Source: an uncultured Pelagibacteraceae bacterium (lineage in GTDB: Bacteria > Pseudomonadota > Alphaproteobacteria > Pelagibacterales > Pelagibacteraceae). From it: 60,042 bases of DNA. The DNA is taken from assembly GCA_902588835.1 (NCBI GenBank), contig CACIQQ010000008.1:1-60042 (forward strand), read 5' to 3'. Positions 1-60,042 of this stretch are shown one piece after another (the first letter of the stretch is position 1; every line of letters begins with the position of its first letter). The notes below the pieces were generated by a model that searched no databases, was not told the DNA's origin, and saw only the letters and a list, made by a program, of their open reading frames with translations. Made by a program: the position numbers and the translations under genes.

Positions 1-2
1 CT

Positions 3-371
3 TCTCATCCTCAGTATGAAAAAGCCAAACCTTGGATGAATAGATACTATTTAATTTTTAGACATAGACCTAAGTGGTTTCCTTTTAATATTCTAATACA
101 TGAAATGTTAGATGATGATCACGGGGAGGGTGTACATAATCATCCATTCCCATTTATGACAATAATTCTCAGGGATGGATATTTTGAAACTCTCAAAAGC
201 GGAAGATACTGGAGACCGGCAGGTTATATTGGTTTTAGATCTGCAAACACGCATCATAGAATTGATATTAAATCAGGAACGAAACCTCTAACTATATTCA
301 TAGCAGGACCATATGGATTAAGGAAAGGACCAAGATCAGAGTATGGAATTGATTTTAAAACTAAAAAATGA
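3..371 (+). CDS. Cupin-like protein, 5' end cut by window edge
   Basis: The reading frame is open to the left edge, so the first visible ATG (position 36) is probably internal and the real start lies outside. The visible part has a histidine-rich metal-site-like motif (HNHPF) followed by a beta-rich stretch and a second THH motif about 40 residues later, as in small single-domain cupins that bind a metal. The substrate cannot be told from the sequence. Its stop overlaps the next gene by 4 nt (ATGA), so the two are probably translated from one message. Confidence 0.6.
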   Translation, partial: SHPQYEKAKPWMNRYYLIFRHRPKWFPFNILIHEMLDDDHGEGVHNHPFPFMTIILRDGYFETLKSGRYWRPAGYIGFRSANTHHRIDIKSGTKPLTIFIAGPYGLRKGPRSEYGIDFKTKK

Positions 372-787
372 AGCAAAAGTTTTTTGAATTAAGACTCAAA
401 ACAAACGGACAAAAATTATACAATTTTACAGATCAAACCATAAATTGGATTAGGGAAAATTCATTTAATGATGGAATTTTAAATTTAAGTATTCAACATA
501 CGAGTGCCTCTTTAATTGTTCAAGAAAATGCTGATCCTGATGTACAAACAGACTTATTAAATTATTTTAATAGACTAGTTCCTATGGATGAAAAATCTTA
601 TATTCATAAATCAGAAGGCAAGGATGATATGCCCGCACATATTAAATCTGCTTTAACTAATAATCAAATTTCTCTAAGTATTAAAAAAAAGGAACTGTTG
701 TTAGGCACATGGCAAGGAATTTATTTGTTTGAACATAGAATTGAGAGCCAAGTAAGAAAAATTGTTCACCATTTTATAGGTGATTAG
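368..787 (+). CDS. YjbQ/UPF0047 family protein
   Basis: A 139-aa protein with the full family signature: HTSASL at residues 44-49, DDMPAHIK at about 86-93 and LLGTWQGIYLFEHR at 111-124. Family members are small cytoplasmic trimers, often called secondary thiamine-phosphate synthase because of a weak activity of E. coli YjbQ; the true role is unsettled. Length is normal for the family. It overlaps the preceding cupin-like gene by 4 nt, so translation is probably coupled. It converges on the next gene with a 4-nt overlap at the 3' ends. Confidence 0.9.
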   Translation: MKQKFFELRLKTNGQKLYNFTDQTINWIRENSFNDGILNLSIQHTSASLIVQENADPDVQTDLLNYFNRLVPMDEKSYIHKSEGKDDMPAHIKSALTNNQISLSIKKKELLLGTWQGIYLFEHRIESQVRKIVHHFIGD

Positions 788-1230
788 ATGTGAGGATTAT
801 ATGCCCATTGTAAAATTGCTTGCCTTTGTCTTCTTCTGCAAGTTAAATTCCCTTTTTCACAATTTTTCTCAATGGCAGTCACGTGTCTTCTAAAATTCTT
901 CCATCTTTTAATTTGAGTTATATCTACCTTTGGTATTCTTCTACCCATTGAGTATCTACAGTACCATTGGAACCAGCCCAATGGATCTTCCTTGAATATC
1001 CAACCTTTCTCAATCCAATGTTCTCTCGAAAGCCCTGCCTTAACTTTAAATCTATTAATATTTACATCAAAAGTTTTACTTAACTTAGCTTTCACAAACC
1101 AACTTTTTGGATACTCTTTAATGTTATTTCCAAAGTAAGATCCACCAAAAACCCCAAGCTCAAGCATTTTTTTTGGGGAAAGTTCTGGTTTAAATAATTT
1201 GTAAACTTCTGTGTCACTTAGTTTTTTCAT
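784..1230 (-). CDS. Conserved hypothetical protein (148 aa)
   Basis: I do not recognise a named domain. The protein is basic and soluble, with no signal peptide or membrane segment. Its middle is rich in Trp and Tyr (a run around EHWIEKGW and WFQWYCRYSMGRR, residues about 77-105), and the C-terminus is Arg/Gln-rich (CRRRQRQAILQWA). The Trp-rich core suggests a conserved fold rather than a spurious frame. It lies 4 nt downstream of the diaminopropionate ammonia-lyase-like gene on the same strand and is probably co-transcribed with it. Function unknown. Confidence 0.7.
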   Translation of the reverse strand: MKKLSDTEVYKLFKPELSPKKMLELGVFGGSYFGNNIKEYPKSWFVKAKLSKTFDVNINRFKVKAGLSREHWIEKGWIFKEDPLGWFQWYCRYSMGRRIPKVDITQIKRWKNFRRHVTAIEKNCEKGNLTCRRRQRQAILQWAYNPHI

Positions 1231-1234
1231 ATAT

Positions 1235-2371
1235 TTAGATCAATTTTTTTCCTTCATTTAATAACTTCTGGTAAAGTTCTACATCTGCAGAGCCCTCACA
1301 ACCAATTAATAATATATTTGAATTTTCATTTATATCTAGTGTACTCTTTGTTTTTTTATTATTACAACATGAAATTAAACTTGTGATCCCTGGTGTTGAA
1401 CATTCACCTCCTACTATTGAAATATCACTTAACACTTTATCTGCTAACATTGCTACAGTCTGTGAGACAAATTTATCTGAAACACTGACACAATTATTTA
1501 CAGAATTTTTTAATATTTGCCATGGGACTAATGATACATCTCCACATGACATACCACCCATTATACTTTCTTTTTTAATATCTACACTTGTAGGGGTTTT
1601 ATTTTCAATACTCTGCATTACACAATTTGCATTTTCAGGTTCAACAATAATAATCTTTGGCACTTTTTTGAAATAATGAGCTATACCAGCTACTAAACCT
1701 GCTGCCATTCCTCCAACACCAGCCTGTAAAAAAATATGTGTGACATATTCATTGGTTTGAACTGAAACTTCTTTTATCATTGTCGAATATCCGGCCATTG
1801 TAAGTTTTGGAACTAGTTCATAGTCTGGCCATGCTACATCTTGAATAATTTCCCATTTATTTTTTTTTGATTCTTCCTTACAAACACTAAGAGAATTCTC
1901 ATAATTTCCTTTAACTCTGATTACCTCAGCGTTCAAATTCCTCATTTCTTCAGCTCTTGTTTCGCTTACATTCTCACTAATAAAAATTTTACAATTCAAT
2001 CCCAAATTTTTTGCCCCCCAAGCAACTGATTTGCCATGATTTCCTGCTGTAGCTGTTGAAACTGTAATATCTTTTCTCCCTTTAGTTATTTTTTCCACCG
2101 CATAGGCACCACCAAGGGCCTTAAAAGATTTAAGACCAAATCTTTTTGACTCATCTTTATAAAATATATTTTTTAACTCTAATTCTTTAGAAAGTTTATT
2201 TAAACTTTCTAAAGGGGTAGGTTGATATTTTTGCCATTTTGAAATTGTTTTATAAGCATCTTCTAATAAATCGCTATTTAAGATTTTTAATATTTTTGAA
2301 CGATCAAATTCAAAATTTTCATTATTAATAAACTTTGTAAATTTTTGATTCAGGTATAGGTTTTTCTGCAT
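1235..2371 (-). CDS. Diaminopropionate ammonia-lyase-like PLP enzyme
   Basis: A fold-type II PLP enzyme of 378 aa. The lysine expected to bind PLP is in SFKALGG (about residue 84), preceded by KDESKRFGL, which is characteristic of diaminopropionate ammonia-lyases rather than ordinary threonine deaminases. The block QDVAWPDYELVPKLTMAGY also matches that subgroup, and a glycine-rich phosphate-binding loop (GVGGMAAGL) follows. Family members remove ammonia from 2,3-diaminopropionate to give pyruvate, and some act on serine or threonine. It is divergent from the gpsA-like gene. The exact substrate here is inferred. Confidence 0.8.
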   Translation of the reverse strand: MQKNLYLNQKFTKFINNENFEFDRSKILKILNSDLLEDAYKTISKWQKYQPTPLESLNKLSKELELKNIFYKDESKRFGLKSFKALGGAYAVEKITKGRKDITVSTATAGNHGKSVAWGAKNLGLNCKIFISENVSETRAEEMRNLNAEVIRVKGNYENSLSVCKEESKKNKWEIIQDVAWPDYELVPKLTMAGYSTMIKEVSVQTNEYVTHIFLQAGVGGMAAGLVAGIAHYFKKVPKIIIVEPENANCVMQSIENKTPTSVDIKKESIMGGMSCGDVSLVPWQILKNSVNNCVSVSDKFVSQTVAMLADKVLSDISIVGGECSTPGITSLISCCNNKKTKSTLDINENSNILLIGCEGSADVELYQKLLNEGKKLI

Positions 2372-2450
2372 TTGTTTAAATAGTAAGAAATTATAAGGTA
2401 ACTCTTAGGCTAGACTAAATCAAATAATTAGTGCATAGAGATTATCATAT

Positions 2451-3467
2451 ATGTCTAAAATTATTATAATTGGTGCTGGCGCAATGGGCTCAGCTTTCAC
2501 GATCCCTTGTATTGAAAATGGCAATGATGTTACCCTAATTGGTACTCACCTTGAAAATAATTTAATTGATGAAATATCGAAATCAACTCATCCTGCATTA
2601 AAAGTAGCCTTGCCCAAAAAACTCAAACTTGAAAAATTTGAAAAAATTAAGGATTATTCAGATGTTGATTTAATTGTATGCGCGGTAAGCTCTCTAGGAG
2701 TTGATTGGTTTATTGACCAAATTTCTAAAATGGGAAGAAAGAAACTTAATATAGTTTTATTAACCAAGGGTTTATGTATCGAAGCAGGGAAATTAACAAC
2801 AATTTCTTACAAGATTAAAAATGAACTTAAAAAAAATGGTTTTGATGATGTCGTAGTATCAGCAATTAAAGGACCTTGTCTTGCAGCTGGGTTAGCAAAT
2901 AAGATGAGGACAGGCACAGTAATTGCTAGTGAAAACAAAGATACAGCAAAATTAATACAGAAAATCATAACAACTGAATATTATTCGACGGAGATATCAG
3001 AAGATGTAAAAGGAGTAGAATTTTGTGGTGCAATTAAAAATATCTATTCTATGTTAATTGGAGCTTCAGAGGGTTTAAGCAACCCAAGCGCACCTGAAAG
3101 TATAAAATCAAAATACTTTTTGAATACCTCAGCATCTTTAATTCATCGCTCAATTTCTGAGATGGTAAAATTTATCAAATACTTTGGTGGTAGTGAAATA
3201 ACAGTTTATGGGCTTGCAGGTTTGGGAGATTTATATGTAAGTGCAATAGGTGGGAGAAATAGTCAAATGGGGAAATATTTAGGACAAGGAACTTTATATA
3301 AAGATGCAAAAGAAAAATTTATGAAAGATATTACTGTTGAAGGCGCACAATTAGCACTTGAAATTGGTCCAATTCTTTTAAAGGAACTTAAAAAAAATGA
3401 ATTTCCTTTAATGTTCAACATACTTGAGACTATCTGCAATAATAAGAAATTAAGTATTAATTGGTAA
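2451..3467 (+). CDS. gpsA: NAD(P)-dependent glycerol-3-phosphate dehydrogenase-like
   Basis: A 338-aa protein starting with a Rossmann nucleotide-binding motif (GAGAMGSAF, residues 8-16). It carries the GpsA-type internal blocks KGPCLAAGLA and GVEFCGAIKNIYSM, whose lysine is the expected catalytic residue, and GLAGLGDLYVS in the C-terminal helical domain. GpsA reduces dihydroxyacetone phosphate to glycerol-3-phosphate for phospholipid synthesis. The sequence is fairly divergent in the C-terminal part, so a related 2-hydroxy-acid or polyol-phosphate substrate is possible. It ends 1 nt before the convergent fhs gene. Confidence 0.8.
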   Translation: MSKIIIIGAGAMGSAFTIPCIENGNDVTLIGTHLENNLIDEISKSTHPALKVALPKKLKLEKFEKIKDYSDVDLIVCAVSSLGVDWFIDQISKMGRKKLNIVLLTKGLCIEAGKLTTISYKIKNELKKNGFDDVVVSAIKGPCLAAGLANKMRTGTVIASENKDTAKLIQKIITTEYYSTEISEDVKGVEFCGAIKNIYSMLIGASEGLSNPSAPESIKSKYFLNTSASLIHRSISEMVKFIKYFGGSEITVYGLAGLGDLYVSAIGGRNSQMGKYLGQGTLYKDAKEKFMKDITVEGAQLALEIGPILLKELKKNEFPLMFNILETICNNKKLSINW

Positions 3468-3468
3468 A

Positions 3469-5157
3469 CTAAAAAAGTCCTTCAACTTCACCTTTTTTAT
3501 TTAGCTTAATATTATTAGCCGCAGGAACTTTGGGTAGACCAGGCATTGTCATAATAGATCCACAAACAACCACAATAAACTCAGCTCCAGATGATAATCT
3601 CACTTCTCTTATTGGAATTTCATGATTTGATGGAGCTCCTTTTAACTTAGGATCTGTTGAAAAACTATATTGGGTTTTAGCTATACAAACAGGTAAACTT
3701 TTGTAGCCGTTATTCTCAAAAACTTTTAGTTGATCTTTTACATCTTCATTTGCAGTAATTCCGTTACCTCTATAAATTTCTTTAACGATTTTTTCAATTT
3801 TATCCCAAAGATTTAAATTATCTTCATACAAAAACTTGAAATTATTTTTTTTTGACTCTTTACAAGTTTTGACAACTTTTTTGGCTAGATCAGTCGTTCC
3901 TTTGCCTCCCATCGCCCAGTGTTTACATTCACTAACCTGGATTTTCATATCTTTACAAAAATTAAGAACAACATTTATTTCTTTTTTTGTATCTAAGGCA
4001 AAATGGTTAATCGCTACGATTGGTTCTAGTCCAAATTTTTTAATATTTAAAATATGTCTTTCTAAATTGACTAAACCTTTTATCAAAGAGTTGGTATCTT
4101 CTTTTTTAAGATTTTCTTTTTCTACACCTCCATGCATCTTTAATGCTCTTATAGTTGCAACAATTACAACACAGCTAGGTTTTAATCCAGCCTTTCTACA
4201 TTTAATATCTAAAAATTTTTCAGCACCTAGATCTGCGCCAAATCCTGCCTCAGTTACAACGTAGTCTGATAGCTTAAGAGCTGCTGTTGTAGCAATTACA
4301 GAATTACAGCCATGAGCAATATTAGCAAATGGACCTCCATGAATAATAGCTGGGTTATGTTCTAAACTTTGAGTAACATTAGGTCTTATTGCTTCTTTTA
4401 AAAGAACGGTCATTGGCCCATGGGCATTTAAATCTTTTGCAAAAATTGCCTTTCCTTCTTTATTATAAGCAATAGTTATATTTCCAACTTTTTTTTCTAA
4501 ATCGTTTAAGTCTTTAGCCAAACAAAAAATAGCCATGACTTCTGAGGCAACAGTTATATCAAAACCATCTACTCTTTTATAATCCTTTGCAACACCACTA
4601 GTATTTATATCAATAAATCTCAAAGCACGGTCGTTCATATCCATTACTCTTTTCCAAACTATTCTTTTTTCATCGATATTTAGTTTGTTTCCCCAGTAGA
4701 TATGATTGTCAATCATTGCCGATAGCAAATTGTGTGCTGATGTGATTGCATGAAAGTCTCCAGTGAAATGAAGATTTATTTGTTCCATAGGTACAACTTG
4801 AGCATACCCACCGCCAGCTGCTCCTCCCTTCATACCAAAAGAAGGGCCAAGACTAGGTTCTCTGAGACAAACAATTGATTTCTTTCCAATTTTATTTAAA
4901 CCGTCATTTAAACCAACAGAGGTAGTAGTTTTACCTTCGCCAGCTGGAGTTGGAGTAATGGCTGTAACAAGAATAAGATGACCATCTTTTTTCTTCTTAA
5001 GTTTATTTAAAAAATTAAAATTTATTTTTGCTATATGTCTTCCCATAGGACTAAAGGCACCTGGGTTATCGGGAACATTTATTTTTTTTAAAATTTTTGA
5101 AATTGGTTTAAGTTTACAGCTTCTTGCTATTTCAATGTCAGATTTAAATTTTTTCAT
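3469..5157 (-). CDS. fhs: Formate-tetrahydrofolate ligase
   Basis: A 562-aa protein of the normal family length. It has the ATP-binding loop [15 protein letters not shown] (about residues 68-82) and the glycine-rich block [18 protein letters not shown], followed by the very conserved [16 protein letters not shown]. The enzyme joins formate to THF with ATP to make 10-formyl-THF, or runs in reverse to conserve ATP during C1 oxidation. In SAR11 it fits with the methyl-oxidising genes elsewhere in this window. It is divergently transcribed from the gene at 5254, with a 96-nt shared intergenic region. Confidence 0.97.
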
Positions 5158-5253
5158 TTGTGTCGTTTTTTTAGGGTGTTTATACTTTATTTGTTCACTT
5201 TAAAAGAAATAAATTACGATGGACATTTAATAACATAATACATATCTTTAAGC

Positions 5254-6363
5254 ATGAAAAAAAATTTCAGATTTTTCGATAATAGACAAAAATATCTTCT
5301 ATTCGTAACTACCACTAATGAAAAAAACAAAATTGCTGATGCATTAAAACCGATTGTTCAAAATTTGAAACCTAAAAACCCCGCTTTAAAAATTTTTGAT
5401 GCTGGAATGGGAGATGGATCTTTATTAATGAACGTAATGAGACAATGCCATCAAAAAATGCCTAATATACCTCTACTTGTTTCAACTAAAGAAATAAGCA
5501 TGGAAGATGTAAGATTAGGTCTAGAAAAATTACCTGATAGATTTGCTGAGCACAAAAATACTGTTTTTGTAATTTCAAATTTAAATTATGTGGAGTCTAC
5601 GTCTTTAAAATCAAAAAATATTAAGAAACAAAAAAAGATGAATTGGAAAGTTGTAAAGTTAAAAGGAAATTCTTCTTTAGACTTTTCAAATCAATTGAGA
5701 AAACTTAATCAGGAATTTTTAGCTAAAAAATGGCAAGTGGAAACAAATCCAAAAACAGGAACATCAACTTACAAAGAACCATCTGTAATTGTAATCTACA
5801 GAAAAGATAGAGAATTTGTCTTGCAAGATGTAATACCAAAAAAAAACAATGGAAAAACTGATTATGATTTAATTATTGCATCTCAACCATATAGATCAAG
5901 AGTTACAGCAGAGAAGAAGGTAAAATACGTGATTGAACCCATGATCAAATCCTTATCAAAGAAAGGAAAGCTGGTTGTAGTACATGCTTGTGGCGGAGAT
6001 CCAGCAAACAAAATAGTTAAAAAAATATGGCCTAAAGAAAATCCATTTCCATATTTGTACTCATCAATTGAAAAATATATTAAATCTAAAACAGATAAAT
6101 CTTTTTTGAAAACATTAAAATTTCATAAAGTAAAAAAAATTAGCTATGTTTTAAGAGCACTACCCAATGAAATAAGTGGTGGAATAGCAACGTCATTAAT
6201 ATTTTCCGCATGGAATGCCGCAGTTTACGTTAATCAAATATCTGAAGAACAAATAATGAAAGCAGAAAAACATAAGAACTATCAAAAAGTTGTACAAAAT
6301 ATTGTAAATAAATATAAAGGATTACACTTTAAAAACGAATTATTTGTTATAGAAAAAAAATAA
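5254..6363 (+). CDS. Methyltransferase-like (Rossmann) protein of unknown function
   Basis: A 369-aa protein with a motif-I-like loop (IFDAGMGDGSLL, about residues 47-58) of class I SAM-binding folds. About 160 residues later comes DLIIASQPYRSR, positioned like the catalytic N/D-P-P-Y motif of amino-methyltransferases but with Gln before Pro-Tyr. A segment KGKLVVVHACGGDP follows. A lysine-rich insertion lies between the halves. No signal or membrane segment is seen. I do not recognise the substrate. Its own promoter probably sits in the 96-nt gap shared with fhs. Confidence 0.6.
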   Translation: MKKNFRFFDNRQKYLLFVTTTNEKNKIADALKPIVQNLKPKNPALKIFDAGMGDGSLLMNVMRQCHQKMPNIPLLVSTKEISMEDVRLGLEKLPDRFAEHKNTVFVISNLNYVESTSLKSKNIKKQKKMNWKVVKLKGNSSLDFSNQLRKLNQEFLAKKWQVETNPKTGTSTYKEPSVIVIYRKDREFVLQDVIPKKNNGKTDYDLIIASQPYRSRVTAEKKVKYVIEPMIKSLSKKGKLVVVHACGGDPANKIVKKIWPKENPFPYLYSSIEKYIKSKTDKSFLKTLKFHKVKKISYVLRALPNEISGGIATSLIFSAWNAAVYVNQISEEQIMKAEKHKNYQKVVQNIVNKYKGLHFKNELFVIEKK

Positions 6364-6474
6364 CTCTATTATTTCAACCGCTGTTTGTAATTGATACTTT
6401 TTTTGATACTCAAATTGATCACCAATTTAAATTTTAATTTGTTGTGAAAATTTTCATAAACTGTAAGAGAAGCA

Positions 6475-6684
6475 ATGTTTAAAAAAACATTATTTCTGAT
6501 CAGTTTGTTTTTAGTGCTCACTGGTTGTTACCAATCAACCGCGTCTTTAATTGGCCCGACAGTTACATTAGGCACATCAGGAAATATAGTTCAATCTGCA
6601 ATTTCTTATTCCGTAAATGAGACAGTGAAAAAAGCAACCGGTGAATACCCCACAGAACACATAAAAAAAAGATTTAAAAATTAA
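6475..6684 (+). CDS. Small lipoprotein (69 aa)
   Basis: The N-terminus is a clear lipoprotein signal: MFKK, a hydrophobic stretch, and a lipobox LTGC with Cys18. After cleavage and lipidation about 50 residues remain, Ser/Thr-rich with no known domain, probably anchored in a membrane facing the periplasm. A purine-rich stretch (agagaag) lies just before the ATG. It is preceded by 111 nt without a gene and ends 4 nt before the convergent GNAT gene. Function unknown. Confidence 0.75.
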   Translation: MFKKTLFLISLFLVLTGCYQSTASLIGPTVTLGTSGNIVQSAISYSVNETVKKATGEYPTEHIKKRFKN

Positions 6685-6688
6685 AAAA

Positions 6689-7144
6689 TCAAACTTTTAT
6701 TTTCATATAACATGAATTTGGATCATTCTTATAATGTCCAAATGGATCACACTCTTCAAAGCCACAAGACATAAATAGTTTTCTTGCAGGCTCAAAAAAT
6801 TTACCTGACCCAGTCTCAATAAAAATATTTTTCAAACCAATATCTCTAGACTTTGATATTAAAATAGAAATAATTTTTTTACCAAAACCTTTTTCTCTAA
6901 ATTTATCATGCACTCTAATAGATTTGAACTCACCATAATTTTGACTGAGAACTTTTATTGCTCCACATCCAATAAGGTCTTCATTATCCCAAATGCTCCA
7001 AAATTTTATTGTTTTATCTTTAAGTCCATCTATATCGAGGACATGAGTACTACCCGCTGGGGAGACAGATCTTAATTCAACAAAGTGTTTTTTTAAAAGT
7101 TCATTCACTTTCAAATCATCAAAATTATTTTCAATAGTTTTCAT
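6689..7144 (-). CDS. GNAT-family N-acetyltransferase
   Basis: A 151-aa protein with the GNAT core: strand beta-4 (SIRVHDKFR) leading into the acetyl-CoA pyrophosphate loop FREKGFGKK (about residues 82-90). The helix IISILISKSRDIGL and the strand NIFIETG follow. The late block FEECDPFGHYKNDPNSCYMKI is shared with small amino-acid or PhnO-like acetyltransferases. It likely transfers an acetyl group from acetyl-CoA to an amine, but the acceptor is unknown. It lies 6 nt downstream of the metallo-hydrolase gene, suggesting one transcript. Confidence 0.85.
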   Translation of the reverse strand: MKTIENNFDDLKVNELLKKHFVELRSVSPAGSTHVLDIDGLKDKTIKFWSIWDNEDLIGCGAIKVLSQNYGEFKSIRVHDKFREKGFGKKIISILISKSRDIGLKNIFIETGSGKFFEPARKLFMSCGFEECDPFGHYKNDPNSCYMKIKV

Positions 7145-7150
7145 TGGTAT

Positions 7151-8194
7151 CTATAAAATATCATCTAAATTTTTGAATTCTCCAATTTTAAAAATAATAG
7201 CTTCGTCATTTTTAAAACCATATTTTTTTGCATTTTCTAAAAATCTTTTCCGTGGCTCCATTATAGGTTCTAATGATAAAACAAAAGTTCCCCAATGCAT
7301 TCCAATAACTTTTTTACTGCCCAAATCCTTGGCGATCTGCAGTGCTTCTTCAGGATTTGTGTGATATATAGACTTTTCAAACATAGGTTTAAAATTATAA
7401 GCACCAATATTAATAATGGTAAGATCAATTGGTCCAAATTTTTTACCTATTTCTTTATAAATATTTCCATAACCAGTGTCGCAAGCAAACAAAATTTTCT
7501 TATCTCTATATTCAATTAAAAAACTACCCCAAAGAGTTTTATTAGTATCTGTTAAACTTCTTTTTGACCAATGAACAGCAGGTAGCATGGTTATTTTTAA
7601 ATCATTCTTTTCTATAGTTTGATACCAGTCAATTTCTTTTACATCTTTATAATTATTTTTTGTAAAATATTTTCCAAGTTTAAGAGGAACAATTACTTTT
7701 GCATCTTTGTAGGGAAATTTTCTAATCGTACCCATGTCTTGATGATCATAGTGATTATGTGTCAGCAAAAATAAATCGATTTTTGGAATTTCATTTAAAC
7801 TCAAAGCTGGCTCAACATATCTTTTAGGTCCAAAAATTAACGGTCCTGCATTTTTCGAAAAAACTGGATCTGTTATAATAGTTGTTTTGCCAAGTTTAAT
7901 TAAAAAGGTTGCATGGCCAACCCAGCCAATATAATCACCATCTTGTTTCGAAATTAAACTTTCTAAAACATCCTCTTTTTTCAAAACATGGTCTTCTGGA
8001 ACTGAAATATCTAATTTTTTCTTCTCTTTATTAAAGGTAGAGTATGAAAATTTTATATTATCGCCTCTTATTGGTGAGCCTTCAGGGTTTCTAAAGGTAT
8101 TGTCTGGCAAATGGTGATAGGGCTTTTTATCCATAGAATTTATATTCGAAAACATAAAACAGCAGAAAATTAAAACTACAAGATTTTTAATCAT
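7151..8194 (-). CDS. Metallo-beta-lactamase-fold hydrolase, NAPE-PLD/UlaG type, exported
   Basis: A 347-aa protein with an N-terminal hydrophobic signal (about residues 1-20), so probably periplasmic. The metal site is THNHYDH (about 145-151), preceded by the substrate-domain motif WVGHATFLI (91-99) and followed by FACDTGYG and GMHWGTF, the usual later ligands. This arrangement matches the zinc hydrolases related to N-acyl-phosphatidylethanolamine phospholipase D. The substrate may be a phospholipid or a phosphodiester, but that is inference. Its start overlaps the purK stop by 8 nt. Confidence 0.88.
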   Translation of the reverse strand: MIKNLVVLIFCCFMFSNINSMDKKPYHHLPDNTFRNPEGSPIRGDNIKFSYSTFNKEKKKLDISVPEDHVLKKEDVLESLISKQDGDYIGWVGHATFLIKLGKTTIITDPVFSKNAGPLIFGPKRYVEPALSLNEIPKIDLFLLTHNHYDHQDMGTIRKFPYKDAKVIVPLKLGKYFTKNNYKDVKEIDWYQTIEKNDLKITMLPAVHWSKRSLTDTNKTLWGSFLIEYRDKKILFACDTGYGNIYKEIGKKFGPIDLTIINIGAYNFKPMFEKSIYHTNPEEALQIAKDLGSKKVIGMHWGTFVLSLEPIMEPRKRFLENAKKYGFKNDEAIIFKIGEFKNLDDIL

Positions 8195-9242
8195 TGATCT
8201 TATTGATTTCTGTAAAATGTCCCATTTTTCTTTTTTCTTTAATTTCCTTTTTTAAATAATCGAAAAAAAATTCGTTATCTTGAAATTTTTTCCCTTTATA
8301 TTTGGTTATTTCATTACCTAGAATATTTGTCATTTTCGCATTGTAAAGTTTTAATGTTTTTACCTTTTTAAGACCACAAACTGCACGAACATGGTTTTCG
8401 AATTGACTGATATTGTGTGAGTTGATTGTCATGTGACCAGAATTATGTACTCTGGGTGCGATTTCATTTACTAACAAATTGTCTTTATCATCTATAAAAA
8501 ATTCAACACATAAAGTTCCTACATAATCCAACTTTTCACTAATTTTTTTTGCATATTCGATAGATTGAGAAAAATGTTCTTTGCTTATGCTAGCTGGAAT
8601 TTTTGAGACTTTTAATATTTGGTCTTCATGTTTATTTTCAAATGGTTCATAAATTTCATATTCATTTTTTTTAAATCTTGTGACTATTACAGAGATTTCT
8701 TTTTTTAAACTAACCATTTTTTCTAATATATAGTCGCTATTTTTAGAAAGGCTAATATTTTTACAGTCCTCAAGATTATTTAATTTAAATTGTCCCTTTC
8801 CGTCATAACCAAGAGTAGCTGTCTTCAACATCGCAGGTAAAAGATCGCCATTTGATATTAAATCATCTTTATTATTAATCTTTTTGTATTGTGTAGTTTT
8901 AATATTTTGATCATTTACAAAATTCTTCTCCAAAATTCTATTTTGAATAATCCTATTTATTTGAGGTTTTGGCAAAACTTCTTTTATCGAATTAAGTTTA
9001 TCCAAAATATCAAAAGGGATATTCTCAAATTCGAAAGTAATTTTGTCTACTTTTTTAGTGAAATAATTAATTTTTTCTTCATCGTTATAATTTGACAAAA
9101 TAAATTCATCAGAAAATTCTTTTGCGGGAGACATTGGGTCATCGCTCCATACAATTGTATAGACATCCAATTTTTTTGCTGCCATACAAAGCATACAACC
9201 TAATTGACCGCCACCCAAAATACCAAGATTAGTTTTCTTCAT
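8187..9242 (-). CDS. purK: N5-carboxyaminoimidazole ribonucleotide synthase
   Basis: A 351-aa ATP-grasp enzyme. It opens with GILGGGQLGCML, the PurK N-terminal signature, and has the ATP-grasp block ATLGYDGKGQF and the metal/carboxylate block FFIDDKDNLLVNEIAPRVHNSGH. It carboxylates AIR to N5-CAIR with ATP and bicarbonate in de novo purine synthesis. It lies 3 nt after purE and is co-transcribed with it, the usual purEK order. Confidence 0.97.
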   Translation of the reverse strand: MKKTNLGILGGGQLGCMLCMAAKKLDVYTIVWSDDPMSPAKEFSDEFILSNYNDEEKINYFTKKVDKITFEFENIPFDILDKLNSIKEVLPKPQINRIIQNRILEKNFVNDQNIKTTQYKKINNKDDLISNGDLLPAMLKTATLGYDGKGQFKLNNLEDCKNISLSKNSDYILEKMVSLKKEISVIVTRFKKNEYEIYEPFENKHEDQILKVSKIPASISKEHFSQSIEYAKKISEKLDYVGTLCVEFFIDDKDNLLVNEIAPRVHNSGHMTINSHNISQFENHVRAVCGLKKVKTLKLYNAKMTNILGNEITKYKGKKFQDNEFFFDYLKKEIKEKRKMGHFTEINKIND

Positions 9243-9245
9243 TAG

Positions 9246-9734
9246 TTATTTTGGTTTTTTTTTCACTGATTTTGTTTGTTTAATTCTTAATTTCAGCAAG
9301 GAATTTTTTATTTTTTTGTCAGTTATCCCAAGAATAGACGCAGCATATAGCGCAGCATTAATTGCACCATCTTTTCCTATTGCAACAGTACCAACGGGAA
9401 TACCTTTTGGCATTTGAACTATTGACAATAAACTATCAAGCCCTTTTAATTTTTTACTTTCAATTGGAACTCCAATGACTGGGACAGTTGTTAAAGAAGC
9501 AATCATGCCAGGTAAATGAGCAGATCCACCAGCCCCAGCAATTATGACTGAATAACTTTTCTCTGATTTTTTTGCAAAATCATAAAGTCTTTTTGGTGTT
9601 CTGTGCGCTGATACAATTTTTAAATCAAAGCTAATTTTTAAACTCTTTAAAATTGTTACACAATCTTTCATCGTTGAGAAATCCGATTGACTACCCATTA
9701 CTATTGCGATTTTTTGATGCTTTTTAAGTTTCAT
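9246..9734 (-). CDS. purE: N5-carboxyaminoimidazole ribonucleotide mutase
   Basis: A 162-aa class I Pur[11 protein letters not shown] (about residues 13-22), SAHRTP (43-48, with the catalytic His) and [12 protein letters not shown] (66-77) form the active site that converts N5-CAIR to CAIR. The C-terminus is a short Lys-rich tail. It is the first gene of the purEK unit. Its start region faces the start of the M19-like gene on the opposite strand, leaving 48 nt for both promoters. Confidence 0.97.
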
Positions 9735-9782
9735 TTATGTATTTATTACCAGAAATATAACAAGTATTATATAACTAAACTT

Positions 9783-10751
9783 ATGAATTTCAAAATTGAC
9801 AACCTACAATATTGCAAGTGGGATAGGTCTGTTTTTGAAATCAATCGTGAGGCTGGTCTAGACGCAGTTCACGTTACAATAGTATACCATGAAGATTTTG
9901 ACGAATTACAACAAAGAATATTGGAATGGAAAACACACTTCAAAAATAATGATGATTTAATTTTTTTAGGAAAAGATTTTAGAGATATTGAGAAAGCAAA
10001 AAAAAATAACAAAACTGCAATTTTTTTTGGATTTCAAAATTGTTCACCAATTGAAGACGATATAAACCTTATAGAAAAAGTTCATGAACTTGGTTGTAGA
10101 TTCATGCAACTTACTTACAATAATCAGTCCTTGTTAGCCTCTGGTTGCTATGAAAAAGTTGATAGCGGAGTTACTAATTTTGGTAAAGAGGCAATAAAAG
10201 AAATGAACAGAGTAGGAGTAGTTGTTGATATGTCTCACTCAGGTGAAAAAAGTACCTTTGATGCAATTGAGTTAAGCCAAAAACCAATAGCAATAACTCA
10301 TTCCAACCCAAATTTTTGGCATAAAGCAAAAAGAAATAAGTCGAACGATTTACTTAAAACGTTATCTCAAAGTGGAGGTATGTTAGGATTTTCTCTTTAC
10401 CCTCATCATCTTAATGGTAATTCAAATTGTAAATTAGACAATTTTTGTGAGATGGTTGCAAGAACTGCTGAAATAATGGATGTAAAGAATCTTGGTATTG
10501 GTTCAGACTTGTGTTTAAACCAGCCAGATGAGATTGTAGAATGGATGAGGAATGGAACTTGGACAAAAAAAAAAGTTTATGGAGAAGGATCAGTGAGTAA
10601 TGTTGGCTTTCCAGATCAACCCAGCTGGTTTAAAGATGCTAGGGGATTTAAAAATATTGAAAATGGATTAAAAAAAATTGGATTTGATTCAGATGAAATT
10701 AATGGGATACTGGGAAACAACTGGTATAATTTTTATAAAGGTATTAATTAA
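9783..10751 (+). CDS. Peptidase M19 (membrane dipeptidase)-like protein
   Basis: An upstream in-frame ATG at 9687 would run into purE on the other strand, so I choose the ATG at 9783 (322 aa). The C-terminal two thirds match the renal-dipeptidase TIM barrel: VVDMSH (His152), ITHSNP (His173) and GIGSD (Asp241). However, the N-terminal HxD zinc motif of the family is absent, and the usual Glu (in E-G-G) is replaced by the segment FFGFQN (81-86). It may therefore be a mononuclear or non-peptidase member. Its stop overlaps the next start (TAATG), giving a coupled four-gene unit. Confidence 0.82.
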   Translation: MNFKIDNLQYCKWDRSVFEINREAGLDAVHVTIVYHEDFDELQQRILEWKTHFKNNDDLIFLGKDFRDIEKAKKNNKTAIFFGFQNCSPIEDDINLIEKVHELGCRFMQLTYNNQSLLASGCYEKVDSGVTNFGKEAIKEMNRVGVVVDMSHSGEKSTFDAIELSQKPIAITHSNPNFWHKAKRNKSNDLLKTLSQSGGMLGFSLYPHHLNGNSNCKLDNFCEMVARTAEIMDVKNLGIGSDLCLNQPDEIVEWMRNGTWTKKKVYGEGSVSNVGFPDQPSWFKDARGFKNIENGLKKIGFDSDEINGILGNNWYNFYKGIN

Positions 10752-12412
10752 TGCAAATTGAATTAAGAGATCCTAAGAAAATAATGAAATTAAAGCGCCT
10801 TGGTTCTTTTCACCAATCAAAACTTTCTTTTTTGAGATCTTTTTTGAGAGAGTTTAACTCCTGGGATTATAAAAGAGAATTATTTGAATTAGATAACGAT
10901 GGATATGGTGTTGCTGTTTATTCTTTTAAAAAAGAACAAAGAAAATATTCCTTAGTTTGTTTTGCAAACAAATTAGATGACAATGAAAGATCAGATAGGG
11001 TTATAGCTACAAAATGGGACGCATCATTTACTTTGTATGATGGTATTCCAACAAAAAGGGATATTGAAAGATTGTCATTAAATGTTCCACGACAAGAGAT
11101 AGGACGAATGACTTATAAAGAATTGACTTTATCTAGAGCAAACAAATCGATGAGAGCCTTTAATTATGTTGTAGAATGTTTATCAAATGGCAGCCAACCG
11201 TCTACCAAAAAGTTATCCGAAATAGGATATCTATACAGAACTACTGCAGTATATGGATCAGGTAAATTTGGTCTAGCTGATCGGTTTAGAATAAAAAATA
11301 GGCCAGAGATACATGGACCCTTTAGACTAGAAATGATGTTGGTATATTTTGTAAGACAATTTACAATTGATCAAGTCAATTTTATCTCAAAAAATAAAAA
11401 TCCGAGAAAAGCTGTTGAACTAGATAAAAACATTGCAAGAAGTTTAGGTATTGGAAATTCTACTGGATTAGGAATGGCACCGTTTATAGTCAATCATCCA
11501 ATACTTCTTAATAATTGGATATTAGCAAGAGAAACTGCCTTAAAAAAAATAAGGGAGATTAAAGATGTAAAACAAGAAGATTTCAATTATTTTTTTGAAT
11601 GTCTAAAGAATTCTATAAATAATATAAATACTTGGAATACAGATAGTGATTACCAAAAAGAAAAAATAAAAAATCTTAAGATAGATCTGGTCAAATTCAT
11701 TAAATATTTAGAACAAGAATTAGATAAAAAAAAAGAATACTTATTCAATATAATTTTTAATTGGGTAGATACGAACCTTACAGAAGAGAGTATTGAGTAT
11801 GCGGTCAGCTTGTTCCTTGAACCTTATAATGAAATTGTTGACCAATTAACTCCCACTATGAGCGCCGACGAGGAAAAATTTTTCAATATTCCAGTTGAAA
11901 GAAAGATTGAAGATTTACGAGTAATCATTGAAAGAAATTATACAGAAATATTGAATATTGATTTTAATGAAGATAAAAATATTCAGAACTTTTGGTTCAT
12001 TTCAAAAAATAAAGAAGAGCCAAGAGTAGCTAACAGGTTTGAAGAAATAGGATCTGAACTTGAACAACCACTAGCAATCGCTCGAGATGTTAAATCTCTT
12101 TATCTAAGAATAAAAAATCTTAAGAACAGTATGACAATAAGTAGATTTCTTGCGGACAATAACGATCTAAGACATGCAGTGAGACGGGTTTTTATGATAG
12201 AAAAATTTCCTTATTCAGAAATTCAGGATAATATTATCGGCTCAGAGTTAATGCCAATTGATATGCTTAGACTGAAACTTTCTTTTTTTGGTGCTTGTAA
12301 ATTCGACCCAAGATCTGACAAATGGTTAAGAATTTGCATGTTTCAAGGTGCTCCATTACCAGAGGAGCTTAAAAAATTTAAAGATAATTGGATTTATAAT
12401 TCATTAAATTAA
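10751..12412 (+). CDS. Conserved hypothetical protein (553 aa), partner of DUF3726
   Basis: I do not recognise a named domain. The first half looks globular and conserved (SGKFGLADRFRI at about 170-181, STGLGMAPFIVNHP at 237-250). The middle, about 285-400, is charged and helical, rich in Lys, Glu and Asn. The last third contains a basic segment (DLRHAVRRVFMIEKFP) and a terminal block FDPRSDKWLRICMFQGAPLP. There is no signal peptide or membrane segment. It shares TAATG junctions with both neighbours, so it is translated together with the M19-like and DUF3726 proteins and may form a complex with them. Confidence 0.75.
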   Translation: MQIELRDPKKIMKLKRLGSFHQSKLSFLRSFLREFNSWDYKRELFELDNDGYGVAVYSFKKEQRKYSLVCFANKLDDNERSDRVIATKWDASFTLYDGIPTKRDIERLSLNVPRQEIGRMTYKELTLSRANKSMRAFNYVVECLSNGSQPSTKKLSEIGYLYRTTAVYGSGKFGLADRFRIKNRPEIHGPFRLEMMLVYFVRQFTIDQVNFISKNKNPRKAVELDKNIARSLGIGNSTGLGMAPFIVNHPILLNNWILARETALKKIREIKDVKQEDFNYFFECLKNSINNINTWNTDSDYQKEKIKNLKIDLVKFIKYLEQELDKKKEYLFNIIFNWVDTNLTEESIEYAVSLFLEPYNEIVDQLTPTMSADEEKFFNIPVERKIEDLRVIIERNYTEILNIDFNEDKNIQNFWFISKNKEEPRVANRFEEIGSELEQPLAIARDVKSLYLRIKNLKNSMTISRFLADNNDLRHAVRRVFMIEKFPYSEIQDNIIGSELMPIDMLRLKLSFFGACKFDPRSDKWLRICMFQGAPLPEELKKFKDNWIYNSLN

Positions 12413-13020
12413 TGAGATCCTTTAGTGAAATAGAGACGATATCTAAGAGAGCTTCGAGAGGAGCAGGTTTTTCATGGGGTGTTTCAGAAGAAATCGGAAA
12501 GTCAGTGAGATTATTGGAGATGTTTGGTCTGCCAGGTATCTTATATTTAAAAAGCTATTTAGAGCGAATTAGCAATCAAAACTTTCAAAAAATAACTTTA
12601 ATATCTGCTGAAAATATTTCTAACAACATACCTTATTGCCCAATAAGTGTAGGCGTGAACTTCATGGACCAAACTCACAATCTAGAAAAAATTGATAAGA
12701 TTAATTTTTCAAACCTTGCCTATCCACTTTTGGCTGTACCCTTTTTATCGAGATCATCAGAGATAATTGGGAAAAAAATCTTATTAAATTTGGAAAATTT
12801 CAAATTTTTATTCAACTATAATCAATCTATATTTTCAAACTTTGATTGTTCATTGATTACAAAAACATCAAAATTTTTAATTAGCTTTAATCAGAATGAG
12901 GATAGCTTTGACAAAATGACATGGGATACTTTATATAAAATATCACAAAAAACTTTTGTTGATGAAACTGAAAGCTCAAAACAAACTTCGGCTGGTGCAG
13001 GATTGACTGATAATGACTGA
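12412..13020 (+). CDS. DUF3726 family protein
   Basis: A 202-aa protein whose first 40 residues (MRSFSEIETISKRASRGAG, then SWGVSEEIGKSVRLLEMFGLPG) match the DUF3726 family as I recall it. The rest is a soluble alpha/beta protein with no signal. No biochemical role is known for the family. It is joined by TAATG to the 553-aa gene upstream and overlaps the zinc-ribbon gene downstream by 8 nt. This places it in one translational unit with the M19-like protein. Confidence 0.8.
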   Translation: MRSFSEIETISKRASRGAGFSWGVSEEIGKSVRLLEMFGLPGILYLKSYLERISNQNFQKITLISAENISNNIPYCPISVGVNFMDQTHNLEKIDKINFSNLAYPLLAVPFLSRSSEIIGKKILLNLENFKFLFNYNQSIFSNFDCSLITKTSKFLISFNQNEDSFDKMTWDTLYKISQKTFVDETESSKQTSAGAGLTDND

Positions 13021-13162
13021 GATCAAAAAAAATAAAGACGACCTTGATAATTTTTGTGAAGAATGTAACTCTGAAGATCCAAGTGTTTCACAAAATTTTA
13101 TAATGTATGGATATAAAATTTGTGTATCTTGTAAGGTTTCTAAAACTATATTTCCCGTTTAG
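13013..13162 (+). CDS. Small zinc-ribbon protein (49 aa)
   Basis: An ATG at 13013 opens a 49-codon frame overlapping the DUF3726 stop by 8 nt, which supports coupled translation. The peptide has two cysteine pairs, FCEEC near residue 15 and ICVSC near residue 37, spaced like a zinc ribbon that binds one zinc ion. There is no signal or membrane segment. It may be the metal-binding partner of the preceding proteins, but that is inference. Its 3' end overlaps the convergent Yip1-like gene by 4 nt. Confidence 0.7.
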   Translation: MTEIKKNKDDLDNFCEECNSEDPSVSQNFIMYGYKICVSCKVSKTIFPV

Positions 13163-13704
13163 GTTATATTGCTAATAGGCAAACTATTTAATCTACTCAT
13201 CACAAAAGATACGGATAAAATTGCCAATATTAAAAATGATAAAAAAACTATTCCAAAAGCTTTAATATTCGATTTAAAATTTAATACCTCTTTAGTTGAA
13301 ATTATTAATGAGGCAAATATCCAAAATTGAGTTAAAAAAATTATTGGCATAACTAAGTCAGGAGTCAATGCCAAAAATCTAAGTAATCCTGGGGCATGTG
13401 CTATACCTACTGCGATTAAGATTTTTTTAAAAGTGACCTTGGTATCTTTATCAGGAAAAATTTTAGCACCTATTGCAAATATCAAAACTGCCCAAAAAAA
13501 CCAAGTTAAGATAGCAGTTAATGCAGATAGGCTTAATGAAGTTTTGTAAAAATTATTAGTGGCAATCGCCCCCGCAACTCCATCCAGTATCATTATTATG
13601 GCAGCAAAGTATATTGAAGCCTCAGAGTAAGTCTTTACTTCTTTGTAAATTTTTTTGTCAAGCTTTATTGATCTAAAAACTAATTCTAAAAAAAATCCAA
13701 ACAT
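13159..13704 (-). CDS. Yip1-domain membrane protein
   Basis: A 181-aa protein with about five hydrophobic segments: around 32-50, 58-80, 95-115, 117-135 and 150-170. The N-terminal EASIYFAAIIMILDGVAGAI and the central FFWAVLIFAIGAKIFP block match bacterial Yip1-type membrane proteins. Their function is unknown in bacteria. It sits in the inner membrane. A possible 34-aa membrane peptide ends directly upstream of its start. Confidence 0.75.
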   Translation of the reverse strand: MFGFFLELVFRSIKLDKKIYKEVKTYSEASIYFAAIIMILDGVAGAIATNNFYKTSLSLSALTAILTWFFWAVLIFAIGAKIFPDKDTKVTFKKILIAVGIAHAPGLLRFLALTPDLVMPIIFLTQFWIFASLIISTKEVLNFKSNIKAFGIVFLSFLILAILSVSFVMSRLNSLPISNIT

Positions 13705-13809
13705 CTATTTTTTATTTTTTTTTTGAGCATAATAAGAAATTAATAAAGGAAAAATGATTAAAATAATACCTATAATAATACATAAAATTAATAAAAGGAA
13801 TTTTGACAC
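13705..13809 (-). CDS. Possible 34-aa single-span membrane peptide
   Basis: A GTG codon at 13809 opens 34 codons ending immediately before the Yip1-like start. The product would be a single hydrophobic helix (FLLLILCIIIGIILIIFPLLI) with a Lys/Asn tail, the form of a small membrane protein. Against it, there is no good ribosome-binding site, the start is not ATG and a stop codon sits directly upstream. The zero spacing to the next gene is the main support. It could be chance in this AT-rich DNA. Confidence 0.3.
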   Translation of the reverse strand: MSKFLLLILCIIIGIILIIFPLLISYYAQKKNKK

Positions 13810-13829
13810 TTAATGAATTAAAATAGAAA

Positions 13830-13857
13830 AAAAAAGGGGGGTGTGCCCCCCCCTTTA
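13830..13857 (-). terminator. Strong rho-independent terminator after the MTHFR/GcvT-like operon
   Basis: A G-run (13836-13841) and a C-run (13846-13853) form a GC-only hairpin with a TGTG loop, flanked by AAA/TTT pairs. On the minus strand it is followed by about ten Ts. It lies just downstream of the stop at 13863, so it ends the minus-strand operon. Confidence 0.9.
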
Positions 13858-13862
13858 AAAAT

Positions 13863-15320
13863 TTAGCTTACTTCTCTTGTATTAGGATTGTACGACTCTG
13901 TAAAAGGTATATCAACAACTACAGCATCAACTGGGTCATTTCCCTTCTCACAGTATTTCTTTGGAAGATGAATTTTGAATTTTCTTCCAACTTTACCTTT
14001 TGGAAATCCGTTTTTATTTACAGTTCCGTCAAATGGTACATACCCCATTGCAATATTAGTTCCTTTTTCAGGATGGTACCAAGGAGATGTAATAAATCCC
14101 ACAGGATTTTTTCCGTCCTCAGAGATTAACCAAAAATCTGGTGCATATTCTTCAATTGGTTTTCCTCCTAATTCCATACCTACTAACTGTAGTTTGTAAG
14201 GTTTACCTCCAGAAGAAATTTCACTTTTCATTTTTTCTAGAGCTTCTTTACCAACGTAATCTCCTTGTTTCTCCCAAACACCTTTTCCAGACAATGAAAC
14301 TTGATAACCTAGGTTACATTGAAATGGATTGTGTTCGTTATCCATATCTTGACCCCAAGATAAAATACCCGCTTGTATTCTTCTATGATGGGCTGGAGCT
14401 ATAACCATAAGATTATGTTTTTTTCCAGCTTTTAAAACTGCATTCCACATGTCCTCTGCGTATAGAGTGGCATTCCTTAAATAAATTTCATATCCGGCTT
14501 CACCTGAAAAACCTGATTGTGAAATAACACAACTTCTTCCACCAACTTTTGCTTCAGCTAATCCATAATATGGCATATTATCTAAATCAACTTGATCTCC
14601 AATTAAATCAGTCATCAAAGCTTTTGACTTAGGACCTTGAATTTGAACTGGACAAGCGTCTATTTCATCTATTTCCACATTAAATCTTTTGTCAGCATTA
14701 ACACCCTGCAGATAAAGACCAATGTCACTATCAGATAAACTAAACCAAAATTCATCTTGAGATATTCTTAACAAAATTGGATCGTTTAAAACACCACCTT
14801 TGTAATTACATAAAATTACATATCTCGCACGCATTGGGGAAATTTTTGTTGCATCTCTTGTAATAACATAGTCGGTAAATTTCTCAGCATCTGGACCTTT
14901 TACTCTTATTTGTCTTTCAACTGCTACATTCCACATTGTTACATGTTTTTTAATAGCCTCATATTCAACCATCGCTCCACCTTTTTCTGGTTTTACATAA
15001 CCTCGTGGATGATAAATTCTGTTGTAAACAGTTGCTCTCCAACATCCTGCTTTCATAGATAAATGCCAGTAAGGAGACTTTCTAACTCTTGTTGAAATTA
15101 ACAATTCAACTTGAGTTGGACCACTTTGTCTTAAATTGTAAGGAACATGTCTGTCAGATTGATCAACAGCAGTAGAGTGAGAAACTTTTGAATAATCAAC
15201 TTTCTCAATTATTCTACCTTTAGATTTCGGCTTACTTATTTTTTTAGATTTTATTTTAGCTACTTTTTTTGGCTTTCTTTTTTTCGAACTTACTTTCTTT
15301 TTCTTTTTTTTCTTAGGCAT
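13863..15320 (-). CDS. GcvT/DmdA-family THF-dependent methyltransferase, basic N-terminal tail
   Basis: A 485-aa member of the aminomethyltransferase fold. Residues about 95-330 hold the GcvT-like domain, with GGVLNDPILLRI, VQIQGPKSKALM and the folate-site-like SGFSGEAGYEIYL; a C-terminal beta-barrel segment follows (VGFITSPWYHPEKGTNIAMGYV). The family includes GcvT, the DMSP demethylase DmdA and O-demethylases. This protein is longer than DmdA (about 370 aa) and its substrate is not evident. The first 38 or so residues are almost all Lys, Ser, Arg and Pro. The ATG overlaps the upstream MTHFR-like stop by 8 nt, which supports this start and a joint role in passing a methyl group to THF. Confidence 0.85.
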   Translation of the reverse strand: MPKKKKKKKVSSKKRKPKKVAKIKSKKISKPKSKGRIIEKVDYSKVSHSTAVDQSDRHVPYNLRQSGPTQVELLISTRVRKSPYWHLSMKAGCWRATVYNRIYHPRGYVKPEKGGAMVEYEAIKKHVTMWNVAVERQIRVKGPDAEKFTDYVITRDATKISPMRARYVILCNYKGGVLNDPILLRISQDEFWFSLSDSDIGLYLQGVNADKRFNVEIDEIDACPVQIQGPKSKALMTDLIGDQVDLDNMPYYGLAEAKVGGRSCVISQSGFSGEAGYEIYLRNATLYAEDMWNAVLKAGKKHNLMVIAPAHHRRIQAGILSWGQDMDNEHNPFQCNLGYQVSLSGKGVWEKQGDYVGKEALEKMKSEISSGGKPYKLQLVGMELGGKPIEEYAPDFWLISEDGKNPVGFITSPWYHPEKGTNIAMGYVPFDGTVNKNGFPKGKVGRKFKIHLPKKYCEKGNDPVDAVVVDIPFTESYNPNTREVS

Positions 15321-16041
15321 AGTTATTATCCTTTAACCATTTATTTGTTTCCTTAAGTCCTCCAAATGTATAAATATGAAAGTGTTCTGTATGATCTTTT
15401 AATTTATTAATTAGATCATTTGGGTCTTTAGGTTTTAATAAATCTAGAGCCTTACCAAAATTAGATTTAAGAAAATTTAAGGAATTTTTTGCACCTACAA
15501 TATTAGCAAATTTAATCAAGCTTGATATCTTAAGAGGCCCAGTAATTCCAACATGCACTGGCACTGTTTGTTTTGAAATAAAATCTATGATTGGCTGAGG
15601 ATCAAGTAACCACTGAGTTACTATATAATCAGCGTAAGGCTTTTTATCTTTCATAGCTTTTTCCAAATCTGAGTCGGATATATCAGGACTCCCCTCGGGA
15701 TGTCCAGCAATTCCTATCTTCATCTTCTCAAAATAACCAGTCTCTAAAAGTTGAAATGAGCTATCAAATTTACCAGCTGGTTCACGACCCCCTCCGATAA
15801 TCAAAGCCTGTTTAACCCCCCCATCTTTACAGATGTTTACATACTCTTTTAACTGGCGCTCATCCTCGATTGATCTTGCTGGAAAATGAGGGATAGGGTT
15901 GAAGCCTTTCTTTACTAGTTGGACAGCTTGATTTGCTGTCTCTTTAAAATCCCCACCTGGCAACATTGTTATATAGACATCTTTTAACTCCGGCAGAGTT
16001 GATAGATCTGTTTTAGGCCCAATTTCTATAGAAAAATTCAT
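15313..16041 (-). CDS. Methylenetetrahydrofolate reductase-like protein
   Basis: A 242-aa TIM-barrel flavoprotein of the MetF family, shorter than E. coli MetF (296 aa). Recognisable blocks are the barrel segment NPIPHFPARSI, the loop QALIIGGGREPAG, GIAGHPEGSPDIS with the conserved GYPE/GHPE-like motif, and YIVTQWLLDP, which matches the substrate-binding QxxF/L strand. It would interconvert 5-methyl-THF and 5,10-methylene-THF. Coupled to the GcvT-like methyltransferase it most likely oxidises methyl-THF made by that enzyme. It is the first gene of the operon, and its promoter is in the 77-nt gap to the divergent methyltransferase. Confidence 0.88.
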   Translation of the reverse strand: MNFSIEIGPKTDLSTLPELKDVYITMLPGGDFKETANQAVQLVKKGFNPIPHFPARSIEDERQLKEYVNICKDGGVKQALIIGGGREPAGKFDSSFQLLETGYFEKMKIGIAGHPEGSPDISDSDLEKAMKDKKPYADYIVTQWLLDPQPIIDFISKQTVPVHVGITGPLKISSLIKFANIVGAKNSLNFLKSNFGKALDLLKPKDPNDLINKLKDHTEHFHIYTFGGLKETNKWLKDNNYA

Positions 16042-16118
16042 TTACCGAATTATTATCTATTTTTAATTTATGTGTCTATAAAATATAATTAACAAAAATA
16101 AATTTATTAATTTAAAAA

Positions 16119-16748
16119 ATGGCCCAAAAAGACATCGGAAATAAAGTCCCTTTGCATACTCTAAAGAAAGTTGAGGATGTAGCGGCTTATTATGATGAGT
16201 GGGCACTAAATAACAAGTATGACAAAGATATGGAAGATTGGAATTATACTGGTCCGAAAGAAACTTCTGAAACATTCAATAAATATCAAAAGAATAAGAA
16301 CATTGAAATATTTGATGCCGGTTGTGGAACTGGGTTAGTTGGAGTTGAGTTAAAAAAAATGGGTTACCAAAATTTTTATGGGGCCGATATATCACAAAAA
16401 TTGTTAGATTTAGTACCGCGAGGTCTTTATAAATCTTTAGAAAAGATCGATTTAAACAAAAAATTGATATTCGAGGATGATAAATTTGATTCAGTATTTT
16501 GCGTTGGAACATTCACATTTGGGCATGTAAAACCCGATGCTTTAGATGAATTTATAAGAATTACAAAAAAAAACGGTTTAATTTGTTTTACAATTAATGT
16601 GGGTGTTTATAAGGATTATGGTTTTGATAAAAAAATCAATAATTTAATAGATAATGATAAATGGAAAAAACTTGAATTTTTTAAATCAAACTATTTATCC
16701 AGCAAAGATGTAAATGCTTGGCTTGGAATATATAAAGTTACAAAATAA
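16119..16748 (+). CDS. Class I SAM-dependent methyltransferase
   Basis: A 209-aa protein with motif I IFDAGCGTGLVGVEL (about residues 64-78), an acidic end of strand 2 (GADIS) and motif IV-like FDSVFCVGTFTFGHV. The N-terminal block VEDVAAYYDEWA is typical of METTL27-like and small-molecule methyltransferases. The acceptor is unknown. It is 5 nt upstream of the kinase-like gene and heads a same-strand run with it. Confidence 0.85.
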   Translation: MAQKDIGNKVPLHTLKKVEDVAAYYDEWALNNKYDKDMEDWNYTGPKETSETFNKYQKNKNIEIFDAGCGTGLVGVELKKMGYQNFYGADISQKLLDLVPRGLYKSLEKIDLNKKLIFEDDKFDSVFCVGTFTFGHVKPDALDEFIRITKKNGLICFTINVGVYKDYGFDKKINNLIDNDKWKKLEFFKSNYLSSKDVNAWLGIYKVTK

Positions 16749-16753
16749 TTAAT

Positions 16754-17176
16754 ATGAATTTAAAAATAATTTTAATAATGGGTTTACCTGGCGCAGGCAA
16801 AACAACGCTTGCAGACGCACTTGCCAAAAAAATTAAAGCAAAAAGACTAAATGCTGATGAGGTTAGAAAAGAAGCAAATGACTGGGATTTTTCTGAGGAA
16901 GGAAGAAAAAGACAAGCAAAAAGAATGTCAGATTTTGCACTTAAACTAAAGAATGAGGGCAATAATGTTATTGCTGACTTTATATGTCCTACTCCTGAGG
17001 CACGTAAATTGTTTCCTGCAGACTATATAGTTTGGGTTGATACAATTAAGTCTGGAAGATTTGATGATACAAATAAAATGTTTGTAAAACCTGAAAAATT
17101 TGATTTTCATGTTACATCACAAAATGCTAAGGAATGGTCCGAGAAAATTTTTATAGATCTTAAAAAAAATGTATAA
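16754..17176 (+). CDS. APS-kinase-like P-loop kinase
   Basis: A 140-aa P-loop protein with Walker A GLPGAGKTT (about residues 10-18) and the CysC-like blocks LNADEVRK (D-x-x-x-R) and WDFSEEGRKRQAKRM. NVIADFICPTPEARKLF resembles the APS-kinase strand that ends in I-x-P. It is shorter than CysC (about 200 aa) and lacks the usual lid region, so it may phosphorylate something other than APS. It overlaps the next gene, a nucleotidyltransferase, by 8 nt, implying paired function. Confidence 0.75.
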   Translation: MNLKIILIMGLPGAGKTTLADALAKKIKAKRLNADEVRKEANDWDFSEEGRKRQAKRMSDFALKLKNEGNNVIADFICPTPEARKLFPADYIVWVDTIKSGRFDDTNKMFVKPEKFDFHVTSQNAKEWSEKIFIDLKKNV

Positions 17177-17540
17177 GTGGGATAATAAAAAACCAACAGC
17201 ACAAATGTTAGGAAGGTGGCAGCCTTTCCATGATGGACACTATGCTTTATTTGAAGAAATAATAAAAAAAACTGGTCAAGTCTGTATTCAAATACGAGAC
17301 GTGCAAGGCGTGGATGATAATCCATTTGATTTTGAAACAGTAAAAAAGAAAATTGAAGAAAGATTAAATCCAAAATATGAGGGAAGGTTTAAGATAGTGC
17401 TAGTCCCCAATATTACAAATATATGTTACGGGAGAGGAGTGGGCTATAAAATCGAGGAGATAGTATTAGACGAGGAAACACAAAAAATATCAGCAACTAA
17501 AATTAGAGCCAGAATGCGAGAAGATGGAGAGCTTAAATAA
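17169..17540 (+). CDS. Cytidylyltransferase/NadM-like nucleotidyltransferase
   Basis: A 123-aa protein with the adenylyl/cytidylyltransferase signature GRWQPFHDGH (about residues 15-24), where PFHxGH binds the triphosphate. A C-terminal ISATKIRARM matches the ISxTxIR motif. It would transfer AMP or CMP to a phosphorylated substrate. Lying 8 nt into the kinase gene, it may act on the kinase product. The substrate is unknown. Confidence 0.78.
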   Translation: MYKWDNKKPTAQMLGRWQPFHDGHYALFEEIIKKTGQVCIQIRDVQGVDDNPFDFETVKKKIEERLNPKYEGRFKIVLVPNITNICYGRGVGYKIEEIVLDEETQKISATKIRARMREDGELK

Positions 17541-17541
17541 A

Positions 17542-18315
17542 ATGACTGTTGTTGTTAAAGATAATGGTTTTGGAATTAAAAATGTAATAATTGACGAGCC
17601 ACAAACTTATAATTCCTTGTCCTTTAAAACATTAAATATTTTAATAAATATTTTTAGAAGATTAGAGAAAGATAATAAGACTCGAGTAATAATTTTAAGT
17701 GGAAATGGCAAAGGTTTTAGCGCAGGTCATAATCTTAAAGAGGTAAAAAATTTAAAAGTAAGATCTAAATACTTGAAATTATTTAATCTTTGCTCAAAAC
17801 TAATGCTTAACATTGTTGAAGGAAGGAAACCTGTTATTGCTAAAGTTCATGGTTCTGCATTTGCAGCAGGATGTCAACTCGCAGCAAGTTGCGACTTAGC
17901 TTATGCATCAACAGATGCAAAATTCGCTACCCCAGGAGTAAATATAGGTTTATTTTGTAGCACACCAATGGTTGCCGTAAGTAGAAAAATTGGAAAAAAA
18001 AGAATGATGAAAATGTTGTTAACAGGTGAACCCATTAATGCAAGATATGCAAAAGAGATTGGTTTAATAAATGACTGTTTTCCAAAAAATAAATTAAATT
18101 CAAAAGTATTAGAAGTTGCAAAAGTAATTTCAGCAAAATCAAATTTATCAATCAAAATTGGAAAAAAAGCATTTTATAAACAATTAGAAATGCCTCTAAA
18201 AAAAGCTTACGCATACACAAGTAAAATGATGACATTGAATATGATGTCAATGGATGCGAGAGAGGGAATTTCTGCATTTTTAGAAAAAAGAAAACCTAAT
18301 TGGAAAAATAAATGA
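17542..18315 (+). CDS. Enoyl-CoA hydratase/isomerase family protein
   Basis: A crotonase-fold protein. Two starts are possible: ATG 17524 (263 aa, overlapping the previous gene by 17 nt) and ATG 17542 (257 aa). I prefer 17542 because a GGAGAG stretch lies 10 nt before it. The family blocks are ILSGNGKGFSAGHNLKE (first oxyanion-hole region) and KVHGSAFAAGCQLAASCDL (second). A residue at the usual second catalytic Glu position is not obvious, so hydratase activity is unproven. Acyl-CoA substrates are likely. It overlaps the CoA-binding gene by 4 nt. Confidence 0.85.
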   Translation: MTVVVKDNGFGIKNVIIDEPQTYNSLSFKTLNILINIFRRLEKDNKTRVIILSGNGKGFSAGHNLKEVKNLKVRSKYLKLFNLCSKLMLNIVEGRKPVIAKVHGSAFAAGCQLAASCDLAYASTDAKFATPGVNIGLFCSTPMVAVSRKIGKKRMMKMLLTGEPINARYAKEIGLINDCFPKNKLNSKVLEVAKVISAKSNLSIKIGKKAFYKQLEMPLKKAYAYTSKMMTLNMMSMDAREGISAFLEKRKPNWKNK

Positions 18316-18776
18316 CAAAAATAATCGAAGACATTTTAAAAAATTCAAAAACTATTGCCATGGTGGGTGTAAGCTCTCTTAAGAAAAAAGAGGATCCAAA
18401 AAACTTAAAAAGAAAACCATCAACCATCGTAATGAAATACATGCAGGAATTTGGTTATAGGGTAATTCCAGTAAATCCTTTTGCAGTAGGTGAAATTATC
18501 CATGGTGAAAAAGTTTTTTCAAAATTAGAGGATATAGAAATACCAATAGATATTGTTAATATTTTTAGACCCTCAAATGAAACCCCTGATTTAGCAAACG
18601 AGGCTGTTAAAATAAATGCGAAGGTTTTATGGCTTCAATATGGAATTAAAAATGACGCAGCAGAAAAAATAGCCCTAGATGCAAAAATGAAATATATTTC
18701 AAATCGTTGTATTAAACAGGACTATCAAAATATATTTCAAAAAGTAAATCCTGTTTTTCCGGCTTTAAAAAACTAA
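18312..18776 (+). CDS. CoA-binding (Rossmann) domain protein, YccU type
   Basis: A 154-aa protein of the CoA_binding_2 type. The motif AMVGVSSLKKKEDPKN (about residues 16-31) forms the nucleotide loop, followed by VIPVNPF, DIVNIFRPSNETP and VLWLQYGIKNDAA, all characteristic. It binds CoA or a nucleotide in the cytoplasm; its role is unknown. The ATGA overlap with the preceding crotonase gene suggests an acyl-CoA-related function. Confidence 0.88.
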   Translation: MTKIIEDILKNSKTIAMVGVSSLKKKEDPKNLKRKPSTIVMKYMQEFGYRVIPVNPFAVGEIIHGEKVFSKLEDIEIPIDIVNIFRPSNETPDLANEAVKINAKVLWLQYGIKNDAAEKIALDAKMKYISNRCIKQDYQNIFQKVNPVFPALKN

Positions 18777-18790
18777 ATATTTTGAAATTA

Positions 18791-19369
18791 ATGCGTAATT
18801 TTATTGTCATCTGTATCTTTATTTTTTTTGTCAATAATCAATCATATTCTCAAGAATTGAAAAAAACTTATTTTGGTGGCGGGTGTTTTTGGTGCATGGA
18901 GGAGTCTTTCGATAAGGTAGAAGGTGTCACCAATGTTGTCTCTGGTTATTCGGGGGGAGTAAAACCTAATCCGACTTACAAAGAGGTAACTTATGGTGAT
19001 ACTGGTCATATTGAAGTGGTTGAAATAACATACGATACAAGCAAGATCGGTTTTGAGGAATTGTTAAATGTTTTTTGGAAAAATATTGATCCTTTTGATG
19101 CGGCAGGTCAATTTTGTGACAAAGGTTATAGTTATAAATCCGCTGCATTTTATATGAATGATGATCAGAAGAAACTAATAGAAAAAAGTATTAAGGTCAT
19201 AGAAAATGATTTTAATAATAAAGTTGTTACTTTTGTTAAAAAATTTGAAAAATTTTATCCAGCAGAGGATTATCACCAAAATTATTATCAAACAAATTTT
19301 ATAAATTACTTACTTTATAAAAAAGGGTGTGGTAGAGAGAGTAAATTAGAAAATATCTGGCAAAAATGA
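18791..19369 (+). CDS. msrA: Peptide methionine sulfoxide reductase A, exported
   Basis: An upstream TTG (18782) is possible, but the ATG at 18791 gives a cleaner signal peptide: MRNFIVICIFIFFVNNQSYSQ, cleaved near residue 20. The mature protein begins with the MsrA catalytic motif GGGCFWCMEESF, whose first Cys is the nucleophile. TYDTSKIGFEELLNVFW and YPAEDYHQNYY are also diagnostic. It reduces methionine-S-sulfoxide in periplasmic proteins. It overlaps the next gene by 4 nt. Confidence 0.94.
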   Translation: MRNFIVICIFIFFVNNQSYSQELKKTYFGGGCFWCMEESFDKVEGVTNVVSGYSGGVKPNPTYKEVTYGDTGHIEVVEITYDTSKIGFEELLNVFWKNIDPFDAAGQFCDKGYSYKSAAFYMNDDQKKLIEKSIKVIENDFNNKVVTFVKKFEKFYPAEDYHQNYYQTNFINYLLYKKGCGRESKLENIWQK

Positions 19370-19935
19370 AGCAAATTTTTTTAATATATGGTCATTATAA
19401 TGACAAATCATTCAATGCAGCAATAAGGGACACTTTTATAAAATCTTCAGAAGACAAAGGGAACAAAGTTGATTGTGTTGATCTTTATAAGGAAAAATTC
19501 AATCCAATTTTTGCAGGGGAAGAACCAGATAATACTGTTTTGGACCATAGAAAAAGAATTGAGAAGAGTGATGTAATTGTTCTAGTTGCTCCTATATGGA
19601 ATTTCAGAATGCCGGCAATGGTTGAAGGATGGATTGATAAAGTTCTTTCTCCACCATGGGCTTTTAGTTTTAAGAAATTATTTGGTAATTATGGATACCC
19701 TATTGGAAATTTAAAAGGAAAAAAGGCAGTAGTATTTTGTACTTATGGATCACCTCAATTTGCAATTAGAACATTCTTTTTGAATATGCCAACAAAAAGA
19801 TTAAGAAGAGGAGTTTTTAACATTTGTGGGATAACAGACGTAGTTTATAAAAGATTCTTTGCAGTTCCATTTGTATCAAAAGAAAAAAGAGAAAAATTTT
19901 TAGAAGAAGTAAAACGTACGGCTCTCCAAATATAA
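19366..19935 (+). CDS. NAD(P)H oxidoreductase, flavodoxin-2 fold (KefF/NQO1 type)
   Basis: A 189-aa flavodoxin-like protein. FLIYGHYNDKSFNAAIRD forms the FMN/FAD phosphate loop region, and APIWNFRMPAMVEGWIDKVL with the GNLKGKKAVVFCTYGSP block is the NQO1/MdaB signature. It likely reduces quinones or similar acceptors with NAD(P)H as a protective two-electron reductase. The 4-nt overlap with msrA suggests a shared oxidative-damage role. Confidence 0.87.
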   Translation: MKQIFLIYGHYNDKSFNAAIRDTFIKSSEDKGNKVDCVDLYKEKFNPIFAGEEPDNTVLDHRKRIEKSDVIVLVAPIWNFRMPAMVEGWIDKVLSPPWAFSFKKLFGNYGYPIGNLKGKKAVVFCTYGSPQFAIRTFFLNMPTKRLRRGVFNICGITDVVYKRFFAVPFVSKEKREKFLEEVKRTALQI

Positions 19936-20406
19936 TTATTTTTTTAATTTATTAGAAAAGATCAAATTATCGTTTTCAAATTTTTGTGAGTTATTTTTAA
20001 TGAATTCTTTCATGATTACTATTTTTTCACTCTCAAATTCCGAAACTTTTCTTTGATCTAAATCAACATATAGAGATAAAATTTCAATGGTGGAAGCTAA
20101 AAATTTTTTGTCTTTATGAATCATCTCAAGCTTATATTGCAATCTTTTTTTATCATGATCGAAATATATTAAATTTACATCCACTTCGTCACCTTCTTTT
20201 ACTTCTTGATTGTAAGTAATATGTGACTCAACCACCATGGTACTCTTTTTCGTTTTCTTAGCTGACTCCTCGCCCATTTTAAATTTGTCCATTAATATTT
20301 CAGCACCAAACAAATCAAAAATTAAGACATAATAAGCCACGTTCATATGACCATTATAATCGGTCCATTCTTTGATTATTTTCTTAGAATTTAAATAAAG
20401 CGACAT
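19936..20406 (-). CDS. Hotdog-fold acyl-CoA thioesterase
   Basis: A 156-aa hotdog protein. The N-terminal block EWTDYNGHMNVAYYVLIFD contains the Asp-Tyr-Asn-Gly-His-Met motif of 4HBT-type thioesterases. The same motif marks the thioesterases linked to carnitine degradation (betainyl-CoA thioesterases), a resemblance that is suggestive only. It hydrolyses a CoA thioester; the acyl group is unknown. It is transcribed alone, convergent with the flavodoxin-like gene. Confidence 0.85.
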   Translation of the reverse strand: MSLYLNSKKIIKEWTDYNGHMNVAYYVLIFDLFGAEILMDKFKMGEESAKKTKKSTMVVESHITYNQEVKEGDEVDVNLIYFDHDKKRLQYKLEMIHKDKKFLASTIEILSLYVDLDQRKVSEFESEKIVIMKEFIKNNSQKFENDNLIFSNKLKK

Positions 20407-20454
20407 TTTATTTGTAAAATTTATATTATAATATTGTAAAATTAAAGTTTTATT

Positions 20455-20916
20455 ATGAACAAACTTTTATTTTTCTTTCTAGTCTTTTATCTTCATGTAG
20501 CGAGTGTTTATTCTGACATTATTAAACCAAATACAAAAATTGAACCTTATAACGTAGTAGAAATCCAACTTATCAGTTTAAAAAATAATGATAAACCAGA
20601 TAAAGATTTTGGCATTGAACAAACGTGGGAATTCGCTCATCCAGAAAATAAAATAACTACTGGCCCATTAAATAATTTTAAAAAGATGTTAAAAAATGAA
20701 ATTTACTCAATTTTATTAAACCATAAAGATCATAAAATTGAAGAGATTTATAATAACAAGAAGATCGCAATTTATGATGTAATTATTTTGGGATCAGATA
20801 ATTTTTACTATGAGTTCAAGTGGCAAGTAGAAAGATATGACGGTCAAGGATCACTTAACAATTGTTGGTTGACGACTGCAGTTTCTAACCCAGTTTCTCT
20901 TGGAGCATCAATTTAG
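20455..20916 (+). CDS. DUF4864-like exported protein
   Basis: A 153-aa protein with an N-terminal signal peptide (hydrophobic 3-19, cleaved near YS-D). The sequence pattern IQLISLKNNDKPDKDFGIEQ, then TWEFAHPENKITTGPL and the C-terminal NNCWLTTAV block matches DUF4864 proteins as I recall them. These have a cystatin/NTF2-like fold and no known function. It is probably periplasmic. It lies 3 nt before the next small membrane gene. Confidence 0.65.
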   Translation: MNKLLFFFLVFYLHVASVYSDIIKPNTKIEPYNVVEIQLISLKNNDKPDKDFGIEQTWEFAHPENKITTGPLNNFKKMLKNEIYSILLNHKDHKIEEIYNNKKIAIYDVIILGSDNFYYEFKWQVERYDGQGSLNNCWLTTAVSNPVSLGASI

Positions 20917-20919
20917 ACT

Positions 20920-21123
20920 ATGAAAAAACCGAAATATGAAAATCGTATTCTTATTCTTATGCTTATACTTTGTGTTCCACCTATTTTGACCACCCAGATA
21001 ACTTGGTATTACTTTGGTCAGGAGATTGGTCTCAACTGCGGAATTGTTGTAGGTATAATTAGCGTGAGTGTCGCAGCTTATTTGTTGTTCCAATTAGATT
21101 GGAGAGAACCAGACGACGACTAA
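20920..21123 (+). CDS. Small two-span membrane protein (67 aa)
   Basis: The protein has two hydrophobic segments (about residues 9-30 and 37-56) and an acidic C-terminal tail (WREPDDD). I do not recognise a family. The position 3 nt after the DUF4864-like gene points to a shared transcript. The topology is probably both ends in the cytoplasm, with the basic N-terminus inside. Confidence 0.65.
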   Translation: MKKPKYENRILILMLILCVPPILTTQITWYYFGQEIGLNCGIVVGIISVSVAAYLLFQLDWREPDDD

Positions 21124-21169
21124 TAGAATTTTGTTTCGTTCAATTTAAAAATCTTGTAGAAATCTATTA

Positions 21170-23602
21170 ATGAAATCTAAAGCAAAAGTCGTAATAGTCG
21201 GTGGAGGTGTTGTAGGAGTTAGCGCCCTTTATCACCTTGCTAAAAAAGGCTGGTCAGATGTTGTTTTAGTTGAAAGAAAAGAACTTACCTCTGGATCAAC
21301 TTGGCATGCTGCAGGTTTGTTACCACTTTTTAATATGAGTTATTCTGTTGGACAACTCCATAAATATGCTGTCAATTTATATAAAAAATTAGAGGAAGAA
21401 ACGGGTAAGAACGTCGGCTTCAGTGTTGTTTCAAATATTAGACTTGCAAACAACAAAGATAGGATGGATGAGTATTATCAATATGCGGGAGTTGCACAAA
21501 CTATCGGTGTTGATGTAAAATTTTTGACACCTGATCAAGTAAAAGAAATTTGGCCATTATGTAATACATCTGATTTAGTTGGAGCAATTCAACACCCGGA
21601 GGATGGATACATTCAGCCAGCTGATTTAACACAAGCGTTAGCTACAGGTGCAAGAAATAGAGGTGCAGAGATTTATAGAAACACCGCAGTAGTTGGCATG
21701 AAACAAACTAAAGATGGATGGGTAGTTGAAACAGACAAAGGTTCAATTGAGTGTGAACATGTTATTTCTTGTTCAGGAAATTTTGCAAGACAAACTGGAA
21801 AAATGGTAGGTCTTGATATCCCAGTCATTCCCGTAGAACATCAATATATTGTTACAGAACCACATCCAGAAATTCAAAAAAGAAAAAAAGAGGGTTTACC
21901 TGAAATGGGAGTTTTAAGAGACAGTGATAGTCGTTGGTATATGAGAGAAGAAGCTGGAGGTTTAATATTAGGTCCTTATGAGGACGGAGCTCCTGCATGT
22001 TATGTTGATGGACCTTCAAAAGATTCTGAATATGAATTATTTCAAGAAGATTTGGACAGACTCGCTCCACATATAGAAGGTGCAATACATAGAGTTCCAG
22101 CTTTTGGTGAAGTAGGAGTAAAAAAAGTTTACAACGGTGCAATTTGTTATACTCCAGATGGAAATCCAATTGTAGGACCTGCATGGGGACTTAAAAATTT
22201 TTGGATAAATGAAGGACATAGTTTTGGAATAACTGCAGCTGGTGGCGCTGGTTGGCAGTTAGCAGAATGGATAGTAGACGGTGAACCAACAATTGACATG
22301 CTTGGTGTAGAACCAAGAAGATATGGAGATTATTGTTCGAAAGCATATCTTAAAGAAAAAAATGAAGAAGCATATAGCCATGTTTTCATAACGCACTTTC
22401 CAGATGAAGAGAGACCAGCAGCTAGACCTTTAAGAACAGCACCATGTTATGACAGAATGAAAAAGCTCGGAGCAGTTTTTGGTCAAAAATTTGGATGGGA
22501 AAGACCAAACTTTTTTGCAACTGATGGAATGGAACAAAAAGATGATTGGTCATTTAGAAGATCAAAATGGTTTCAAGCTATTGAGAAAGAGTGCAAGAAC
22601 GTAAGAGAGAACGTAGGTTTATTAGACATGAGTGCATTTGCCAAATGTAGAATTAAAGGACCTAAAGCAGAAGAGTTTTTGGATAAACTAGTTGCAAACA
22701 AACTTCCAAAAAAAATTGGAAGAATAAATTTATGCCATGCCCTAAATACTAAAGGTGGTGTTCATTCAGAATTTACAATAATGAGAGAAGCTGAAGATAG
22801 CTTTTACTTGGTGTCTGCAGGTGCTTTTCAAAGACTTGATCACGATTGGATTTTAAAATGGATGCCAAGTGACGGATCTGTTCAGTTTGAAAATTTAACT
22901 AACAGTATGGGTGTGTTGGTTGTCTCTGGACCAAAAGCAAGAGACTTAATGACAAGAGTATCAAAAGATGATTTTTCTAATGAAAACTTTAAATGGCTAA
23001 GTGCTAAAAATGTTGACGTGGGTTATGCTCCAGTGAATGCAATGAGAGTAAACTTCGTTGGAGAATTAGGTTGGGAATTACATCATCCAATTGAATATCA
23101 AAATCATATTTTTGATAAATTAATGGATGCTGGTAAAGATTTAAATTTAAAACCATACGGCATAAGAGCAATGAATAGTTTAAGAGTTGAAAAATCTTAT
23201 AAACTAGTTGGAACAGAATTATCTATAGAATACTCCCCGTACGAAAGTGGCTTAGATAGATTTATACATCCAAATAAAGGAAATTTTATTGGCCTAGATG
23301 CTTTAAACAAATGGAGAGAAAAAGGATTTAATAATAAATTGGTGACACTAGAAGTTCATAATGTTTCAGACGCTGATGTGCTTGGAAATAATCCAATTTA
23401 TGAAAATGGAACTTGCATTGGAAGAGCAACTGGTGGAGATTTTGGTTTTAGATTAGGAAAATCTATAGCACTTGGAATGGTTAAACCAGAATTAGCAAAT
23501 GTCGGTCAGAAACTTAAAATTGACATATTGGGAAAAACACATGAGGCAACTATTCTTGAAGAAAGCCCTTATGATCCAAAAAATGAATTGTTAAGAGCAT
23601 AA
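21170..23602 (+). CDS. Dimethylglycine/sarcosine dehydrogenase-like FAD-GcvT fusion enzyme
   Basis: An 810-aa two-domain enzyme. Residues 1-400 are a DAO-type FAD domain with [15 protein letters not shown] and STWHAAGL, whose His46 matches the histidine that binds FAD covalently in DMGDH. Residues about 430-800 are a GcvT-type folate domain ([24 protein letters not shown]). The FAD domain oxidises an N-methyl group and the folate domain captures the formaldehyde as 5,10-methylene-THF. The stop overlaps etfB (TAATG), so electrons pass to ETF and ETF-QO. Dimethylglycine versus sarcosine cannot be settled from sequence alone. Confidence 0.92.
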
Positions 23603-24351
23603 TGAAAATCTTAGTAGCAGTAAAAAGAGTTATAGATTACAACGTTCAGGTAAGAGTAAAAGAAGATGGAACTGGAGTTGTTACTGATAATGTTAAAATG
23701 TCAACCAATCCCCCAGACGATAATGCAGTTGAAGAGGCGGTAAAAATAAAAGAGTCAGGTAAAGCAAAAGAAATTGTAGCAATAACTATTGGTGAAGAAA
23801 AAGCTCAAGAAACTGTGAGAAAGGCACTTGCAGTTGGTGCTGACAGAGGAATACATGTAAAAGTTGACGGTGTAGTTGAGCCTTTAGCTGTTTCAAAAAT
23901 ATTACAAAAGATAGTAGATAAAGAAAAACCTGATTTAGTTTTTATGGGCAAACAAGCAATTGATGATGATTGTAATCAAACAGGTCAAATGTTGGCGGCT
24001 TTACTCAATTGGCCACAGGCAACTTTTGCATCTAAAATTAATCTTAAAGAATCGTCACTTGAAGTTACTCGAGAAGTTGATGAAGGTTTAGAAACAATAG
24101 AAGTAAACATACCCGCAATTGTCACTTGTGATCTTAGATTAAATGAGCCTAGATATGCTTCATTACCTAATATTATGAAAGCGAAGAAAAAACCATTAGA
24201 GCAGTTAAATGCTTCAGATTTAGGGGTTGATACCAAAGCGAGAATCGAGCAAATTAAGGTAGAAGAACCACCAAAAAGAAAAGCTGGAATTAAAGTCGCA
24301 AATGTATCAGAATTGGTTCAAAAATTAAAAAATGAGGCTAAAGTAATATAA
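23602..24351 (+). CDS. etfB: Electron transfer flavoprotein beta subunit
   Basis: A 249-aa EtfB of normal length. Key blocks are [15 protein letters not shown] at the N-terminus, [13 protein letters not shown] and [20 protein letters not shown], and a C-terminal extension that clasps the alpha subunit. It binds AMP and with EtfA carries electrons in the cytoplasm. It overlaps the dehydrogenase stop and the etfA start by 1 nt each (TAATG), so all three are made from one message. Confidence 0.97.
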
Positions 24352-25304
24352 TGTCAGTTTTACTAATTGCAGAACACAACAATAAAGAATTAAGACCTTT
24401 CACTTATAATGCAGTATCAGCTGCTAGCAAAATAGATGAGAACTTACATATTTTAATTTTGGGTAATAAATCAGAGGCAGTTGCAAAGTCTGCTTCTGAA
24501 ATACCAAATGTAAAAAAAGTTATTCATGTTGATAACGAAATTTATGAAAATTTCATTGCGGAAAATTACACTTCAGCAATAATAAAGCATGCTGATGCTT
24601 ATTCACATATAGTTTGCTCAGCAAATACGTTCGGGAAAAATTTGATGCCTAGAATAGCAGCCCTTTTAGATACATCTCAGGTGAGTGATATCATTAAAGT
24701 TATTTCGGCCGATACTTTTTTACGTCCTATTTATGCCGGAAATGCTTTTGCGACAGTAAAAAGTAATGATAAAAAAAAATGCATCACTATAAGACCAACA
24801 TCTTTTGAACCTGCTCCAGCAACTGGAGGTTCTGCAGAGATTGTAAAATCAGAACCAGGTGAAGCTTTTAAAAATTCTAAATTTGTTAAAAGAGAAGAAA
24901 TAAAATCAGATAGACCTGAATTAGGAACAGCAAGAATTGTAATTTCAGGTGGAAGAGGGATGCAAAATTCAGAAAATTTCAAACTAATTACAGCAATTGC
25001 GGATAAGTTAAATGCTGCTATCGGAGCATCAAGAGCAGCTGTAGATGCTGGTTACATTACCAATGATCATCAAGTCGGGCAAACAGGAAAAGTTGTTGTA
25101 CCTGATTTGTATATAGCCGTTGGAATTTCTGGAGCTATTCAACATTTAGCTGGGATGAAAGAAAGCAAAATTATTGTTGCAATAAATAAAGATGGTGAAG
25201 CACCAATATTTAGCATAGCAGATTATGGTCTCGAGGCAGATTTGTTTGAGGCTCTTCCGCAATTTTTAGAAGAATTAAATAAACTTAATACTATTCAAAA
25301 ATAA
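24351..25304 (+). CDS. etfA: Electron transfer flavoprotein alpha subunit
   Basis: A 317-aa EtfA. The C-terminal FAD domain is clear: SGGRGMQNSENF, IGASRAAVDAGYITNDHQVGQTGK and VPDLYIAVGISGAIQHLAGM, ending with INKDGEAPIFSIADYG. It holds the FAD that accepts electrons from the upstream dehydrogenase and passes them to ETF-QO, encoded 3 nt downstream. Confidence 0.97.
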   Translation: MSVLLIAEHNNKELRPFTYNAVSAASKIDENLHILILGNKSEAVAKSASEIPNVKKVIHVDNEIYENFIAENYTSAIIKHADAYSHIVCSANTFGKNLMPRIAALLDTSQVSDIIKVISADTFLRPIYAGNAFATVKSNDKKKCITIRPTSFEPAPATGGSAEIVKSEPGEAFKNSKFVKREEIKSDRPELGTARIVISGGRGMQNSENFKLITAIADKLNAAIGASRAAVDAGYITNDHQVGQTGKVVVPDLYIAVGISGAIQHLAGMKESKIIVAINKDGEAPIFSIADYGLEADLFEALPQFLEELNKLNTIQK

Positions 25305-25307
25305 TTC

Positions 25308-26927
25308 ATGACTAGAGAAGTTATGGAATATGATGTTGTTATTGTTGGCGGAGGTCCATCTGGTCTCGCTACAGCCATTAAATTAAAACAACTAAATGCT
25401 GATGTAAACGTATGTGTATTAGAAAAAGGTGCAGAAATTGGTTCACATATTTTGTCAGGGAATGTTTTTGAGACTAGAGCATTAGATGAATTAATTCCTA
25501 ATTGGAAAAATCTTAACGCTCCAATTAAGACTAAAGTAACTAAAGAAAAATTTCTTTTTTTAGGAAAAAAAAGTTCATTTAGCTGGCCGACTTGGTTATT
25601 ACCAAAAGTCCAGCAAAACCATAAAAATTATATAATAAGTCTTGCTAATTTATGTAGATGGCTCGCTGAACAAGCGGAAGTATTAGGTGTAGAAATTTTT
25701 CCAGGATTCCCAGCATCAGAAATTTTATACAACGAAAATGGATCCGTTAAAGGCGTCATAACTCAAGACATGGGTTTAGATAAAGAGGGAAATAAAAAAG
25801 ATGGTTATGAGCCCGGAATGGAATTACATGCTAAAGTTACAGTATTCGCAGAGGGCTGCAGAGGTCACTTAGGAAAACAGTTAATTAAAAAGTTTGACTT
25901 AGATAGCGGAAAAGATCCTCAACAATATGGAATTGGTTTTAAAGAAATTTGGAAGATTGATGAAAAAAACCACCAAGAAGGTTTAGTAATGCACACAGCT
26001 GGCTGGCCACTAGATAAAAATACTTATGGCGGAAGCTTTGTTTATCATGCTGAAAATAAAGAAGTTTATTTGGGTTATGTTATTGGTTTAGATTATAAAA
26101 ATCCTCACCTTTCTCCTTTTGACGAATTTCAAAGATTTAAAACTCATCCAGCAATCAGAAAAATGCTGGAAGGAGGAAAGAGAATATCTTATGGGGCGAG
26201 AGCTTTAATTGAGGGAGGTTTTCAAAGTTTACCGAAAATGTTCATGCCTGGTGCCCTTTTAATTGGTTGCGATGCAGGTACTCTTAATATGCCAAAAATT
26301 AAAGGCTCTCATACAGCAATGAAAAGTGGATTAGTTGCGGCAGAAACTATAGTAGAGCATCTTAATGAGTCTAAAGATCTCTCAATTTATGAGGAAAAAT
26401 TTAAGAAAAGCTGGGCTTTCAAAGAATTATATGAAGCAAGAAATGTAAAACCAAGTTTTAGCTGGGGATTAGTTTTAGGAATTATTTTTACAGGTATAGA
26501 TCAAATAATCTTCAGAGGGAAATTACCATTAACACTTAAACATAAACACGCAGATCATGAAACTTTAAAACCAGCAAATGAGATGCCAGTAATAGACTAC
26601 CCAAAACCTGATAACGTAATTACATTTGATAAAACAAGTTCAGTTTATCTAACAGGGACTAATCATACAGATAATCAACCAGTTCACTTAAAATTGAAAG
26701 ATAAAGATTTACCAATAAGGTATACCCTAGATAGATTTGATGAGCCTGCACAAAGATATTGTCCTGCGGGTGTGTATGAAGTACAGGTCGAAAATGGTAT
26801 ACCTAAATTTGTAATTAATTCTCAAAACTGCATTCATTGCAAGACTTGTGATATTAAAGAACCCTCCCAAAACATTACCTGGGTAACACCAGAGGGAAGT
26901 GGTGGACCAAGATATGGAAATATGTAA
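25308..26927 (+). CDS. Electron transfer flavoprotein-ubiquinone oxidoreductase
   Basis: A 539-aa flavoprotein with an N-terminal FAD loop VVIVGGGPSGLATAIKLK and the [4Fe-4S] ligands in CPAGVYEV and NCIHCKTCDIKEPSQNITW at the C-terminus. It sits on the inner membrane and passes electrons from ETF to ubiquinone. Directly following the dehydrogenase and etfBA, it completes a route from methylated glycine to the respiratory chain. The start at 25308 gives MTREVMEYDVV; a start at the second Met is possible. Confidence 0.96.
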   Translation: MTREVMEYDVVIVGGGPSGLATAIKLKQLNADVNVCVLEKGAEIGSHILSGNVFETRALDELIPNWKNLNAPIKTKVTKEKFLFLGKKSSFSWPTWLLPKVQQNHKNYIISLANLCRWLAEQAEVLGVEIFPGFPASEILYNENGSVKGVITQDMGLDKEGNKKDGYEPGMELHAKVTVFAEGCRGHLGKQLIKKFDLDSGKDPQQYGIGFKEIWKIDEKNHQEGLVMHTAGWPLDKNTYGGSFVYHAENKEVYLGYVIGLDYKNPHLSPFDEFQRFKTHPAIRKMLEGGKRISYGARALIEGGFQSLPKMFMPGALLIGCDAGTLNMPKIKGSHTAMKSGLVAAETIVEHLNESKDLSIYEEKFKKSWAFKELYEARNVKPSFSWGLVLGIIFTGIDQIIFRGKLPLTLKHKHADHETLKPANEMPVIDYPKPDNVITFDKTSSVYLTGTNHTDNQPVHLKLKDKDLPIRYTLDRFDEPAQRYCPAGVYEVQVENGIPKFVINSQNCIHCKTCDIKEPSQNITWVTPEGSGGPRYGNM

Positions 26928-27302
26928 TTAAGATAAATCTATTGCGTGTTTTTTTAAAATTTCTAGTGGAATGATCTTTAAAGTTTTCTCATTTGTTTTT
27001 TTCAAATATATTTTACACTCTTTTCCAGCTTCTAAAGCTCTTGCAAACCAAGAAGCACATACACACCAATTATCACCGTCTTTTAAACCTGGAAAACCAA
27101 ATTCAGGATGAGGTGTAACTAAATCATTTCCAGCAGTCTTACACCACTCAAGAAAATCACTATTAACTTTTGCACAAACTGTATGTAATCCGTTATCATT
27201 ATCATCTGTATTGCAGCAACCGTCTCTGTACCATCCTGTTAAAGGATTTGATGAGCACAGCTCTAAATCTCCACCTAAAACATTTTTTTGTTTTTTACTC
27301 AT
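26928..27302 (-). CDS. DUF2237 family protein
   Basis: A 124-aa Cys-rich protein whose blocks LTGWYRDGCCNTDDNDNG, HTVCAKVNSDFLEW and DNWCVCASWFARAL are the DUF2237 signature. The family has no known function; its conserved cysteines and acidic residues suggest metal binding. It overlaps the oxygenase-like gene by 8 nt, so the two are coupled and probably related in function. Confidence 0.88.
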   Translation of the reverse strand: MSKKQKNVLGGDLELCSSNPLTGWYRDGCCNTDDNDNGLHTVCAKVNSDFLEWCKTAGNDLVTPHPEFGFPGLKDGDNWCVCASWFARALEAGKECKIYLKKTNEKTLKIIPLEILKKHAIDLS

Positions 27303-27924
27303 TGAACAATGATTGATCTACAGTAGCATTAAATGAAACTGATCTTCTTTCCTCGTTACTATCAAAAAACGGATAAACGGCATGCATTAAATAATGAGGA
27401 AAAAAATAAAAGTCACCAACTTTTGGCGTCACTCTAAATGTTGGTTTACATAAAAAAGCTTTTGAACCATGGACCATTTCTAGTTTTCCATTGTTATTAA
27501 CTGTTTTGTCTTTTTGAAGCGTCTCTCCTAGATTTGAAGGTACCTTTAAATAACCAACTCCAGAAACATGACCGTTATGCCAATGTGAAGGATTATACTC
27601 ATTTTTAAATTGTCTCACTATCCAACTATTCATAATATTAAATTTTGTAATTTCTCTTTTATTAGTTTGACGTATCCACTCACGAACATTTGATGCTAAA
27701 AATTTTCCCCATCCAATTTTTTCCATTACATCTTTTTCAATCATAAATTCTTGTTTTACATTACCAACTAAATTTTTTCCCCAATTAAGATCTTTTTCCT
27801 TTTGCTTATTTTGTATGATATCATCTGTGTAATTATTAAGTTCCCTAATTAAATTTTCAGGAATTTTTACCTTGGCTATTGTGGGTCCAAACGGTCTTAA
27901 TACTTTAAAATCTTCGGAGTCCAT
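27295..27924 (-). CDS. 2OG-Fe(II) oxygenase-like protein
   Basis: A 209-aa protein of the putative 2OG-Fe(II) oxygenase type common in marine bacteria and phages. HWHNGHVSGVGYLKVP holds the first metal ligands. KVGDFYFFPHYLMHAVYPF supplies the later His, and RRSVSFNA gives the Arg expected to bind 2-oxoglutarate. The substrate is unknown. It lies 3 nt after hisI and overlaps DUF2237. Confidence 0.8.
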   Translation of the reverse strand: MDSEDFKVLRPFGPTIAKVKIPENLIRELNNYTDDIIQNKQKEKDLNWGKNLVGNVKQEFMIEKDVMEKIGWGKFLASNVREWIRQTNKREITKFNIMNSWIVRQFKNEYNPSHWHNGHVSGVGYLKVPSNLGETLQKDKTVNNNGKLEMVHGSKAFLCKPTFRVTPKVGDFYFFPHYLMHAVYPFFDSNEERRSVSFNATVDQSLFNE

Positions 27925-27927
27925 AAA

Positions 27928-28395
27928 CTAAATCTTCGTAGGGTTTGGTTGTCCTTTATAAACATCTTCAGGATCAAATTTTTTTTCTTTTTCTTCAAAT
28001 TTCATTTTAATTTCTCTTGCATTATCAATTTTTCCTAAGGGTATGGATCTATAAAAACAAGATCTGTATCCAACATGACAACTTGAGCCATTTCCTATAT
28101 CAACGCTTAGCCAAACCGAGTCTTGATCATCATCGATTCTTACTTCTTTAACCTTTTGCACAAACCCACTTGTTTTACCTTTATGCCAGACTTGCTTTCT
28201 TGATCTACTCCAATAGTGAGCTTCTTTAGTTTCAATTGTTTTTTTTAATGCCTCAACATTCATATAGCCAACCATTAAAATTTCTTTAGTATTTACACAA
28301 GTAGTAACAACTGGAATTAAACCATCGTTATCAAATTTAGGAGACAGCAAACTTCCTTCTTCAATCTCTGTGACACTTTCTCTTTTTTTAAACAT
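27928..28395 (-). CDS. hisI: Phosphoribosyl-AMP cyclohydrolase
   Basis: A 155-aa single-domain HisI. Key blocks are VGYMNVEALKKTIET, AHYWSRSRKQVWHKG and SSCHVGYRSCFYRS with zinc-site cysteines. The family D-C-D-x-D motif reads DDDQD, so one zinc-ligand Cys is replaced by Asp; I believe other alphaproteobacterial HisI share this. It opens the ring of phosphoribosyl-AMP in histidine synthesis. It is not next to other his genes but heads the oxygenase-DUF2237 unit. Confidence 0.95.
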   Translation of the reverse strand: MFKKRESVTEIEEGSLLSPKFDNDGLIPVVTTCVNTKEILMVGYMNVEALKKTIETKEAHYWSRSRKQVWHKGKTSGFVQKVKEVRIDDDQDSVWLSVDIGNGSSCHVGYRSCFYRSIPLGKIDNAREIKMKFEEKEKKFDPEDVYKGQPNPTKI

Positions 28396-28472
28396 ATATT
28401 TTCTAATTATTTAACACATTAAATAGTATAATAAATATTTTAAAAAACTGAATTAATAGGTATAAGGTCATT

Positions 28473-29078
28473 ATGAAAATTGTTAAAGATATTCAAAAAC
28501 AACAATCTACCTCTAAAATTAGTGACAAAGAGGCCGAAGAGGCTATAAAAACAATTTTAAAATGGATGGGAGAAGATCCAAATAGGGAAGGTTTGCTAGA
28601 AACTCCTAAGAGGGTAGTAAAGGCATTTAAAGAATATTTTAAAGGATATTCAGAAAATCCAAATACGATATTAGAAAAAACTTTTGGTGATGTAGAAGGT
28701 TATAGCGACATGGTCGTTCAAAAAAATATATCTATACAAAGCCATTGTGAACATCATATGGCTCCAATAATTGGTAAAGCTCACGTTGCTTATATTCCTA
28801 ACCAAAGGGTGGTCGGGTTAAGTAAGATAGCTAGAGTTGTTGAAGTTTTTTCAAAAAGATTACAAACTCAAGAAAGACTGACAGTTCAAATAGCAAAAAC
28901 GTTGATGGAGAGTTTGGATGCAAAAGGAGTTGCAGTAACGATAGATTCAACTCACCATTGTATGACAATGAGAGGAATTAAAAAAGAGCAAGCAACAACA
29001 GTTACAAATTTTTACTTAGGCCAGTTTAAAGACGACTTAAGCTATCAAAATAGATATTTGCGATTCATTGCGAAATAA
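28473..29078 (+). CDS. folE: GTP cyclohydrolase I
   Basis: A 201-aa FolE of normal length. The zinc and catalytic residues are in SIQSHCEHHMAPIIGKAHVAYIP and in the later THHCMTMRGIKK block. QERLTVQIA is also diagnostic. It converts GTP to dihydroneopterin triphosphate, the first step to folate. This is consistent with a cell that relies on THF-bound C1 units and carries PABA-type genes at 49-51.5 kb. Confidence 0.97.
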   Translation: MKIVKDIQKQQSTSKISDKEAEEAIKTILKWMGEDPNREGLLETPKRVVKAFKEYFKGYSENPNTILEKTFGDVEGYSDMVVQKNISIQSHCEHHMAPIIGKAHVAYIPNQRVVGLSKIARVVEVFSKRLQTQERLTVQIAKTLMESLDAKGVAVTIDSTHHCMTMRGIKKEQATTVTNFYLGQFKDDLSYQNRYLRFIAK

Positions 29079-29093
29079 TATTTACTACTAAAA

Positions 29094-30095
29094 ATGTCTG
29101 ATAATTTTAATGCATTGGTTATAAACCAAGAAGGTGAAAAGTTTTCAAGGGAAATAAAAAAAATTGATAAGTCTTTTTTAAAACACGGAGATGTTTTAGT
29201 AAAAGTTGATTATTCCACATTAAATTTTAAAGATGCGTTAATTCTTAAAAACGGTGCACGATTAGTAAAAGAGTTTCCACATATTCCAGGTATTGATTTT
29301 GCGGGAACAGTTGTCGAAAGCAAAAGTGATAAATTTAAAGAAGGTGATGAAATTATTCAAACTGGCTGGAGAGTAGGTGAAATATTTTATGGTGGCTATT
29401 CTCAATATGCCAAGGTTGATGGAAACTTTTTAGTTAAAAAACCAAAAGAAATTACCTCTAGACAAGCAATGATGTTAGGTACAGCAGGGTTAACTGCAAT
29501 TCAGTGTGCTTTTACAACAAAACAAACTAGAGAAGTATTGTTATTAGGTGAAAAAGTTAATGACGTAATTGTAACTGGTGCATCGGGAGGAGTTGGAAGT
29601 ATAGCAGTCATGATTTTAAGCAAACTTGGTTGCAACGTAACTGCATCTACTACAAAACCAAACGAGGAATATTTGAAATCTTTAGGAGCAAAAAATATAA
29701 TTAAATCAGGTGATTTAGATAAAGAAGCCAGACCCTTAGATAAAGGGCTATATGACGGAGCAGTAGATACGGTTGGAGGAAATATTTTAGCAAATATACT
29801 TTCTCACATAAAACCAAGTGGTATTGTTGCTGCCTGTGGTAATGCTTCAAGTATAAAATTGAACACTACAGTAATGCCCTTCATCATTAGAGGTGTAAAA
29901 CTTTGGGGGGTTGATTCCGTGAGTGTATCGATAAAAAGAAGAAACTTCTTATGGGGTGAAATGCATAAGCTTGTTGATTTTGATTTATTAAATAAATCAA
30001 TCAAAGAAATAAATTTAAACCAACTTTTGGAAGAATACCCGAAAATGCTAGAGGGCAAAACTTCAGGGAGATATATAATAAATCTTAATAAATAA
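29094..30095 (+). CDS. acuI: Acrylyl-CoA reductase (AcuI/YhdH family)
   Basis: A 333-aa zinc-free medium-chain dehydrogenase. YSTLNFKDALILKNGARLVKEFP, IPGIDFAGTV, MMLGTAGLTAIQCA and VTGASGGVGSIAVMILSKLG form the catalytic and NADPH-binding parts. AcuI reduces toxic acryloyl-CoA to propionyl-CoA and is the usual detoxifier when DMSP is cleaved. Its stop overlaps the LysR gene by 1 nt (TAATG), so this regulator may control it. Confidence 0.93.
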   Translation: MSDNFNALVINQEGEKFSREIKKIDKSFLKHGDVLVKVDYSTLNFKDALILKNGARLVKEFPHIPGIDFAGTVVESKSDKFKEGDEIIQTGWRVGEIFYGGYSQYAKVDGNFLVKKPKEITSRQAMMLGTAGLTAIQCAFTTKQTREVLLLGEKVNDVIVTGASGGVGSIAVMILSKLGCNVTASTTKPNEEYLKSLGAKNIIKSGDLDKEARPLDKGLYDGAVDTVGGNILANILSHIKPSGIVAACGNASSIKLNTTVMPFIIRGVKLWGVDSVSVSIKRRNFLWGEMHKLVDFDLLNKSIKEINLNQLLEEYPKMLEGKTSGRYIINLNK

Positions 30096-30988
30096 TGGAT
30101 TGGGATAAACTTAAAATTTTCCATGCAGTTGCGGAAGCTGGAAGTTTTACCAGCGCTACAGTCAATCTTAACTTAAGCCAATCTGCGATAAGCCGTCAAA
30201 TTCAGTCATTAGAAGATGATTTAAAAGTAAAATTATTTGAAAGACACGCAAGAGGTCTGACTTTAACAGAAAATGGCGAATATGTTTATAAAACAGCTCA
30301 TGAAGTTATAAGCAAATTAAAAGAGGTGGAAACTTCTTTAGGAGACAAAAAAAATAAACCATCAGGAAAACTTACTGTAACTACTGTTGTAAGTTTTGGT
30401 ACAACTTGGTTAACTCCAAGAATTCAAGAATTTATGCAGTTAAACCCTGAGATAGAAGTTGAATTAATTTTTGATGATAAAGAATTAGATTTAAGCACTA
30501 GACAAGCTGATATAGGGATTTTTATGCGTAGACCTAAACAATTGAATTATATCCAAAAAAAACTTATTGATATTAATTACCACATTTATGGTTCGCCAAA
30601 ATATCTTGAAAAAAATGGATATCCGAAGAGCGTAAATGATCTGAATAATCATAAATTTATTTCTTTTGGAAGAGGAGCCCCTTCACCTGTATTTAATCCA
30701 GATTGGGCGCTTAAACTTGGTTTAAAAGATGGAGCAAAAAAAAGAAAAACAGTCATGAGAGTAAACAGTGTTTACGGTTTACTTTTAGCGGTTCAAAGTG
30801 GAGTAGGGTTAGCCGCTTTGCCAGATTATATAACAGTCAACCAACCAAATATTGTAAAGATATTGCCAAAAATTGAGGGACCTATTACTGAAGCTCATTT
30901 TGTGTACCCTCAATCTTTAAAAAATGTAGCTAGAGTTCAAGCTTTTAGGAACTTTTTATATAGCAAAATATCAGAGTGGAAATTTTAA
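30095..30988 (+). CDS. LysR-family transcriptional regulator
   Basis: A 297-aa LysR regulator. The N-terminal helix-turn-helix (about residues 1-60) includes HAVAEAGSFTSATVNLNLSQ followed by SAISRQIQSLE. The C-terminal effector-binding domain (about 90-290) has TTVVSFGTTWLTPRI and VQSGVGLAALPDY. Transcribed as a unit with acuI (TAATG overlap), it is a candidate regulator of acryloyl-CoA or DMSP metabolism. The effector is unknown. Confidence 0.93.
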   Translation: MDWDKLKIFHAVAEAGSFTSATVNLNLSQSAISRQIQSLEDDLKVKLFERHARGLTLTENGEYVYKTAHEVISKLKEVETSLGDKKNKPSGKLTVTTVVSFGTTWLTPRIQEFMQLNPEIEVELIFDDKELDLSTRQADIGIFMRRPKQLNYIQKKLIDINYHIYGSPKYLEKNGYPKSVNDLNNHKFISFGRGAPSPVFNPDWALKLGLKDGAKKRKTVMRVNSVYGLLLAVQSGVGLAALPDYITVNQPNIVKILPKIEGPITEAHFVYPQSLKNVARVQAFRNFLYSKISEWKF

Positions 30989-31020
30989 TATTTCCTTGAC
31001 CCCTGCGTCATTATATGCGA

Positions 31021-31054
31021 TTGATAATCATTATCAATGAGAATAATTCTCATT
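31021..31054. promoter_or_regulatory. Tandem Fur-box-like palindromes upstream of fbpA
   Basis: TTGATAATCATTATCAA (31021-31037) is a perfect palindrome matching the Fur consensus core. AATGAGAATAATTCTCATT (31036-31054) is a second perfect palindrome overlapping it by 2 nt. A TTGACC -35-like element lies at 30996-31001, so Fur binding would block the promoter when iron is sufficient. The classical GATAATGATAATCATTATC pattern is clearly visible; the exact regulator (Fur or a related alphaproteobacterial protein) is inferred. Confidence 0.85.
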
Positions 31055-31082
31055 ATCAATAGTGCGGAGGAAGGAAATAACA

Positions 31083-32108
31083 ATGAAAAAAGTAAGTATA
31101 CTTACAATACTATTTACTTTAATCGCTAGTTTTACAATTGCTGCGGAAGTCAATGTTTTTAATGCAAGACACTACAAAGCAGATGCTGAACTTTTCAACA
31201 AGTTCACGGCAAAAACTGGTATCAAAGTAAATTTAATCAACGGCAAAGCAGGTGCTTTAGAAAAAAGGATGATTGAAGAAGGGGCAGACTCATCTGCTGA
31301 TCTTTATATTACTGCTGACGCTGGAAGATGTGGAGTGTTTAAGGCAAAAGGAATGACACAAGGTGGTTTAACTTCTGCAGCAATTAAAGCGGCAGTGCCT
31401 GCAAACTTCAGAACTTCGCACTGGACTGGTATCGCTAAAAGAGCGAGAATAGTTTATTACGCTCCAGAGAGAGTAAGTGGTGCAGAGCTAGCTGGTTTAA
31501 CTTATGAAAGTTTAGCTGATCCGAAATGGAAAGGTAGATTAGTAATTAGAAAATCAAGCAATATATACAATAAATCTTTAGTAGCCTCATTGGTTAAAAA
31601 CAATGGAAAAGCAGCAACAGCTGAATGGGCTAAAGGAGTTGTATCTAACATGGCCAGAACACCAAAAGGAAATGACAGAGCACAAATAATGGCAGTTGCA
31701 GCAGGTGAAGCAGATATCGCTGTAGCTAACACTTATTATTTAGCTTTGATGTTGTCAGGAAAAAAAGGTGCTGAACAACAAGCAGCAGCAAAAAAAGTTA
31801 AAGCGTTTTTCCCTAATCAAAATGATAGAGGAACGCACATGAACATAAGCTGTGCTGCTTTAGTTAAAGGTGCTCCAAACAAAGATAACGCAATCAAACT
31901 TGTGGAATTTTTATTAACACCAGAGTCTCAAGAACACTTTGTTAATAACACATTTGAATTCCCAATGATTGGTGGTGTTTCCGCAAATCCATTAGTAGTT
32001 AACAATATTGGCTTAGATTTTAAACAAGATCTAAAAACAAAAGTTTCTAGTTATGGTGCTAAACAAGCTGATGCATTAGAAGTAATGACAGCCGCTGGTT
32101 GGAAATAA
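31083..32108 (+). CDS. fbpA: Fe(III) ABC transporter substrate-binding protein
   Basis: A GTG at 31062 is in frame, but a GGAGG ribosome-binding site at 31066-31070 points to the ATG at 31083 (341 aa). The signal peptide is MKKVSILTILFTLIASFTIA, cleaved near AA-E. The mature protein begins EVNVFNARHYKADAELF, as in FutA/FbpA/SfuA ferric-binding proteins, and NTYYLAL holds the Tyr pair that binds Fe3+. It captures periplasmic ferric iron for the permease encoded downstream. It is under the tandem Fur-like sites. Confidence 0.95.
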   Translation: MKKVSILTILFTLIASFTIAAEVNVFNARHYKADAELFNKFTAKTGIKVNLINGKAGALEKRMIEEGADSSADLYITADAGRCGVFKAKGMTQGGLTSAAIKAAVPANFRTSHWTGIAKRARIVYYAPERVSGAELAGLTYESLADPKWKGRLVIRKSSNIYNKSLVASLVKNNGKAATAEWAKGVVSNMARTPKGNDRAQIMAVAAGEADIAVANTYYLALMLSGKKGAEQQAAAKKVKAFFPNQNDRGTHMNISCAALVKGAPNKDNAIKLVEFLLTPESQEHFVNNTFEFPMIGGVSANPLVVNNIGLDFKQDLKTKVSSYGAKQADALEVMTAAGWK

Positions 32109-32109
32109 C

Positions 32110-32280
32110 ATGGAAGATAAAAAAGAATTTATTTCTGAAATTGATTTAAATAAATCTTCTGAGGGGTGCTCACCGTGTGTCTCAGAGTGTAAAAAAATCA
32201 ATCAAAGAATAAATAAAAGAAATTTATCTGACATCAATGAACGGGAGGTTCCGCACATCCTAAAAGTTTTTGATTTTTAG
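32110..32280 (+). CDS. Small Cys-motif protein (56 aa) in the iron operon
   Basis: An ATG 1 nt after the fbpA stop opens 56 codons. The peptide is hydrophilic, with a C-x2-C-x3-C motif (CSPCVSEC, Cys20/23/27) that could bind iron, an Fe-S cluster or zinc. It is too short for most ORF lists. Its position between fbpA and the permease and under the same Fur-like control suggests an iron-related role, which is inference. I do not recognise a family. Confidence 0.6.
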   Translation: MEDKKEFISEIDLNKSSEGCSPCVSECKKINQRINKRNLSDINEREVPHILKVFDF

Positions 32281-32363
32281 ATAATTCTTTGAAAATATGC
32301 TCGTGACAAAGATCTTCTTTTCTAGGGCATATTCACTTTCATGATTATAAGGCGGATTGTAAT

Positions 32364-33985
32364 ATGAATAAATTTAATGTTTGGTCTCTAAGTTCGTTCG
32401 TAATCTCATTTGTTGTAATTATACCTATCTTGACTGTTTCAGTGAGTTTTTTTGAAGAAACAAGTAATTATTATCAAATATTAAAAGATACTTTTCTATT
32501 AGAGTATATATTTAATTCAGCTGTTTTATTAATTGGTGTTTTAATTTTTACTTTTTTAATGGGCACTGGTTCCGCTTACTTAGTTTCCTTTTTCAATTTT
32601 CCTGGTAGCAATTTTTTTAAATGGACTTTAATATTATCCTTTGCTGTTCCGCCATATATCTACGCATATTCATTAACAACTTTTTTTGAAAACTATGGAA
32701 CTGCTTACACAATATTAAAAAATATTTTTGGAGATGCTAATTATAACAGTCATATACCAAAATTTGATGGAATGGTTGGAGCAATACTTTCAATATCTTT
32801 TTCTTTATTCGCTTATGTTTATATTCTAACAAGAGCTTCTTTTTTATATCAGTCACAAAATCTAATTGACTTAGGAAGAAACCTAGGATTTTCAAAATTT
32901 AAAGTTTTTCTGAGAATAATTTTACCTTCAGCCAGACCAGCAATTATCGCAGGTTTATCATTGGTCGCGATGGAGACTTTAGCAGAGTTTGGTGCTGTTG
33001 ATTTTTTTTCGATAAACACTCTAACAACAGGTATTTATAATTCATGGATAACTTTTGATGATCTTGCATTTGCAAATCAGATTTCATTTTTTTTATTATT
33101 ATTTATTTTTTCCCTTTTTTTCTTAGAAAATCTTTCAAGAAAAAAAGCTAAATACCACTCCAATATGAAGGGTGGTTTTAAGAAGAAGGAAAAACAGGAC
33201 CTTTCGGGAGGCTCAGCAATACTAGCATTTACCTTTTGTTTTGTGATTTTTTTCATGAGTTTTTTATTCCCATTAAGCCAGATGTTTTACTGGACGTTAA
33301 AGTTTTCAGACAATTTATTTGATCTAAAAATTTATGAGCTTTTATGGAATACCCTATATTTGGTCTTTTTATCGTTTTTTGTTTTAATAATCCTGTCTAT
33401 TGTCTCAAACTATGGAAATAGAGTTTCTAAGAGTAAATTTTTAAATAGTTTAACAACTTTATCAATTTCTGGGTACGCAATACCTGGTGTTATTTTAGCA
33501 GTCGCTTTTATTACTTTTATAGCATGGCTTGATAACAGCATTATAAAAGCGATGGGTTTTACATCAGTAAAGAAGATTTTCTTTGGTTCTATTTTAGGAC
33601 TAATCATTGTTTATTTTATTAGGTTTTATTCCCTAGCATCCAATGGAATAAAATCAGGATACGAGAAAATTAATATTTCTGTTGATGAAAATGCTTATTT
33701 ATTAGGTTATTCAAAACTAAAACCTTTGCAAAAATTCATGTTCCGTATCTTAAAAATTCAATTTTATTCGTTGGGATTTTAATTTCGTTAGAAATAATAA
33801 GAGAGCTTCCAATTACTTTAATATTAAGACCTTTCAATTTCGAGACTTTCGCAACAACTGCATATATTTACGCATCCGAGGACCTTTTAGAGGCAGCTGC
33901 TGCACCGTCTTTATTTTTGATTTTAATTGCAAGTTTCTTTATTTTACTTAGTTCAAAATATATCTTAAGAGATAACGATGAATAA
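32364..33985 (+). CDS. fbpB: Fe(III) ABC transporter permease, frameshifted
   Basis: The frame from ATG 32364 (472 codons to a stop at 33782) has two copies of the transporter permease motif. The homologous C-terminus continues in another frame: HVPYLKNSILFVGILISLEI then IRELPITLILRPFNFETFA, ending at 33985. One base is missing near 33730-33738; restoring it gives about 540 aa with some 12 membrane segments, the normal length. The stop in the second frame overlaps fbpC by 8 nt, as expected for an intact operon. GGCGGA lies before the ATG. A sequencing indel or a real mutation are both possible. Confidence 0.85.
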
Positions 33986-35027
33986 TTTTTTTGAAATTAA
34001 AAACGCAACTTTTAAAGCTGGCGGTAAAGACAAAATAAAGAATTTATCAATCGAGATTAAAAATGAAGGAGACATTGTTTGTTTATTAGGACCATCAGGA
34101 ATAGGTAAAACTACAATACTTAGAACGATTGCTGGTTTAGAAAAATTGGAAAATGGTGAAATTATTTTAAAGGATAAAATTATCTCATCAACAAATGAAC
34201 ATTTGGAACCAGAAAAAAGGAAAATTGCTTTATCATTTCAAGAAAATAGTCTTTTTCCACATCATTCAATTTATAAAAATATAATTTTAGGAATACCAAA
34301 ATCAGGTCCCAAAAAAATCAATGTTGAAGAAATTACAAAGTTTTTAAATATTGATCATGTGTTAGATAAATACCCTCACCAAATAAGTGCAGGTGAAGCT
34401 CAAAGAGCATCATTAGCAAGATCTTTATGTGCTGAACCTGATTTGCTTTTATTAGATGAACCATTGTCTAATATTGATCAAAATTTTAAGGAAGAAATTC
34501 AAACTAAACTTAAAAAAATTATTAAAGATTTAAAGATTACAACTATTATTGTTACTCACGACTCCTATGAAGCTTTTTATTTAGCGGACACGTGCGGAAT
34601 ATTATTAGATCAAAAATTAAAACAATTTGATACTCCTTATAATGTTTATCATATACCCAATTCAATTGAGGTGGTAAAATTTTTGAATAGGGGAGTTTTG
34701 GTACCAGCAAAAGTTACAAGTCCTAAAAGTTTAGAAAACGAGGAGCTAGGAACTATTACAGGAAACTTTTCAAAAACTTTCGAAATTGGATCTACAGTTA
34801 AATTGTTATTACAACCGGAAGATTTACACCACGACGATAAAAGTAATTTAAAATTCGATGTAGTCGATAAAAAATTTAGAGGTACAAATTTTATTTACTC
34901 CTTAAAAACTGACAAAAATTTTATTTTACCTGTTTTTGTACACTCTCATCATGTTCATCAACATGAGGTAAACGAAAAGTTCGGAATAAAAAGACCAATT
35001 CATATTGAGCATTTAGTTTGTTTTTAA
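33978..35027 (+). CDS. fbpC: Fe(III) ABC transporter ATP-binding protein
   Basis: A 349-aa ABC ATPase with Walker A GPSGIGKTT (38-46), a signature motif written ISAGEAQRASLARSL (the usual LSGGQ is altered to ISAGE), Walker B LLLLDEPLSNID and the H-loop TIIVTHDSYEA. A C-terminal regulatory domain (about residues 235-345) follows. It powers ferric iron import with FbpA and FbpB. The start overlaps the fbpB C-terminus by 8 nt. Confidence 0.95.
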   Translation: MNNFFEIKNATFKAGGKDKIKNLSIEIKNEGDIVCLLGPSGIGKTTILRTIAGLEKLENGEIILKDKIISSTNEHLEPEKRKIALSFQENSLFPHHSIYKNIILGIPKSGPKKINVEEITKFLNIDHVLDKYPHQISAGEAQRASLARSLCAEPDLLLLDEPLSNIDQNFKEEIQTKLKKIIKDLKITTIIVTHDSYEAFYLADTCGILLDQKLKQFDTPYNVYHIPNSIEVVKFLNRGVLVPAKVTSPKSLENEELGTITGNFSKTFEIGSTVKLLLQPEDLHHDDKSNLKFDVVDKKFRGTNFIYSLKTDKNFILPVFVHSHHVHQHEVNEKFGIKRPIHIEHLVCF

Positions 35028-35028
35028 A

Positions 35029-35469
35029 CTAACTTTCTAAAGATTTTAATTTTTTCTTCAGTTTATCTGGTAGATTTTCGAACCATACCTTTTCTTGACC
35101 TGATACAGGCAGCACCTCTCCGTATTCAACCATTTGGGATGGTTCTAAATCAACAATATAAACCCAAACATTTGATTGATCTAATTTGGTTTCTTTAGCT
35201 AATAGCTTTTTTAATTGATCAATAAGATCGTCTTTGACCTCTTTTGAACGTCCTGCTCTTATTTGACCATTAAGATAAATTTGTTCATCCTTGATAACTT
35301 TGCCCCCCATAAAATGACTATTCTTTTTAGTTTCATTAAAAATGACTTGTGCAAAATATGTATTTGCTCCAGTAGTTTTGCTGTGAATTTTTGTTATACC
35401 CTCTGCGATAGACTTTTTTTTACTCTCATCTAATTCAAGATTTGATGTGATGACTGTGTATGTTGGCAT
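35029..35469 (-). CDS. cis-CaaD/Cg10062-like tautomerase
   Basis: A 146-aa tautomerase-superfamily protein. After Met removal, Pro1 is the catalytic base. Numbering from Pro1, His28, Arg70, Arg73, Tyr103 and Glu114 all fall at the positions of the catalytic residues of cis-3-chloroacrylic acid dehalogenase and its homologue Cg10062. QMVEYGEVLPVSGQEKVWFENL matches the C-terminal block of that group. It may hydrate or dehalogenate small unsaturated acids; the marine substrate is unknown. It is convergent with fbpC, 1 nt apart. Confidence 0.88.
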   Translation of the reverse strand: MPTYTVITSNLELDESKKKSIAEGITKIHSKTTGANTYFAQVIFNETKKNSHFMGGKVIKDEQIYLNGQIRAGRSKEVKDDLIDQLKKLLAKETKLDQSNVWVYIVDLEPSQMVEYGEVLPVSGQEKVWFENLPDKLKKKLKSLES

Positions 35470-35512
35470 TACTTATTTTAACTAGCGAAATTTTATTTTT
35501 CAACTATAATTA

Positions 35513-35580
35513 AAAGATGGGGTGTCTTTAAAGACTGAGATTATACCCATAGAACCTGTCCGGTAATTCAGAAAGGGAAA
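35513..35580 (+). promoter_or_regulatory. TPP riboswitch (THI element)
   Basis: The conserved THI-box cores are present in order: GGGGTGTC (from 35519), CTGAGATTATACCC, GAACCTG, GGTAAT and AAAGGGA. The P3 stem is very short (GTCT-TTAA-AGAC). The final AAGGG also serves as the ribosome-binding site of the TTG at 35584, so TPP binding would hide it and shut off translation. P5 appears reduced. The downstream gene is a transporter, as in the SAR11 thiV arrangement. Confidence 0.92.
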
Positions 35581-35583
35581 ACA

Positions 35584-37020
35584 TTGGATAAAACTTATTT
35601 TTTAACTCAAACTTCATCACTAACGCTTGTTATTGTAATAAGTCTAATGTTTGTTTTTTTGGGCTTATATAATTCAAAAAAACATCAAGGACTTAATAAT
35701 TATTTAACTGCAAACAGAAATGTTGGATTATTTTCTTTAACAACAAGCTTAACAGCCTCAGCGCTAGGCGCATGGATTTTATTTGGTCCAGCTTCGGCAG
35801 CTACTTGGGGAGGAATAGGAGCTGTTATTGGATATTCACTTGGAACAGCTTTTCCAATGTTTTTTTTAATTTATCTTGGAAAAAAAATTAGAAAAGAATT
35901 TCCTAAAGGTTCTTCTTTAATTGAATTTATGCGTAAGAAGTTTGGAAAAAGCTTATTCAAACTTATTTTATTGATGACAATTTTTTATATGTTTATTTTT
36001 TTGTGTGCTGAAGTAACGGCAGTTGCCGTTTTAATCAATTACATTTCAGGCACAAAGCTTTGGATAACTGCTTTAATTGTCTTATTATCTACACTCGCTT
36101 ATACTTTATATGGAGGTTTAAGAGCCTCTATATTTACTGACAATATTCAAATGATCGTCATAGGAGTCCTTTTATTAATTTCCTTATTTTACATAAAAAA
36201 TTTTATTGGATCTGAATTTTCCTTTGAATTTATTAATAAAAAAAATCCTCAGCTTTTAAGTTCTTCATACATTCCTAGTTATACTGCAGGTTTGACTTTT
36301 TTTATTGCAGTTGCTGCAACCAATTTATTTCATCAAGGTAATTGGCAAAGAGTATATGCAGCAAAAAATTCTGAAACTTTAAGAAAAAGTTTAATTATAT
36401 CTTTTTTTATAATTATACCTATAGTTTTTTATATGGGTTTTACAGGAATGGTCGCCTTTTCATTAGATCCAACTACTAGACCAGATCTTGGATTTTTTAT
36501 GTTATTGCTCAAAGAGCAAAAAGAATTGTTATCGCTATTAGTAATTGTATTAGGTTTAGCTTTAACAATTTCTACTGTTGATACTTTGGTGAATGCAATA
36601 TCAAGTCTTATAGTAGTTGATGGTAAAGCGACATTTAAATTTAATAAAAAGATAAATTACTTTAACTTGTCTACATATATTATCTTATTTTTATCTTTAA
36701 TCTCTTTTATAGTTGCATCCAAAGGATATGATATTTTGTATTTATTTTTATTAGCTGACTTATTTTGTTGTGCGTTTGTACTCACAGTTTTTTATAGTTT
36801 TTACGATAAAAAAATTAATGAAAATACGGCGTATATTTCAATTGTTTTAGGTTTGATTATGGGATTTTTATTATTTCCAACACCAGACTTTTCAAAAAGT
36901 TTATTAGTCGGAGTCATCGTACCAACTGAATTTTTTCCATCGTTTTTAGTTCAAAATTTACTTTTTTGGTCATTTATTGCCGCAACACTAGGACCAATGA
37001 TATCTTGGAAAATAAAGTAA
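35584..37020 (+). CDS. thiV: Sodium:solute symporter, probable HMP transporter ThiV
   Basis: A 478-aa SSS-family protein with about 13 membrane segments, starting at TTG 35584, 6 nt after AGGG in the riboswitch. Characteristic blocks are SALGAWILFGPASAATWGG near the N-terminus, YTLYGGLRASIFTDNIQM (the SSS signature) and LALTISTVDTLVNAISSLIV. TPP control and published work on SAR11 point to uptake of the thiamine pyrimidine precursor HMP, which these bacteria need. The substrate is inferred from that context. Confidence 0.88.
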   Translation: MDKTYFLTQTSSLTLVIVISLMFVFLGLYNSKKHQGLNNYLTANRNVGLFSLTTSLTASALGAWILFGPASAATWGGIGAVIGYSLGTAFPMFFLIYLGKKIRKEFPKGSSLIEFMRKKFGKSLFKLILLMTIFYMFIFLCAEVTAVAVLINYISGTKLWITALIVLLSTLAYTLYGGLRASIFTDNIQMIVIGVLLLISLFYIKNFIGSEFSFEFINKKNPQLLSSSYIPSYTAGLTFFIAVAATNLFHQGNWQRVYAAKNSETLRKSLIISFFIIIPIVFYMGFTGMVAFSLDPTTRPDLGFFMLLLKEQKELLSLLVIVLGLALTISTVDTLVNAISSLIVVDGKATFKFNKKINYFNLSTYIILFLSLISFIVASKGYDILYLFLLADLFCCAFVLTVFYSFYDKKINENTAYISIVLGLIMGFLLFPTPDFSKSLLVGVIVPTEFFPSFLVQNLLFWSFIAATLGPMISWKIK

Positions 37021-37039
37021 AATCGGTATTATTAATGTA

Positions 37040-38149
37040 ATGCTTAATTTTATATTACCATTTTTAGTTCTTATTCTTGTTGTTGTTTTTATACATGAAT
37101 ACGGGCATTATTATTTTGCAAAAAAATATGGTGTTAAGGTTACTGATTTTTCAATTGGATTTGGAAAGGAAATATTTGGTTGGAACGATAGTTCAGGTAC
37201 AAGATGGAAGATATGCTGGATTCCATTAGGTGGCTATGTAAAATTTTTTGGTGATAGAAACGTTTTTTCACAAGCTGACCAAGAAGAGTTAATCAAAAAA
37301 TATGACGAAAAAGAAAGACAAAAACTTTTTGTTTTAAAACCCCTTTACCAAAGAGCTGTAATTGTTGCTGCAGGTCCAATTGCCAACTTTTTGTTAGCAA
37401 TACTTATATTTTTTATGATTAACGTTTTTGTTGGCAAAGACTTTACTCCACCAATGATAAGTGAAGTAACAAAAGAAAGTCCTGCTTATGTTGCTGGACT
37501 AGAAAAAAATGATGTAATTCTATCAATTGATAAAAACGAAGTAAAAAGTATCTTAGATGTTTCAAAATTCATAACAATGTCTACTTCAGAATTTATAGAC
37601 TTTAAAGTTTCAAGGTATGATAAAGAGATTTTAATAAAAGTAAAACCCCAGACCTTAGATGGCGAAGATAATCTTGGTAATAAAATAAAAAAAAGAACAG
37701 TTGGAATTAAAATTATTCCATATCAAAATACTATCAATCATCAAAAACTGGGCCCAGCAAAAGCAATTTATTACTCAGTTTCTGAGGTATATTATGTCAC
37801 CACCTCAACGTTAAAATACTTAGGATCTATAATTGCAGGTTCAGGGGATAGCTCTCAATTAGGTGGTCCTATTAGAATAGCAAAAATTTCAGGCCAAGTT
37901 GCCGAATTTGGGATATTACCATTTTTAAGTATGATGGCTTATATATCTATAAGTTTAGGTTTAATTAATTTATTCCCAATACCATTATTGGATGGGGGTC
38001 ATTTAATGTTTTATGGCTTTGAAAAAGTTTTAGGTAAGCCATTAAGCCAAAAAACACAGGAAGGTTTTTTTCGAATCGGAATGTTTTTGCTTCTATCTTT
38101 GATGTTTTTTGCAACTATGAATGACCTAAGAGATTTAGGCCTTTTTTAA
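37040..38149 (+). CDS. rseP: RseP-type site-2 zinc metalloprotease
   Basis: A 369-aa M50 protease. The zinc motif HEYGH (19-23) lies in the first membrane helix, a PDZ domain follows (about 130-190, GLEKNDVILSIDKNEV) and LINLFPIPLLDGGHL near residue 315 holds the third ligand (D-G). It cleaves anti-sigma factors or signal peptides within the membrane. It is isolated from dxr and bamA here, unlike the common order, and sits between thiV and HU. A small CCTAA/TTAGG hairpin with six Ts overlaps its 3' end. Confidence 0.93.
   Translation: MLNFILPFLVLILVVVFIHEYGHYYFAKKYGVKVTDFSIGFGKEIFGWNDSSGTRWKICWIPLGGYVKFFGDRNVFSQADQEELIKKYDEKERQKLFVLKPLYQRAVIVAAGPIANFLLAILIFFMINVFVGKDFTPPMISEVTKESPAYVAGLEKNDVILSIDKNEVKSILDVSKFITMSTSEFIDFKVSRYDKEILIKVKPQTLDGEDNLGNKIKKRTVGIKIIPYQNTINHQKLGPAKAIYYSVSEVYYVTTSTLKYLGSIIAGSGDSSQLGGPIRIAKISGQVAEFGILPFLSMMAYISISLGLINLFPIPLLDGGHLMFYGFEKVLGKPLSQKTQEGFFRIGMFLLLSLMFFATMNDLRDLGLF
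38125..38147 (+). terminator. Weak terminator-like hairpin at the end of rseP
   Basis: CCTAA (38125-38129) pairs with TTAGG (38135-38139), followed by CC and six Ts that run into the stop codon. The stem is short, so this is uncertain. It would separate rseP from the HU gene. Confidence 0.35.
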
Positions 38150-38302
38150 ATTATATATAAAGAGCATCAAAAAAACCAATAAATACAAGGTTTATTTATA
38201 CACAATATCTTGTGTTAAAAACCAAATTAAACACTAAAAAAAAGCTTGATTTTAAAGGCATTTTGTAAACTATGTTAATTAACCTTTAAAACCGGAGCTA
38301 AA

Positions 38303-38578
38303 ATGAACAAAAAACAATTAGTCGCTAAATTGGCAGGTTCTTTAAATCAAAGCAAAGCTGATGCTGAGCGAACTTTTGATACCATCACAAATACAATATT
38401 AGATGCGTTGAAAAATGATGACTCAGTGAAAATCGCTGGTTTTGGAACATACAAAGTTGCTAAGAGAAAAGCTAGAATTGGAAGAAACCCAAGAACTGGA
38501 GAACAAATCCAAATTGCAGCATCTCAAAAAGTTAAGTTTTTACCTGCAAAAGCGCTTAAAGAAATATTCAACAAATAA
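38303..38578 (+). CDS. HU-family DNA-binding protein
   Basis: A 91-aa HU/IHF-type nucleoid protein. KVAKRKARIGRNPRTGEQIQ forms the DNA-binding beta-arm with the intercalating Pro of NPRTG. MNKKQLVAKLAGSLNQSKAD is the dimer-forming helix region. It bends and compacts DNA. It has its own 153-nt leader and is followed by a 15-bp perfect hairpin, so it is monocistronic, as expected for an abundant protein. Confidence 0.97.
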   Translation: MNKKQLVAKLAGSLNQSKADAERTFDTITNTILDALKNDDSVKIAGFGTYKVAKRKARIGRNPRTGEQIQIAASQKVKFLPAKALKEIFNK

Positions 38579-38590
38579 ATATTTCCTCTG

Positions 38591-38630
38591 AACAGCCTTT
38601 ATTAATATAAAAGTTAATAAAGGCTGTTTC
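38591..38630 (+). terminator. Terminator hairpin after the HU gene
   Basis: AACAGCCTTTATTAA (38591-38605) pairs perfectly with TTAATAAAGGCTGTT (38614-38628) around an 8-nt loop. The T-tract after it is short (TT before C), so it ends transcription of HU or stabilises its 3' end. Confidence 0.75.
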
Positions 38631-38723
38631 TATATGCAAATACTGCATACCTATTTTATCCAATAAACATTAGTTTTTAATAATCCATTTAATAAAAGAA
38701 CCTTTTTAACAAGGGAGAAAATT

Positions 38724-40025
38724 ATGAAAAAACATTTAAAGAAACTAGTGGGTCCCGTAGTAAGTTTATTTTTCTTACTAAACATGACGAGTACAAGTTA
38801 TGCGGATTCAACTGTTTCAGCAGAAGTAGGATTCATTTTTAATACTTTCCTTTTTCTAGTTTGTGGATTTTTAGTCATGTTTATGGCTGCAGGGTTTGCA
38901 ATGTTAGAAGCAGGAAGTGTAACATCTAAAAGTGTATCTGTAATTTGTGCAAAAAATATTGGATTATTTTCAATAGCTGGAATGATGTTCTGGTTATTTG
39001 GTTATAATTTAGCATATGGAATACCAGAAGGTGGATATATTGGTAGTTTTCTACCATGGTCAGATGCTAGTAAATTAGACACTGGTTATTCGGACGGATC
39101 AGATTGGTATTTCCAAATGGTATTTTGCGCAACGACAGTTTCGATTGTTTCAGGAACATTAGCTGAAAGAATCAAACTATGGCCTTTCTTTTTATTTGCA
39201 GCAATTTTATCTGGAATTATCTATCCAATCGTAATGGGTTGGCAATGGGGTGGTGGCTGGTTAGCAGCTGCTGGATTCTCAGATTTTGCAGGCTCAACAT
39301 TAGTCCACTCAACAGGTGGTGCAGCGGCTTTGGCTGGAGCATTATTATTGGGTCCAAGATTAGGTAGATTTACAAAATCTGGTGCACCTGCTCCAATGAA
39401 ACCATTTGCTGCTTCATCAATTCCATTAATCACAGTTGGTATATTTATTTTATGGCTGGGTTGGTTTGGATTTAATGGTGGTTCTCAATTAGCTATGGGT
39501 ACTGCTGATGATGCAATCGCTGTTTCAACAATCTTTATGAATACATTTTTAGCTGGAGCTGGTGGTGTAATGGCTGCTGCTACAGTTACAAGATTAGGAT
39601 TTGGTAAAACAGATGTAATTCAAATGTTAAATGGATGTATTGGTGGTTTAGTTGCAATTACAGCAGAACCATTAATGCCATCACCACTTGCAGCAATCTT
39701 AATTGGTGCTGTTGGAGGTGTAATTGTTGTTTATGGAACGAAATTCCTTTTTGCTCTAAAAATTGACGATGTAGTTGGTGCGATACCCGCACACTTATTC
39801 GCTGGTATTTGGGGTACATTAGCTGTTCCAATAACAAATCCAGACACAACTTTTGGAGCTCAGTTTTTAGGAGTTCTTTCAATTAACATCTTTGTATTCC
39901 TAGTTGCCCTAGTTGTTTGGGGAATTATGAAGAGTACAATAGGTATTAGATTGAGTAAAGAAGCTGAACTTAAAGGAACCGACGTCGTAGAAACAGGCGT
40001 AATCGGTTACGCAATAAGAGATTAA
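38724..40025 (+). CDS. amt: Ammonium transporter
   Basis: A 433-aa Amt/Rh-family channel with an N-terminal signal-like segment (MKKHLKKLVGPVVSLFFLL) and about 11 membrane helices. Blocks include MLEAGSV, GTLAERIKLWPF, DFAGSTLVHSTGGAAALAGALLLGPRLGRF and the pore-lining His block GAIPAHLFAGIWGTLA. AAGGGAG precedes the ATG. It imports ammonium, the main nitrogen source of SAR11. No glnK lies beside it. A strong terminator follows. Confidence 0.97.
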   Translation: MKKHLKKLVGPVVSLFFLLNMTSTSYADSTVSAEVGFIFNTFLFLVCGFLVMFMAAGFAMLEAGSVTSKSVSVICAKNIGLFSIAGMMFWLFGYNLAYGIPEGGYIGSFLPWSDASKLDTGYSDGSDWYFQMVFCATTVSIVSGTLAERIKLWPFFLFAAILSGIIYPIVMGWQWGGGWLAAAGFSDFAGSTLVHSTGGAAALAGALLLGPRLGRFTKSGAPAPMKPFAASSIPLITVGIFILWLGWFGFNGGSQLAMGTADDAIAVSTIFMNTFLAGAGGVMAAATVTRLGFGKTDVIQMLNGCIGGLVAITAEPLMPSPLAAILIGAVGGVIVVYGTKFLFALKIDDVVGAIPAHLFAGIWGTLAVPITNPDTTFGAQFLGVLSINIFVFLVALVVWGIMKSTIGIRLSKEAELKGTDVVETGVIGYAIRD

Positions 40026-40052
40026 TCATCTCTCCCTCTTGGTTAGACGATT

Positions 40053-40085
40053 AAAAGGCCTCCTAGAAATAGGAGGCCTTTTTTA
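40053..40085. terminator. Strong terminator after amt, bidirectional
   Basis: AAAAGGCCTCCTA (40053-40065) pairs perfectly with TAGGAGGCCTTTT (40070-40082) around a GAAA loop, followed by more Ts. The minus-strand bcp gene ends at 40083, inside the T-tract. With four Ts on that side too, the element can stop both transcripts. Confidence 0.92.
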
Positions 40086-40532
40086 TTTATTTAAAATATA
40101 ATTTAAAACTTCTTGAGCATGATTTTTTACTCGGACAGATCTCCATTCTTTAATAATCTTTTTGTTTTTGATCAAGAAACTACTTCTTATTAAACCCATA
40201 AATTCTTTACCCATAAATTGCTTCTTTCCCCAAACTTTATATGCTTTTATTGCATCTTTTTTTTCATCAGAAAGCAAATCAAATTTAATTTTATATTTTT
40301 TTTTAAATTTTTTATGACTTTCCAAACTATCTTTTGAAATCCCGTAAACATTGCAATTATTTTTGGAAAATTTACTTATAAGACTATTGAAATCCTTTGT
40401 TTCTAACGTACATCCAGGGGTATCATCTTTTGGGTAAAAATATAAAACAATAAGTTTTGATTTAATTTTGTTTAATTCTACAACTTCATTAGAGGTACTG
40501 ATTAACTTAAAATTCGGAGCTTTTACGGTCAT
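40083..40532 (-). CDS. bcp: Peroxiredoxin, Bcp/PrxQ type
   Basis: A 149-aa PrxQ. YFYPKDDTPGCTLETKDF holds the peroxidatic Cys41. The resolving Cys five residues later, as in E. coli Bcp, is absent, so it is probably a 1-Cys or atypical type. It reduces H2O2 and organic peroxides in the cytoplasm. It overlaps the upstream glycosyltransferase gene by 4 nt, with no clear functional link. Confidence 0.94.
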   Translation of the reverse strand: MTVKAPNFKLISTSNEVVELNKIKSKLIVLYFYPKDDTPGCTLETKDFNSLISKFSKNNCNVYGISKDSLESHKKFKKKYKIKFDLLSDEKKDAIKAYKVWGKKQFMGKEFMGLIRSSFLIKNKKIIKEWRSVRVKNHAQEVLNYILNK

Positions 40533-41524
40533 TGGCTAATTTTATTTTCTTCCCAAAGTTTTTTTATATCTATAAATGGGGATAAACCGTAACTTGAATT
40601 AACGTTAGTCATATGTACCGCTAATGATTTTATAGGTGAAATACCAATTTCGCTCTCTAAAATTTTATTTAAATATTTTTCAAAAGGTTCATGTCTTTTC
40701 TCGCAAGTTTTTTCAAAGTTATCTATATGTTTTTGAAACATTTTCTTTGAGATCATAAATGTGCAAAGCATTTTTGTGATCGTTCGCCAATGTTGTTGAC
40801 TTCCAATTAATATATTTGTTTTTTCATTATTCATATAATTAAAGGGATAATCACTTGGACAAACTATAATTTCATCCTTATGTTGAGAGCTAACTCTTTC
40901 ATAGGTATTCAGCATATCAACTAATGAATGCTCATAATGAAGATAATCATCCTCTACAAAATATATGAGATCAGATTGATCTTTTTTTGCAACTTCGAAG
41001 CATTTTAATAAACTTGAGAGATTTCCAAACGTTTCTTGATTATTTTCAGCTGCTATTTTTTCTTTATGTTCGCTTTTGTCATGATTAATAATTTCACAGT
41101 CTATATCATGGGTATTTATTAGGTCTTTTAATTTTTTGAGATTTTCATCACTTGAATTGTCATCAATAACTTGAAATTTTAACAAAGTATCTGGCTTAAG
41201 TTCCTTAGTTTTTTTAATCGATTTAATTACAGAATTTAAACATCTTAAAGCATACTCAACTTTAGGTTTTTCAAATATTCTTTTTTTGTTTTGATCCCAA
41301 ATTTCAATATTAGTATTTGTTCTAAAAATTATGCTTAAACTTTGAATTTTTCTAGTTAATTTAACTTCACCCAAAGGTAATACTATCGACTTTTTAATAT
41401 TTGAGAGTTCTTCATTTAATTCCTTGTTCAAAGAAGGAGAATTAAATTCACTCTGATCAATTATTTCAAAACCTAATAATTTAGAAAACTTAATGAATAT
41501 TTTTTTAAAGATGTTTTTTTTCAT
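40529..41524 (-). CDS. Glycosyltransferase-like protein (GT-A fold)
   Basis: A 331-aa protein. RCLNSVIKSIKKTKEL and KFQVIDDNSSDENLKKL match the start of GT-A (family 2-like) nucleotide-sugar domains, and LIYFVEDDYLHYEHSL holds a D-x-D-like metal motif (EDD). The C-terminal part is uncommon. A glycan or envelope role is likely, but the donor and acceptor are unknown. There is no membrane segment. It heads a two-gene unit with bcp. Confidence 0.72.
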   Translation of the reverse strand: MKKNIFKKIFIKFSKLLGFEIIDQSEFNSPSLNKELNEELSNIKKSIVLPLGEVKLTRKIQSLSIIFRTNTNIEIWDQNKKRIFEKPKVEYALRCLNSVIKSIKKTKELKPDTLLKFQVIDDNSSDENLKKLKDLINTHDIDCEIINHDKSEHKEKIAAENNQETFGNLSSLLKCFEVAKKDQSDLIYFVEDDYLHYEHSLVDMLNTYERVSSQHKDEIIVCPSDYPFNYMNNEKTNILIGSQQHWRTITKMLCTFMISKKMFQKHIDNFEKTCEKRHEPFEKYLNKILESEIGISPIKSLAVHMTNVNSSYGLSPFIDIKKLWEENKISQ

Positions 41525-41552
41525 TTAATCTGATATTACAATATATATAATT

Positions 41553-41936
41553 ATGACAATTAAATCATCCAAAGAACTTGTAAATGATGCATTAAAAGAA
41601 ATCAAAACGATTTCTCACACCGAGGCTTCAAAATTACATAAAGATGGTAGTTGCAATTTGATTGATATAAGGGATGTAAGAGAGCTTGAAAAAGAGGGAA
41701 GAGTAGAAGGATCATTACACATACCAAGAGGAATGCTTGAATTTTGGATTGATCCAAACAGCGCATATTACAAACAAGGAAAAATCGATCCATCTAAAGA
41801 AATAGTTCTTTTTTGTGCAGGAGGCTTAAGATCTGCATTGGCAGCAAAATCACTTCAAGATATGGGTTTTAAAAATGTATCTCATGTTGATGGAGGTTTC
41901 AGTGCTATTAAAGATGGTGACTTTGAAATTAGCTAG
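41553..41936 (+). CDS. Rhodanese-like sulfurtransferase
   Basis: A 127-aa single-domain rhodanese. LIDIRDVRELEKEGRVEGSLHIPRGMLEF is the N-terminal CH2 motif. The active-site Cys lies in LFCAGGLRSALAAKSLQDMGF, and VDGGFSAIKDGD ends the domain. It transfers sulfane sulfur to an acceptor, for example cyanide or a thiol protein. It overlaps the convergent isomerase-like gene by 8 nt. Confidence 0.93.
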   Translation: MTIKSSKELVNDALKEIKTISHTEASKLHKDGSCNLIDIRDVRELEKEGRVEGSLHIPRGMLEFWIDPNSAYYKQGKIDPSKEIVLFCAGGLRSALAAKSLQDMGFKNVSHVDGGFSAIKDGDFEIS

Positions 41937-42513
41937 AAGATTCCTCTATAGCATAATCTAATCTGTCCTGACCCCAAAATATTTTATCATTACAAATAAA
42001 TGTTGGTGCCCCGAAGATTTTCTTATCGAAAGCATCTTGTGTTAGTTTGATCAATTTTTCTTTTGTCTCTTTTTGACTAATGCTGTTTAAAAAATTATCT
42101 ACATCTATTTGAAGATCTTTCAGTTTTTCTTTAAAATTCTCATCATCAGAGAGATTTATATTGTCTCTCCAATATGCATCAAAAAAACAATCGATATACT
42201 TATCTGACATATCTTTATTCGTAACTAACGATCCTCTCATTAGATTAAGTGAGCTTATTGGAAAATAATCATTAAATTTGAAATCGATTTTGAGTTTTTT
42301 TGAAACCATTTCACAGTCTCGTCTCATAAATTCATTTTTATTTTTTATAAATGCATTTGCTGTAATTCCAGCCAACTTATGCAATCCTCCTAAAAGCATA
42401 GGACAATAAATAAATTTTATAGAATTTTTTTTTTGAATTTCTCTGATTTTTTTATGTGCTATATAAGTGTAGGGGCTTGAAAAATCGTAATAAAATTGAA
42501 TAGATTTAGTCAT
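41929..42513 (-). CDS. DsbA/2-hydroxychromene-2-carboxylate isomerase-like protein
   Basis: A 194-aa thioredoxin-fold protein of the kappa-GST/HCCA isomerase group. QFYYDFSSPYTYIAHKKI carries the catalytic Ser and the conserved SPYxY motif. The C-terminal FGAPTFICNDKIFWGQDRLDYA is diagnostic. It may isomerise aromatic ring-cleavage products or act with glutathione. It overlaps the ABA4-like gene by 8 nt and is read after it. Confidence 0.88.
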   Translation of the reverse strand: MTKSIQFYYDFSSPYTYIAHKKIREIQKKNSIKFIYCPMLLGGLHKLAGITANAFIKNKNEFMRRDCEMVSKKLKIDFKFNDYFPISSLNLMRGSLVTNKDMSDKYIDCFFDAYWRDNINLSDDENFKEKLKDLQIDVDNFLNSISQKETKEKLIKLTQDAFDKKIFGAPTFICNDKIFWGQDRLDYAIEESSS

Positions 42514-42979
42514 ACAATGACATTCTTCTTGCGAAAAAAATCCTGATTAACCAATAAATAAATAATCCAAGAGGTCCTATAAAATAAGTAATTAGCAAAG
42601 GAAAAAAAGTTAAAAATTTTGAAATTGAGAGCTTAATACTATCAGACACAATCCATGCTCCACAAAATAAGTTTACTGCTAAAAAATGACACCAAAACAT
42701 TATTAAAAAACCATTTTCTGAAAAAAGATCTGATAAGTTTTCAAGGCTTAAATAAAGTGTAAAATTATTTTGAAAATTGAAATCTGATATAAAAAAATAG
42801 TATAACAGATAAACATAAACGAAAGAGAAGATCATAAAGGGAAAAATTGATCTAACTAAATATTTACTCATAAATGAATGAGGAAAAAAAAATAGAATAA
42901 TCCAAAAGGGTAGAACACCTAAATTCAACCAAAGATAGATCATTTCAATTGTAAAGAAATTATTAATTTGTTCAATCAT
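42506..42979 (-). CDS. ABA4-like/DUF4281 membrane protein
   Basis: A 157-aa protein with about four hydrophobic helices. The blocks NLGVLPFWIILFFFPHS and FWCHFLAVNLFCGAWIVSD and the FIGPLGLFIYWLIR end match the ABA4-type family, whose plant member acts in xanthophyll/neoxanthin formation. In bacteria its role is unknown; a carotenoid link is a possible reading. It is translated with the isomerase-like gene (8-nt overlap). Confidence 0.78.
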   Translation of the reverse strand: MIEQINNFFTIEMIYLWLNLGVLPFWIILFFFPHSFMSKYLVRSIFPFMIFSFVYVYLLYYFFISDFNFQNNFTLYLSLENLSDLFSENGFLIMFWCHFLAVNLFCGAWIVSDSIKLSISKFLTFFPLLITYFIGPLGLFIYWLIRIFFARRMSLYD

Positions 42980-43007
42980 TTGAGGTTATAATATAATAAA
43001 AATTATA

Positions 43008-43571
43008 ATGATTCCCTTAAAAAATAAAAAAAAAAATTTAGAATTTACTGTATCTGAGATACGAGATTTTTCCTTAAAATACATTGAAAAATATGCTCCG
43101 TCTAAACAACAACTTAGAACGTATTTATTGAAGAAATATTTAAAGTCTGGTTCCACAAACATGAAAAAGGGCAATTATCAAAACCTGATAGACATTGTAT
43201 TGTCAGATTTGGAACAATCCAAGTTTATTAATGATAAGTTTTATTCTGAGAGCAAAGCGAAAAATTTAATTCAAAGAGGTAGCTCAATTAACAAAATTAG
43301 AAGCTACCTGATGTCAAAAGGAATTAATGATAAATTTGTTAGGGAAACTTTAGACAAAATTAAAGAAAATAATGATGACCAAGATTTTTTTTCTGCAATA
43401 AAACTTTGTAAAAAGAAAAAAATTGGCCCACATAGATCAGAAGATAATAGGCCTATTTTTTTTAAAAAGGATATTGGCATATTGGCTAGAAATGGGTTTA
43501 GTTTTGAAACTTCAAAAAGAATAATGGATTTATCAAAAGATGAATATGAGAAAATTATTCGTCTTTTGTAG
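43008..43571 (+). CDS. recX: RecX regulatory protein
   Basis: A 187-aa RecX-like protein. EIRDFSLKYIEKYAPSKQQL, SKFINDKFYSESKAKNLIQRGSSI and LMSKGINDKFVRETLD are the repeated RecX helices. It binds RecA filaments and inhibits RecA. It is not next to recA here. A 49-aa membrane gene on the other strand overlaps its last 17 nt. Confidence 0.85.
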   Translation: MIPLKNKKKNLEFTVSEIRDFSLKYIEKYAPSKQQLRTYLLKKYLKSGSTNMKKGNYQNLIDIVLSDLEQSKFINDKFYSESKAKNLIQRGSSINKIRSYLMSKGINDKFVRETLDKIKENNDDQDFFSAIKLCKKKKIGPHRSEDNRPIFFKKDIGILARNGFSFETSKRIMDLSKDEYEKIIRLL

Positions 43572-43704
43572 TTTTCTCGTTTTTTTTATTCAAATAATAA
43601 TCTATCTTGGATTTGATATAGTTTTTTACTACTACGAAAACTATCAAGCCAAAAATAGAAACTGATACTATAATAATTAATATAATTCTTAATTGTTCAT
43701 CCAT
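43555..43704 (-). CDS. Small single-span membrane protein (49 aa)
   Basis: An ATG at 43704, overlapping the cysQ-like stop by 8 nt, opens 49 codons. One hydrophobic helix (about residues 6-26) is followed by a charged, basic tail (YIKSKIDYYLNKKNEKTTKDE). The coupled start supports a real gene. The tail would face the cytoplasm. No family is recognised. It overlaps the end of recX by 17 nt. Confidence 0.55.
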   Translation of the reverse strand: MDEQLRIILIIIVSVSIFGLIVFVVVKNYIKSKIDYYLNKKNEKTTKDE

Positions 43705-44479
43705 TATTTAATCTTGCACTTCTCAAAATTATACCTGGATTTTTAAAATCCTTTTTTCCATAATAAATTTTTTCTCCATTCATGTCAGTAATGGAGCCAC
43801 CAGAATTACTTAAAATTGCATCTCCTGCTGCAATGTCCCACTCAGATGCTCTTGGTTCAGCCACATAAAGATCAAATTCACCTGCTGCAATGACACAAAA
43901 CTTAAGAGAACTTTTCATTTTTGTATAACTGGCTACTTTAAATTTGTCGTGAATATCTTTGATTTCTTTTTTAAGTTTATCTGAATAACTTACAGCCTTA
44001 ATATTTTCTTTGTCTTTGGTATTTATTTTAGAGTTTAATAACTGAGCTTTGTTATTAATTATCTCAAATGATTTCCCGTTACCATATGTGTAAAATAATC
44101 TATTTTTTGCTGGAGCACTGATAATACCTATCCCAGGAACTTTATTAATAATAAGGGCAGCATTTAAAGTAAATTCGTCTTTATCATTAATGTAATCATA
44201 AGTACCATCTATTGGATCGATCAGCCAAAAAGTTGAGAGATTATCTAGATTTTTATTTGCGGAATTTTCCTCAGAAATTATAAGAATATCTGGTGTTAAT
44301 TTGCTAATTTTATCTATCAATAACTTATTAACCTCAAGATCACCATTTGTAACCGGGGTATTATCCTCCTTAATAGTTTCTTTAAGACCTTCCTTTCTTA
44401 ATGACAAAGATAATTCACTTGCTGTTTGGAAAGTACCAATTAAATCTAGTGCAATTTTTTTTTTATCTTCTAAATTCAT
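43697..44479 (-). CDS. cysQ: CysQ/inositol-monophosphatase family phosphatase
   Basis: A 260-aa protein with the metal motif LIDPIDGTYDYI, the upstream E-E (ISEEN) and the C-terminal ASEWDIAAGDAILSNSGGSITD. FTLNAALIINKVPGIGIISAPA matches CysQ, the 3'(2'),5'-bisphosphate nucleotidase that removes PAP after sulfotransfer. The neighbouring DUF3553 gene lies 6 nt upstream. CysQ is the best fit, with SuhB-type activity as the alternative. Confidence 0.88.
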   Translation of the reverse strand: MNLEDKKKIALDLIGTFQTASELSLSLRKEGLKETIKEDNTPVTNGDLEVNKLLIDKISKLTPDILIISEENSANKNLDNLSTFWLIDPIDGTYDYINDKDEFTLNAALIINKVPGIGIISAPAKNRLFYTYGNGKSFEIINNKAQLLNSKINTKDKENIKAVSYSDKLKKEIKDIHDKFKVASYTKMKSSLKFCVIAAGEFDLYVAEPRASEWDIAAGDAILSNSGGSITDMNGEKIYYGKKDFKNPGIILRSARLNNG

Positions 44480-44485
44480 TTTTTA

Positions 44486-44650
44486 TCAAATCTTAATTAA
44501 TTCAATTAAATTAGCGTTGATTACTTTTTTACCAACATTTTCAAAATTTACAGTAACTTTTTCTTTTATAATTGATTGTACTTGGCCGATTCCCCAATCT
44601 TTATTTTTAGGATTAATCACTTTGTCACCTGGTTCATAATCTAAAATCAT
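44486..44650 (-). CDS. DUF3553 domain protein (54 aa)
   Basis: An ATG at 44650 opens 54 codons. The peptide EPGDKVINPKNKDWGIGQVQ, followed by VTVNFENVGKKVIN, is the DUF3553 Tudor-like beta-barrel. Family members are also found fused to UvrD-like helicases, suggesting contact with RNA polymerase or nucleic acid. It is 6 nt upstream of the cysQ-like gene and shares a 43-nt divergent region with mnmA. Confidence 0.8.
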   Translation of the reverse strand: MILDYEPGDKVINPKNKDWGIGQVQSIIKEKVTVNFENVGKKVINANLIELIKI

Positions 44651-44693
44651 TTAATTTAGTTTTTTAAATAAAAATAGTATAATTTTAAAGTTT

Positions 44694-45809
44694 ATGAAAA
44701 ACAATTTAAACTCAATAGGAATTGACAAAAAGACAAAAGATACAGTCGTAGTTGTTGCAATGTCAGGAGGAGTAGACTCTTCAACAGTTGCTGGATTGAT
44801 GAAAAAAGAAGGTTACAAAGTTATTGGTATTACACTTAAACTGTACGACGATACCAAACAAGTCTCCCAATCGAAACAATGTTGCGCTGGACAAGATATA
44901 TTAGATGCAAAAAGAGTAGCCCATAAATTGGATATCGATCATAAAATTTTATATTACCAAAATAAATTTAAAGAGGGAGTTATTGATAATTTTGTTGAGA
45001 GCTACTTAAAAGGTGAAACTCCAATACCGTGTGTTCAGTGTAATCAAACAGTAAAATTCAAAGATCTTTTTATGGAAGCAAAAGATTTAAAAGCAGATGC
45101 CTTGATAACTGGTCATTATGTAAGATCGATATTTGATGGAAAAAAAAATGAAATGTATCGTGCAGAGGATCATAATAGGGATCAAAGCTATTTTCTATTT
45201 AATACAAAGAGGGATCAGCTTAATTTTCTAAGATTTCCTTTAGGAAACTTACTGAAAGATGAGACAAGAGAAATTGCAAAAAAACTTGATTTAAATGTAG
45301 CAGATAAACCAGATAGTCAGGATATTTGTTTTGTTCCTAATGGTGACTATTCATCTGTAATTAAAAAATTTGAACCTAAAGCGTTTGTAAAAGGAAATAT
45401 CAAAAACATTGAGGGAAAGGTAATTGGGGTTCATGATGGAATAGTAAATTTTACAATCGGACAAAGAAGAGGCATTAAGGTTTCCGATAAAGATCCATTG
45501 TATGTTATAGAAATTGATCCAAAGAGGAATGAAATAATTGTTGGGCCAAAAAAATACTTAGCAAAAAGAATTATTAATTTAGATAATCTTAATATTTTAT
45601 GTGATGGTAGCGAATTAAATGAAAAAGTTTACGTAAAGATAAGATCAACAGGTAAGTTAATTCCTTCAAAAGTTGAGGTATCAGATTCAAAAGCAAAAGT
45701 AAATTTAATGGAGGATGAATTTGGTGTTTCACCAGGTCAAGCATGTGTTTTTTATCAAAAAAATAAAAATGGTTATAAAGTTTTAGGTGGAGGTTGGATA
45801 AAAAACTAA
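44694..45809 (+). CDS. mnmA: tRNA-specific 2-thiouridylase
   Basis: A 371-aa MnmA. The PP-loop [20 protein letters not shown] (from about residue 22) binds ATP. Catalytic cysteines are in [17 protein letters not shown] and [12 protein letters not shown]. It adds sulfur to U34 of tRNA-Lys, Glu and Gln. Transcribed divergently from the DUF3553-cysQ unit. Confidence 0.97.
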
Positions 45810-46498
45810 TTACCCTTTTTTTTCCATAATAAAAAAGTAAATATATAAAATGTAATTACTCCCAAAAAATAATCCCATTCCAACGCGTGTTTAAGGTGTT
45901 TATTACCTGGCATACTTACCAAAGGTAAGGCAAGGATACCTACAAAAATTAAAATTGATACTAAAACAGCCTTACATTTTAGATATGTTTCATTAATAAA
46001 TGATTTAAGTTTTGACTTGATAGAGTAAAAAATTAAAACAAAATAAGTTTGGGCGGCTATCTCAAATATTATGAATGCCAACATTATTACTCGTCTAAAA
46101 AGTTTATACGCGTCAATATCAAACTTTATGCCTAAAAAAATTGAATGGATTACAAGACAAATTGCGGATCCAATTCCAAAGAAAAGCATTTTTTTTAAGT
46201 GTTTATGATTTCCATGAATGTTTAATATAATTTGTTTATTAAAGATCCAATATTTAATTAATAAATACGCAGTTAAAAACATAGCAGGCTTAAAAACTAA
46301 ATAAGTTGGAAAGTACCTTGCTGTTCTACTAATAGAAGCCCCACCATCTATGTAGGGAAATGTGAAATGTATTATATTTTCTTTATTAGGAAAAAGTTCG
46401 TGAAATTGAGTAATTAAAATTAAACAAGTATTTGTAGCAACAAATGGAACTATAAAAATCCAAATACTTAAGGACTTGACCCTTTTAATATTATCCAT
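45806..46498 (-). CDS. Six-span membrane protein, possibly Frag1/DRAM-like
   Basis: A 230-aa protein with about six hydrophobic segments. [25 protein letters not shown] resembles the first loop of Frag1/DRAM/Sfk1-type membrane proteins, which begins with a similar Pro-Tyr-Ile-Ser/Asp motif. This is a weak match. It is in the inner membrane and has no known function. A 27-aa basic peptide gene ends 11 nt upstream. Confidence 0.6.
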
Positions 46499-46509
46499 TT
46501 TGAGCAGAA

Positions 46510-46593
46510 TTATTTCTTTTTATTTTTTTTTCTAGCTCTTCTTTTTTTTGAGCCCATTTTTCTTCGGCCTCTGTGTTTCTTTGGATAACCCAT
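46510..46593 (-). CDS. Short highly basic peptide (27 aa)
   Basis: The frame ATG 46593 to TAA 46510 encodes MGYPKKHRGRRKMGSKKR and nine further Lys/Arg/Ala/Asn residues; about two thirds of all residues are Lys or Arg. A good ribosome-binding site (GGAG, 7 nt before the ATG) and a promoter-like pair (TTGAAT-17 nt-TATATC on the minus strand, 46633-46661) support expression. Such composition is seen in tiny ribosome-associated proteins. No named family is recognised. Confidence 0.55.
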   Translation of the reverse strand: MGYPKKHRGRRKMGSKKRRARKKNKKK

Positions 46594-46632
46594 TATTATC
46601 TCCTATTTATTATTTTATTGACTTATATAAGG

Positions 46633-46661
46633 GATATAGCATTGTCCCCATAAGTATTCAA
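46633..46661 (-). promoter_or_regulatory. Candidate promoter of the 27-aa basic peptide gene
   Basis: On the minus strand TTGAAT (46661-46656) and TATATC (46638-46633) are 17 nt apart, the ideal spacing. The gene starts at 46593, with GGAG just before it. AT-rich DNA makes chance matches common, so this is moderate support. Confidence 0.45.
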
Positions 46662-46668
46662 TTTTTTT

Positions 46669-47842
46669 ATGAGCTATTCTTTTAAAACATTTTTAAAACA
46701 CACTGCAAAAGATTTTCATAATCAGTCCGTGAATCCTCCCGTAGTTAGGGCATCAACTATTATTTTTAAATCCATGCAAGATATAAGAAAAACTCAAAAG
46801 AAGAATATAAAAGACCCAACCGGAGGACACTATGACTATGGAAGACAAGGAACATCAACGACACACACACTTTCAAAAATTTTAACAAAACTAGAAGAGT
46901 CTTATCATGTTTTTCTAACACCAACTGGTTTTGGCTCTGTTTTTTTAGCAATATTCAGTGTTGTAAGACCTGGGGATGAAATAATAGTTGCTGACCCTGT
47001 TTACAGTCCTACACGATTGTTAACTAAAGATTATTTAAAAGAATTTAATATAAATACGAAATTTTATAATCCTCATGATCTAAATACGATCAAAAAAAAT
47101 ATAAGTAAAAAAACAAAACTTATATTTGTTGAGTGTCCTGGTAGTAATTCCTTTGAGTTTCAAGACCTATCAAAAATAATTTCTATAGCAAAAAGAAATA
47201 AGATTTTTACAGCAATTGATAATACGTGGGGAACACCATATTTTCTTAAGCCAATAAAGTTAGGTTTCGACATGTCCATTGTCTCAGCTACCAAATATTA
47301 TTCTGGACACTCTGATGTAATGGGTGGCAGTTTAGCAGTAAACAAAAAAGTATTCAAAAAGGTCCAATTAGCTGAAAAAATTACAGGACTTAGAATGGGG
47401 CCCGACGATGCTTATTTAGTAACTAGAGGTTTAAGAACTCTAGATGTGAGATTGGATAGGCATCAATTGAATGCTATGAAAGTTGCAAGTTTCTTGTCTA
47501 AGCACAAAAAAATTAAACTTTTATATCCATTTAAAAAAGGTTCCTTAAACTACAGCCTTTGGAAAAAATATTATAAAGGAGCATCTGGTTTAATGGGTTT
47601 AAGAATTAAATCATCAAAAAAAAAATGTTATAAAGTTTGTTAATTCTCTAAAATTATTTGGATATGGATATAGTTGGGGAGGTTTTGAAAGTTTGGCATT
47701 ACATCAAGAAATTAAAGAACAAGGCGATAGATCTTACTTAAATTTATCAAAAGATGAGCATATAGTAAGATTGCACATCGGATTAGAGGATCCAAAAGAT
47801 TTGATTGAAGATTTAAGAAGATCTCTTAAATTCATCAAATGA
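46669..47842 (+). CDS. metC: Cystathionine beta-lyase/MetC-like PLP enzyme, frameshifted in a poly-A tract
   Basis: A Cys/Met-metabolism PLP enzyme. PLP sites are in DNTWGTPYFLKP and the Schiff-base Lys in SIVSATKYYSGHSDVMGG. The first frame stops at 47643, but the conserved end VIKFVNSLKLFGYGYSWGGF then ESLALHQEIKEQGDRSYL, with the terminal RLHIGLEDP, follows in a second frame up to 47842. The break is at a run of ten As (47616-47625), where nine would keep the frame. RNA-polymerase slippage, a real mutation or a sequencing error could explain it. The rejoined protein is about 390 aa, normal for MetC. The stop overlaps the MFS start (ATGA). Confidence 0.85.
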
Positions 47843-49059
47843 GTTCAGAAAAATTTATTCAAAATAAACTAGCTCTGACGACATTGATTTGCGCGTGTGT
47901 AGTAGTTTTAATGTCTTTGAGTGTAAGACAAGTTTTTGGAATGTTTTTCATTGACTTTAATAATGATTTAGGAATTTCAAATACTGAATTTGGTTTAGCT
48001 ATAGGTATCCAAATGCTAGGTTGGGGACTATCTGGTCCAATTTTTGGAGTTCTCGCAGACAAATATGGAGGCCACAAATCAATTATCCTTGCATTTCTTT
48101 TTTACATCCTTGGAGTTTATTTTTTATATGCAGGCCCTAATACTGGGATTTACTTTCAAATCAGTTTAGGAGTTTTAATTGGTATTGGTTGTGGAGGTAC
48201 AGCAATTAGTATCCCAATGTCAATTGTTGGTAAACACTTTCCATTATCTAATAGAACAATTGCAATGAGCATGGTTACAGCTGTAGGTTCTTTTGGTTAT
48301 TTCCTTTCACCGCTTTTTACAAATTATTCCTTACAAAGTAATGGATGGGTAAATACCCTTTTTTATTTTATGATATTTTTATCTATAGGATTAATATTCG
48401 CTTATTTTGTTAGATCACCACAGCTAGATAAAACGAATGATGCTCACAATGATCAAGGATCTTTAGATGCTCTAAAAGAAGCATTTAGAAACAAAAGTTA
48501 TGTTTTGCTGGTTTCGGGATTCTTTGTATGTGGTTTTCATATTACTTTAGTTGGAACACATGTGCCTAAATATGTAGCAGACAGAGGTCTAGATGATTGG
48601 ACTGCAGCGATGATTTTATCTCTTATAGGTTTTTTTAATATCATAGGTTCTTTGTTAAGTGGCTATTTATCTACAAAGATGAGCAAAAAAATTATCTTAA
48701 GCTCTATTTATTTCTTAAGAGGTGTCTCAATTTGTTTTTTTATTTTCCTACCACCAAGTACTATTTCATCAATAATATTTGGTGCTAGCTTTGGTTTTTT
48801 ATGGTTATCCACTGTTCCAGCTACGAGTGGGATTGTGGCTCATATTTTTGGGACTAAGTATCTTGGCCTTTTATATGGTTTAGTTTTTTTAAGTCATCAA
48901 TTTGGATCTTTTTTTGGAGCATATCTTGGCGGACTTTTCTATGACATATATGGTTCTTATAACTATGCGTGGTATTTAGCAATTGCATTATCTATTTTTG
49001 CAGGCTTAATACACTTACCAATTAAAGAGCAAGCAATTGATAGATTACAAAAAGCATAA
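47839..49059 (+). CDS. MFS transporter
   Basis: A 406-aa 12-span major facilitator. The signature GVLADKYGGHKSI lies after helix 2 and SGYLSTKMSKK is its second-half copy. The general form is like bacterial oxalate/formate or sugar-acid carriers, but the substrate is not evident. It overlaps the MetC-like stop by 4 nt and the PabB-like start by 23 nt, so it may export or import a compound related to those genes. Confidence 0.9.
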   Translation: MSSEKFIQNKLALTTLICACVVVLMSLSVRQVFGMFFIDFNNDLGISNTEFGLAIGIQMLGWGLSGPIFGVLADKYGGHKSIILAFLFYILGVYFLYAGPNTGIYFQISLGVLIGIGCGGTAISIPMSIVGKHFPLSNRTIAMSMVTAVGSFGYFLSPLFTNYSLQSNGWVNTLFYFMIFLSIGLIFAYFVRSPQLDKTNDAHNDQGSLDALKEAFRNKSYVLLVSGFFVCGFHITLVGTHVPKYVADRGLDDWTAAMILSLIGFFNIIGSLLSGYLSTKMSKKIILSSIYFLRGVSICFFIFLPPSTISSIIFGASFGFLWLSTVPATSGIVAHIFGTKYLGLLYGLVFLSHQFGSFFGAYLGGLFYDIYGSYNYAWYLAIALSIFAGLIHLPIKEQAIDRLQKA

Positions 49060-50251
49060 ATCGAATTTTAGTCCTTATCTGGAGAAATTATATCAATCAG
49101 ATAAACCCATGGTCATCTATAAATATAAAGATGGATATAAAATATTTACAGATTTTTCAAAGAGGATAGTACTTAACAACTCAAACATAGAAAATTTTTT
49201 AAACAATATAACAAAAAAAAAATTTAGTAGGGAACAAGACCTTTATATAGGTTTTTTTGGCTATGAAATATTATGTAACTTGCTAAATATTAGAATTAAA
49301 AATCAAAAAAAGAATGGATTTTATAAGGGTCTTTTCTATAAACCAGAAACTATAATTACTTTATCAAAAAAAATTAAAATATCTTCAACACTAAAGAAAC
49401 AGAGTTTTAATTACCACTTTAATCAAACCAAAATATTAAAACCATTTAAAGTCAATATTAACTATGAAAAGTATAAAAGAATCTTCAATCTTTTTTCAAA
49501 AAAAATCAGAGCAGGTGAGACCTATCAAATAAAAATTTGCACAAAGTATAAAAATGAATCTGAGATAGATCCGGTCAGTTTTTTTTGGAAATTAATGAAG
49601 GCAAACTCCTCTCCCGAGGCCTTTATGATTAGAGACAAGAATTACTCTATTGTTAGTTGCTCTCCTGAAACTTTAATAGAAAAAAAGGGATTAAAGGTAA
49701 CAACGAAACCAATAGCCGGAACACTTAAAAAAAATCAAAAATTAAATAAATCTAAAGCTCTCAATTTCTTTAAGAACAATAATAAAGAGACAAAAGAACA
49801 TAATATGATTGTAGATATGGAGAGAAACGACTTATCAAAAATTTGTAAACCAGGAAGTGTAGTAATCAAAAGAAAAAAATATGTAGAGGAATATAAACAT
49901 TTGTATCACTACGTATCTACAATAGAGGGTAGATTAAAAAACAATATCAATCTTAAAAACATTATTAAATCGATGATGCCCGGTGGGTCTGTTATAGGTT
50001 GTCCAAAAATAAGAACACTCCAACTATTAAATAGTCAAGAAAAAGAGGGACGAAATATTTTTACAGGAAGTTTCGGATTTATTAAGTTTAATATGGATAT
50101 GCGGTTTAACATAATAATAAGATCAATTCTAAATTTCAAAAATATTTCAGAGATATCAGCAGCCTCAGGTGTTGTATTAGATAGTTCATCAAAAAAAGAA
50201 TTTAGTGAAAATTACATAAAAGCAAAATCATTATTGGAGTTATTTAAGTGA
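49037..50251 (+). CDS. pabB: Chorismate-utilising enzyme, PabB/TrpE type
   Basis: A 404-aa enzyme of the chorismate_bind family. TYQIKICTKY, SCSPETLIEKKGLKVTTKPIAG (PIAGT at 225-229), HNMIVDMERNDLSKICKPGS and MMPGGSVIGCPKIRTLQLL form the active site. The residue before Gly-Thr is Ala, as in anthranilate synthases; E. coli PabB has Lys in PIKGT. The neighbouring PabC-like gene favours PABA for folate, while the Ala favours anthranilate chemistry. The N-terminal half is unusually rich in Lys and Asn. Confidence 0.82.
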   Translation: MIDYKKHKSNFSPYLEKLYQSDKPMVIYKYKDGYKIFTDFSKRIVLNNSNIENFLNNITKKKFSREQDLYIGFFGYEILCNLLNIRIKNQKKNGFYKGLFYKPETIITLSKKIKISSTLKKQSFNYHFNQTKILKPFKVNINYEKYKRIFNLFSKKIRAGETYQIKICTKYKNESEIDPVSFFWKLMKANSSPEAFMIRDKNYSIVSCSPETLIEKKGLKVTTKPIAGTLKKNQKLNKSKALNFFKNNNKETKEHNMIVDMERNDLSKICKPGSVVIKRKKYVEEYKHLYHYVSTIEGRLKNNINLKNIIKSMMPGGSVIGCPKIRTLQLLNSQEKEGRNIFTGSFGFIKFNMDMRFNIIIRSILNFKNISEISAASGVVLDSSSKKEFSENYIKAKSLLELFK

Positions 50252-50808
50252 TATATATTATTGACCATCAAGATTCGTTTACATGGAATGTGGTTCATCA
50301 ATTTTCTCAATTTGATAAAGTTCATTGTTCCGATTATTTTGATATAAATAAAAAATTATTGAATAAATCAGATGTAATAGTTTTTTCTCCGGGCCCTGGT
50401 TCTCCAAAAGATTATCCAGAGACTTCAAAAATTTACAATAAATACAAGGGTAAAAAAAAAATGATTGGTATATGTTTAGGATTTCAGTTGATATTATACA
50501 ACGAAGGTGGAAAAATTAGACAACAAAATAAAATTTATCATGGTTATCAATCAAAAATTAAAGTCAATGGAAAAAGCAAAATTTTTAAAAAAAATAAAGT
50601 ATTTAATATTGGAAGATATCATTCGCTAAAGTTACATGAGCCGTATTTTTCAAAAAATCTCAATATCACAATGCGTTGTACAAAAACTAAAACAGCGATG
50701 GCTTTTGAGGATAATCTAAATAAAATTTATGGTTTTCAATTTCATCCTGACTCGTTCTTAACTGAAAATGGCAATTTTTTTATTAAAAAAATCTTATCAA
50801 GCAAATAA
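50248..50808 (+). CDS. pabA: Glutamine amidotransferase, PabA/TrpG type
   Basis: A 186-aa class I amidotransferase with GTG start (GTGA overlap with the previous stop). The oxyanion motif SPGPGSP and the nucleophile Cys76 in GICLGFQ are present. The triad His166 is in FQFHPDSF, but the usual Glu of H-P-E is Asp168. It supplies ammonia from glutamine to the PabB-like subunit. Confidence 0.87.
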   Translation: MIYIIDHQDSFTWNVVHQFSQFDKVHCSDYFDINKKLLNKSDVIVFSPGPGSPKDYPETSKIYNKYKGKKKMIGICLGFQLILYNEGGKIRQQNKIYHGYQSKIKVNGKSKIFKKNKVFNIGRYHSLKLHEPYFSKNLNITMRCTKTKTAMAFEDNLNKIYGFQFHPDSFLTENGNFFIKKILSSK

Positions 50809-51508
50809 TCAAAAAGAAATAGGATTCAAAGATTTATGGGGATCTTACGGAGTCTTTACTACTATAAGACTTTTTGGAAAACCTGGTAAGCTTATTTTAT
50901 TAAAAAGTCACATTAAGGGATTAATTAAATCTCTTAAAAAATATAAAATTTATTCAAAAAATATTGAGACAAATATTAAACATTTAATCAATTCAAGCAT
51001 TAATAAAAATATTAATTACGACCACTTATTTCGAATTGCTCTAACAAAAAAATTTATATCAATTTCTATTCGAAAAAGACTTAAACCAAAAAAGAATTTT
51101 GAACTTAAACTGATAAACTATAGAAGAATTGATCCTGAAACAAAAAATCTTTATTATAAGAAGATTTTAAAAGAATTGAATAAGTATGACCCAAGTAAAA
51201 TTGATATAGCTTTGGTCTATAAAGGAAAAATTTTAGAAACTTGTACTTCAAATATTTTATTTTTCAAAAATAGAGAGTTTTTTTCACCAAAAAATAATTG
51301 CTATATTGGAAATACAATTAACTATTTAAAAAGTAAGATTAAAATTTCATTTAAAGATATTAATTATAAAGATTTAAAAAAATTTGATGAAATAATGTTA
51401 ATAGGCTCGGGAAAAGGTGTGACACCTGTCAAGTATATCAAACAAATGAATTGGAAGAGTAAAAATAACTTTGGATATAAAAAAGTGAACAAATATTTGA
51501 ATTTTTAA
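50768..51508 (+). CDS. pabC: Aminotransferase class IV, PabC-like
   Basis: A 246-aa fold-type IV PLP protein, overlapping pabA by 41 nt; a later non-ATG start is possible. SYGVFTTIRLF at the N-terminus and GKILETCTSNILFFKNREFFSP match aminodeoxychorismate lyase and D-amino-acid aminotransferases. The Lys in KNLYYKKILKEL is the probable PLP base. It would release pyruvate from aminodeoxychorismate to form PABA. Confidence 0.8.
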   Translation: MAIFLLKKSYQANNQKEIGFKDLWGSYGVFTTIRLFGKPGKLILLKSHIKGLIKSLKKYKIYSKNIETNIKHLINSSINKNINYDHLFRIALTKKFISISIRKRLKPKKNFELKLINYRRIDPETKNLYYKKILKELNKYDPSKIDIALVYKGKILETCTSNILFFKNREFFSPKNNCYIGNTINYLKSKIKISFKDINYKDLKKFDEIMLIGSGKGVTPVKYIKQMNWKSKNNFGYKKVNKYLNF

Positions 51509-51513
51509 TCATT

Positions 51514-51918
51514 ATGAACGATCCAAATAATCCTTGTATATTCTGTAAGATTAATCAGAAAGAATTAATATTTGAAAATGATTATGCATATGCTTCTTCT
51601 GACAGTTATCCTGTTTCACAGTTACACTCATTAGTTGTTCCAAAGAGGTGTATCGAAAATTATTTTGAATTGGATGAAAAAGAAATCCTAGCTTGTAATG
51701 ATCTTATTAAAAAATTAAAAAAAAAAATAATGTCAGAAGATAAATCAGTTGAGGGTTTTAATATCGGAACAAATGCTGGAAAGGTTGCTGGCCAATCAAT
51801 ATTTCATTGTCATATACATGTGATTCCAAGAAGGAAAGGGGACGTGGATAATCCACAAGGTGGTGTAAGAAGCGTTATACCTTCAAAGCAACATTATACT
51901 CGAAAAATTAAAAAATAA
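51514..51918 (+). CDS. HIT-family hydrolase
   Basis: A 134-aa histidine-triad protein with the motif HCHIHVIPRRKGD and CIFCKINQ at the N-terminus, a zinc-binding Cys pair of many HIT proteins. It hydrolyses nucleotide phosphoramidates or dinucleotides. It lies 5 nt after pabC, but the link is likely incidental. Confidence 0.92.
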   Translation: MNDPNNPCIFCKINQKELIFENDYAYASSDSYPVSQLHSLVVPKRCIENYFELDEKEILACNDLIKKLKKKIMSEDKSVEGFNIGTNAGKVAGQSIFHCHIHVIPRRKGDVDNPQGGVRSVIPSKQHYTRKIKK

Positions 51919-51954
51919 TGTTCTTATTGGGCGAATAGTGCGCTTTAATCACTG

Positions 51955-51983
51955 TTGAACTATTTTTTTAAGTATACTAGTAA
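51955..51983 (+). promoter_or_regulatory. Candidate promoter of the aprM-aprBA operon
   Basis: TTGAAC (51955-51960) and TAGTAA (51978-51983) are separated by 17 nt, lying 21 nt before the aprM ATG at 52005. The -35 is near consensus and the -10 is imperfect. AT-rich background limits confidence. Confidence 0.4.
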
Positions 51984-52004
51984 TAATAAAATTTTTATAA
52001 AAAT

Positions 52005-52793
52005 ATGCTTACAACCAATCCATTTGCAATTTTAGCTGAAACAATTCCAATGATAGCAATTCAATCTTTTGTAATCATTATGGTCGGCTTAGTTATTTTA
52101 GGCACGGTATTGGATATGATACATAAAAAAAATGTTAAATATTTTTTCAATAATGCAAAAAAAGCAAAAAAATCGGCCAAAAGAGAGTTGAGAACAGGTG
52201 AAAGGTTGGCGGTTATTGGTAAAACAATAATTCATGATATCGGAACTACAGCAGAGCTAGGTTGGGGCAAAAGAAGAATTGCACATGTTTTAGGAATGTA
52301 TGGAACAATCCTTTTTTGGATTGGTTCTGCTGCAATGATATTTTTTTATACAGATTCTCAAACTCCAAACGTTTGGCCAATTCTTTGGCATGTCGGAGCA
52401 ATAATGACTTGTTTGGGTGGATACTGGTTTTGGCTTTTTTTAAGAGTAGATGTTGCAGCTGAAGCAAATTCGGTATTTAGAATAATTACTGCAGACTTAT
52501 TTGTTTTAGCACTCTTAGCTTCTGCTACTTTTGGTTTAATTTGGTCTTACTTACAGTTTAATCAAATGGTTGGATGGGACACTTTATTTCTAGTGCTTTT
52601 TGGGGTTTCAAATATAGTTTTATTTGGAGGCGTTTACTGGTCTAAGTTCGCTCACATGTTTTATAAACCTGGAGCAGCGATACAAAAAAATTTAGCTGAA
52701 GCTGATGGTTCAAGAGATAATCTTCCCCCACCAGCAGATGCGCCAGAACAGTTTGGGCTTGGCATAAAAAGAGAAGAGCCAAAACACTATTAA
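52005..52793 (+). CDS. aprM: AprM-like membrane anchor of APS reductase
   Basis: A 262-aa protein with about six hydrophobic helices (15-38, 91-115, 125-147, 160-182, 195-215). It precedes aprBA, as AprM does in sulfur-oxidising lineages, where it probably carries electrons between AprBA and the quinone pool. Family resemblance and position are the basis. The C-terminal tail (PPPADAPEQFGLGIKRE) is hydrophilic. Confidence 0.82.
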   Translation: MLTTNPFAILAETIPMIAIQSFVIIMVGLVILGTVLDMIHKKNVKYFFNNAKKAKKSAKRELRTGERLAVIGKTIIHDIGTTAELGWGKRRIAHVLGMYGTILFWIGSAAMIFFYTDSQTPNVWPILWHVGAIMTCLGGYWFWLFLRVDVAAEANSVFRIITADLFVLALLASATFGLIWSYLQFNQMVGWDTLFLVLFGVSNIVLFGGVYWSKFAHMFYKPGAAIQKNLAEADGSRDNLPPPADAPEQFGLGIKREEPKHY

Positions 52794-52824
52794 TATGTTA
52801 GAATTTAAAAAGGAGATAAAATAA

Positions 52825-53295
52825 ATGTCAACATTTGTATACATGACTAGGTGCGATGGTTGTGGCCACTGTGTAGATATCTGTCCTTCAGATATCATGC
52901 ATATAGATAAAAATATTAGAAGAGCAAAAAACATTGAACCAAATTTTTGTTGGGAATGTTATTCTTGTGTTAAAGCGTGTCCTAATCATGCGATAGATGT
53001 AAGAGGCTATGCTGACTTTGCCCCGATGGGTCACAGTGTAAGAGTAAGAAGAGAAGAAGAAAAAGGAACGATTTCTTGGAAAATAAAATTCAGAAATGGA
53101 ACAGAAAAAGATTTTGTATCTCCGATAACAACAAAGCCTTGGGGAAAATTCATTCCAAAACTTGCTGATGGCGATAAACCTAATCAAGGAGAAATTAATT
53201 CTCAAATACTTTATAACGAACCTCACGGTTTAAATACTGATAAAGATCTTCCAACTTTAGATAAGAACTCCTTTAAAAAAGGAGTTTATTATTAA
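52825..53295 (+). CDS. aprB: Adenylylsulfate reductase subunit beta
   Basis: A 156-aa iron-sulfur protein with two [4Fe-4S] motifs, CDGCGHCVDICPSD (about 10-23) and CWECYSCVKACPNH. The C-terminal tail is the AprB-type extension that wraps AprA. A strong ribosome-binding site AAGGAG (52810-52815) lies before the ATG. Its stop overlaps aprA by 1 nt (TAATG). Confidence 0.97.
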   Translation: MSTFVYMTRCDGCGHCVDICPSDIMHIDKNIRRAKNIEPNFCWECYSCVKACPNHAIDVRGYADFAPMGHSVRVRREEEKGTISWKIKFRNGTEKDFVSPITTKPWGKFIPKLADGDKPNQGEINSQILYNEPHGLNTDKDLPTLDKNSFKKGVYY

Positions 53296-55154
53296 TGCCT
53301 AAAAATAAAACTGTCTTTGAAGATTGTGATGTACTAGTTGTTGGCGGTGGTATGGCTGGAACTGGTGCTACGTTTGAAGCTAGACATTGGGGAAGAAATT
53401 TAAAAATCATTTGTGTTGAAAAAGCAAATATTGATAGAAGTGGTGCAGTAGCTCAAGGACTTTATGCAATTAACTGTTACATGGGTATGCAGTGGGGAGA
53501 AAACCAGCCCGAAGATCATGTAAGATACGCTAGAAATGATTTAATGGGATTAGTTAGAGAAGATTTAGGTTATGACATGGCAAGACACGTTGACTCAACT
53601 GTTCATATGTTTGATGAATGGGGATTGCCTATGATGAAGAATAAAGAGACAGGCAGATACCAAAGAGAAGGTAAGTGGCAAATAATGATTCACGGTGAAA
53701 GTTATAAGCCGATCGTTGCTGAAGCTGCAAAAAAGTCAGCTGATAAAATTTACAATAGAATAATGATAACTCATCTTCTTAAAGATGAAGAAAATGAAAA
53801 TAGAGTTGCTGGAGCGGTTGGTTTTAATATGAGAACTGGTGATTATCATGTATTCAAAGCTAAAGCAGTAATTATAGCTGCAGGAGGGGCATCACATATA
53901 TTTAAACCCAGAGCAGTTGGTGAAGGTATGGGAAGAACTTGGTATGCACCATGGAGTAACGGCTCTGCTTACGCATTACCAATAGCAGCTGGTGCTAAGA
54001 TGACACAAATGGAAAATAGAATTGTGCTTTGCAGATTTAAAGATGGTTATGGTCCGGTTGGTGCTTATTTTTTACATTTAAAAACATATACGCAGAATGC
54101 TAACGGTGAAAATTATGAAAAAAAATGGTACGATGCCACAAAAAAACTTGTTGGTGAATATATAGATCATCATCCAACTCCAACTTGTTTAAGAAATCAT
54201 GCATTCATTCAAGAAGTAGCAGCAGGTGGTGGACCAATCCACATGGTAACTAAAGAAGCGTTTCAAGATCCTCATTTAGAAACTGTTGGATGGGAAAACT
54301 TTTTGGGTATGACAGTGGGTCAAGCTGTAGTTTGGGCATCACAAAACATAGATCCAAAGTATACTAATCCAGAATTAACAACTTCAGAGCCTTATGTGAT
54401 GGGTTCACACGCAACATGTTCAGGAGCATGGGTAAGTGGTCCAGAGGACATTGCACCAGATGATTATTTTTGGGGATATAACAGAATGATGTCTGTAGAT
54501 GGGTTATTTGGAGCAGGTGACACTGTTGGAGGAAGTGCTCACAAATTTTCATCAGGCTCTTTCACTGAAGGAAGATTGGCCGCGAAAGCTGCTGTTAAAT
54601 ACATTGAGGACAAAAAAGCCAATAACATTAAAGTGAGTGAGAAACAATATAGCGATTTAAAAGAGGTAATCTATAAACCTTTAGAAAATTATACAGTTGG
54701 AAGAAATGAAATAACTGGAGGTACAGTTTCACCAAGTTATATTTCACCTATACAAGGCCTACAAAGACTTCAAAAAATCATGGATGAATATTGTGGTGGT
54801 ATCACTAACAACTATATGACAAATGATAACCTTCTTAAAAAAGGTTTAGAATTATTAGATTGGCTTCAAGAGGACCTAGAAAATGTCGGGGCCGAGGATT
54901 ATCACCAGTTGATGAGAGCCTGGGAGTTGAAACATAGGGCTTTAACATCTCAATGTGTTACTGAACATACTTTATTTAGAGAGGAAACTCGTTGGCCAGG
55001 ATACTATTATAGAGGCGATCATATGAAATTAGATGATGAAAATTGGCATTGTTTGACAGTATCAAGAAGAGATCCTGAAACAGGTAAGTTCACAATGGAA
55101 AAAAAACCTGTTTATCACATAGTAGACGATAAAGAGAAAAAAAAGGCATCTTAA
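53295..55154 (+). CDS. aprA: Adenylylsulfate reductase subunit alpha
   Basis: A 619-aa flavoprotein, normal AprA length. The FAD loop VVGGGMAGTGATFEARHWG, DRSGAVAQGLYAINCYMGM and AGGASHIFKPRAVGEGMGRT are AprA hallmarks, with FGAGDTVGGSAHKFSSGSF near the C-terminus. With AprB it interconverts APS and sulfite plus AMP; in SAR11 it probably runs in the oxidative or sulfite-handling direction. The sulfite-releasing genes downstream fit that. Confidence 0.97.
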   Translation: MPKNKTVFEDCDVLVVGGGMAGTGATFEARHWGRNLKIICVEKANIDRSGAVAQGLYAINCYMGMQWGENQPEDHVRYARNDLMGLVREDLGYDMARHVDSTVHMFDEWGLPMMKNKETGRYQREGKWQIMIHGESYKPIVAEAAKKSADKIYNRIMITHLLKDEENENRVAGAVGFNMRTGDYHVFKAKAVIIAAGGASHIFKPRAVGEGMGRTWYAPWSNGSAYALPIAAGAKMTQMENRIVLCRFKDGYGPVGAYFLHLKTYTQNANGENYEKKWYDATKKLVGEYIDHHPTPTCLRNHAFIQEVAAGGGPIHMVTKEAFQDPHLETVGWENFLGMTVGQAVVWASQNIDPKYTNPELTTSEPYVMGSHATCSGAWVSGPEDIAPDDYFWGYNRMMSVDGLFGAGDTVGGSAHKFSSGSFTEGRLAAKAAVKYIEDKKANNIKVSEKQYSDLKEVIYKPLENYTVGRNEITGGTVSPSYISPIQGLQRLQKIMDEYCGGITNNYMTNDNLLKKGLELLDWLQEDLENVGAEDYHQLMRAWELKHRALTSQCVTEHTLFREETRWPGYYYRGDHMKLDDENWHCLTVSRRDPETGKFTMEKKPVYHIVDDKEKKKAS

Positions 55155-55169
55155 AAGGACTTCAAAAAT

Positions 55170-55520
55170 ATGAGCTTCACATCAAAGACTGATGATGAAA
55201 TTATAAAATTGGCTAATCCAATATGGTCAAATCTTATTAAGTCCTCAAATATGAAAGATTATGGAGGTTTTACCAGGGATTTTTCTTCACAAATGCTCTA
55301 TGGAGCAAATGAGGTTGAGCTAGGTAAGCAATGGGCTAGCAATAAATTGATCTCAAGTTTGACCGATAATTTCCAAGCTTTTGGTTGTTTAAGACGAGGG
55401 ATGCACGTAACGGTATTGTTTAAACAGACAAGCACTACAGAAGAGGGTGAGTTCTTAGGAAGACTTGTTCTTGGAGAAGAGGGCGGTGCTGTGAAGGTAT
55501 TTGGAGCAACTATTTTTTAA
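55170..55520 (+). CDS. Conserved hypothetical protein in the apr operon (116 aa)
   Basis: A 116-aa soluble protein with no signal or recognised domain. Two conserved-looking blocks are KDYGGFTRDFSSQMLYGAN and CLRRGMHVTVLFKQTSTTEE. AAGGAC lies before its ATG, only 15 nt after aprA, so it is co-transcribed. It may be an accessory for AprBA or sulfite handling; no function is known to me. Confidence 0.65.
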   Translation: MSFTSKTDDEIIKLANPIWSNLIKSSNMKDYGGFTRDFSSQMLYGANEVELGKQWASNKLISSLTDNFQAFGCLRRGMHVTVLFKQTSTTEEGEFLGRLVLGEEGGAVKVFGATIF

Positions 55521-55562
55521 AAAATTCTTGCAAAGATCCTTATTAAGGTGTACTTGGTGAGT

Positions 55563-55712
55563 ATGCTTGAATATTTCCAAAAACACACAAACTCTTTCAA
55601 GCACATATTTAACTTAAAAATTATATCAAATTTAAATACTAAAATTGCTCTTTATATAGGTTTAGCAGCATACTGGGTAGTAATGTTATCTAGTACTTTT
55701 TTTGGATTCTAA
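55563..55712 (+). CDS. Small single-span membrane protein (49 aa), apr-linked
   Basis: An ATG at 55563 opens 49 codons with a polar N-terminal part (about 1-26) and a hydrophobic helix near the end (LYIGLAAYWVVMLSSTFF). In-frame GTG codons just upstream are possible alternative starts. It lies 42 nt after the 116-aa gene and 46 nt before TauE/SafE. It may be a membrane accessory; unknown. Confidence 0.45.
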   Translation: MLEYFQKHTNSFKHIFNLKIISNLNTKIALYIGLAAYWVVMLSSTFFGF

Positions 55713-55758
55713 ATATCAAACAGTTGACTTTAATAATTTTGAGGAATAATTAATCCTA

Positions 55759-56856
55759 ATGGAGTTCTTTCTTCCTATTGCAGAAGTAAATGTAAGCTTA
55801 CCTTTTATCTTTTTTTTAAGTTTAGTTGTTGGAATTTTATCAGGTTTATTTGGTGTTGGTGGTGGTTTTTTGATGACCCCTTTCTTAATTTTTTTAGGAA
55901 TTCCACCAGCTTATGCAGTGCCAAACGAGGCTAATAATATTTTAGGTACATCTATATCAGGATCTACAACACATTATTTAAAAGGTACTCTCGATTATAA
56001 AATGGGTTTAATGATTGTAGTTGGTGGTGCAATGGGAACCATTTTAGGTATTTTAACTTTTACTTACTTTCAAGATATTGGAAAAATTAATATCGTTATT
56101 TCATTAGCATATATGTACATACTAGCTATCATCGGGACTATGATGCTGGTTCAAGGTGTTACAGAAATCGATAGAGCTAGAAAAAAAATTATTGTTAAAA
56201 AAAAATTACACGATCATAATTGGTTACAAGGTTTGCCTTTTAGAATGAGGTTTAAAAAATCTAAACTTTATGAAAGTGCTTTTACTCCAATTATCATGGG
56301 ATTTATTGTGGGTTATATAGCAGCTATACTTGGTGTTGGTGGAGCTTTTATACTTGTTCCTGCGATGATTTATATTATAGGAATGCCCACTAAATTAATT
56401 CCTGGAACTTCTTTATTTGTAACAATATTTATAAGTGCAATAGTTACTATCCTGCATGCATTTAACTACGGAACAATCGACTTAATATTAGTTACAGTTT
56501 TAATTTTAGGCTCTATACTTGGAGTTCAAATAGGCCAAAAGATTGGTGAAAAAGTTGATAGCTCTCAGTTTAAAACTATTTTAGCAATGCTTTTGTTATT
56601 AGTTGGGATAGCAATAGCGTACGATACTTTCTTTGTAGAAGAGGTAATTAAAGAGACATCAAATAACGGATCTAAAACATTAGGACCAATCTCTCAATTT
56701 GTAAGAGACTTATCCAAAAATGTTCCAGTTCTTTATGGATTGTTCTCAATTGTTTTAGCCCTTGTATTGGGTGTTGGTGCGGCAATTTTGAGAAGGTTTT
56801 TATCAAATCTTAAAAAGAAGTTTGTATACACAGCTCCACCTGGTTCACAAAAGTAG
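55759..56856 (+). CDS. TauE/SafE-family sulfite exporter
   Basis: A 365-aa protein with two homologous halves of about four helices each. GILSGLFGVGGGFLMTPFLIF and the second copy GYIAAILGVGGAFILVPAMI are the TauE signature. A cytoplasmic loop (about 125-175) joins the halves. It probably exports sulfite or sulfoacetate-type anions, matching its place between aprBA and the sulfonate genes. Confidence 0.92.
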   Translation: MEFFLPIAEVNVSLPFIFFLSLVVGILSGLFGVGGGFLMTPFLIFLGIPPAYAVPNEANNILGTSISGSTTHYLKGTLDYKMGLMIVVGGAMGTILGILTFTYFQDIGKINIVISLAYMYILAIIGTMMLVQGVTEIDRARKKIIVKKKLHDHNWLQGLPFRMRFKKSKLYESAFTPIIMGFIVGYIAAILGVGGAFILVPAMIYIIGMPTKLIPGTSLFVTIFISAIVTILHAFNYGTIDLILVTVLILGSILGVQIGQKIGEKVDSSQFKTILAMLLLLVGIAIAYDTFFVEEVIKETSNNGSKTLGPISQFVRDLSKNVPVLYGLFSIVLALVLGVGAAILRRFLSNLKKKFVYTAPPGSQK

Positions 56857-56892
56857 TTTATTTTTTTAAAATTTATTATAAAGTTTAGTTAA

Positions 56893-57261
56893 ATGAAAAA
56901 GTTATTTCTTTTACTATTAATTATATTCCCAATTAATTTTGCTGTAGCTGAAAAACAAACAACATTTAATAATGATGTTTTTAACAAAGCTCAATCAGAT
57001 GGAAAGACTGTAGTTGTAAGTTCATGGATTAAATATTGCACATCATGTGCGAGTCAAATGAAGGCATTGAAAGATGTTGAAAAAGATTTTGATAATTTAA
57101 TTTATCTTACATTTGATGTTACAAATAGGGAAATTGCCAAACAATTGAATATTCAATTCCAAACTACGCTTGTAATTTATAAAAACAATAAAGAAGTCTA
57201 TCGAAGTTTGGGTGAGTTAACCAAAGATAAAATTTATAAAGCTATAAATTCTGTAATTTAA
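56893..57261 (+). CDS. Exported thioredoxin-like protein
   Basis: A 122-aa protein with a signal peptide (MKKLFLLLLIIFPINFAVA) and a thioredoxin-like domain of the DsbD C-terminal type, active site CTSC in KYCTSCASQMKAL. It may reduce disulfides in the periplasm. It ends next to the convergent suyB-like gene. A role in sulfite/sulfonate handling is possible from position only. Confidence 0.8.
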   Translation: MKKLFLLLLIIFPINFAVAEKQTTFNNDVFNKAQSDGKTVVVSSWIKYCTSCASQMKALKDVEKDFDNLIYLTFDVTNREIAKQLNIQFQTTLVIYKNNKEVYRSLGELTKDKIYKAINSVI

Positions 57262-58428
57262 TTAGGCACTTCTGTACAACTTAGTCATGACGAACTCTTT
57301 ATGGCCTAGTGCTTCAGCACAGGTTAGTCTTCCATTTGCAACTTTAATAGTAGATTTAATTAATTCATCACCAGCTTGATCAAGATTCATTTCTCTTGAT
57401 AGTATTTTTGAAACATCTACATCAATATGTTCACTCATAGTTTTTGCTGTTAATGGATTAGCTGTAAGCTTTATTACTGGCTCAATAGGATTTCCGATTA
57501 TGTTTCCTTGACCAGTTGGGAATAAATGAATGTTAAAACCTCCGGCAGCTTGAAGAGTAACACACTCAGCAGCAGCTGATGATGTGTCCATAAAATATAA
57601 TCCTTTTCCTTTAGTAGGTTCTTCAGCTGGTTCTAATACATCTATAAATTTTCTTGAGCCTATTTTTTGAAAATTTCCAAAAGCCTTTTCTTCAATTGTT
57701 GTGAGACCCCCAGCAATATTTCCAGCTGTTGGTTGACTTTCTGATAAATCATTTGTTGCTTCTTTTAATATAAAGTCATTGTATGAACTCCAAGTTTTCA
57801 TAAATTTATCTTGAGCTTCTTTTGTTTTACCTCTTTTTGCACATACCGTTTCAGCCCCTGTAAGTTCTGATGTCTCACCAAAACACAAATGAACTCCTAA
57901 CGGTTCAAGTTTATCCATTAAATTTCCTACAGTCGGGTTTGAAGCAAGCCCTGAAGTTGTATCTGACTCTCCACATTTTACTGATATCCACAAATCACTT
58001 ATGGGACATTCCTCTCTTTGTTTTTCAGAAGCCCACATTGAAAATTCTTGAGCTTTTTTTGAAACTTTTGCAATCGTATCGATATCTCCAACACCTTCTA
58101 TACTAAAACCTTCTACTGGTTTTCCAGTTTTAGCAATTGCATCAACAATTCTTTTGGTCCATTTAGGTTCAATGCCAATTACAATTACTGCAGCTACATT
58201 TGGATTTCTTCCTGTTCCAATCATTGTCCTAAAATGAAGCTCCAAGTCTGCTCCAAATTGTAATCTTCCGTAAGAATGCGGAAGTGCAATTGTCCCTTTA
58301 ATATTATTAGCTACTGCTTCAGCACATGCATTTGAAATGTCATCTACCGGAAGAATAATTACATGATTTCTTGTTCCGGCTCTGCCATTTTCTCTTTTAA
58401 AACCTAAAAAACTTTTTGGAATTTGCAT
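57262..58428 (-). CDS. suyB: Sulfolactate sulfo-lyase large subunit-like (UxaA-C family)
   Basis: A 388-aa member of the altronate/galactarate dehydratase C-terminal family. [41 protein letters not shown] and [20 protein letters not shown] are the family blocks, with several Cys for the Fe-S cluster. A small SAF subunit encoded 1 nt upstream and xsc on the other side point to SuyB, which releases sulfite from sulfolactate with pyruvate as the carbon product. Sugar-acid dehydratase activity remains the alternative. Confidence 0.83.
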
Positions 58429-58429
58429 A

Positions 58430-58717
58430 TTACCACTTTTTTGTTTTTACGTTATGAACGTGAACGTGGTCGCCTTTTTTTATAGACTTAATTACTTTAC
58501 CTATATCATGTCCATACTTAATTATAGTGTCACCCTCCTTAAGATCTTCTAATGCTATTTTGTGACCTAGGGGTATTTCTGCCTCAGATTTTACTTTAGA
58601 TGAGGAGTCGTCTTCCATTATCCAACATCCACAGTCTTGGCCCTTTGATACTTTTTCTATAACAATTACGCCAACATTGTCTTTTTTATCATGAATAATT
58701 ATATCTGTTTTAGCCAT
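58430..58717 (-). CDS. suyA: Sulfolactate sulfo-lyase small subunit-like (SAF domain)
   Basis: A 95-aa SAF-domain protein, the size of Suy[23 protein letters not shown] and [13 protein letters not shown] are the family blocks. It pairs with the large subunit 1 nt downstream. Its start is 80 nt from the divergent xsc start, and the gap carries an inverted repeat. The assignment as SuyA rests on this context. Confidence 0.82.
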
Positions 58718-58726
58718 TGTGACGAT

Positions 58727-58750
58727 TTCTTAGTAGAAACTTGCTAAGAA
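58727..58750. promoter_or_regulatory. Inverted repeat between suyA-like and xsc
   Basis: TTCTTAG (58727-58733) and CTAAGAA (58744-58750) form a perfect 7-bp inverted repeat with a 10-nt spacer, in the 80-nt divergent region. It could be the operator of a regulator acting on both genes. No regulator gene is visible in the window nearby. Confidence 0.45.
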
Positions 58751-58797
58751 TTTATATATTAATCATGCGATTGCAAACAAAATTGTAAAGAATTTTT

Positions 58798-60042
58798 ATG
58801 ACCAAAATGACCACAGAAGAAGCTTTTATCAAAGTACTTCAAATGCATGGAGTTGAACACGCATTTGGAATTATTGGTTCTGCTTTTATGCCGATTTCAG
58901 ATTTATTTCCAAAAGCTGGAATAACTTTTTGGGATGTTGCCCACGAAACTAATGGAGGATTAATAGCAGATGGTTACACTCGAGCAACTGGAAAAATGTC
59001 AATGGTTATCGCTCAAAATGGCCCGGGCATCACAGGTCTAGTTACACCTATTAAAACAGCTTATTGGAACCATACACCTTTATTACTCGTAACACCTCAA
59101 GCTGCAAACAAAACAATGGGTCAGGGTGGTTTTCAAGAAGTAGAACAAATGAATTTATTTAAAGACATGGTCTGTTATCAAGAGGAGGTAAGAGATCCCT
59201 CTAGAATGGCTGAAGTTTTAAATAGAGTAATTGAAAAAGCTTTCAGAGGATCTGCACCAGCACAAATAAATGTTCCTAGAGATTACTGGACACAAGTTAT
59301 AGATATAGAGCTTCCTCCCATCGTAAGATTTGAAAGACAAGGTGGCGGAAAAGATGCAATTGAAAGAGCTTCAAGTTTATTATCAAAAGCAAAATTTCCT
59401 GTAATTCTATCAGGCGCAGGAGTTGTTATTGGTGGAGCGATAGAAGAATGCAAAAAATTAGCAGAGAAATTAGATGCACCAGTTTGTAATGGTTATCAAC
59501 ACAATGATAGTTTTCCTGGAAGCCATCCACTTGCTGTTGGACCTTTAGGTTACAATGGTTCAAAAGCAGCTATGGAACTTATTTCAAAGGCCGACGTTGT
59601 TTTAGCATTAGGAACAAGATTAAATCCCTTTTCTACTTTACCAGGTTATGGAATTGACTACTGGCCTAAAAATGCAACAATAATTCAAGTTGATATGAAC
59701 CCAGATAGAATAGGTTTAACTAAAAAAGTTACAGTAGGAATATGTGGTGATGCTAAACAGGTTGCCCAACAAATTTTAGATAAACTTTCATCTGATGCTG
59801 GTAATTCGGGTCGAGATGAGAGGAAAAATTTAATTCACAAAACTAAATCTGCTTGGCTACAAACTTTAGCTGGACTAGATCATGAAGAAGATGATCCAGG
59901 AACAGTCTGGAATAAAGAAGCAAGAGAAAGAGATAAAGATAGAATGTCTCCAAGACAAGCATGGAGAGCGATACAGGACGCACTACCTAAAGATGCAATA
60001 ATTTCGAGTGATATTGGAAACAATTGTGCAATCGGAAATGCT
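58798..60042 (+). CDS. xsc: Sulfoacetaldehyde acetyltransferase, 3' end cut by window edge
   Basis: A ThDP enzyme, 415 codons visible of about 590. KVLQMHGVEHAFGIIGSAFM, DLFPKAGITFWDVAHETNGG, AQNGPGITGL and LVTPQAANKTMGQGGFQE match Xsc almost residue by residue, distinguishing it from acetolactate synthase. It converts sulfoacetaldehyde and phosphate to acetyl phosphate and sulfite. ATG 58798 or 58807 may be the start. A downstream phosphate acetyltransferase would be expected outside the window. Confidence 0.95.
   Translation, partial: MTKMTTEEAFIKVLQMHGVEHAFGIIGSAFMPISDLFPKAGITFWDVAHETNGGLIADGYTRATGKMSMVIAQNGPGITGLVTPIKTAYWNHTPLLLVTPQAANKTMGQGGFQEVEQMNLFKDMVCYQEEVRDPSRMAEVLNRVIEKAFRGSAPAQINVPRDYWTQVIDIELPPIVRFERQGGGKDAIERASSLLSKAKFPVILSGAGVVIGGAIEECKKLAEKLDAPVCNGYQHNDSFPGSHPLAVGPLGYNGSKAAMELISKADVVLALGTRLNPFSTLPGYGIDYWPKNATIIQVDMNPDRIGLTKKVTVGICGDAKQVAQQILDKLSSDAGNSGRDERKNLIHKTKSAWLQTLAGLDHEEDDPGTVWNKEARERDKDRMSPRQAWRAIQDALPKDAIISSDIGNNCAIGNA

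Follow-up and report, generated by a model that had tools for sequence, protein, structure and literature searches.

In sulfur oxidisers, AprA and AprB of lineage I have been described together with AprM, and in Allochromatium vinosum sat adjoins aprMBA (available passages of PMC2211403 and PMC3779200). A taurine route runs through Tpa, Ald, Xsc and Pta, and clusters of hps or slc genes with suyAB and an exporter occur in Paracoccus, Rhodobacteraceae SC52 and Cupriavidus. For SAR11 bacteria, aprAB, suyAB and xsc were reported as core or near-core genes of the Pelagibacteraceae with a proposed role in sulfite removal (PMC12636525), and AprBA was assigned to sulfite detoxification (PMC5069961). 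As far as the available parts of these two papers go, the genes and the proposed role are the same as here, and the module is mostly known; the clustering, an SuyAB tree, orf116 and a candidate for the APS step are not described in those parts. No publication on the clustering, orf116 or the exit candidates was found in the open-licence literature, which was covered mostly as listings, so that this negative result is weak.

We read the locus described below as an island for desulfonating sulfonates and disposing of sulfite in a SAR11-type bacterium, with a probability of about 0.7. The assignment to SAR11 is inferred from the size and G+C of the genome, from its genes and from their agreement with published traits. 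Added here are the support for SuyAB from a tree and from gene neighbours, the gap at ATP sulfurylase, orf116 and two candidates for the exit of APS.

Gene content and order of the island

The window (the whole stretch of DNA analysed, 60,042 nucleotides) is the entire contig C8; the genome comprises 25 contigs with 967,393 bases in total and is 86.6% complete. Open reading frames and family models place the island at 52005-60042. On the plus strand, the gene of an AprM-like membrane protein (52005-52793) is followed by aprB (52825-53295), aprA (53295-55154), the conserved gene orf116 (55170-55520), a TauE/SafE-family exporter gene (55759-56856; PF01925, 152.9 bits, cut-off 32.6) and a thioredoxin-like gene (56893-57261; PF00085, 38.8 bits). 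On the minus strand, a UxaA-family pair follows, with a suyB-like gene (57262-58428) and a suyA-like gene (58430-58717) one base apart. The pair diverges from xsc (58798-60042, plus strand) across 80 intergenic bases (58718-58797). The contig stops at base 60042, and xsc is therefore truncated.

An earlier note on this DNA had listed aprM-aprB-aprA, TauE/SafE, suyBA-like genes and xsc as lying together, and each gene was recovered in its place. The list left out orf116, the thioredoxin-like gene and a HIT-family gene before aprM, and its xsc is an incomplete gene.

Among 20 neighbourhoods read in relatives, 19 had aprM-aprB-aprA-orf116-tauE followed by suyBA and xsc. The sole exception (L050) was a contig of 5.6 kb with suyAB and no apr. 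The gene order of the island is kept beyond chance. Only the slot between tauE and suyB varied: in the 19 relatives, it held a YeiH-type exporter gene (8), a thioredoxin-like gene (3), a HIT gene (2) or nothing (6). The YeiH-type exporter goes by the name SuyZ. At a further locus (L328, 4116-4847), a protein with a metallo-beta-lactamase fold may be a sulfur dioxygenase.

In family f2, ten apr neighbourhoods carried aprMBA-orf116 (aprM itself lay within the stretch in nine), and tauE, suyAB and xsc were in none of these ten stretches. Judged by the stretches read, apr is hence not tied to sulfonates across the order. Sulfonate genes linked to apr were found solely in the family to which the window belongs.

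SuyAB, Xsc and their putative supply genes

The UxaA-family pair is most probably SuyAB, the (R)-sulfolactate sulfo-lyase, as judged by a tree and by the neighbours of its relatives. The names of its Pfam domains (PF20629 and PF04295 in the large subunit) would also suit a sugar-acid dehydratase with no role in sulfonates, which we regard as highly improbable. The galactarate dehydratase model scored the pair at 162.6 and 40.2, far below its cut-off of 730.85. The small subunit (95 aa) matched no Pfam family; it showed a weak match to the N-terminal part of galactarate dehydratase and pairs with suyB in relatives.

The SuyB query matched in 124 of 197 genomes of the order, with no f2 genome among them, and in three genomes (G066, G149 and G195) the match was only a paralogue of about 30% identity. 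It also matched 316 plasmid records, 13 of them in the band of 60-80% identity; the close plasmid matches listed were 60.3-70.1% identical, and the next one listed was 39.8% identical. A tree was built from 24 rows chosen out of the 316 plasmid records and the 124 order genomes. SuyB of the SAR11 type fell inside a clade of 15 rows (support 100/100), and AltD, GarD and UxaA fell outside, on long branches. The earlier note had called the pair SuyAB-like, which agrees with this placement; the tree was also examined for a placement beside altronate or galactarate dehydratases, which did not appear.

Nine rows of the clade came from outside SAR11. Seven of them were annotated, and all seven adjoin genes of sulfonate dehydrogenases or exporters; the other two carry no annotation. 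TRAP, HisD-like, SDR and ADH genes adjoin the pair in Rhodobacteraceae SC52 and Paracoccus seriniphilus, Paracoccus and SC52 also have an exporter beside their close SuyB, and annotated hpsN and hpsO lie near the pair in Cupriavidus pinatubonensis. Other close records had Ldh or a hydroxyacid dehydrogenase, an exporter, or both as neighbours. In the more distant relative L050, suyAB was accompanied by genes for a phosphate acetyltransferase (Pta), a D-hydroxyacid dehydrogenase and an Ldh_2 protein. Both the tree and these neighbours point away from a sugar-acid dehydratase. The described clusters have SuyB proteins 60-70% identical to the one here, and in several an exporter adjoins the pair, whereas in our genome the dehydrogenases are on another contig and the neighbours are aprMBA, tauE and xsc.

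As SuyAB, the pair would release sulfite from (R)-sulfolactate and leave pyruvate. Xsc passed the equivalog cut-off of TIGR03457 (687.3 bits, cut-off 676.4) with the 415 aa present, and would use phosphate to convert sulfoacetaldehyde to sulfite and acetyl phosphate. Acetyl phosphate could then be converted to acetyl-CoA by Pta, which is encoded on contig C7; Pta was present in the genome itself, in 45 of 61 genomes of the genus and in all 10 high-quality genomes of the genus.

Within 12 kb, contig C7 carries genes for a HisD-like protein, Pta, an Ldh_2 protein, TauC-/TauB-like ABC components, a class-III aminotransferase and alanine dehydrogenase. The ABC set has a further gene, with no family assignment, at the position of the binding protein. 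The HisD-like (HpsN-like) protein was 57-61% identical to the HisD-like proteins of three hps clusters and also passed the cut-off of the histidinol dehydrogenase domain. Alanine dehydrogenase passed its family cut-off, and Pta passed that of a phosphate-acetyltransferase subfamily. Matches on C7 to the TauB, TauC and sulfolactate dehydrogenase models fell below cut-off. The aminotransferase scored 574.6 with the AptA model (cut-off 500) and passed no taurine-pyruvate model. One of the C7 genes is ComC-like.

Among the genes that the earlier note wished to see sought beyond the contig (pta, sulfonate importers and genes forming sulfoacetaldehyde), Pta was found; the ABC components stayed below the taurine cut-offs, and the aminotransferase passed the cut-off for AptA and not that of a taurine-pyruvate model. 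Compared with the described taurine route, Xsc, Pta, alanine dehydrogenase, a class-III aminotransferase and ABC genes are all in the genome; the differences are that they are spread over two contigs and that the aminotransferase fits AptA. Taurine and DHPS are the likely substrates of the C7 genes. Taurine would give sulfoacetaldehyde via the transporter and aminotransferase, and DHPS would give sulfolactate via the HpsN-like enzyme. For SAR11 homologues of HpsO, HpsP and HpsN, activity on DHPS in vitro, at low affinity, has been reported (PMC11131964, in the part available).

AprMBA and orf116

Both AprB (TIGR02060, 188.7 bits, cut-off 135.65) and AprA (TIGR02061, 993.1 bits, cut-off 641.75) passed equivalog cut-offs. 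AprM matched neither Pfam nor NCBIfam at E 0.001; its name derives from its position ahead of aprBA, which is the same in relatives, and from its similarity to the gene that relatives have there. By its families and the position of aprM, the set is assigned to the lineage-I type. It shares the gene order and families of the sulfur oxidisers' aprMBA as far as these are given in the available passages on them; it differs in that no sat was found, orf116 follows aprA and, in the window's family, sulfonate lyases are linked to it.

Two histidines of AprM (H94 and H217) were invariant in all 92 aligned rows, and H40 was kept in 91. The predicted model (pLDDT 83.5; fold alignment of the window's protein and 34 of 53 listed) came closest to the solved folds of EtfD (Z 10.4, rmsd 4.5, 229 aligned) and NarI (Z 9.3-9.8, rmsd 6.1-6.5, 172-182 aligned), with the next row at 7.8; Z values below 13 are weak for helical bundles. 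Others had earlier proposed, with no fold known, that AprM passes electrons to the quinone pool. The likeness and the histidines of the model fit such an entry, with a Z that is weak for a helical protein. AprBA would join sulfite and AMP to APS, and its electrons would reach the quinone pool through AprM.

The product of orf116 (116 aa) matched no Pfam or NCBIfam family. The gene lay behind aprA in all 39 order neighbourhoods with aprA. A profile scan of named genomes confirmed at least 557 relatives, and the 80 loci kept include Thiobacillus, Sedimenticola and Magnetovibrio. In these loci, which were chosen by orf116, 77 of 79 labelled copies were directly after aprA, one was at a contig edge and one elsewhere. 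When lineage-I-like loci outside SAR11 were found via AprA, orf116 was in only 2 of 17.

The model of orf116 (pLDDT 87.1) was NTF2-like; its fold alignment comprised the window's copy and 31 of the 34 copies of 115-118 aa among the 79 labelled. The best Foldseek match had an E of 1.9e-3, with none at or below 0.001. In the VIA comparison, the best row was a designed protein (Z 11.1, rmsd 3.0, 103 aligned), followed by many NTF2-like rows. The predicted structure thus shares the fold of the NTF2-like superfamily, a fold that reveals no function. As a guess from its position and model, orf116 might assist AprBA.

orf116 was also considered as a substitute for Sat, as it at first seemed to exclude sat from the locus. 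This was dropped: both orf116-bearing genomes of family f149 have Sat about 14 kb from aprA, and Sat lay inside the stretch in 31 of the 80 orf116 loci.

The missing ATP sulfurylase and possible exits of APS

A profile search with PF01747 found no ATP sulfurylase in the genome itself, none in a sample of 61 genomes of the genus and none in 187 of 197 genomes of the order. The ten order genomes with such a protein include seven of the window's genus, and in one genome (G101) it is encoded on the same contig as apr, some 8 kb downstream of aprA; of the exceptions, just L075 and L078 were inspected by eye. Among 20 other genomes of Alphaproteobacteria that have AprA, the same model detected Sat in 19; AprA was 72-82% identical in 17 of the 20 and 53-55% in three.

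With no ATP sulfurylase detected by PF01747, APS has no known exit. The earlier note had joined sulfonate cleavage to oxidation or export of sulfite. The gene families, the SuyAB tree and Pta with the other C7 genes speak for its path from sulfonates to sulfite, an idea already in print. A closed route of oxidation is unsupported: AprBA would yield APS, and oxidation would halt there unless another enzyme acts.

Because APS lacks an exit, sulfite may mainly be exported, with AprMBA-orf116 running in reverse or only buffering sulfite. The TauE exporter here, the additional exporter that 8 of 19 relatives have and the undetected ATP sulfurylase would all fit this. We nevertheless hold it to be unlikely: AprA and AprB are of lineage I, which is known from sulfur oxidisers (PMC2211403, passages available), strong purifying selection on them is reported for SAR11 (PMC12636525, likewise in part), and no source of APS was found for the reductive direction. 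In line with our own reading of the island, transcripts of aprBA were reported to be lower in sulfur-limited P. ubique (PMC5069961, same limit). In the island as we read it, sulfite would leave through TauE or be oxidised by AprBA to APS.

For the next step, ordinary enzymes have a slight edge in our judgement: APS may leave through CysDN, or sulfite may bypass APS through SorAB or SoeABC. In the available passages, sorAB occurs infrequently in SAR11 (PMC6018831), and Table 3 of PMC5069961 gives cysN or cysD for a few strains. Against this, the same paper reports P. ubique to lack sat and cysDNCHIJ, yet its table lists cysC; this entry may be the APS-kinase-like P-loop protein that we find at 16754-17176 (plus strand; PF01583, 46.6 bits, cut-off 21.1), for which a part in APS conversion is hypothesised. 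Under this explanation, two further proteins, of the HIT and nucleotidyltransferase families, would be mere neighbours of apr.

The HIT-family protein (51514-51918, plus strand; PF01230, 69.3 bits, cut-off 21.5) is a candidate for cleaving APS. An ADP sulfurylase of the HIT superfamily is known from Thiobacillus. Fhit-type HIT proteins free AMP from APS (PMC7072326, a passage citing others). Counting listed places, as for the nucleotidyltransferase below, the HIT gene was at most 4 kb from aprA in 101 of 109 genus genomes with AprA, among the matches listed; one genome (G195) has HIT and AprA matches in the summary and no AprA place among those listed. In genus g5, HIT follows suyB after 8-14 bases in 5 of 10 genomes. 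An unrelated alphaproteobacterium (G482) has the order aprB-aprA-orf-HIT-xsc with Sat nearby. HIT proteins of 44-53% identity were at 5 of the 80 orf116 loci (L162, L173, L177, L179 and L212), and one of 33% was at another orf116 locus (L192). A close HIT was not found in family f2. Of ten HIT neighbourhoods outside SAR11, one touches apr and xsc (L138), one has xsc five open reading frames off (L129) and eight had no sulfur-gene label near, which favours a mere neighbour. So does the start of the HIT gene 5 bases after pabC, by which it may be part of a pab operon.

The second candidate for APS conversion is a small HxGH nucleotidyltransferase (17169-17540, plus strand; 123 aa; PF01467, 23.4 bits, cut-off 21), adjoining the APS-kinase-like gene. 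PF01747 did not list the window's protein and gave its g5 homologue 15.6 bits (cut-off 24.3). A PDB search returned only matches of the NMN adenylyltransferase type (best E 0.006). The gene was at most 4 kb from aprA in all 10 g5 genomes, and a homologue was at most 3 kb from aprA in all 31 f2 genomes, among the matches listed. Its placement differs across g5 and f2: in one of them it precedes aprM, and in the other it comes after orf116.

As a dedicated partner of apr, the nucleotidyltransferase was weakened by six genus genomes that keep it without AprA (G064, G066, G126, G145, G146 and G149), and by kinase-fused forms in AprA-less genomes of genus g6 and in G173. In a relative that lacks apr (L142), its neighbour is tauE. 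It is also frequent in viral contigs, where 366 stretches encode relatives. Among the 80 of these that were kept, 49 were fused to a kinase, 25 were at most 1 kb from one and 6 had none. On three haloarchaeal plasmids, it forms a fusion with a kinase that is annotated as cysC and adjoins a sulfotransferase, and in one phage the fused gene adjoins NADAR and methyltransferase genes. The retention without AprA, the viral copies and L142 all suit ordinary enzymes at the APS step.

Speaking against mere neighbours, both proteins are encoded at the apr or suy genes in several arrangements that differ from one another. The route could be completed without Sat if HIT hydrolysed or phosphorolysed APS in the window's genus, and if the nucleotidyltransferase with the APS-kinase-like protein formed a new kind of ATP sulfurylase, giving ATP and sulfate, in g5 and f2. 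We consider this possible though doubtful. Both proteins stand as hypothetical exits, each with the counter-evidence given above.

If the placement in SAR11 is right, the cells concerned belong to the most abundant of the sea. Plankton commonly contain the sulfur compounds DHPS, sulfolactate and taurine. The island indicates where sulfite in these cells comes from and what its fate may be. The missing ATP sulfurylase recasts the puzzle of purifying selection on AprBA without a full sulfate pathway as a question about two proteins. With orf116, apr has a conserved companion of no Pfam or NCBIfam family, and both this gene and the APS step merit laboratory work.

Gene order around apr and xsc

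L138, a neighbourhood from an alphaproteobacterial genome (G482), is a second case linking apr with xsc. Here aprB-aprA, a YkgJ-like ORF, a HIT-family gene and xsc follow in succession (positions 5366-11187), and AprA is 52% identical. Downstream of xsc, gene content varied between the relatives compared (L033-L052) and, therefore, the island abuts a variable region. By eye, the genes past xsc in these relatives were sulfotransferase-like, glycosyl or membrane proteins and oxidases.

The ORF behind orf116

Behind orf116, the 116-aa gene following aprA (window 55170-55520, +), a same-strand ORF of >150 aa starting ≤400 bases away was found in 62 of the 80 loci. The loci with this ORF include L147, L149, L151-L154 and L156-L163. 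Among the ORFs inspected, the sequences were mutually similar by eye and appeared FKBP/SlyD-like. In the SAR11 loci, the ORF found behind orf116 elsewhere was not present as a label.

The small nucleotidyltransferase in viruses and plasmids

Relatives of the window's small HxGH nucleotidyltransferase (17169-17540, +) were encoded in 366 viral stretches, with identities of up to 92%. Eighty of these were kept (L227-L306, marine viral contigs), and in 74 of them the nucleotidyltransferase was fused to, or located ≤1 kb from, an APS-kinase-like protein. Three haloarchaeal plasmids (L143-L145) carried a cysC-annotated kinase with a C-terminal domain resembling the small nucleotidyltransferase. The fused kinase was flanked by a sulfotransferase and a YqcI/YcgG gene, placed as if it were a PAPS-making enzyme.

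Putative pABA genes upstream of apr

Upstream of apr, the window holds pabB-, pabA- and pabC-like genes (49037-51508). At the same site upstream of aprM, g5, another genus, encodes a TENA/PqqC-type protein of 221–223 aa (L041, L046, L065-L067 and L069-L071) matching PF03070 (94.9 bits), which calls to mind CADD-type pABA synthesis. Possibly, two pABA routes are exchanged at one site: the pab-like genes in the window versus the TENA/PqqC-type protein in g5.
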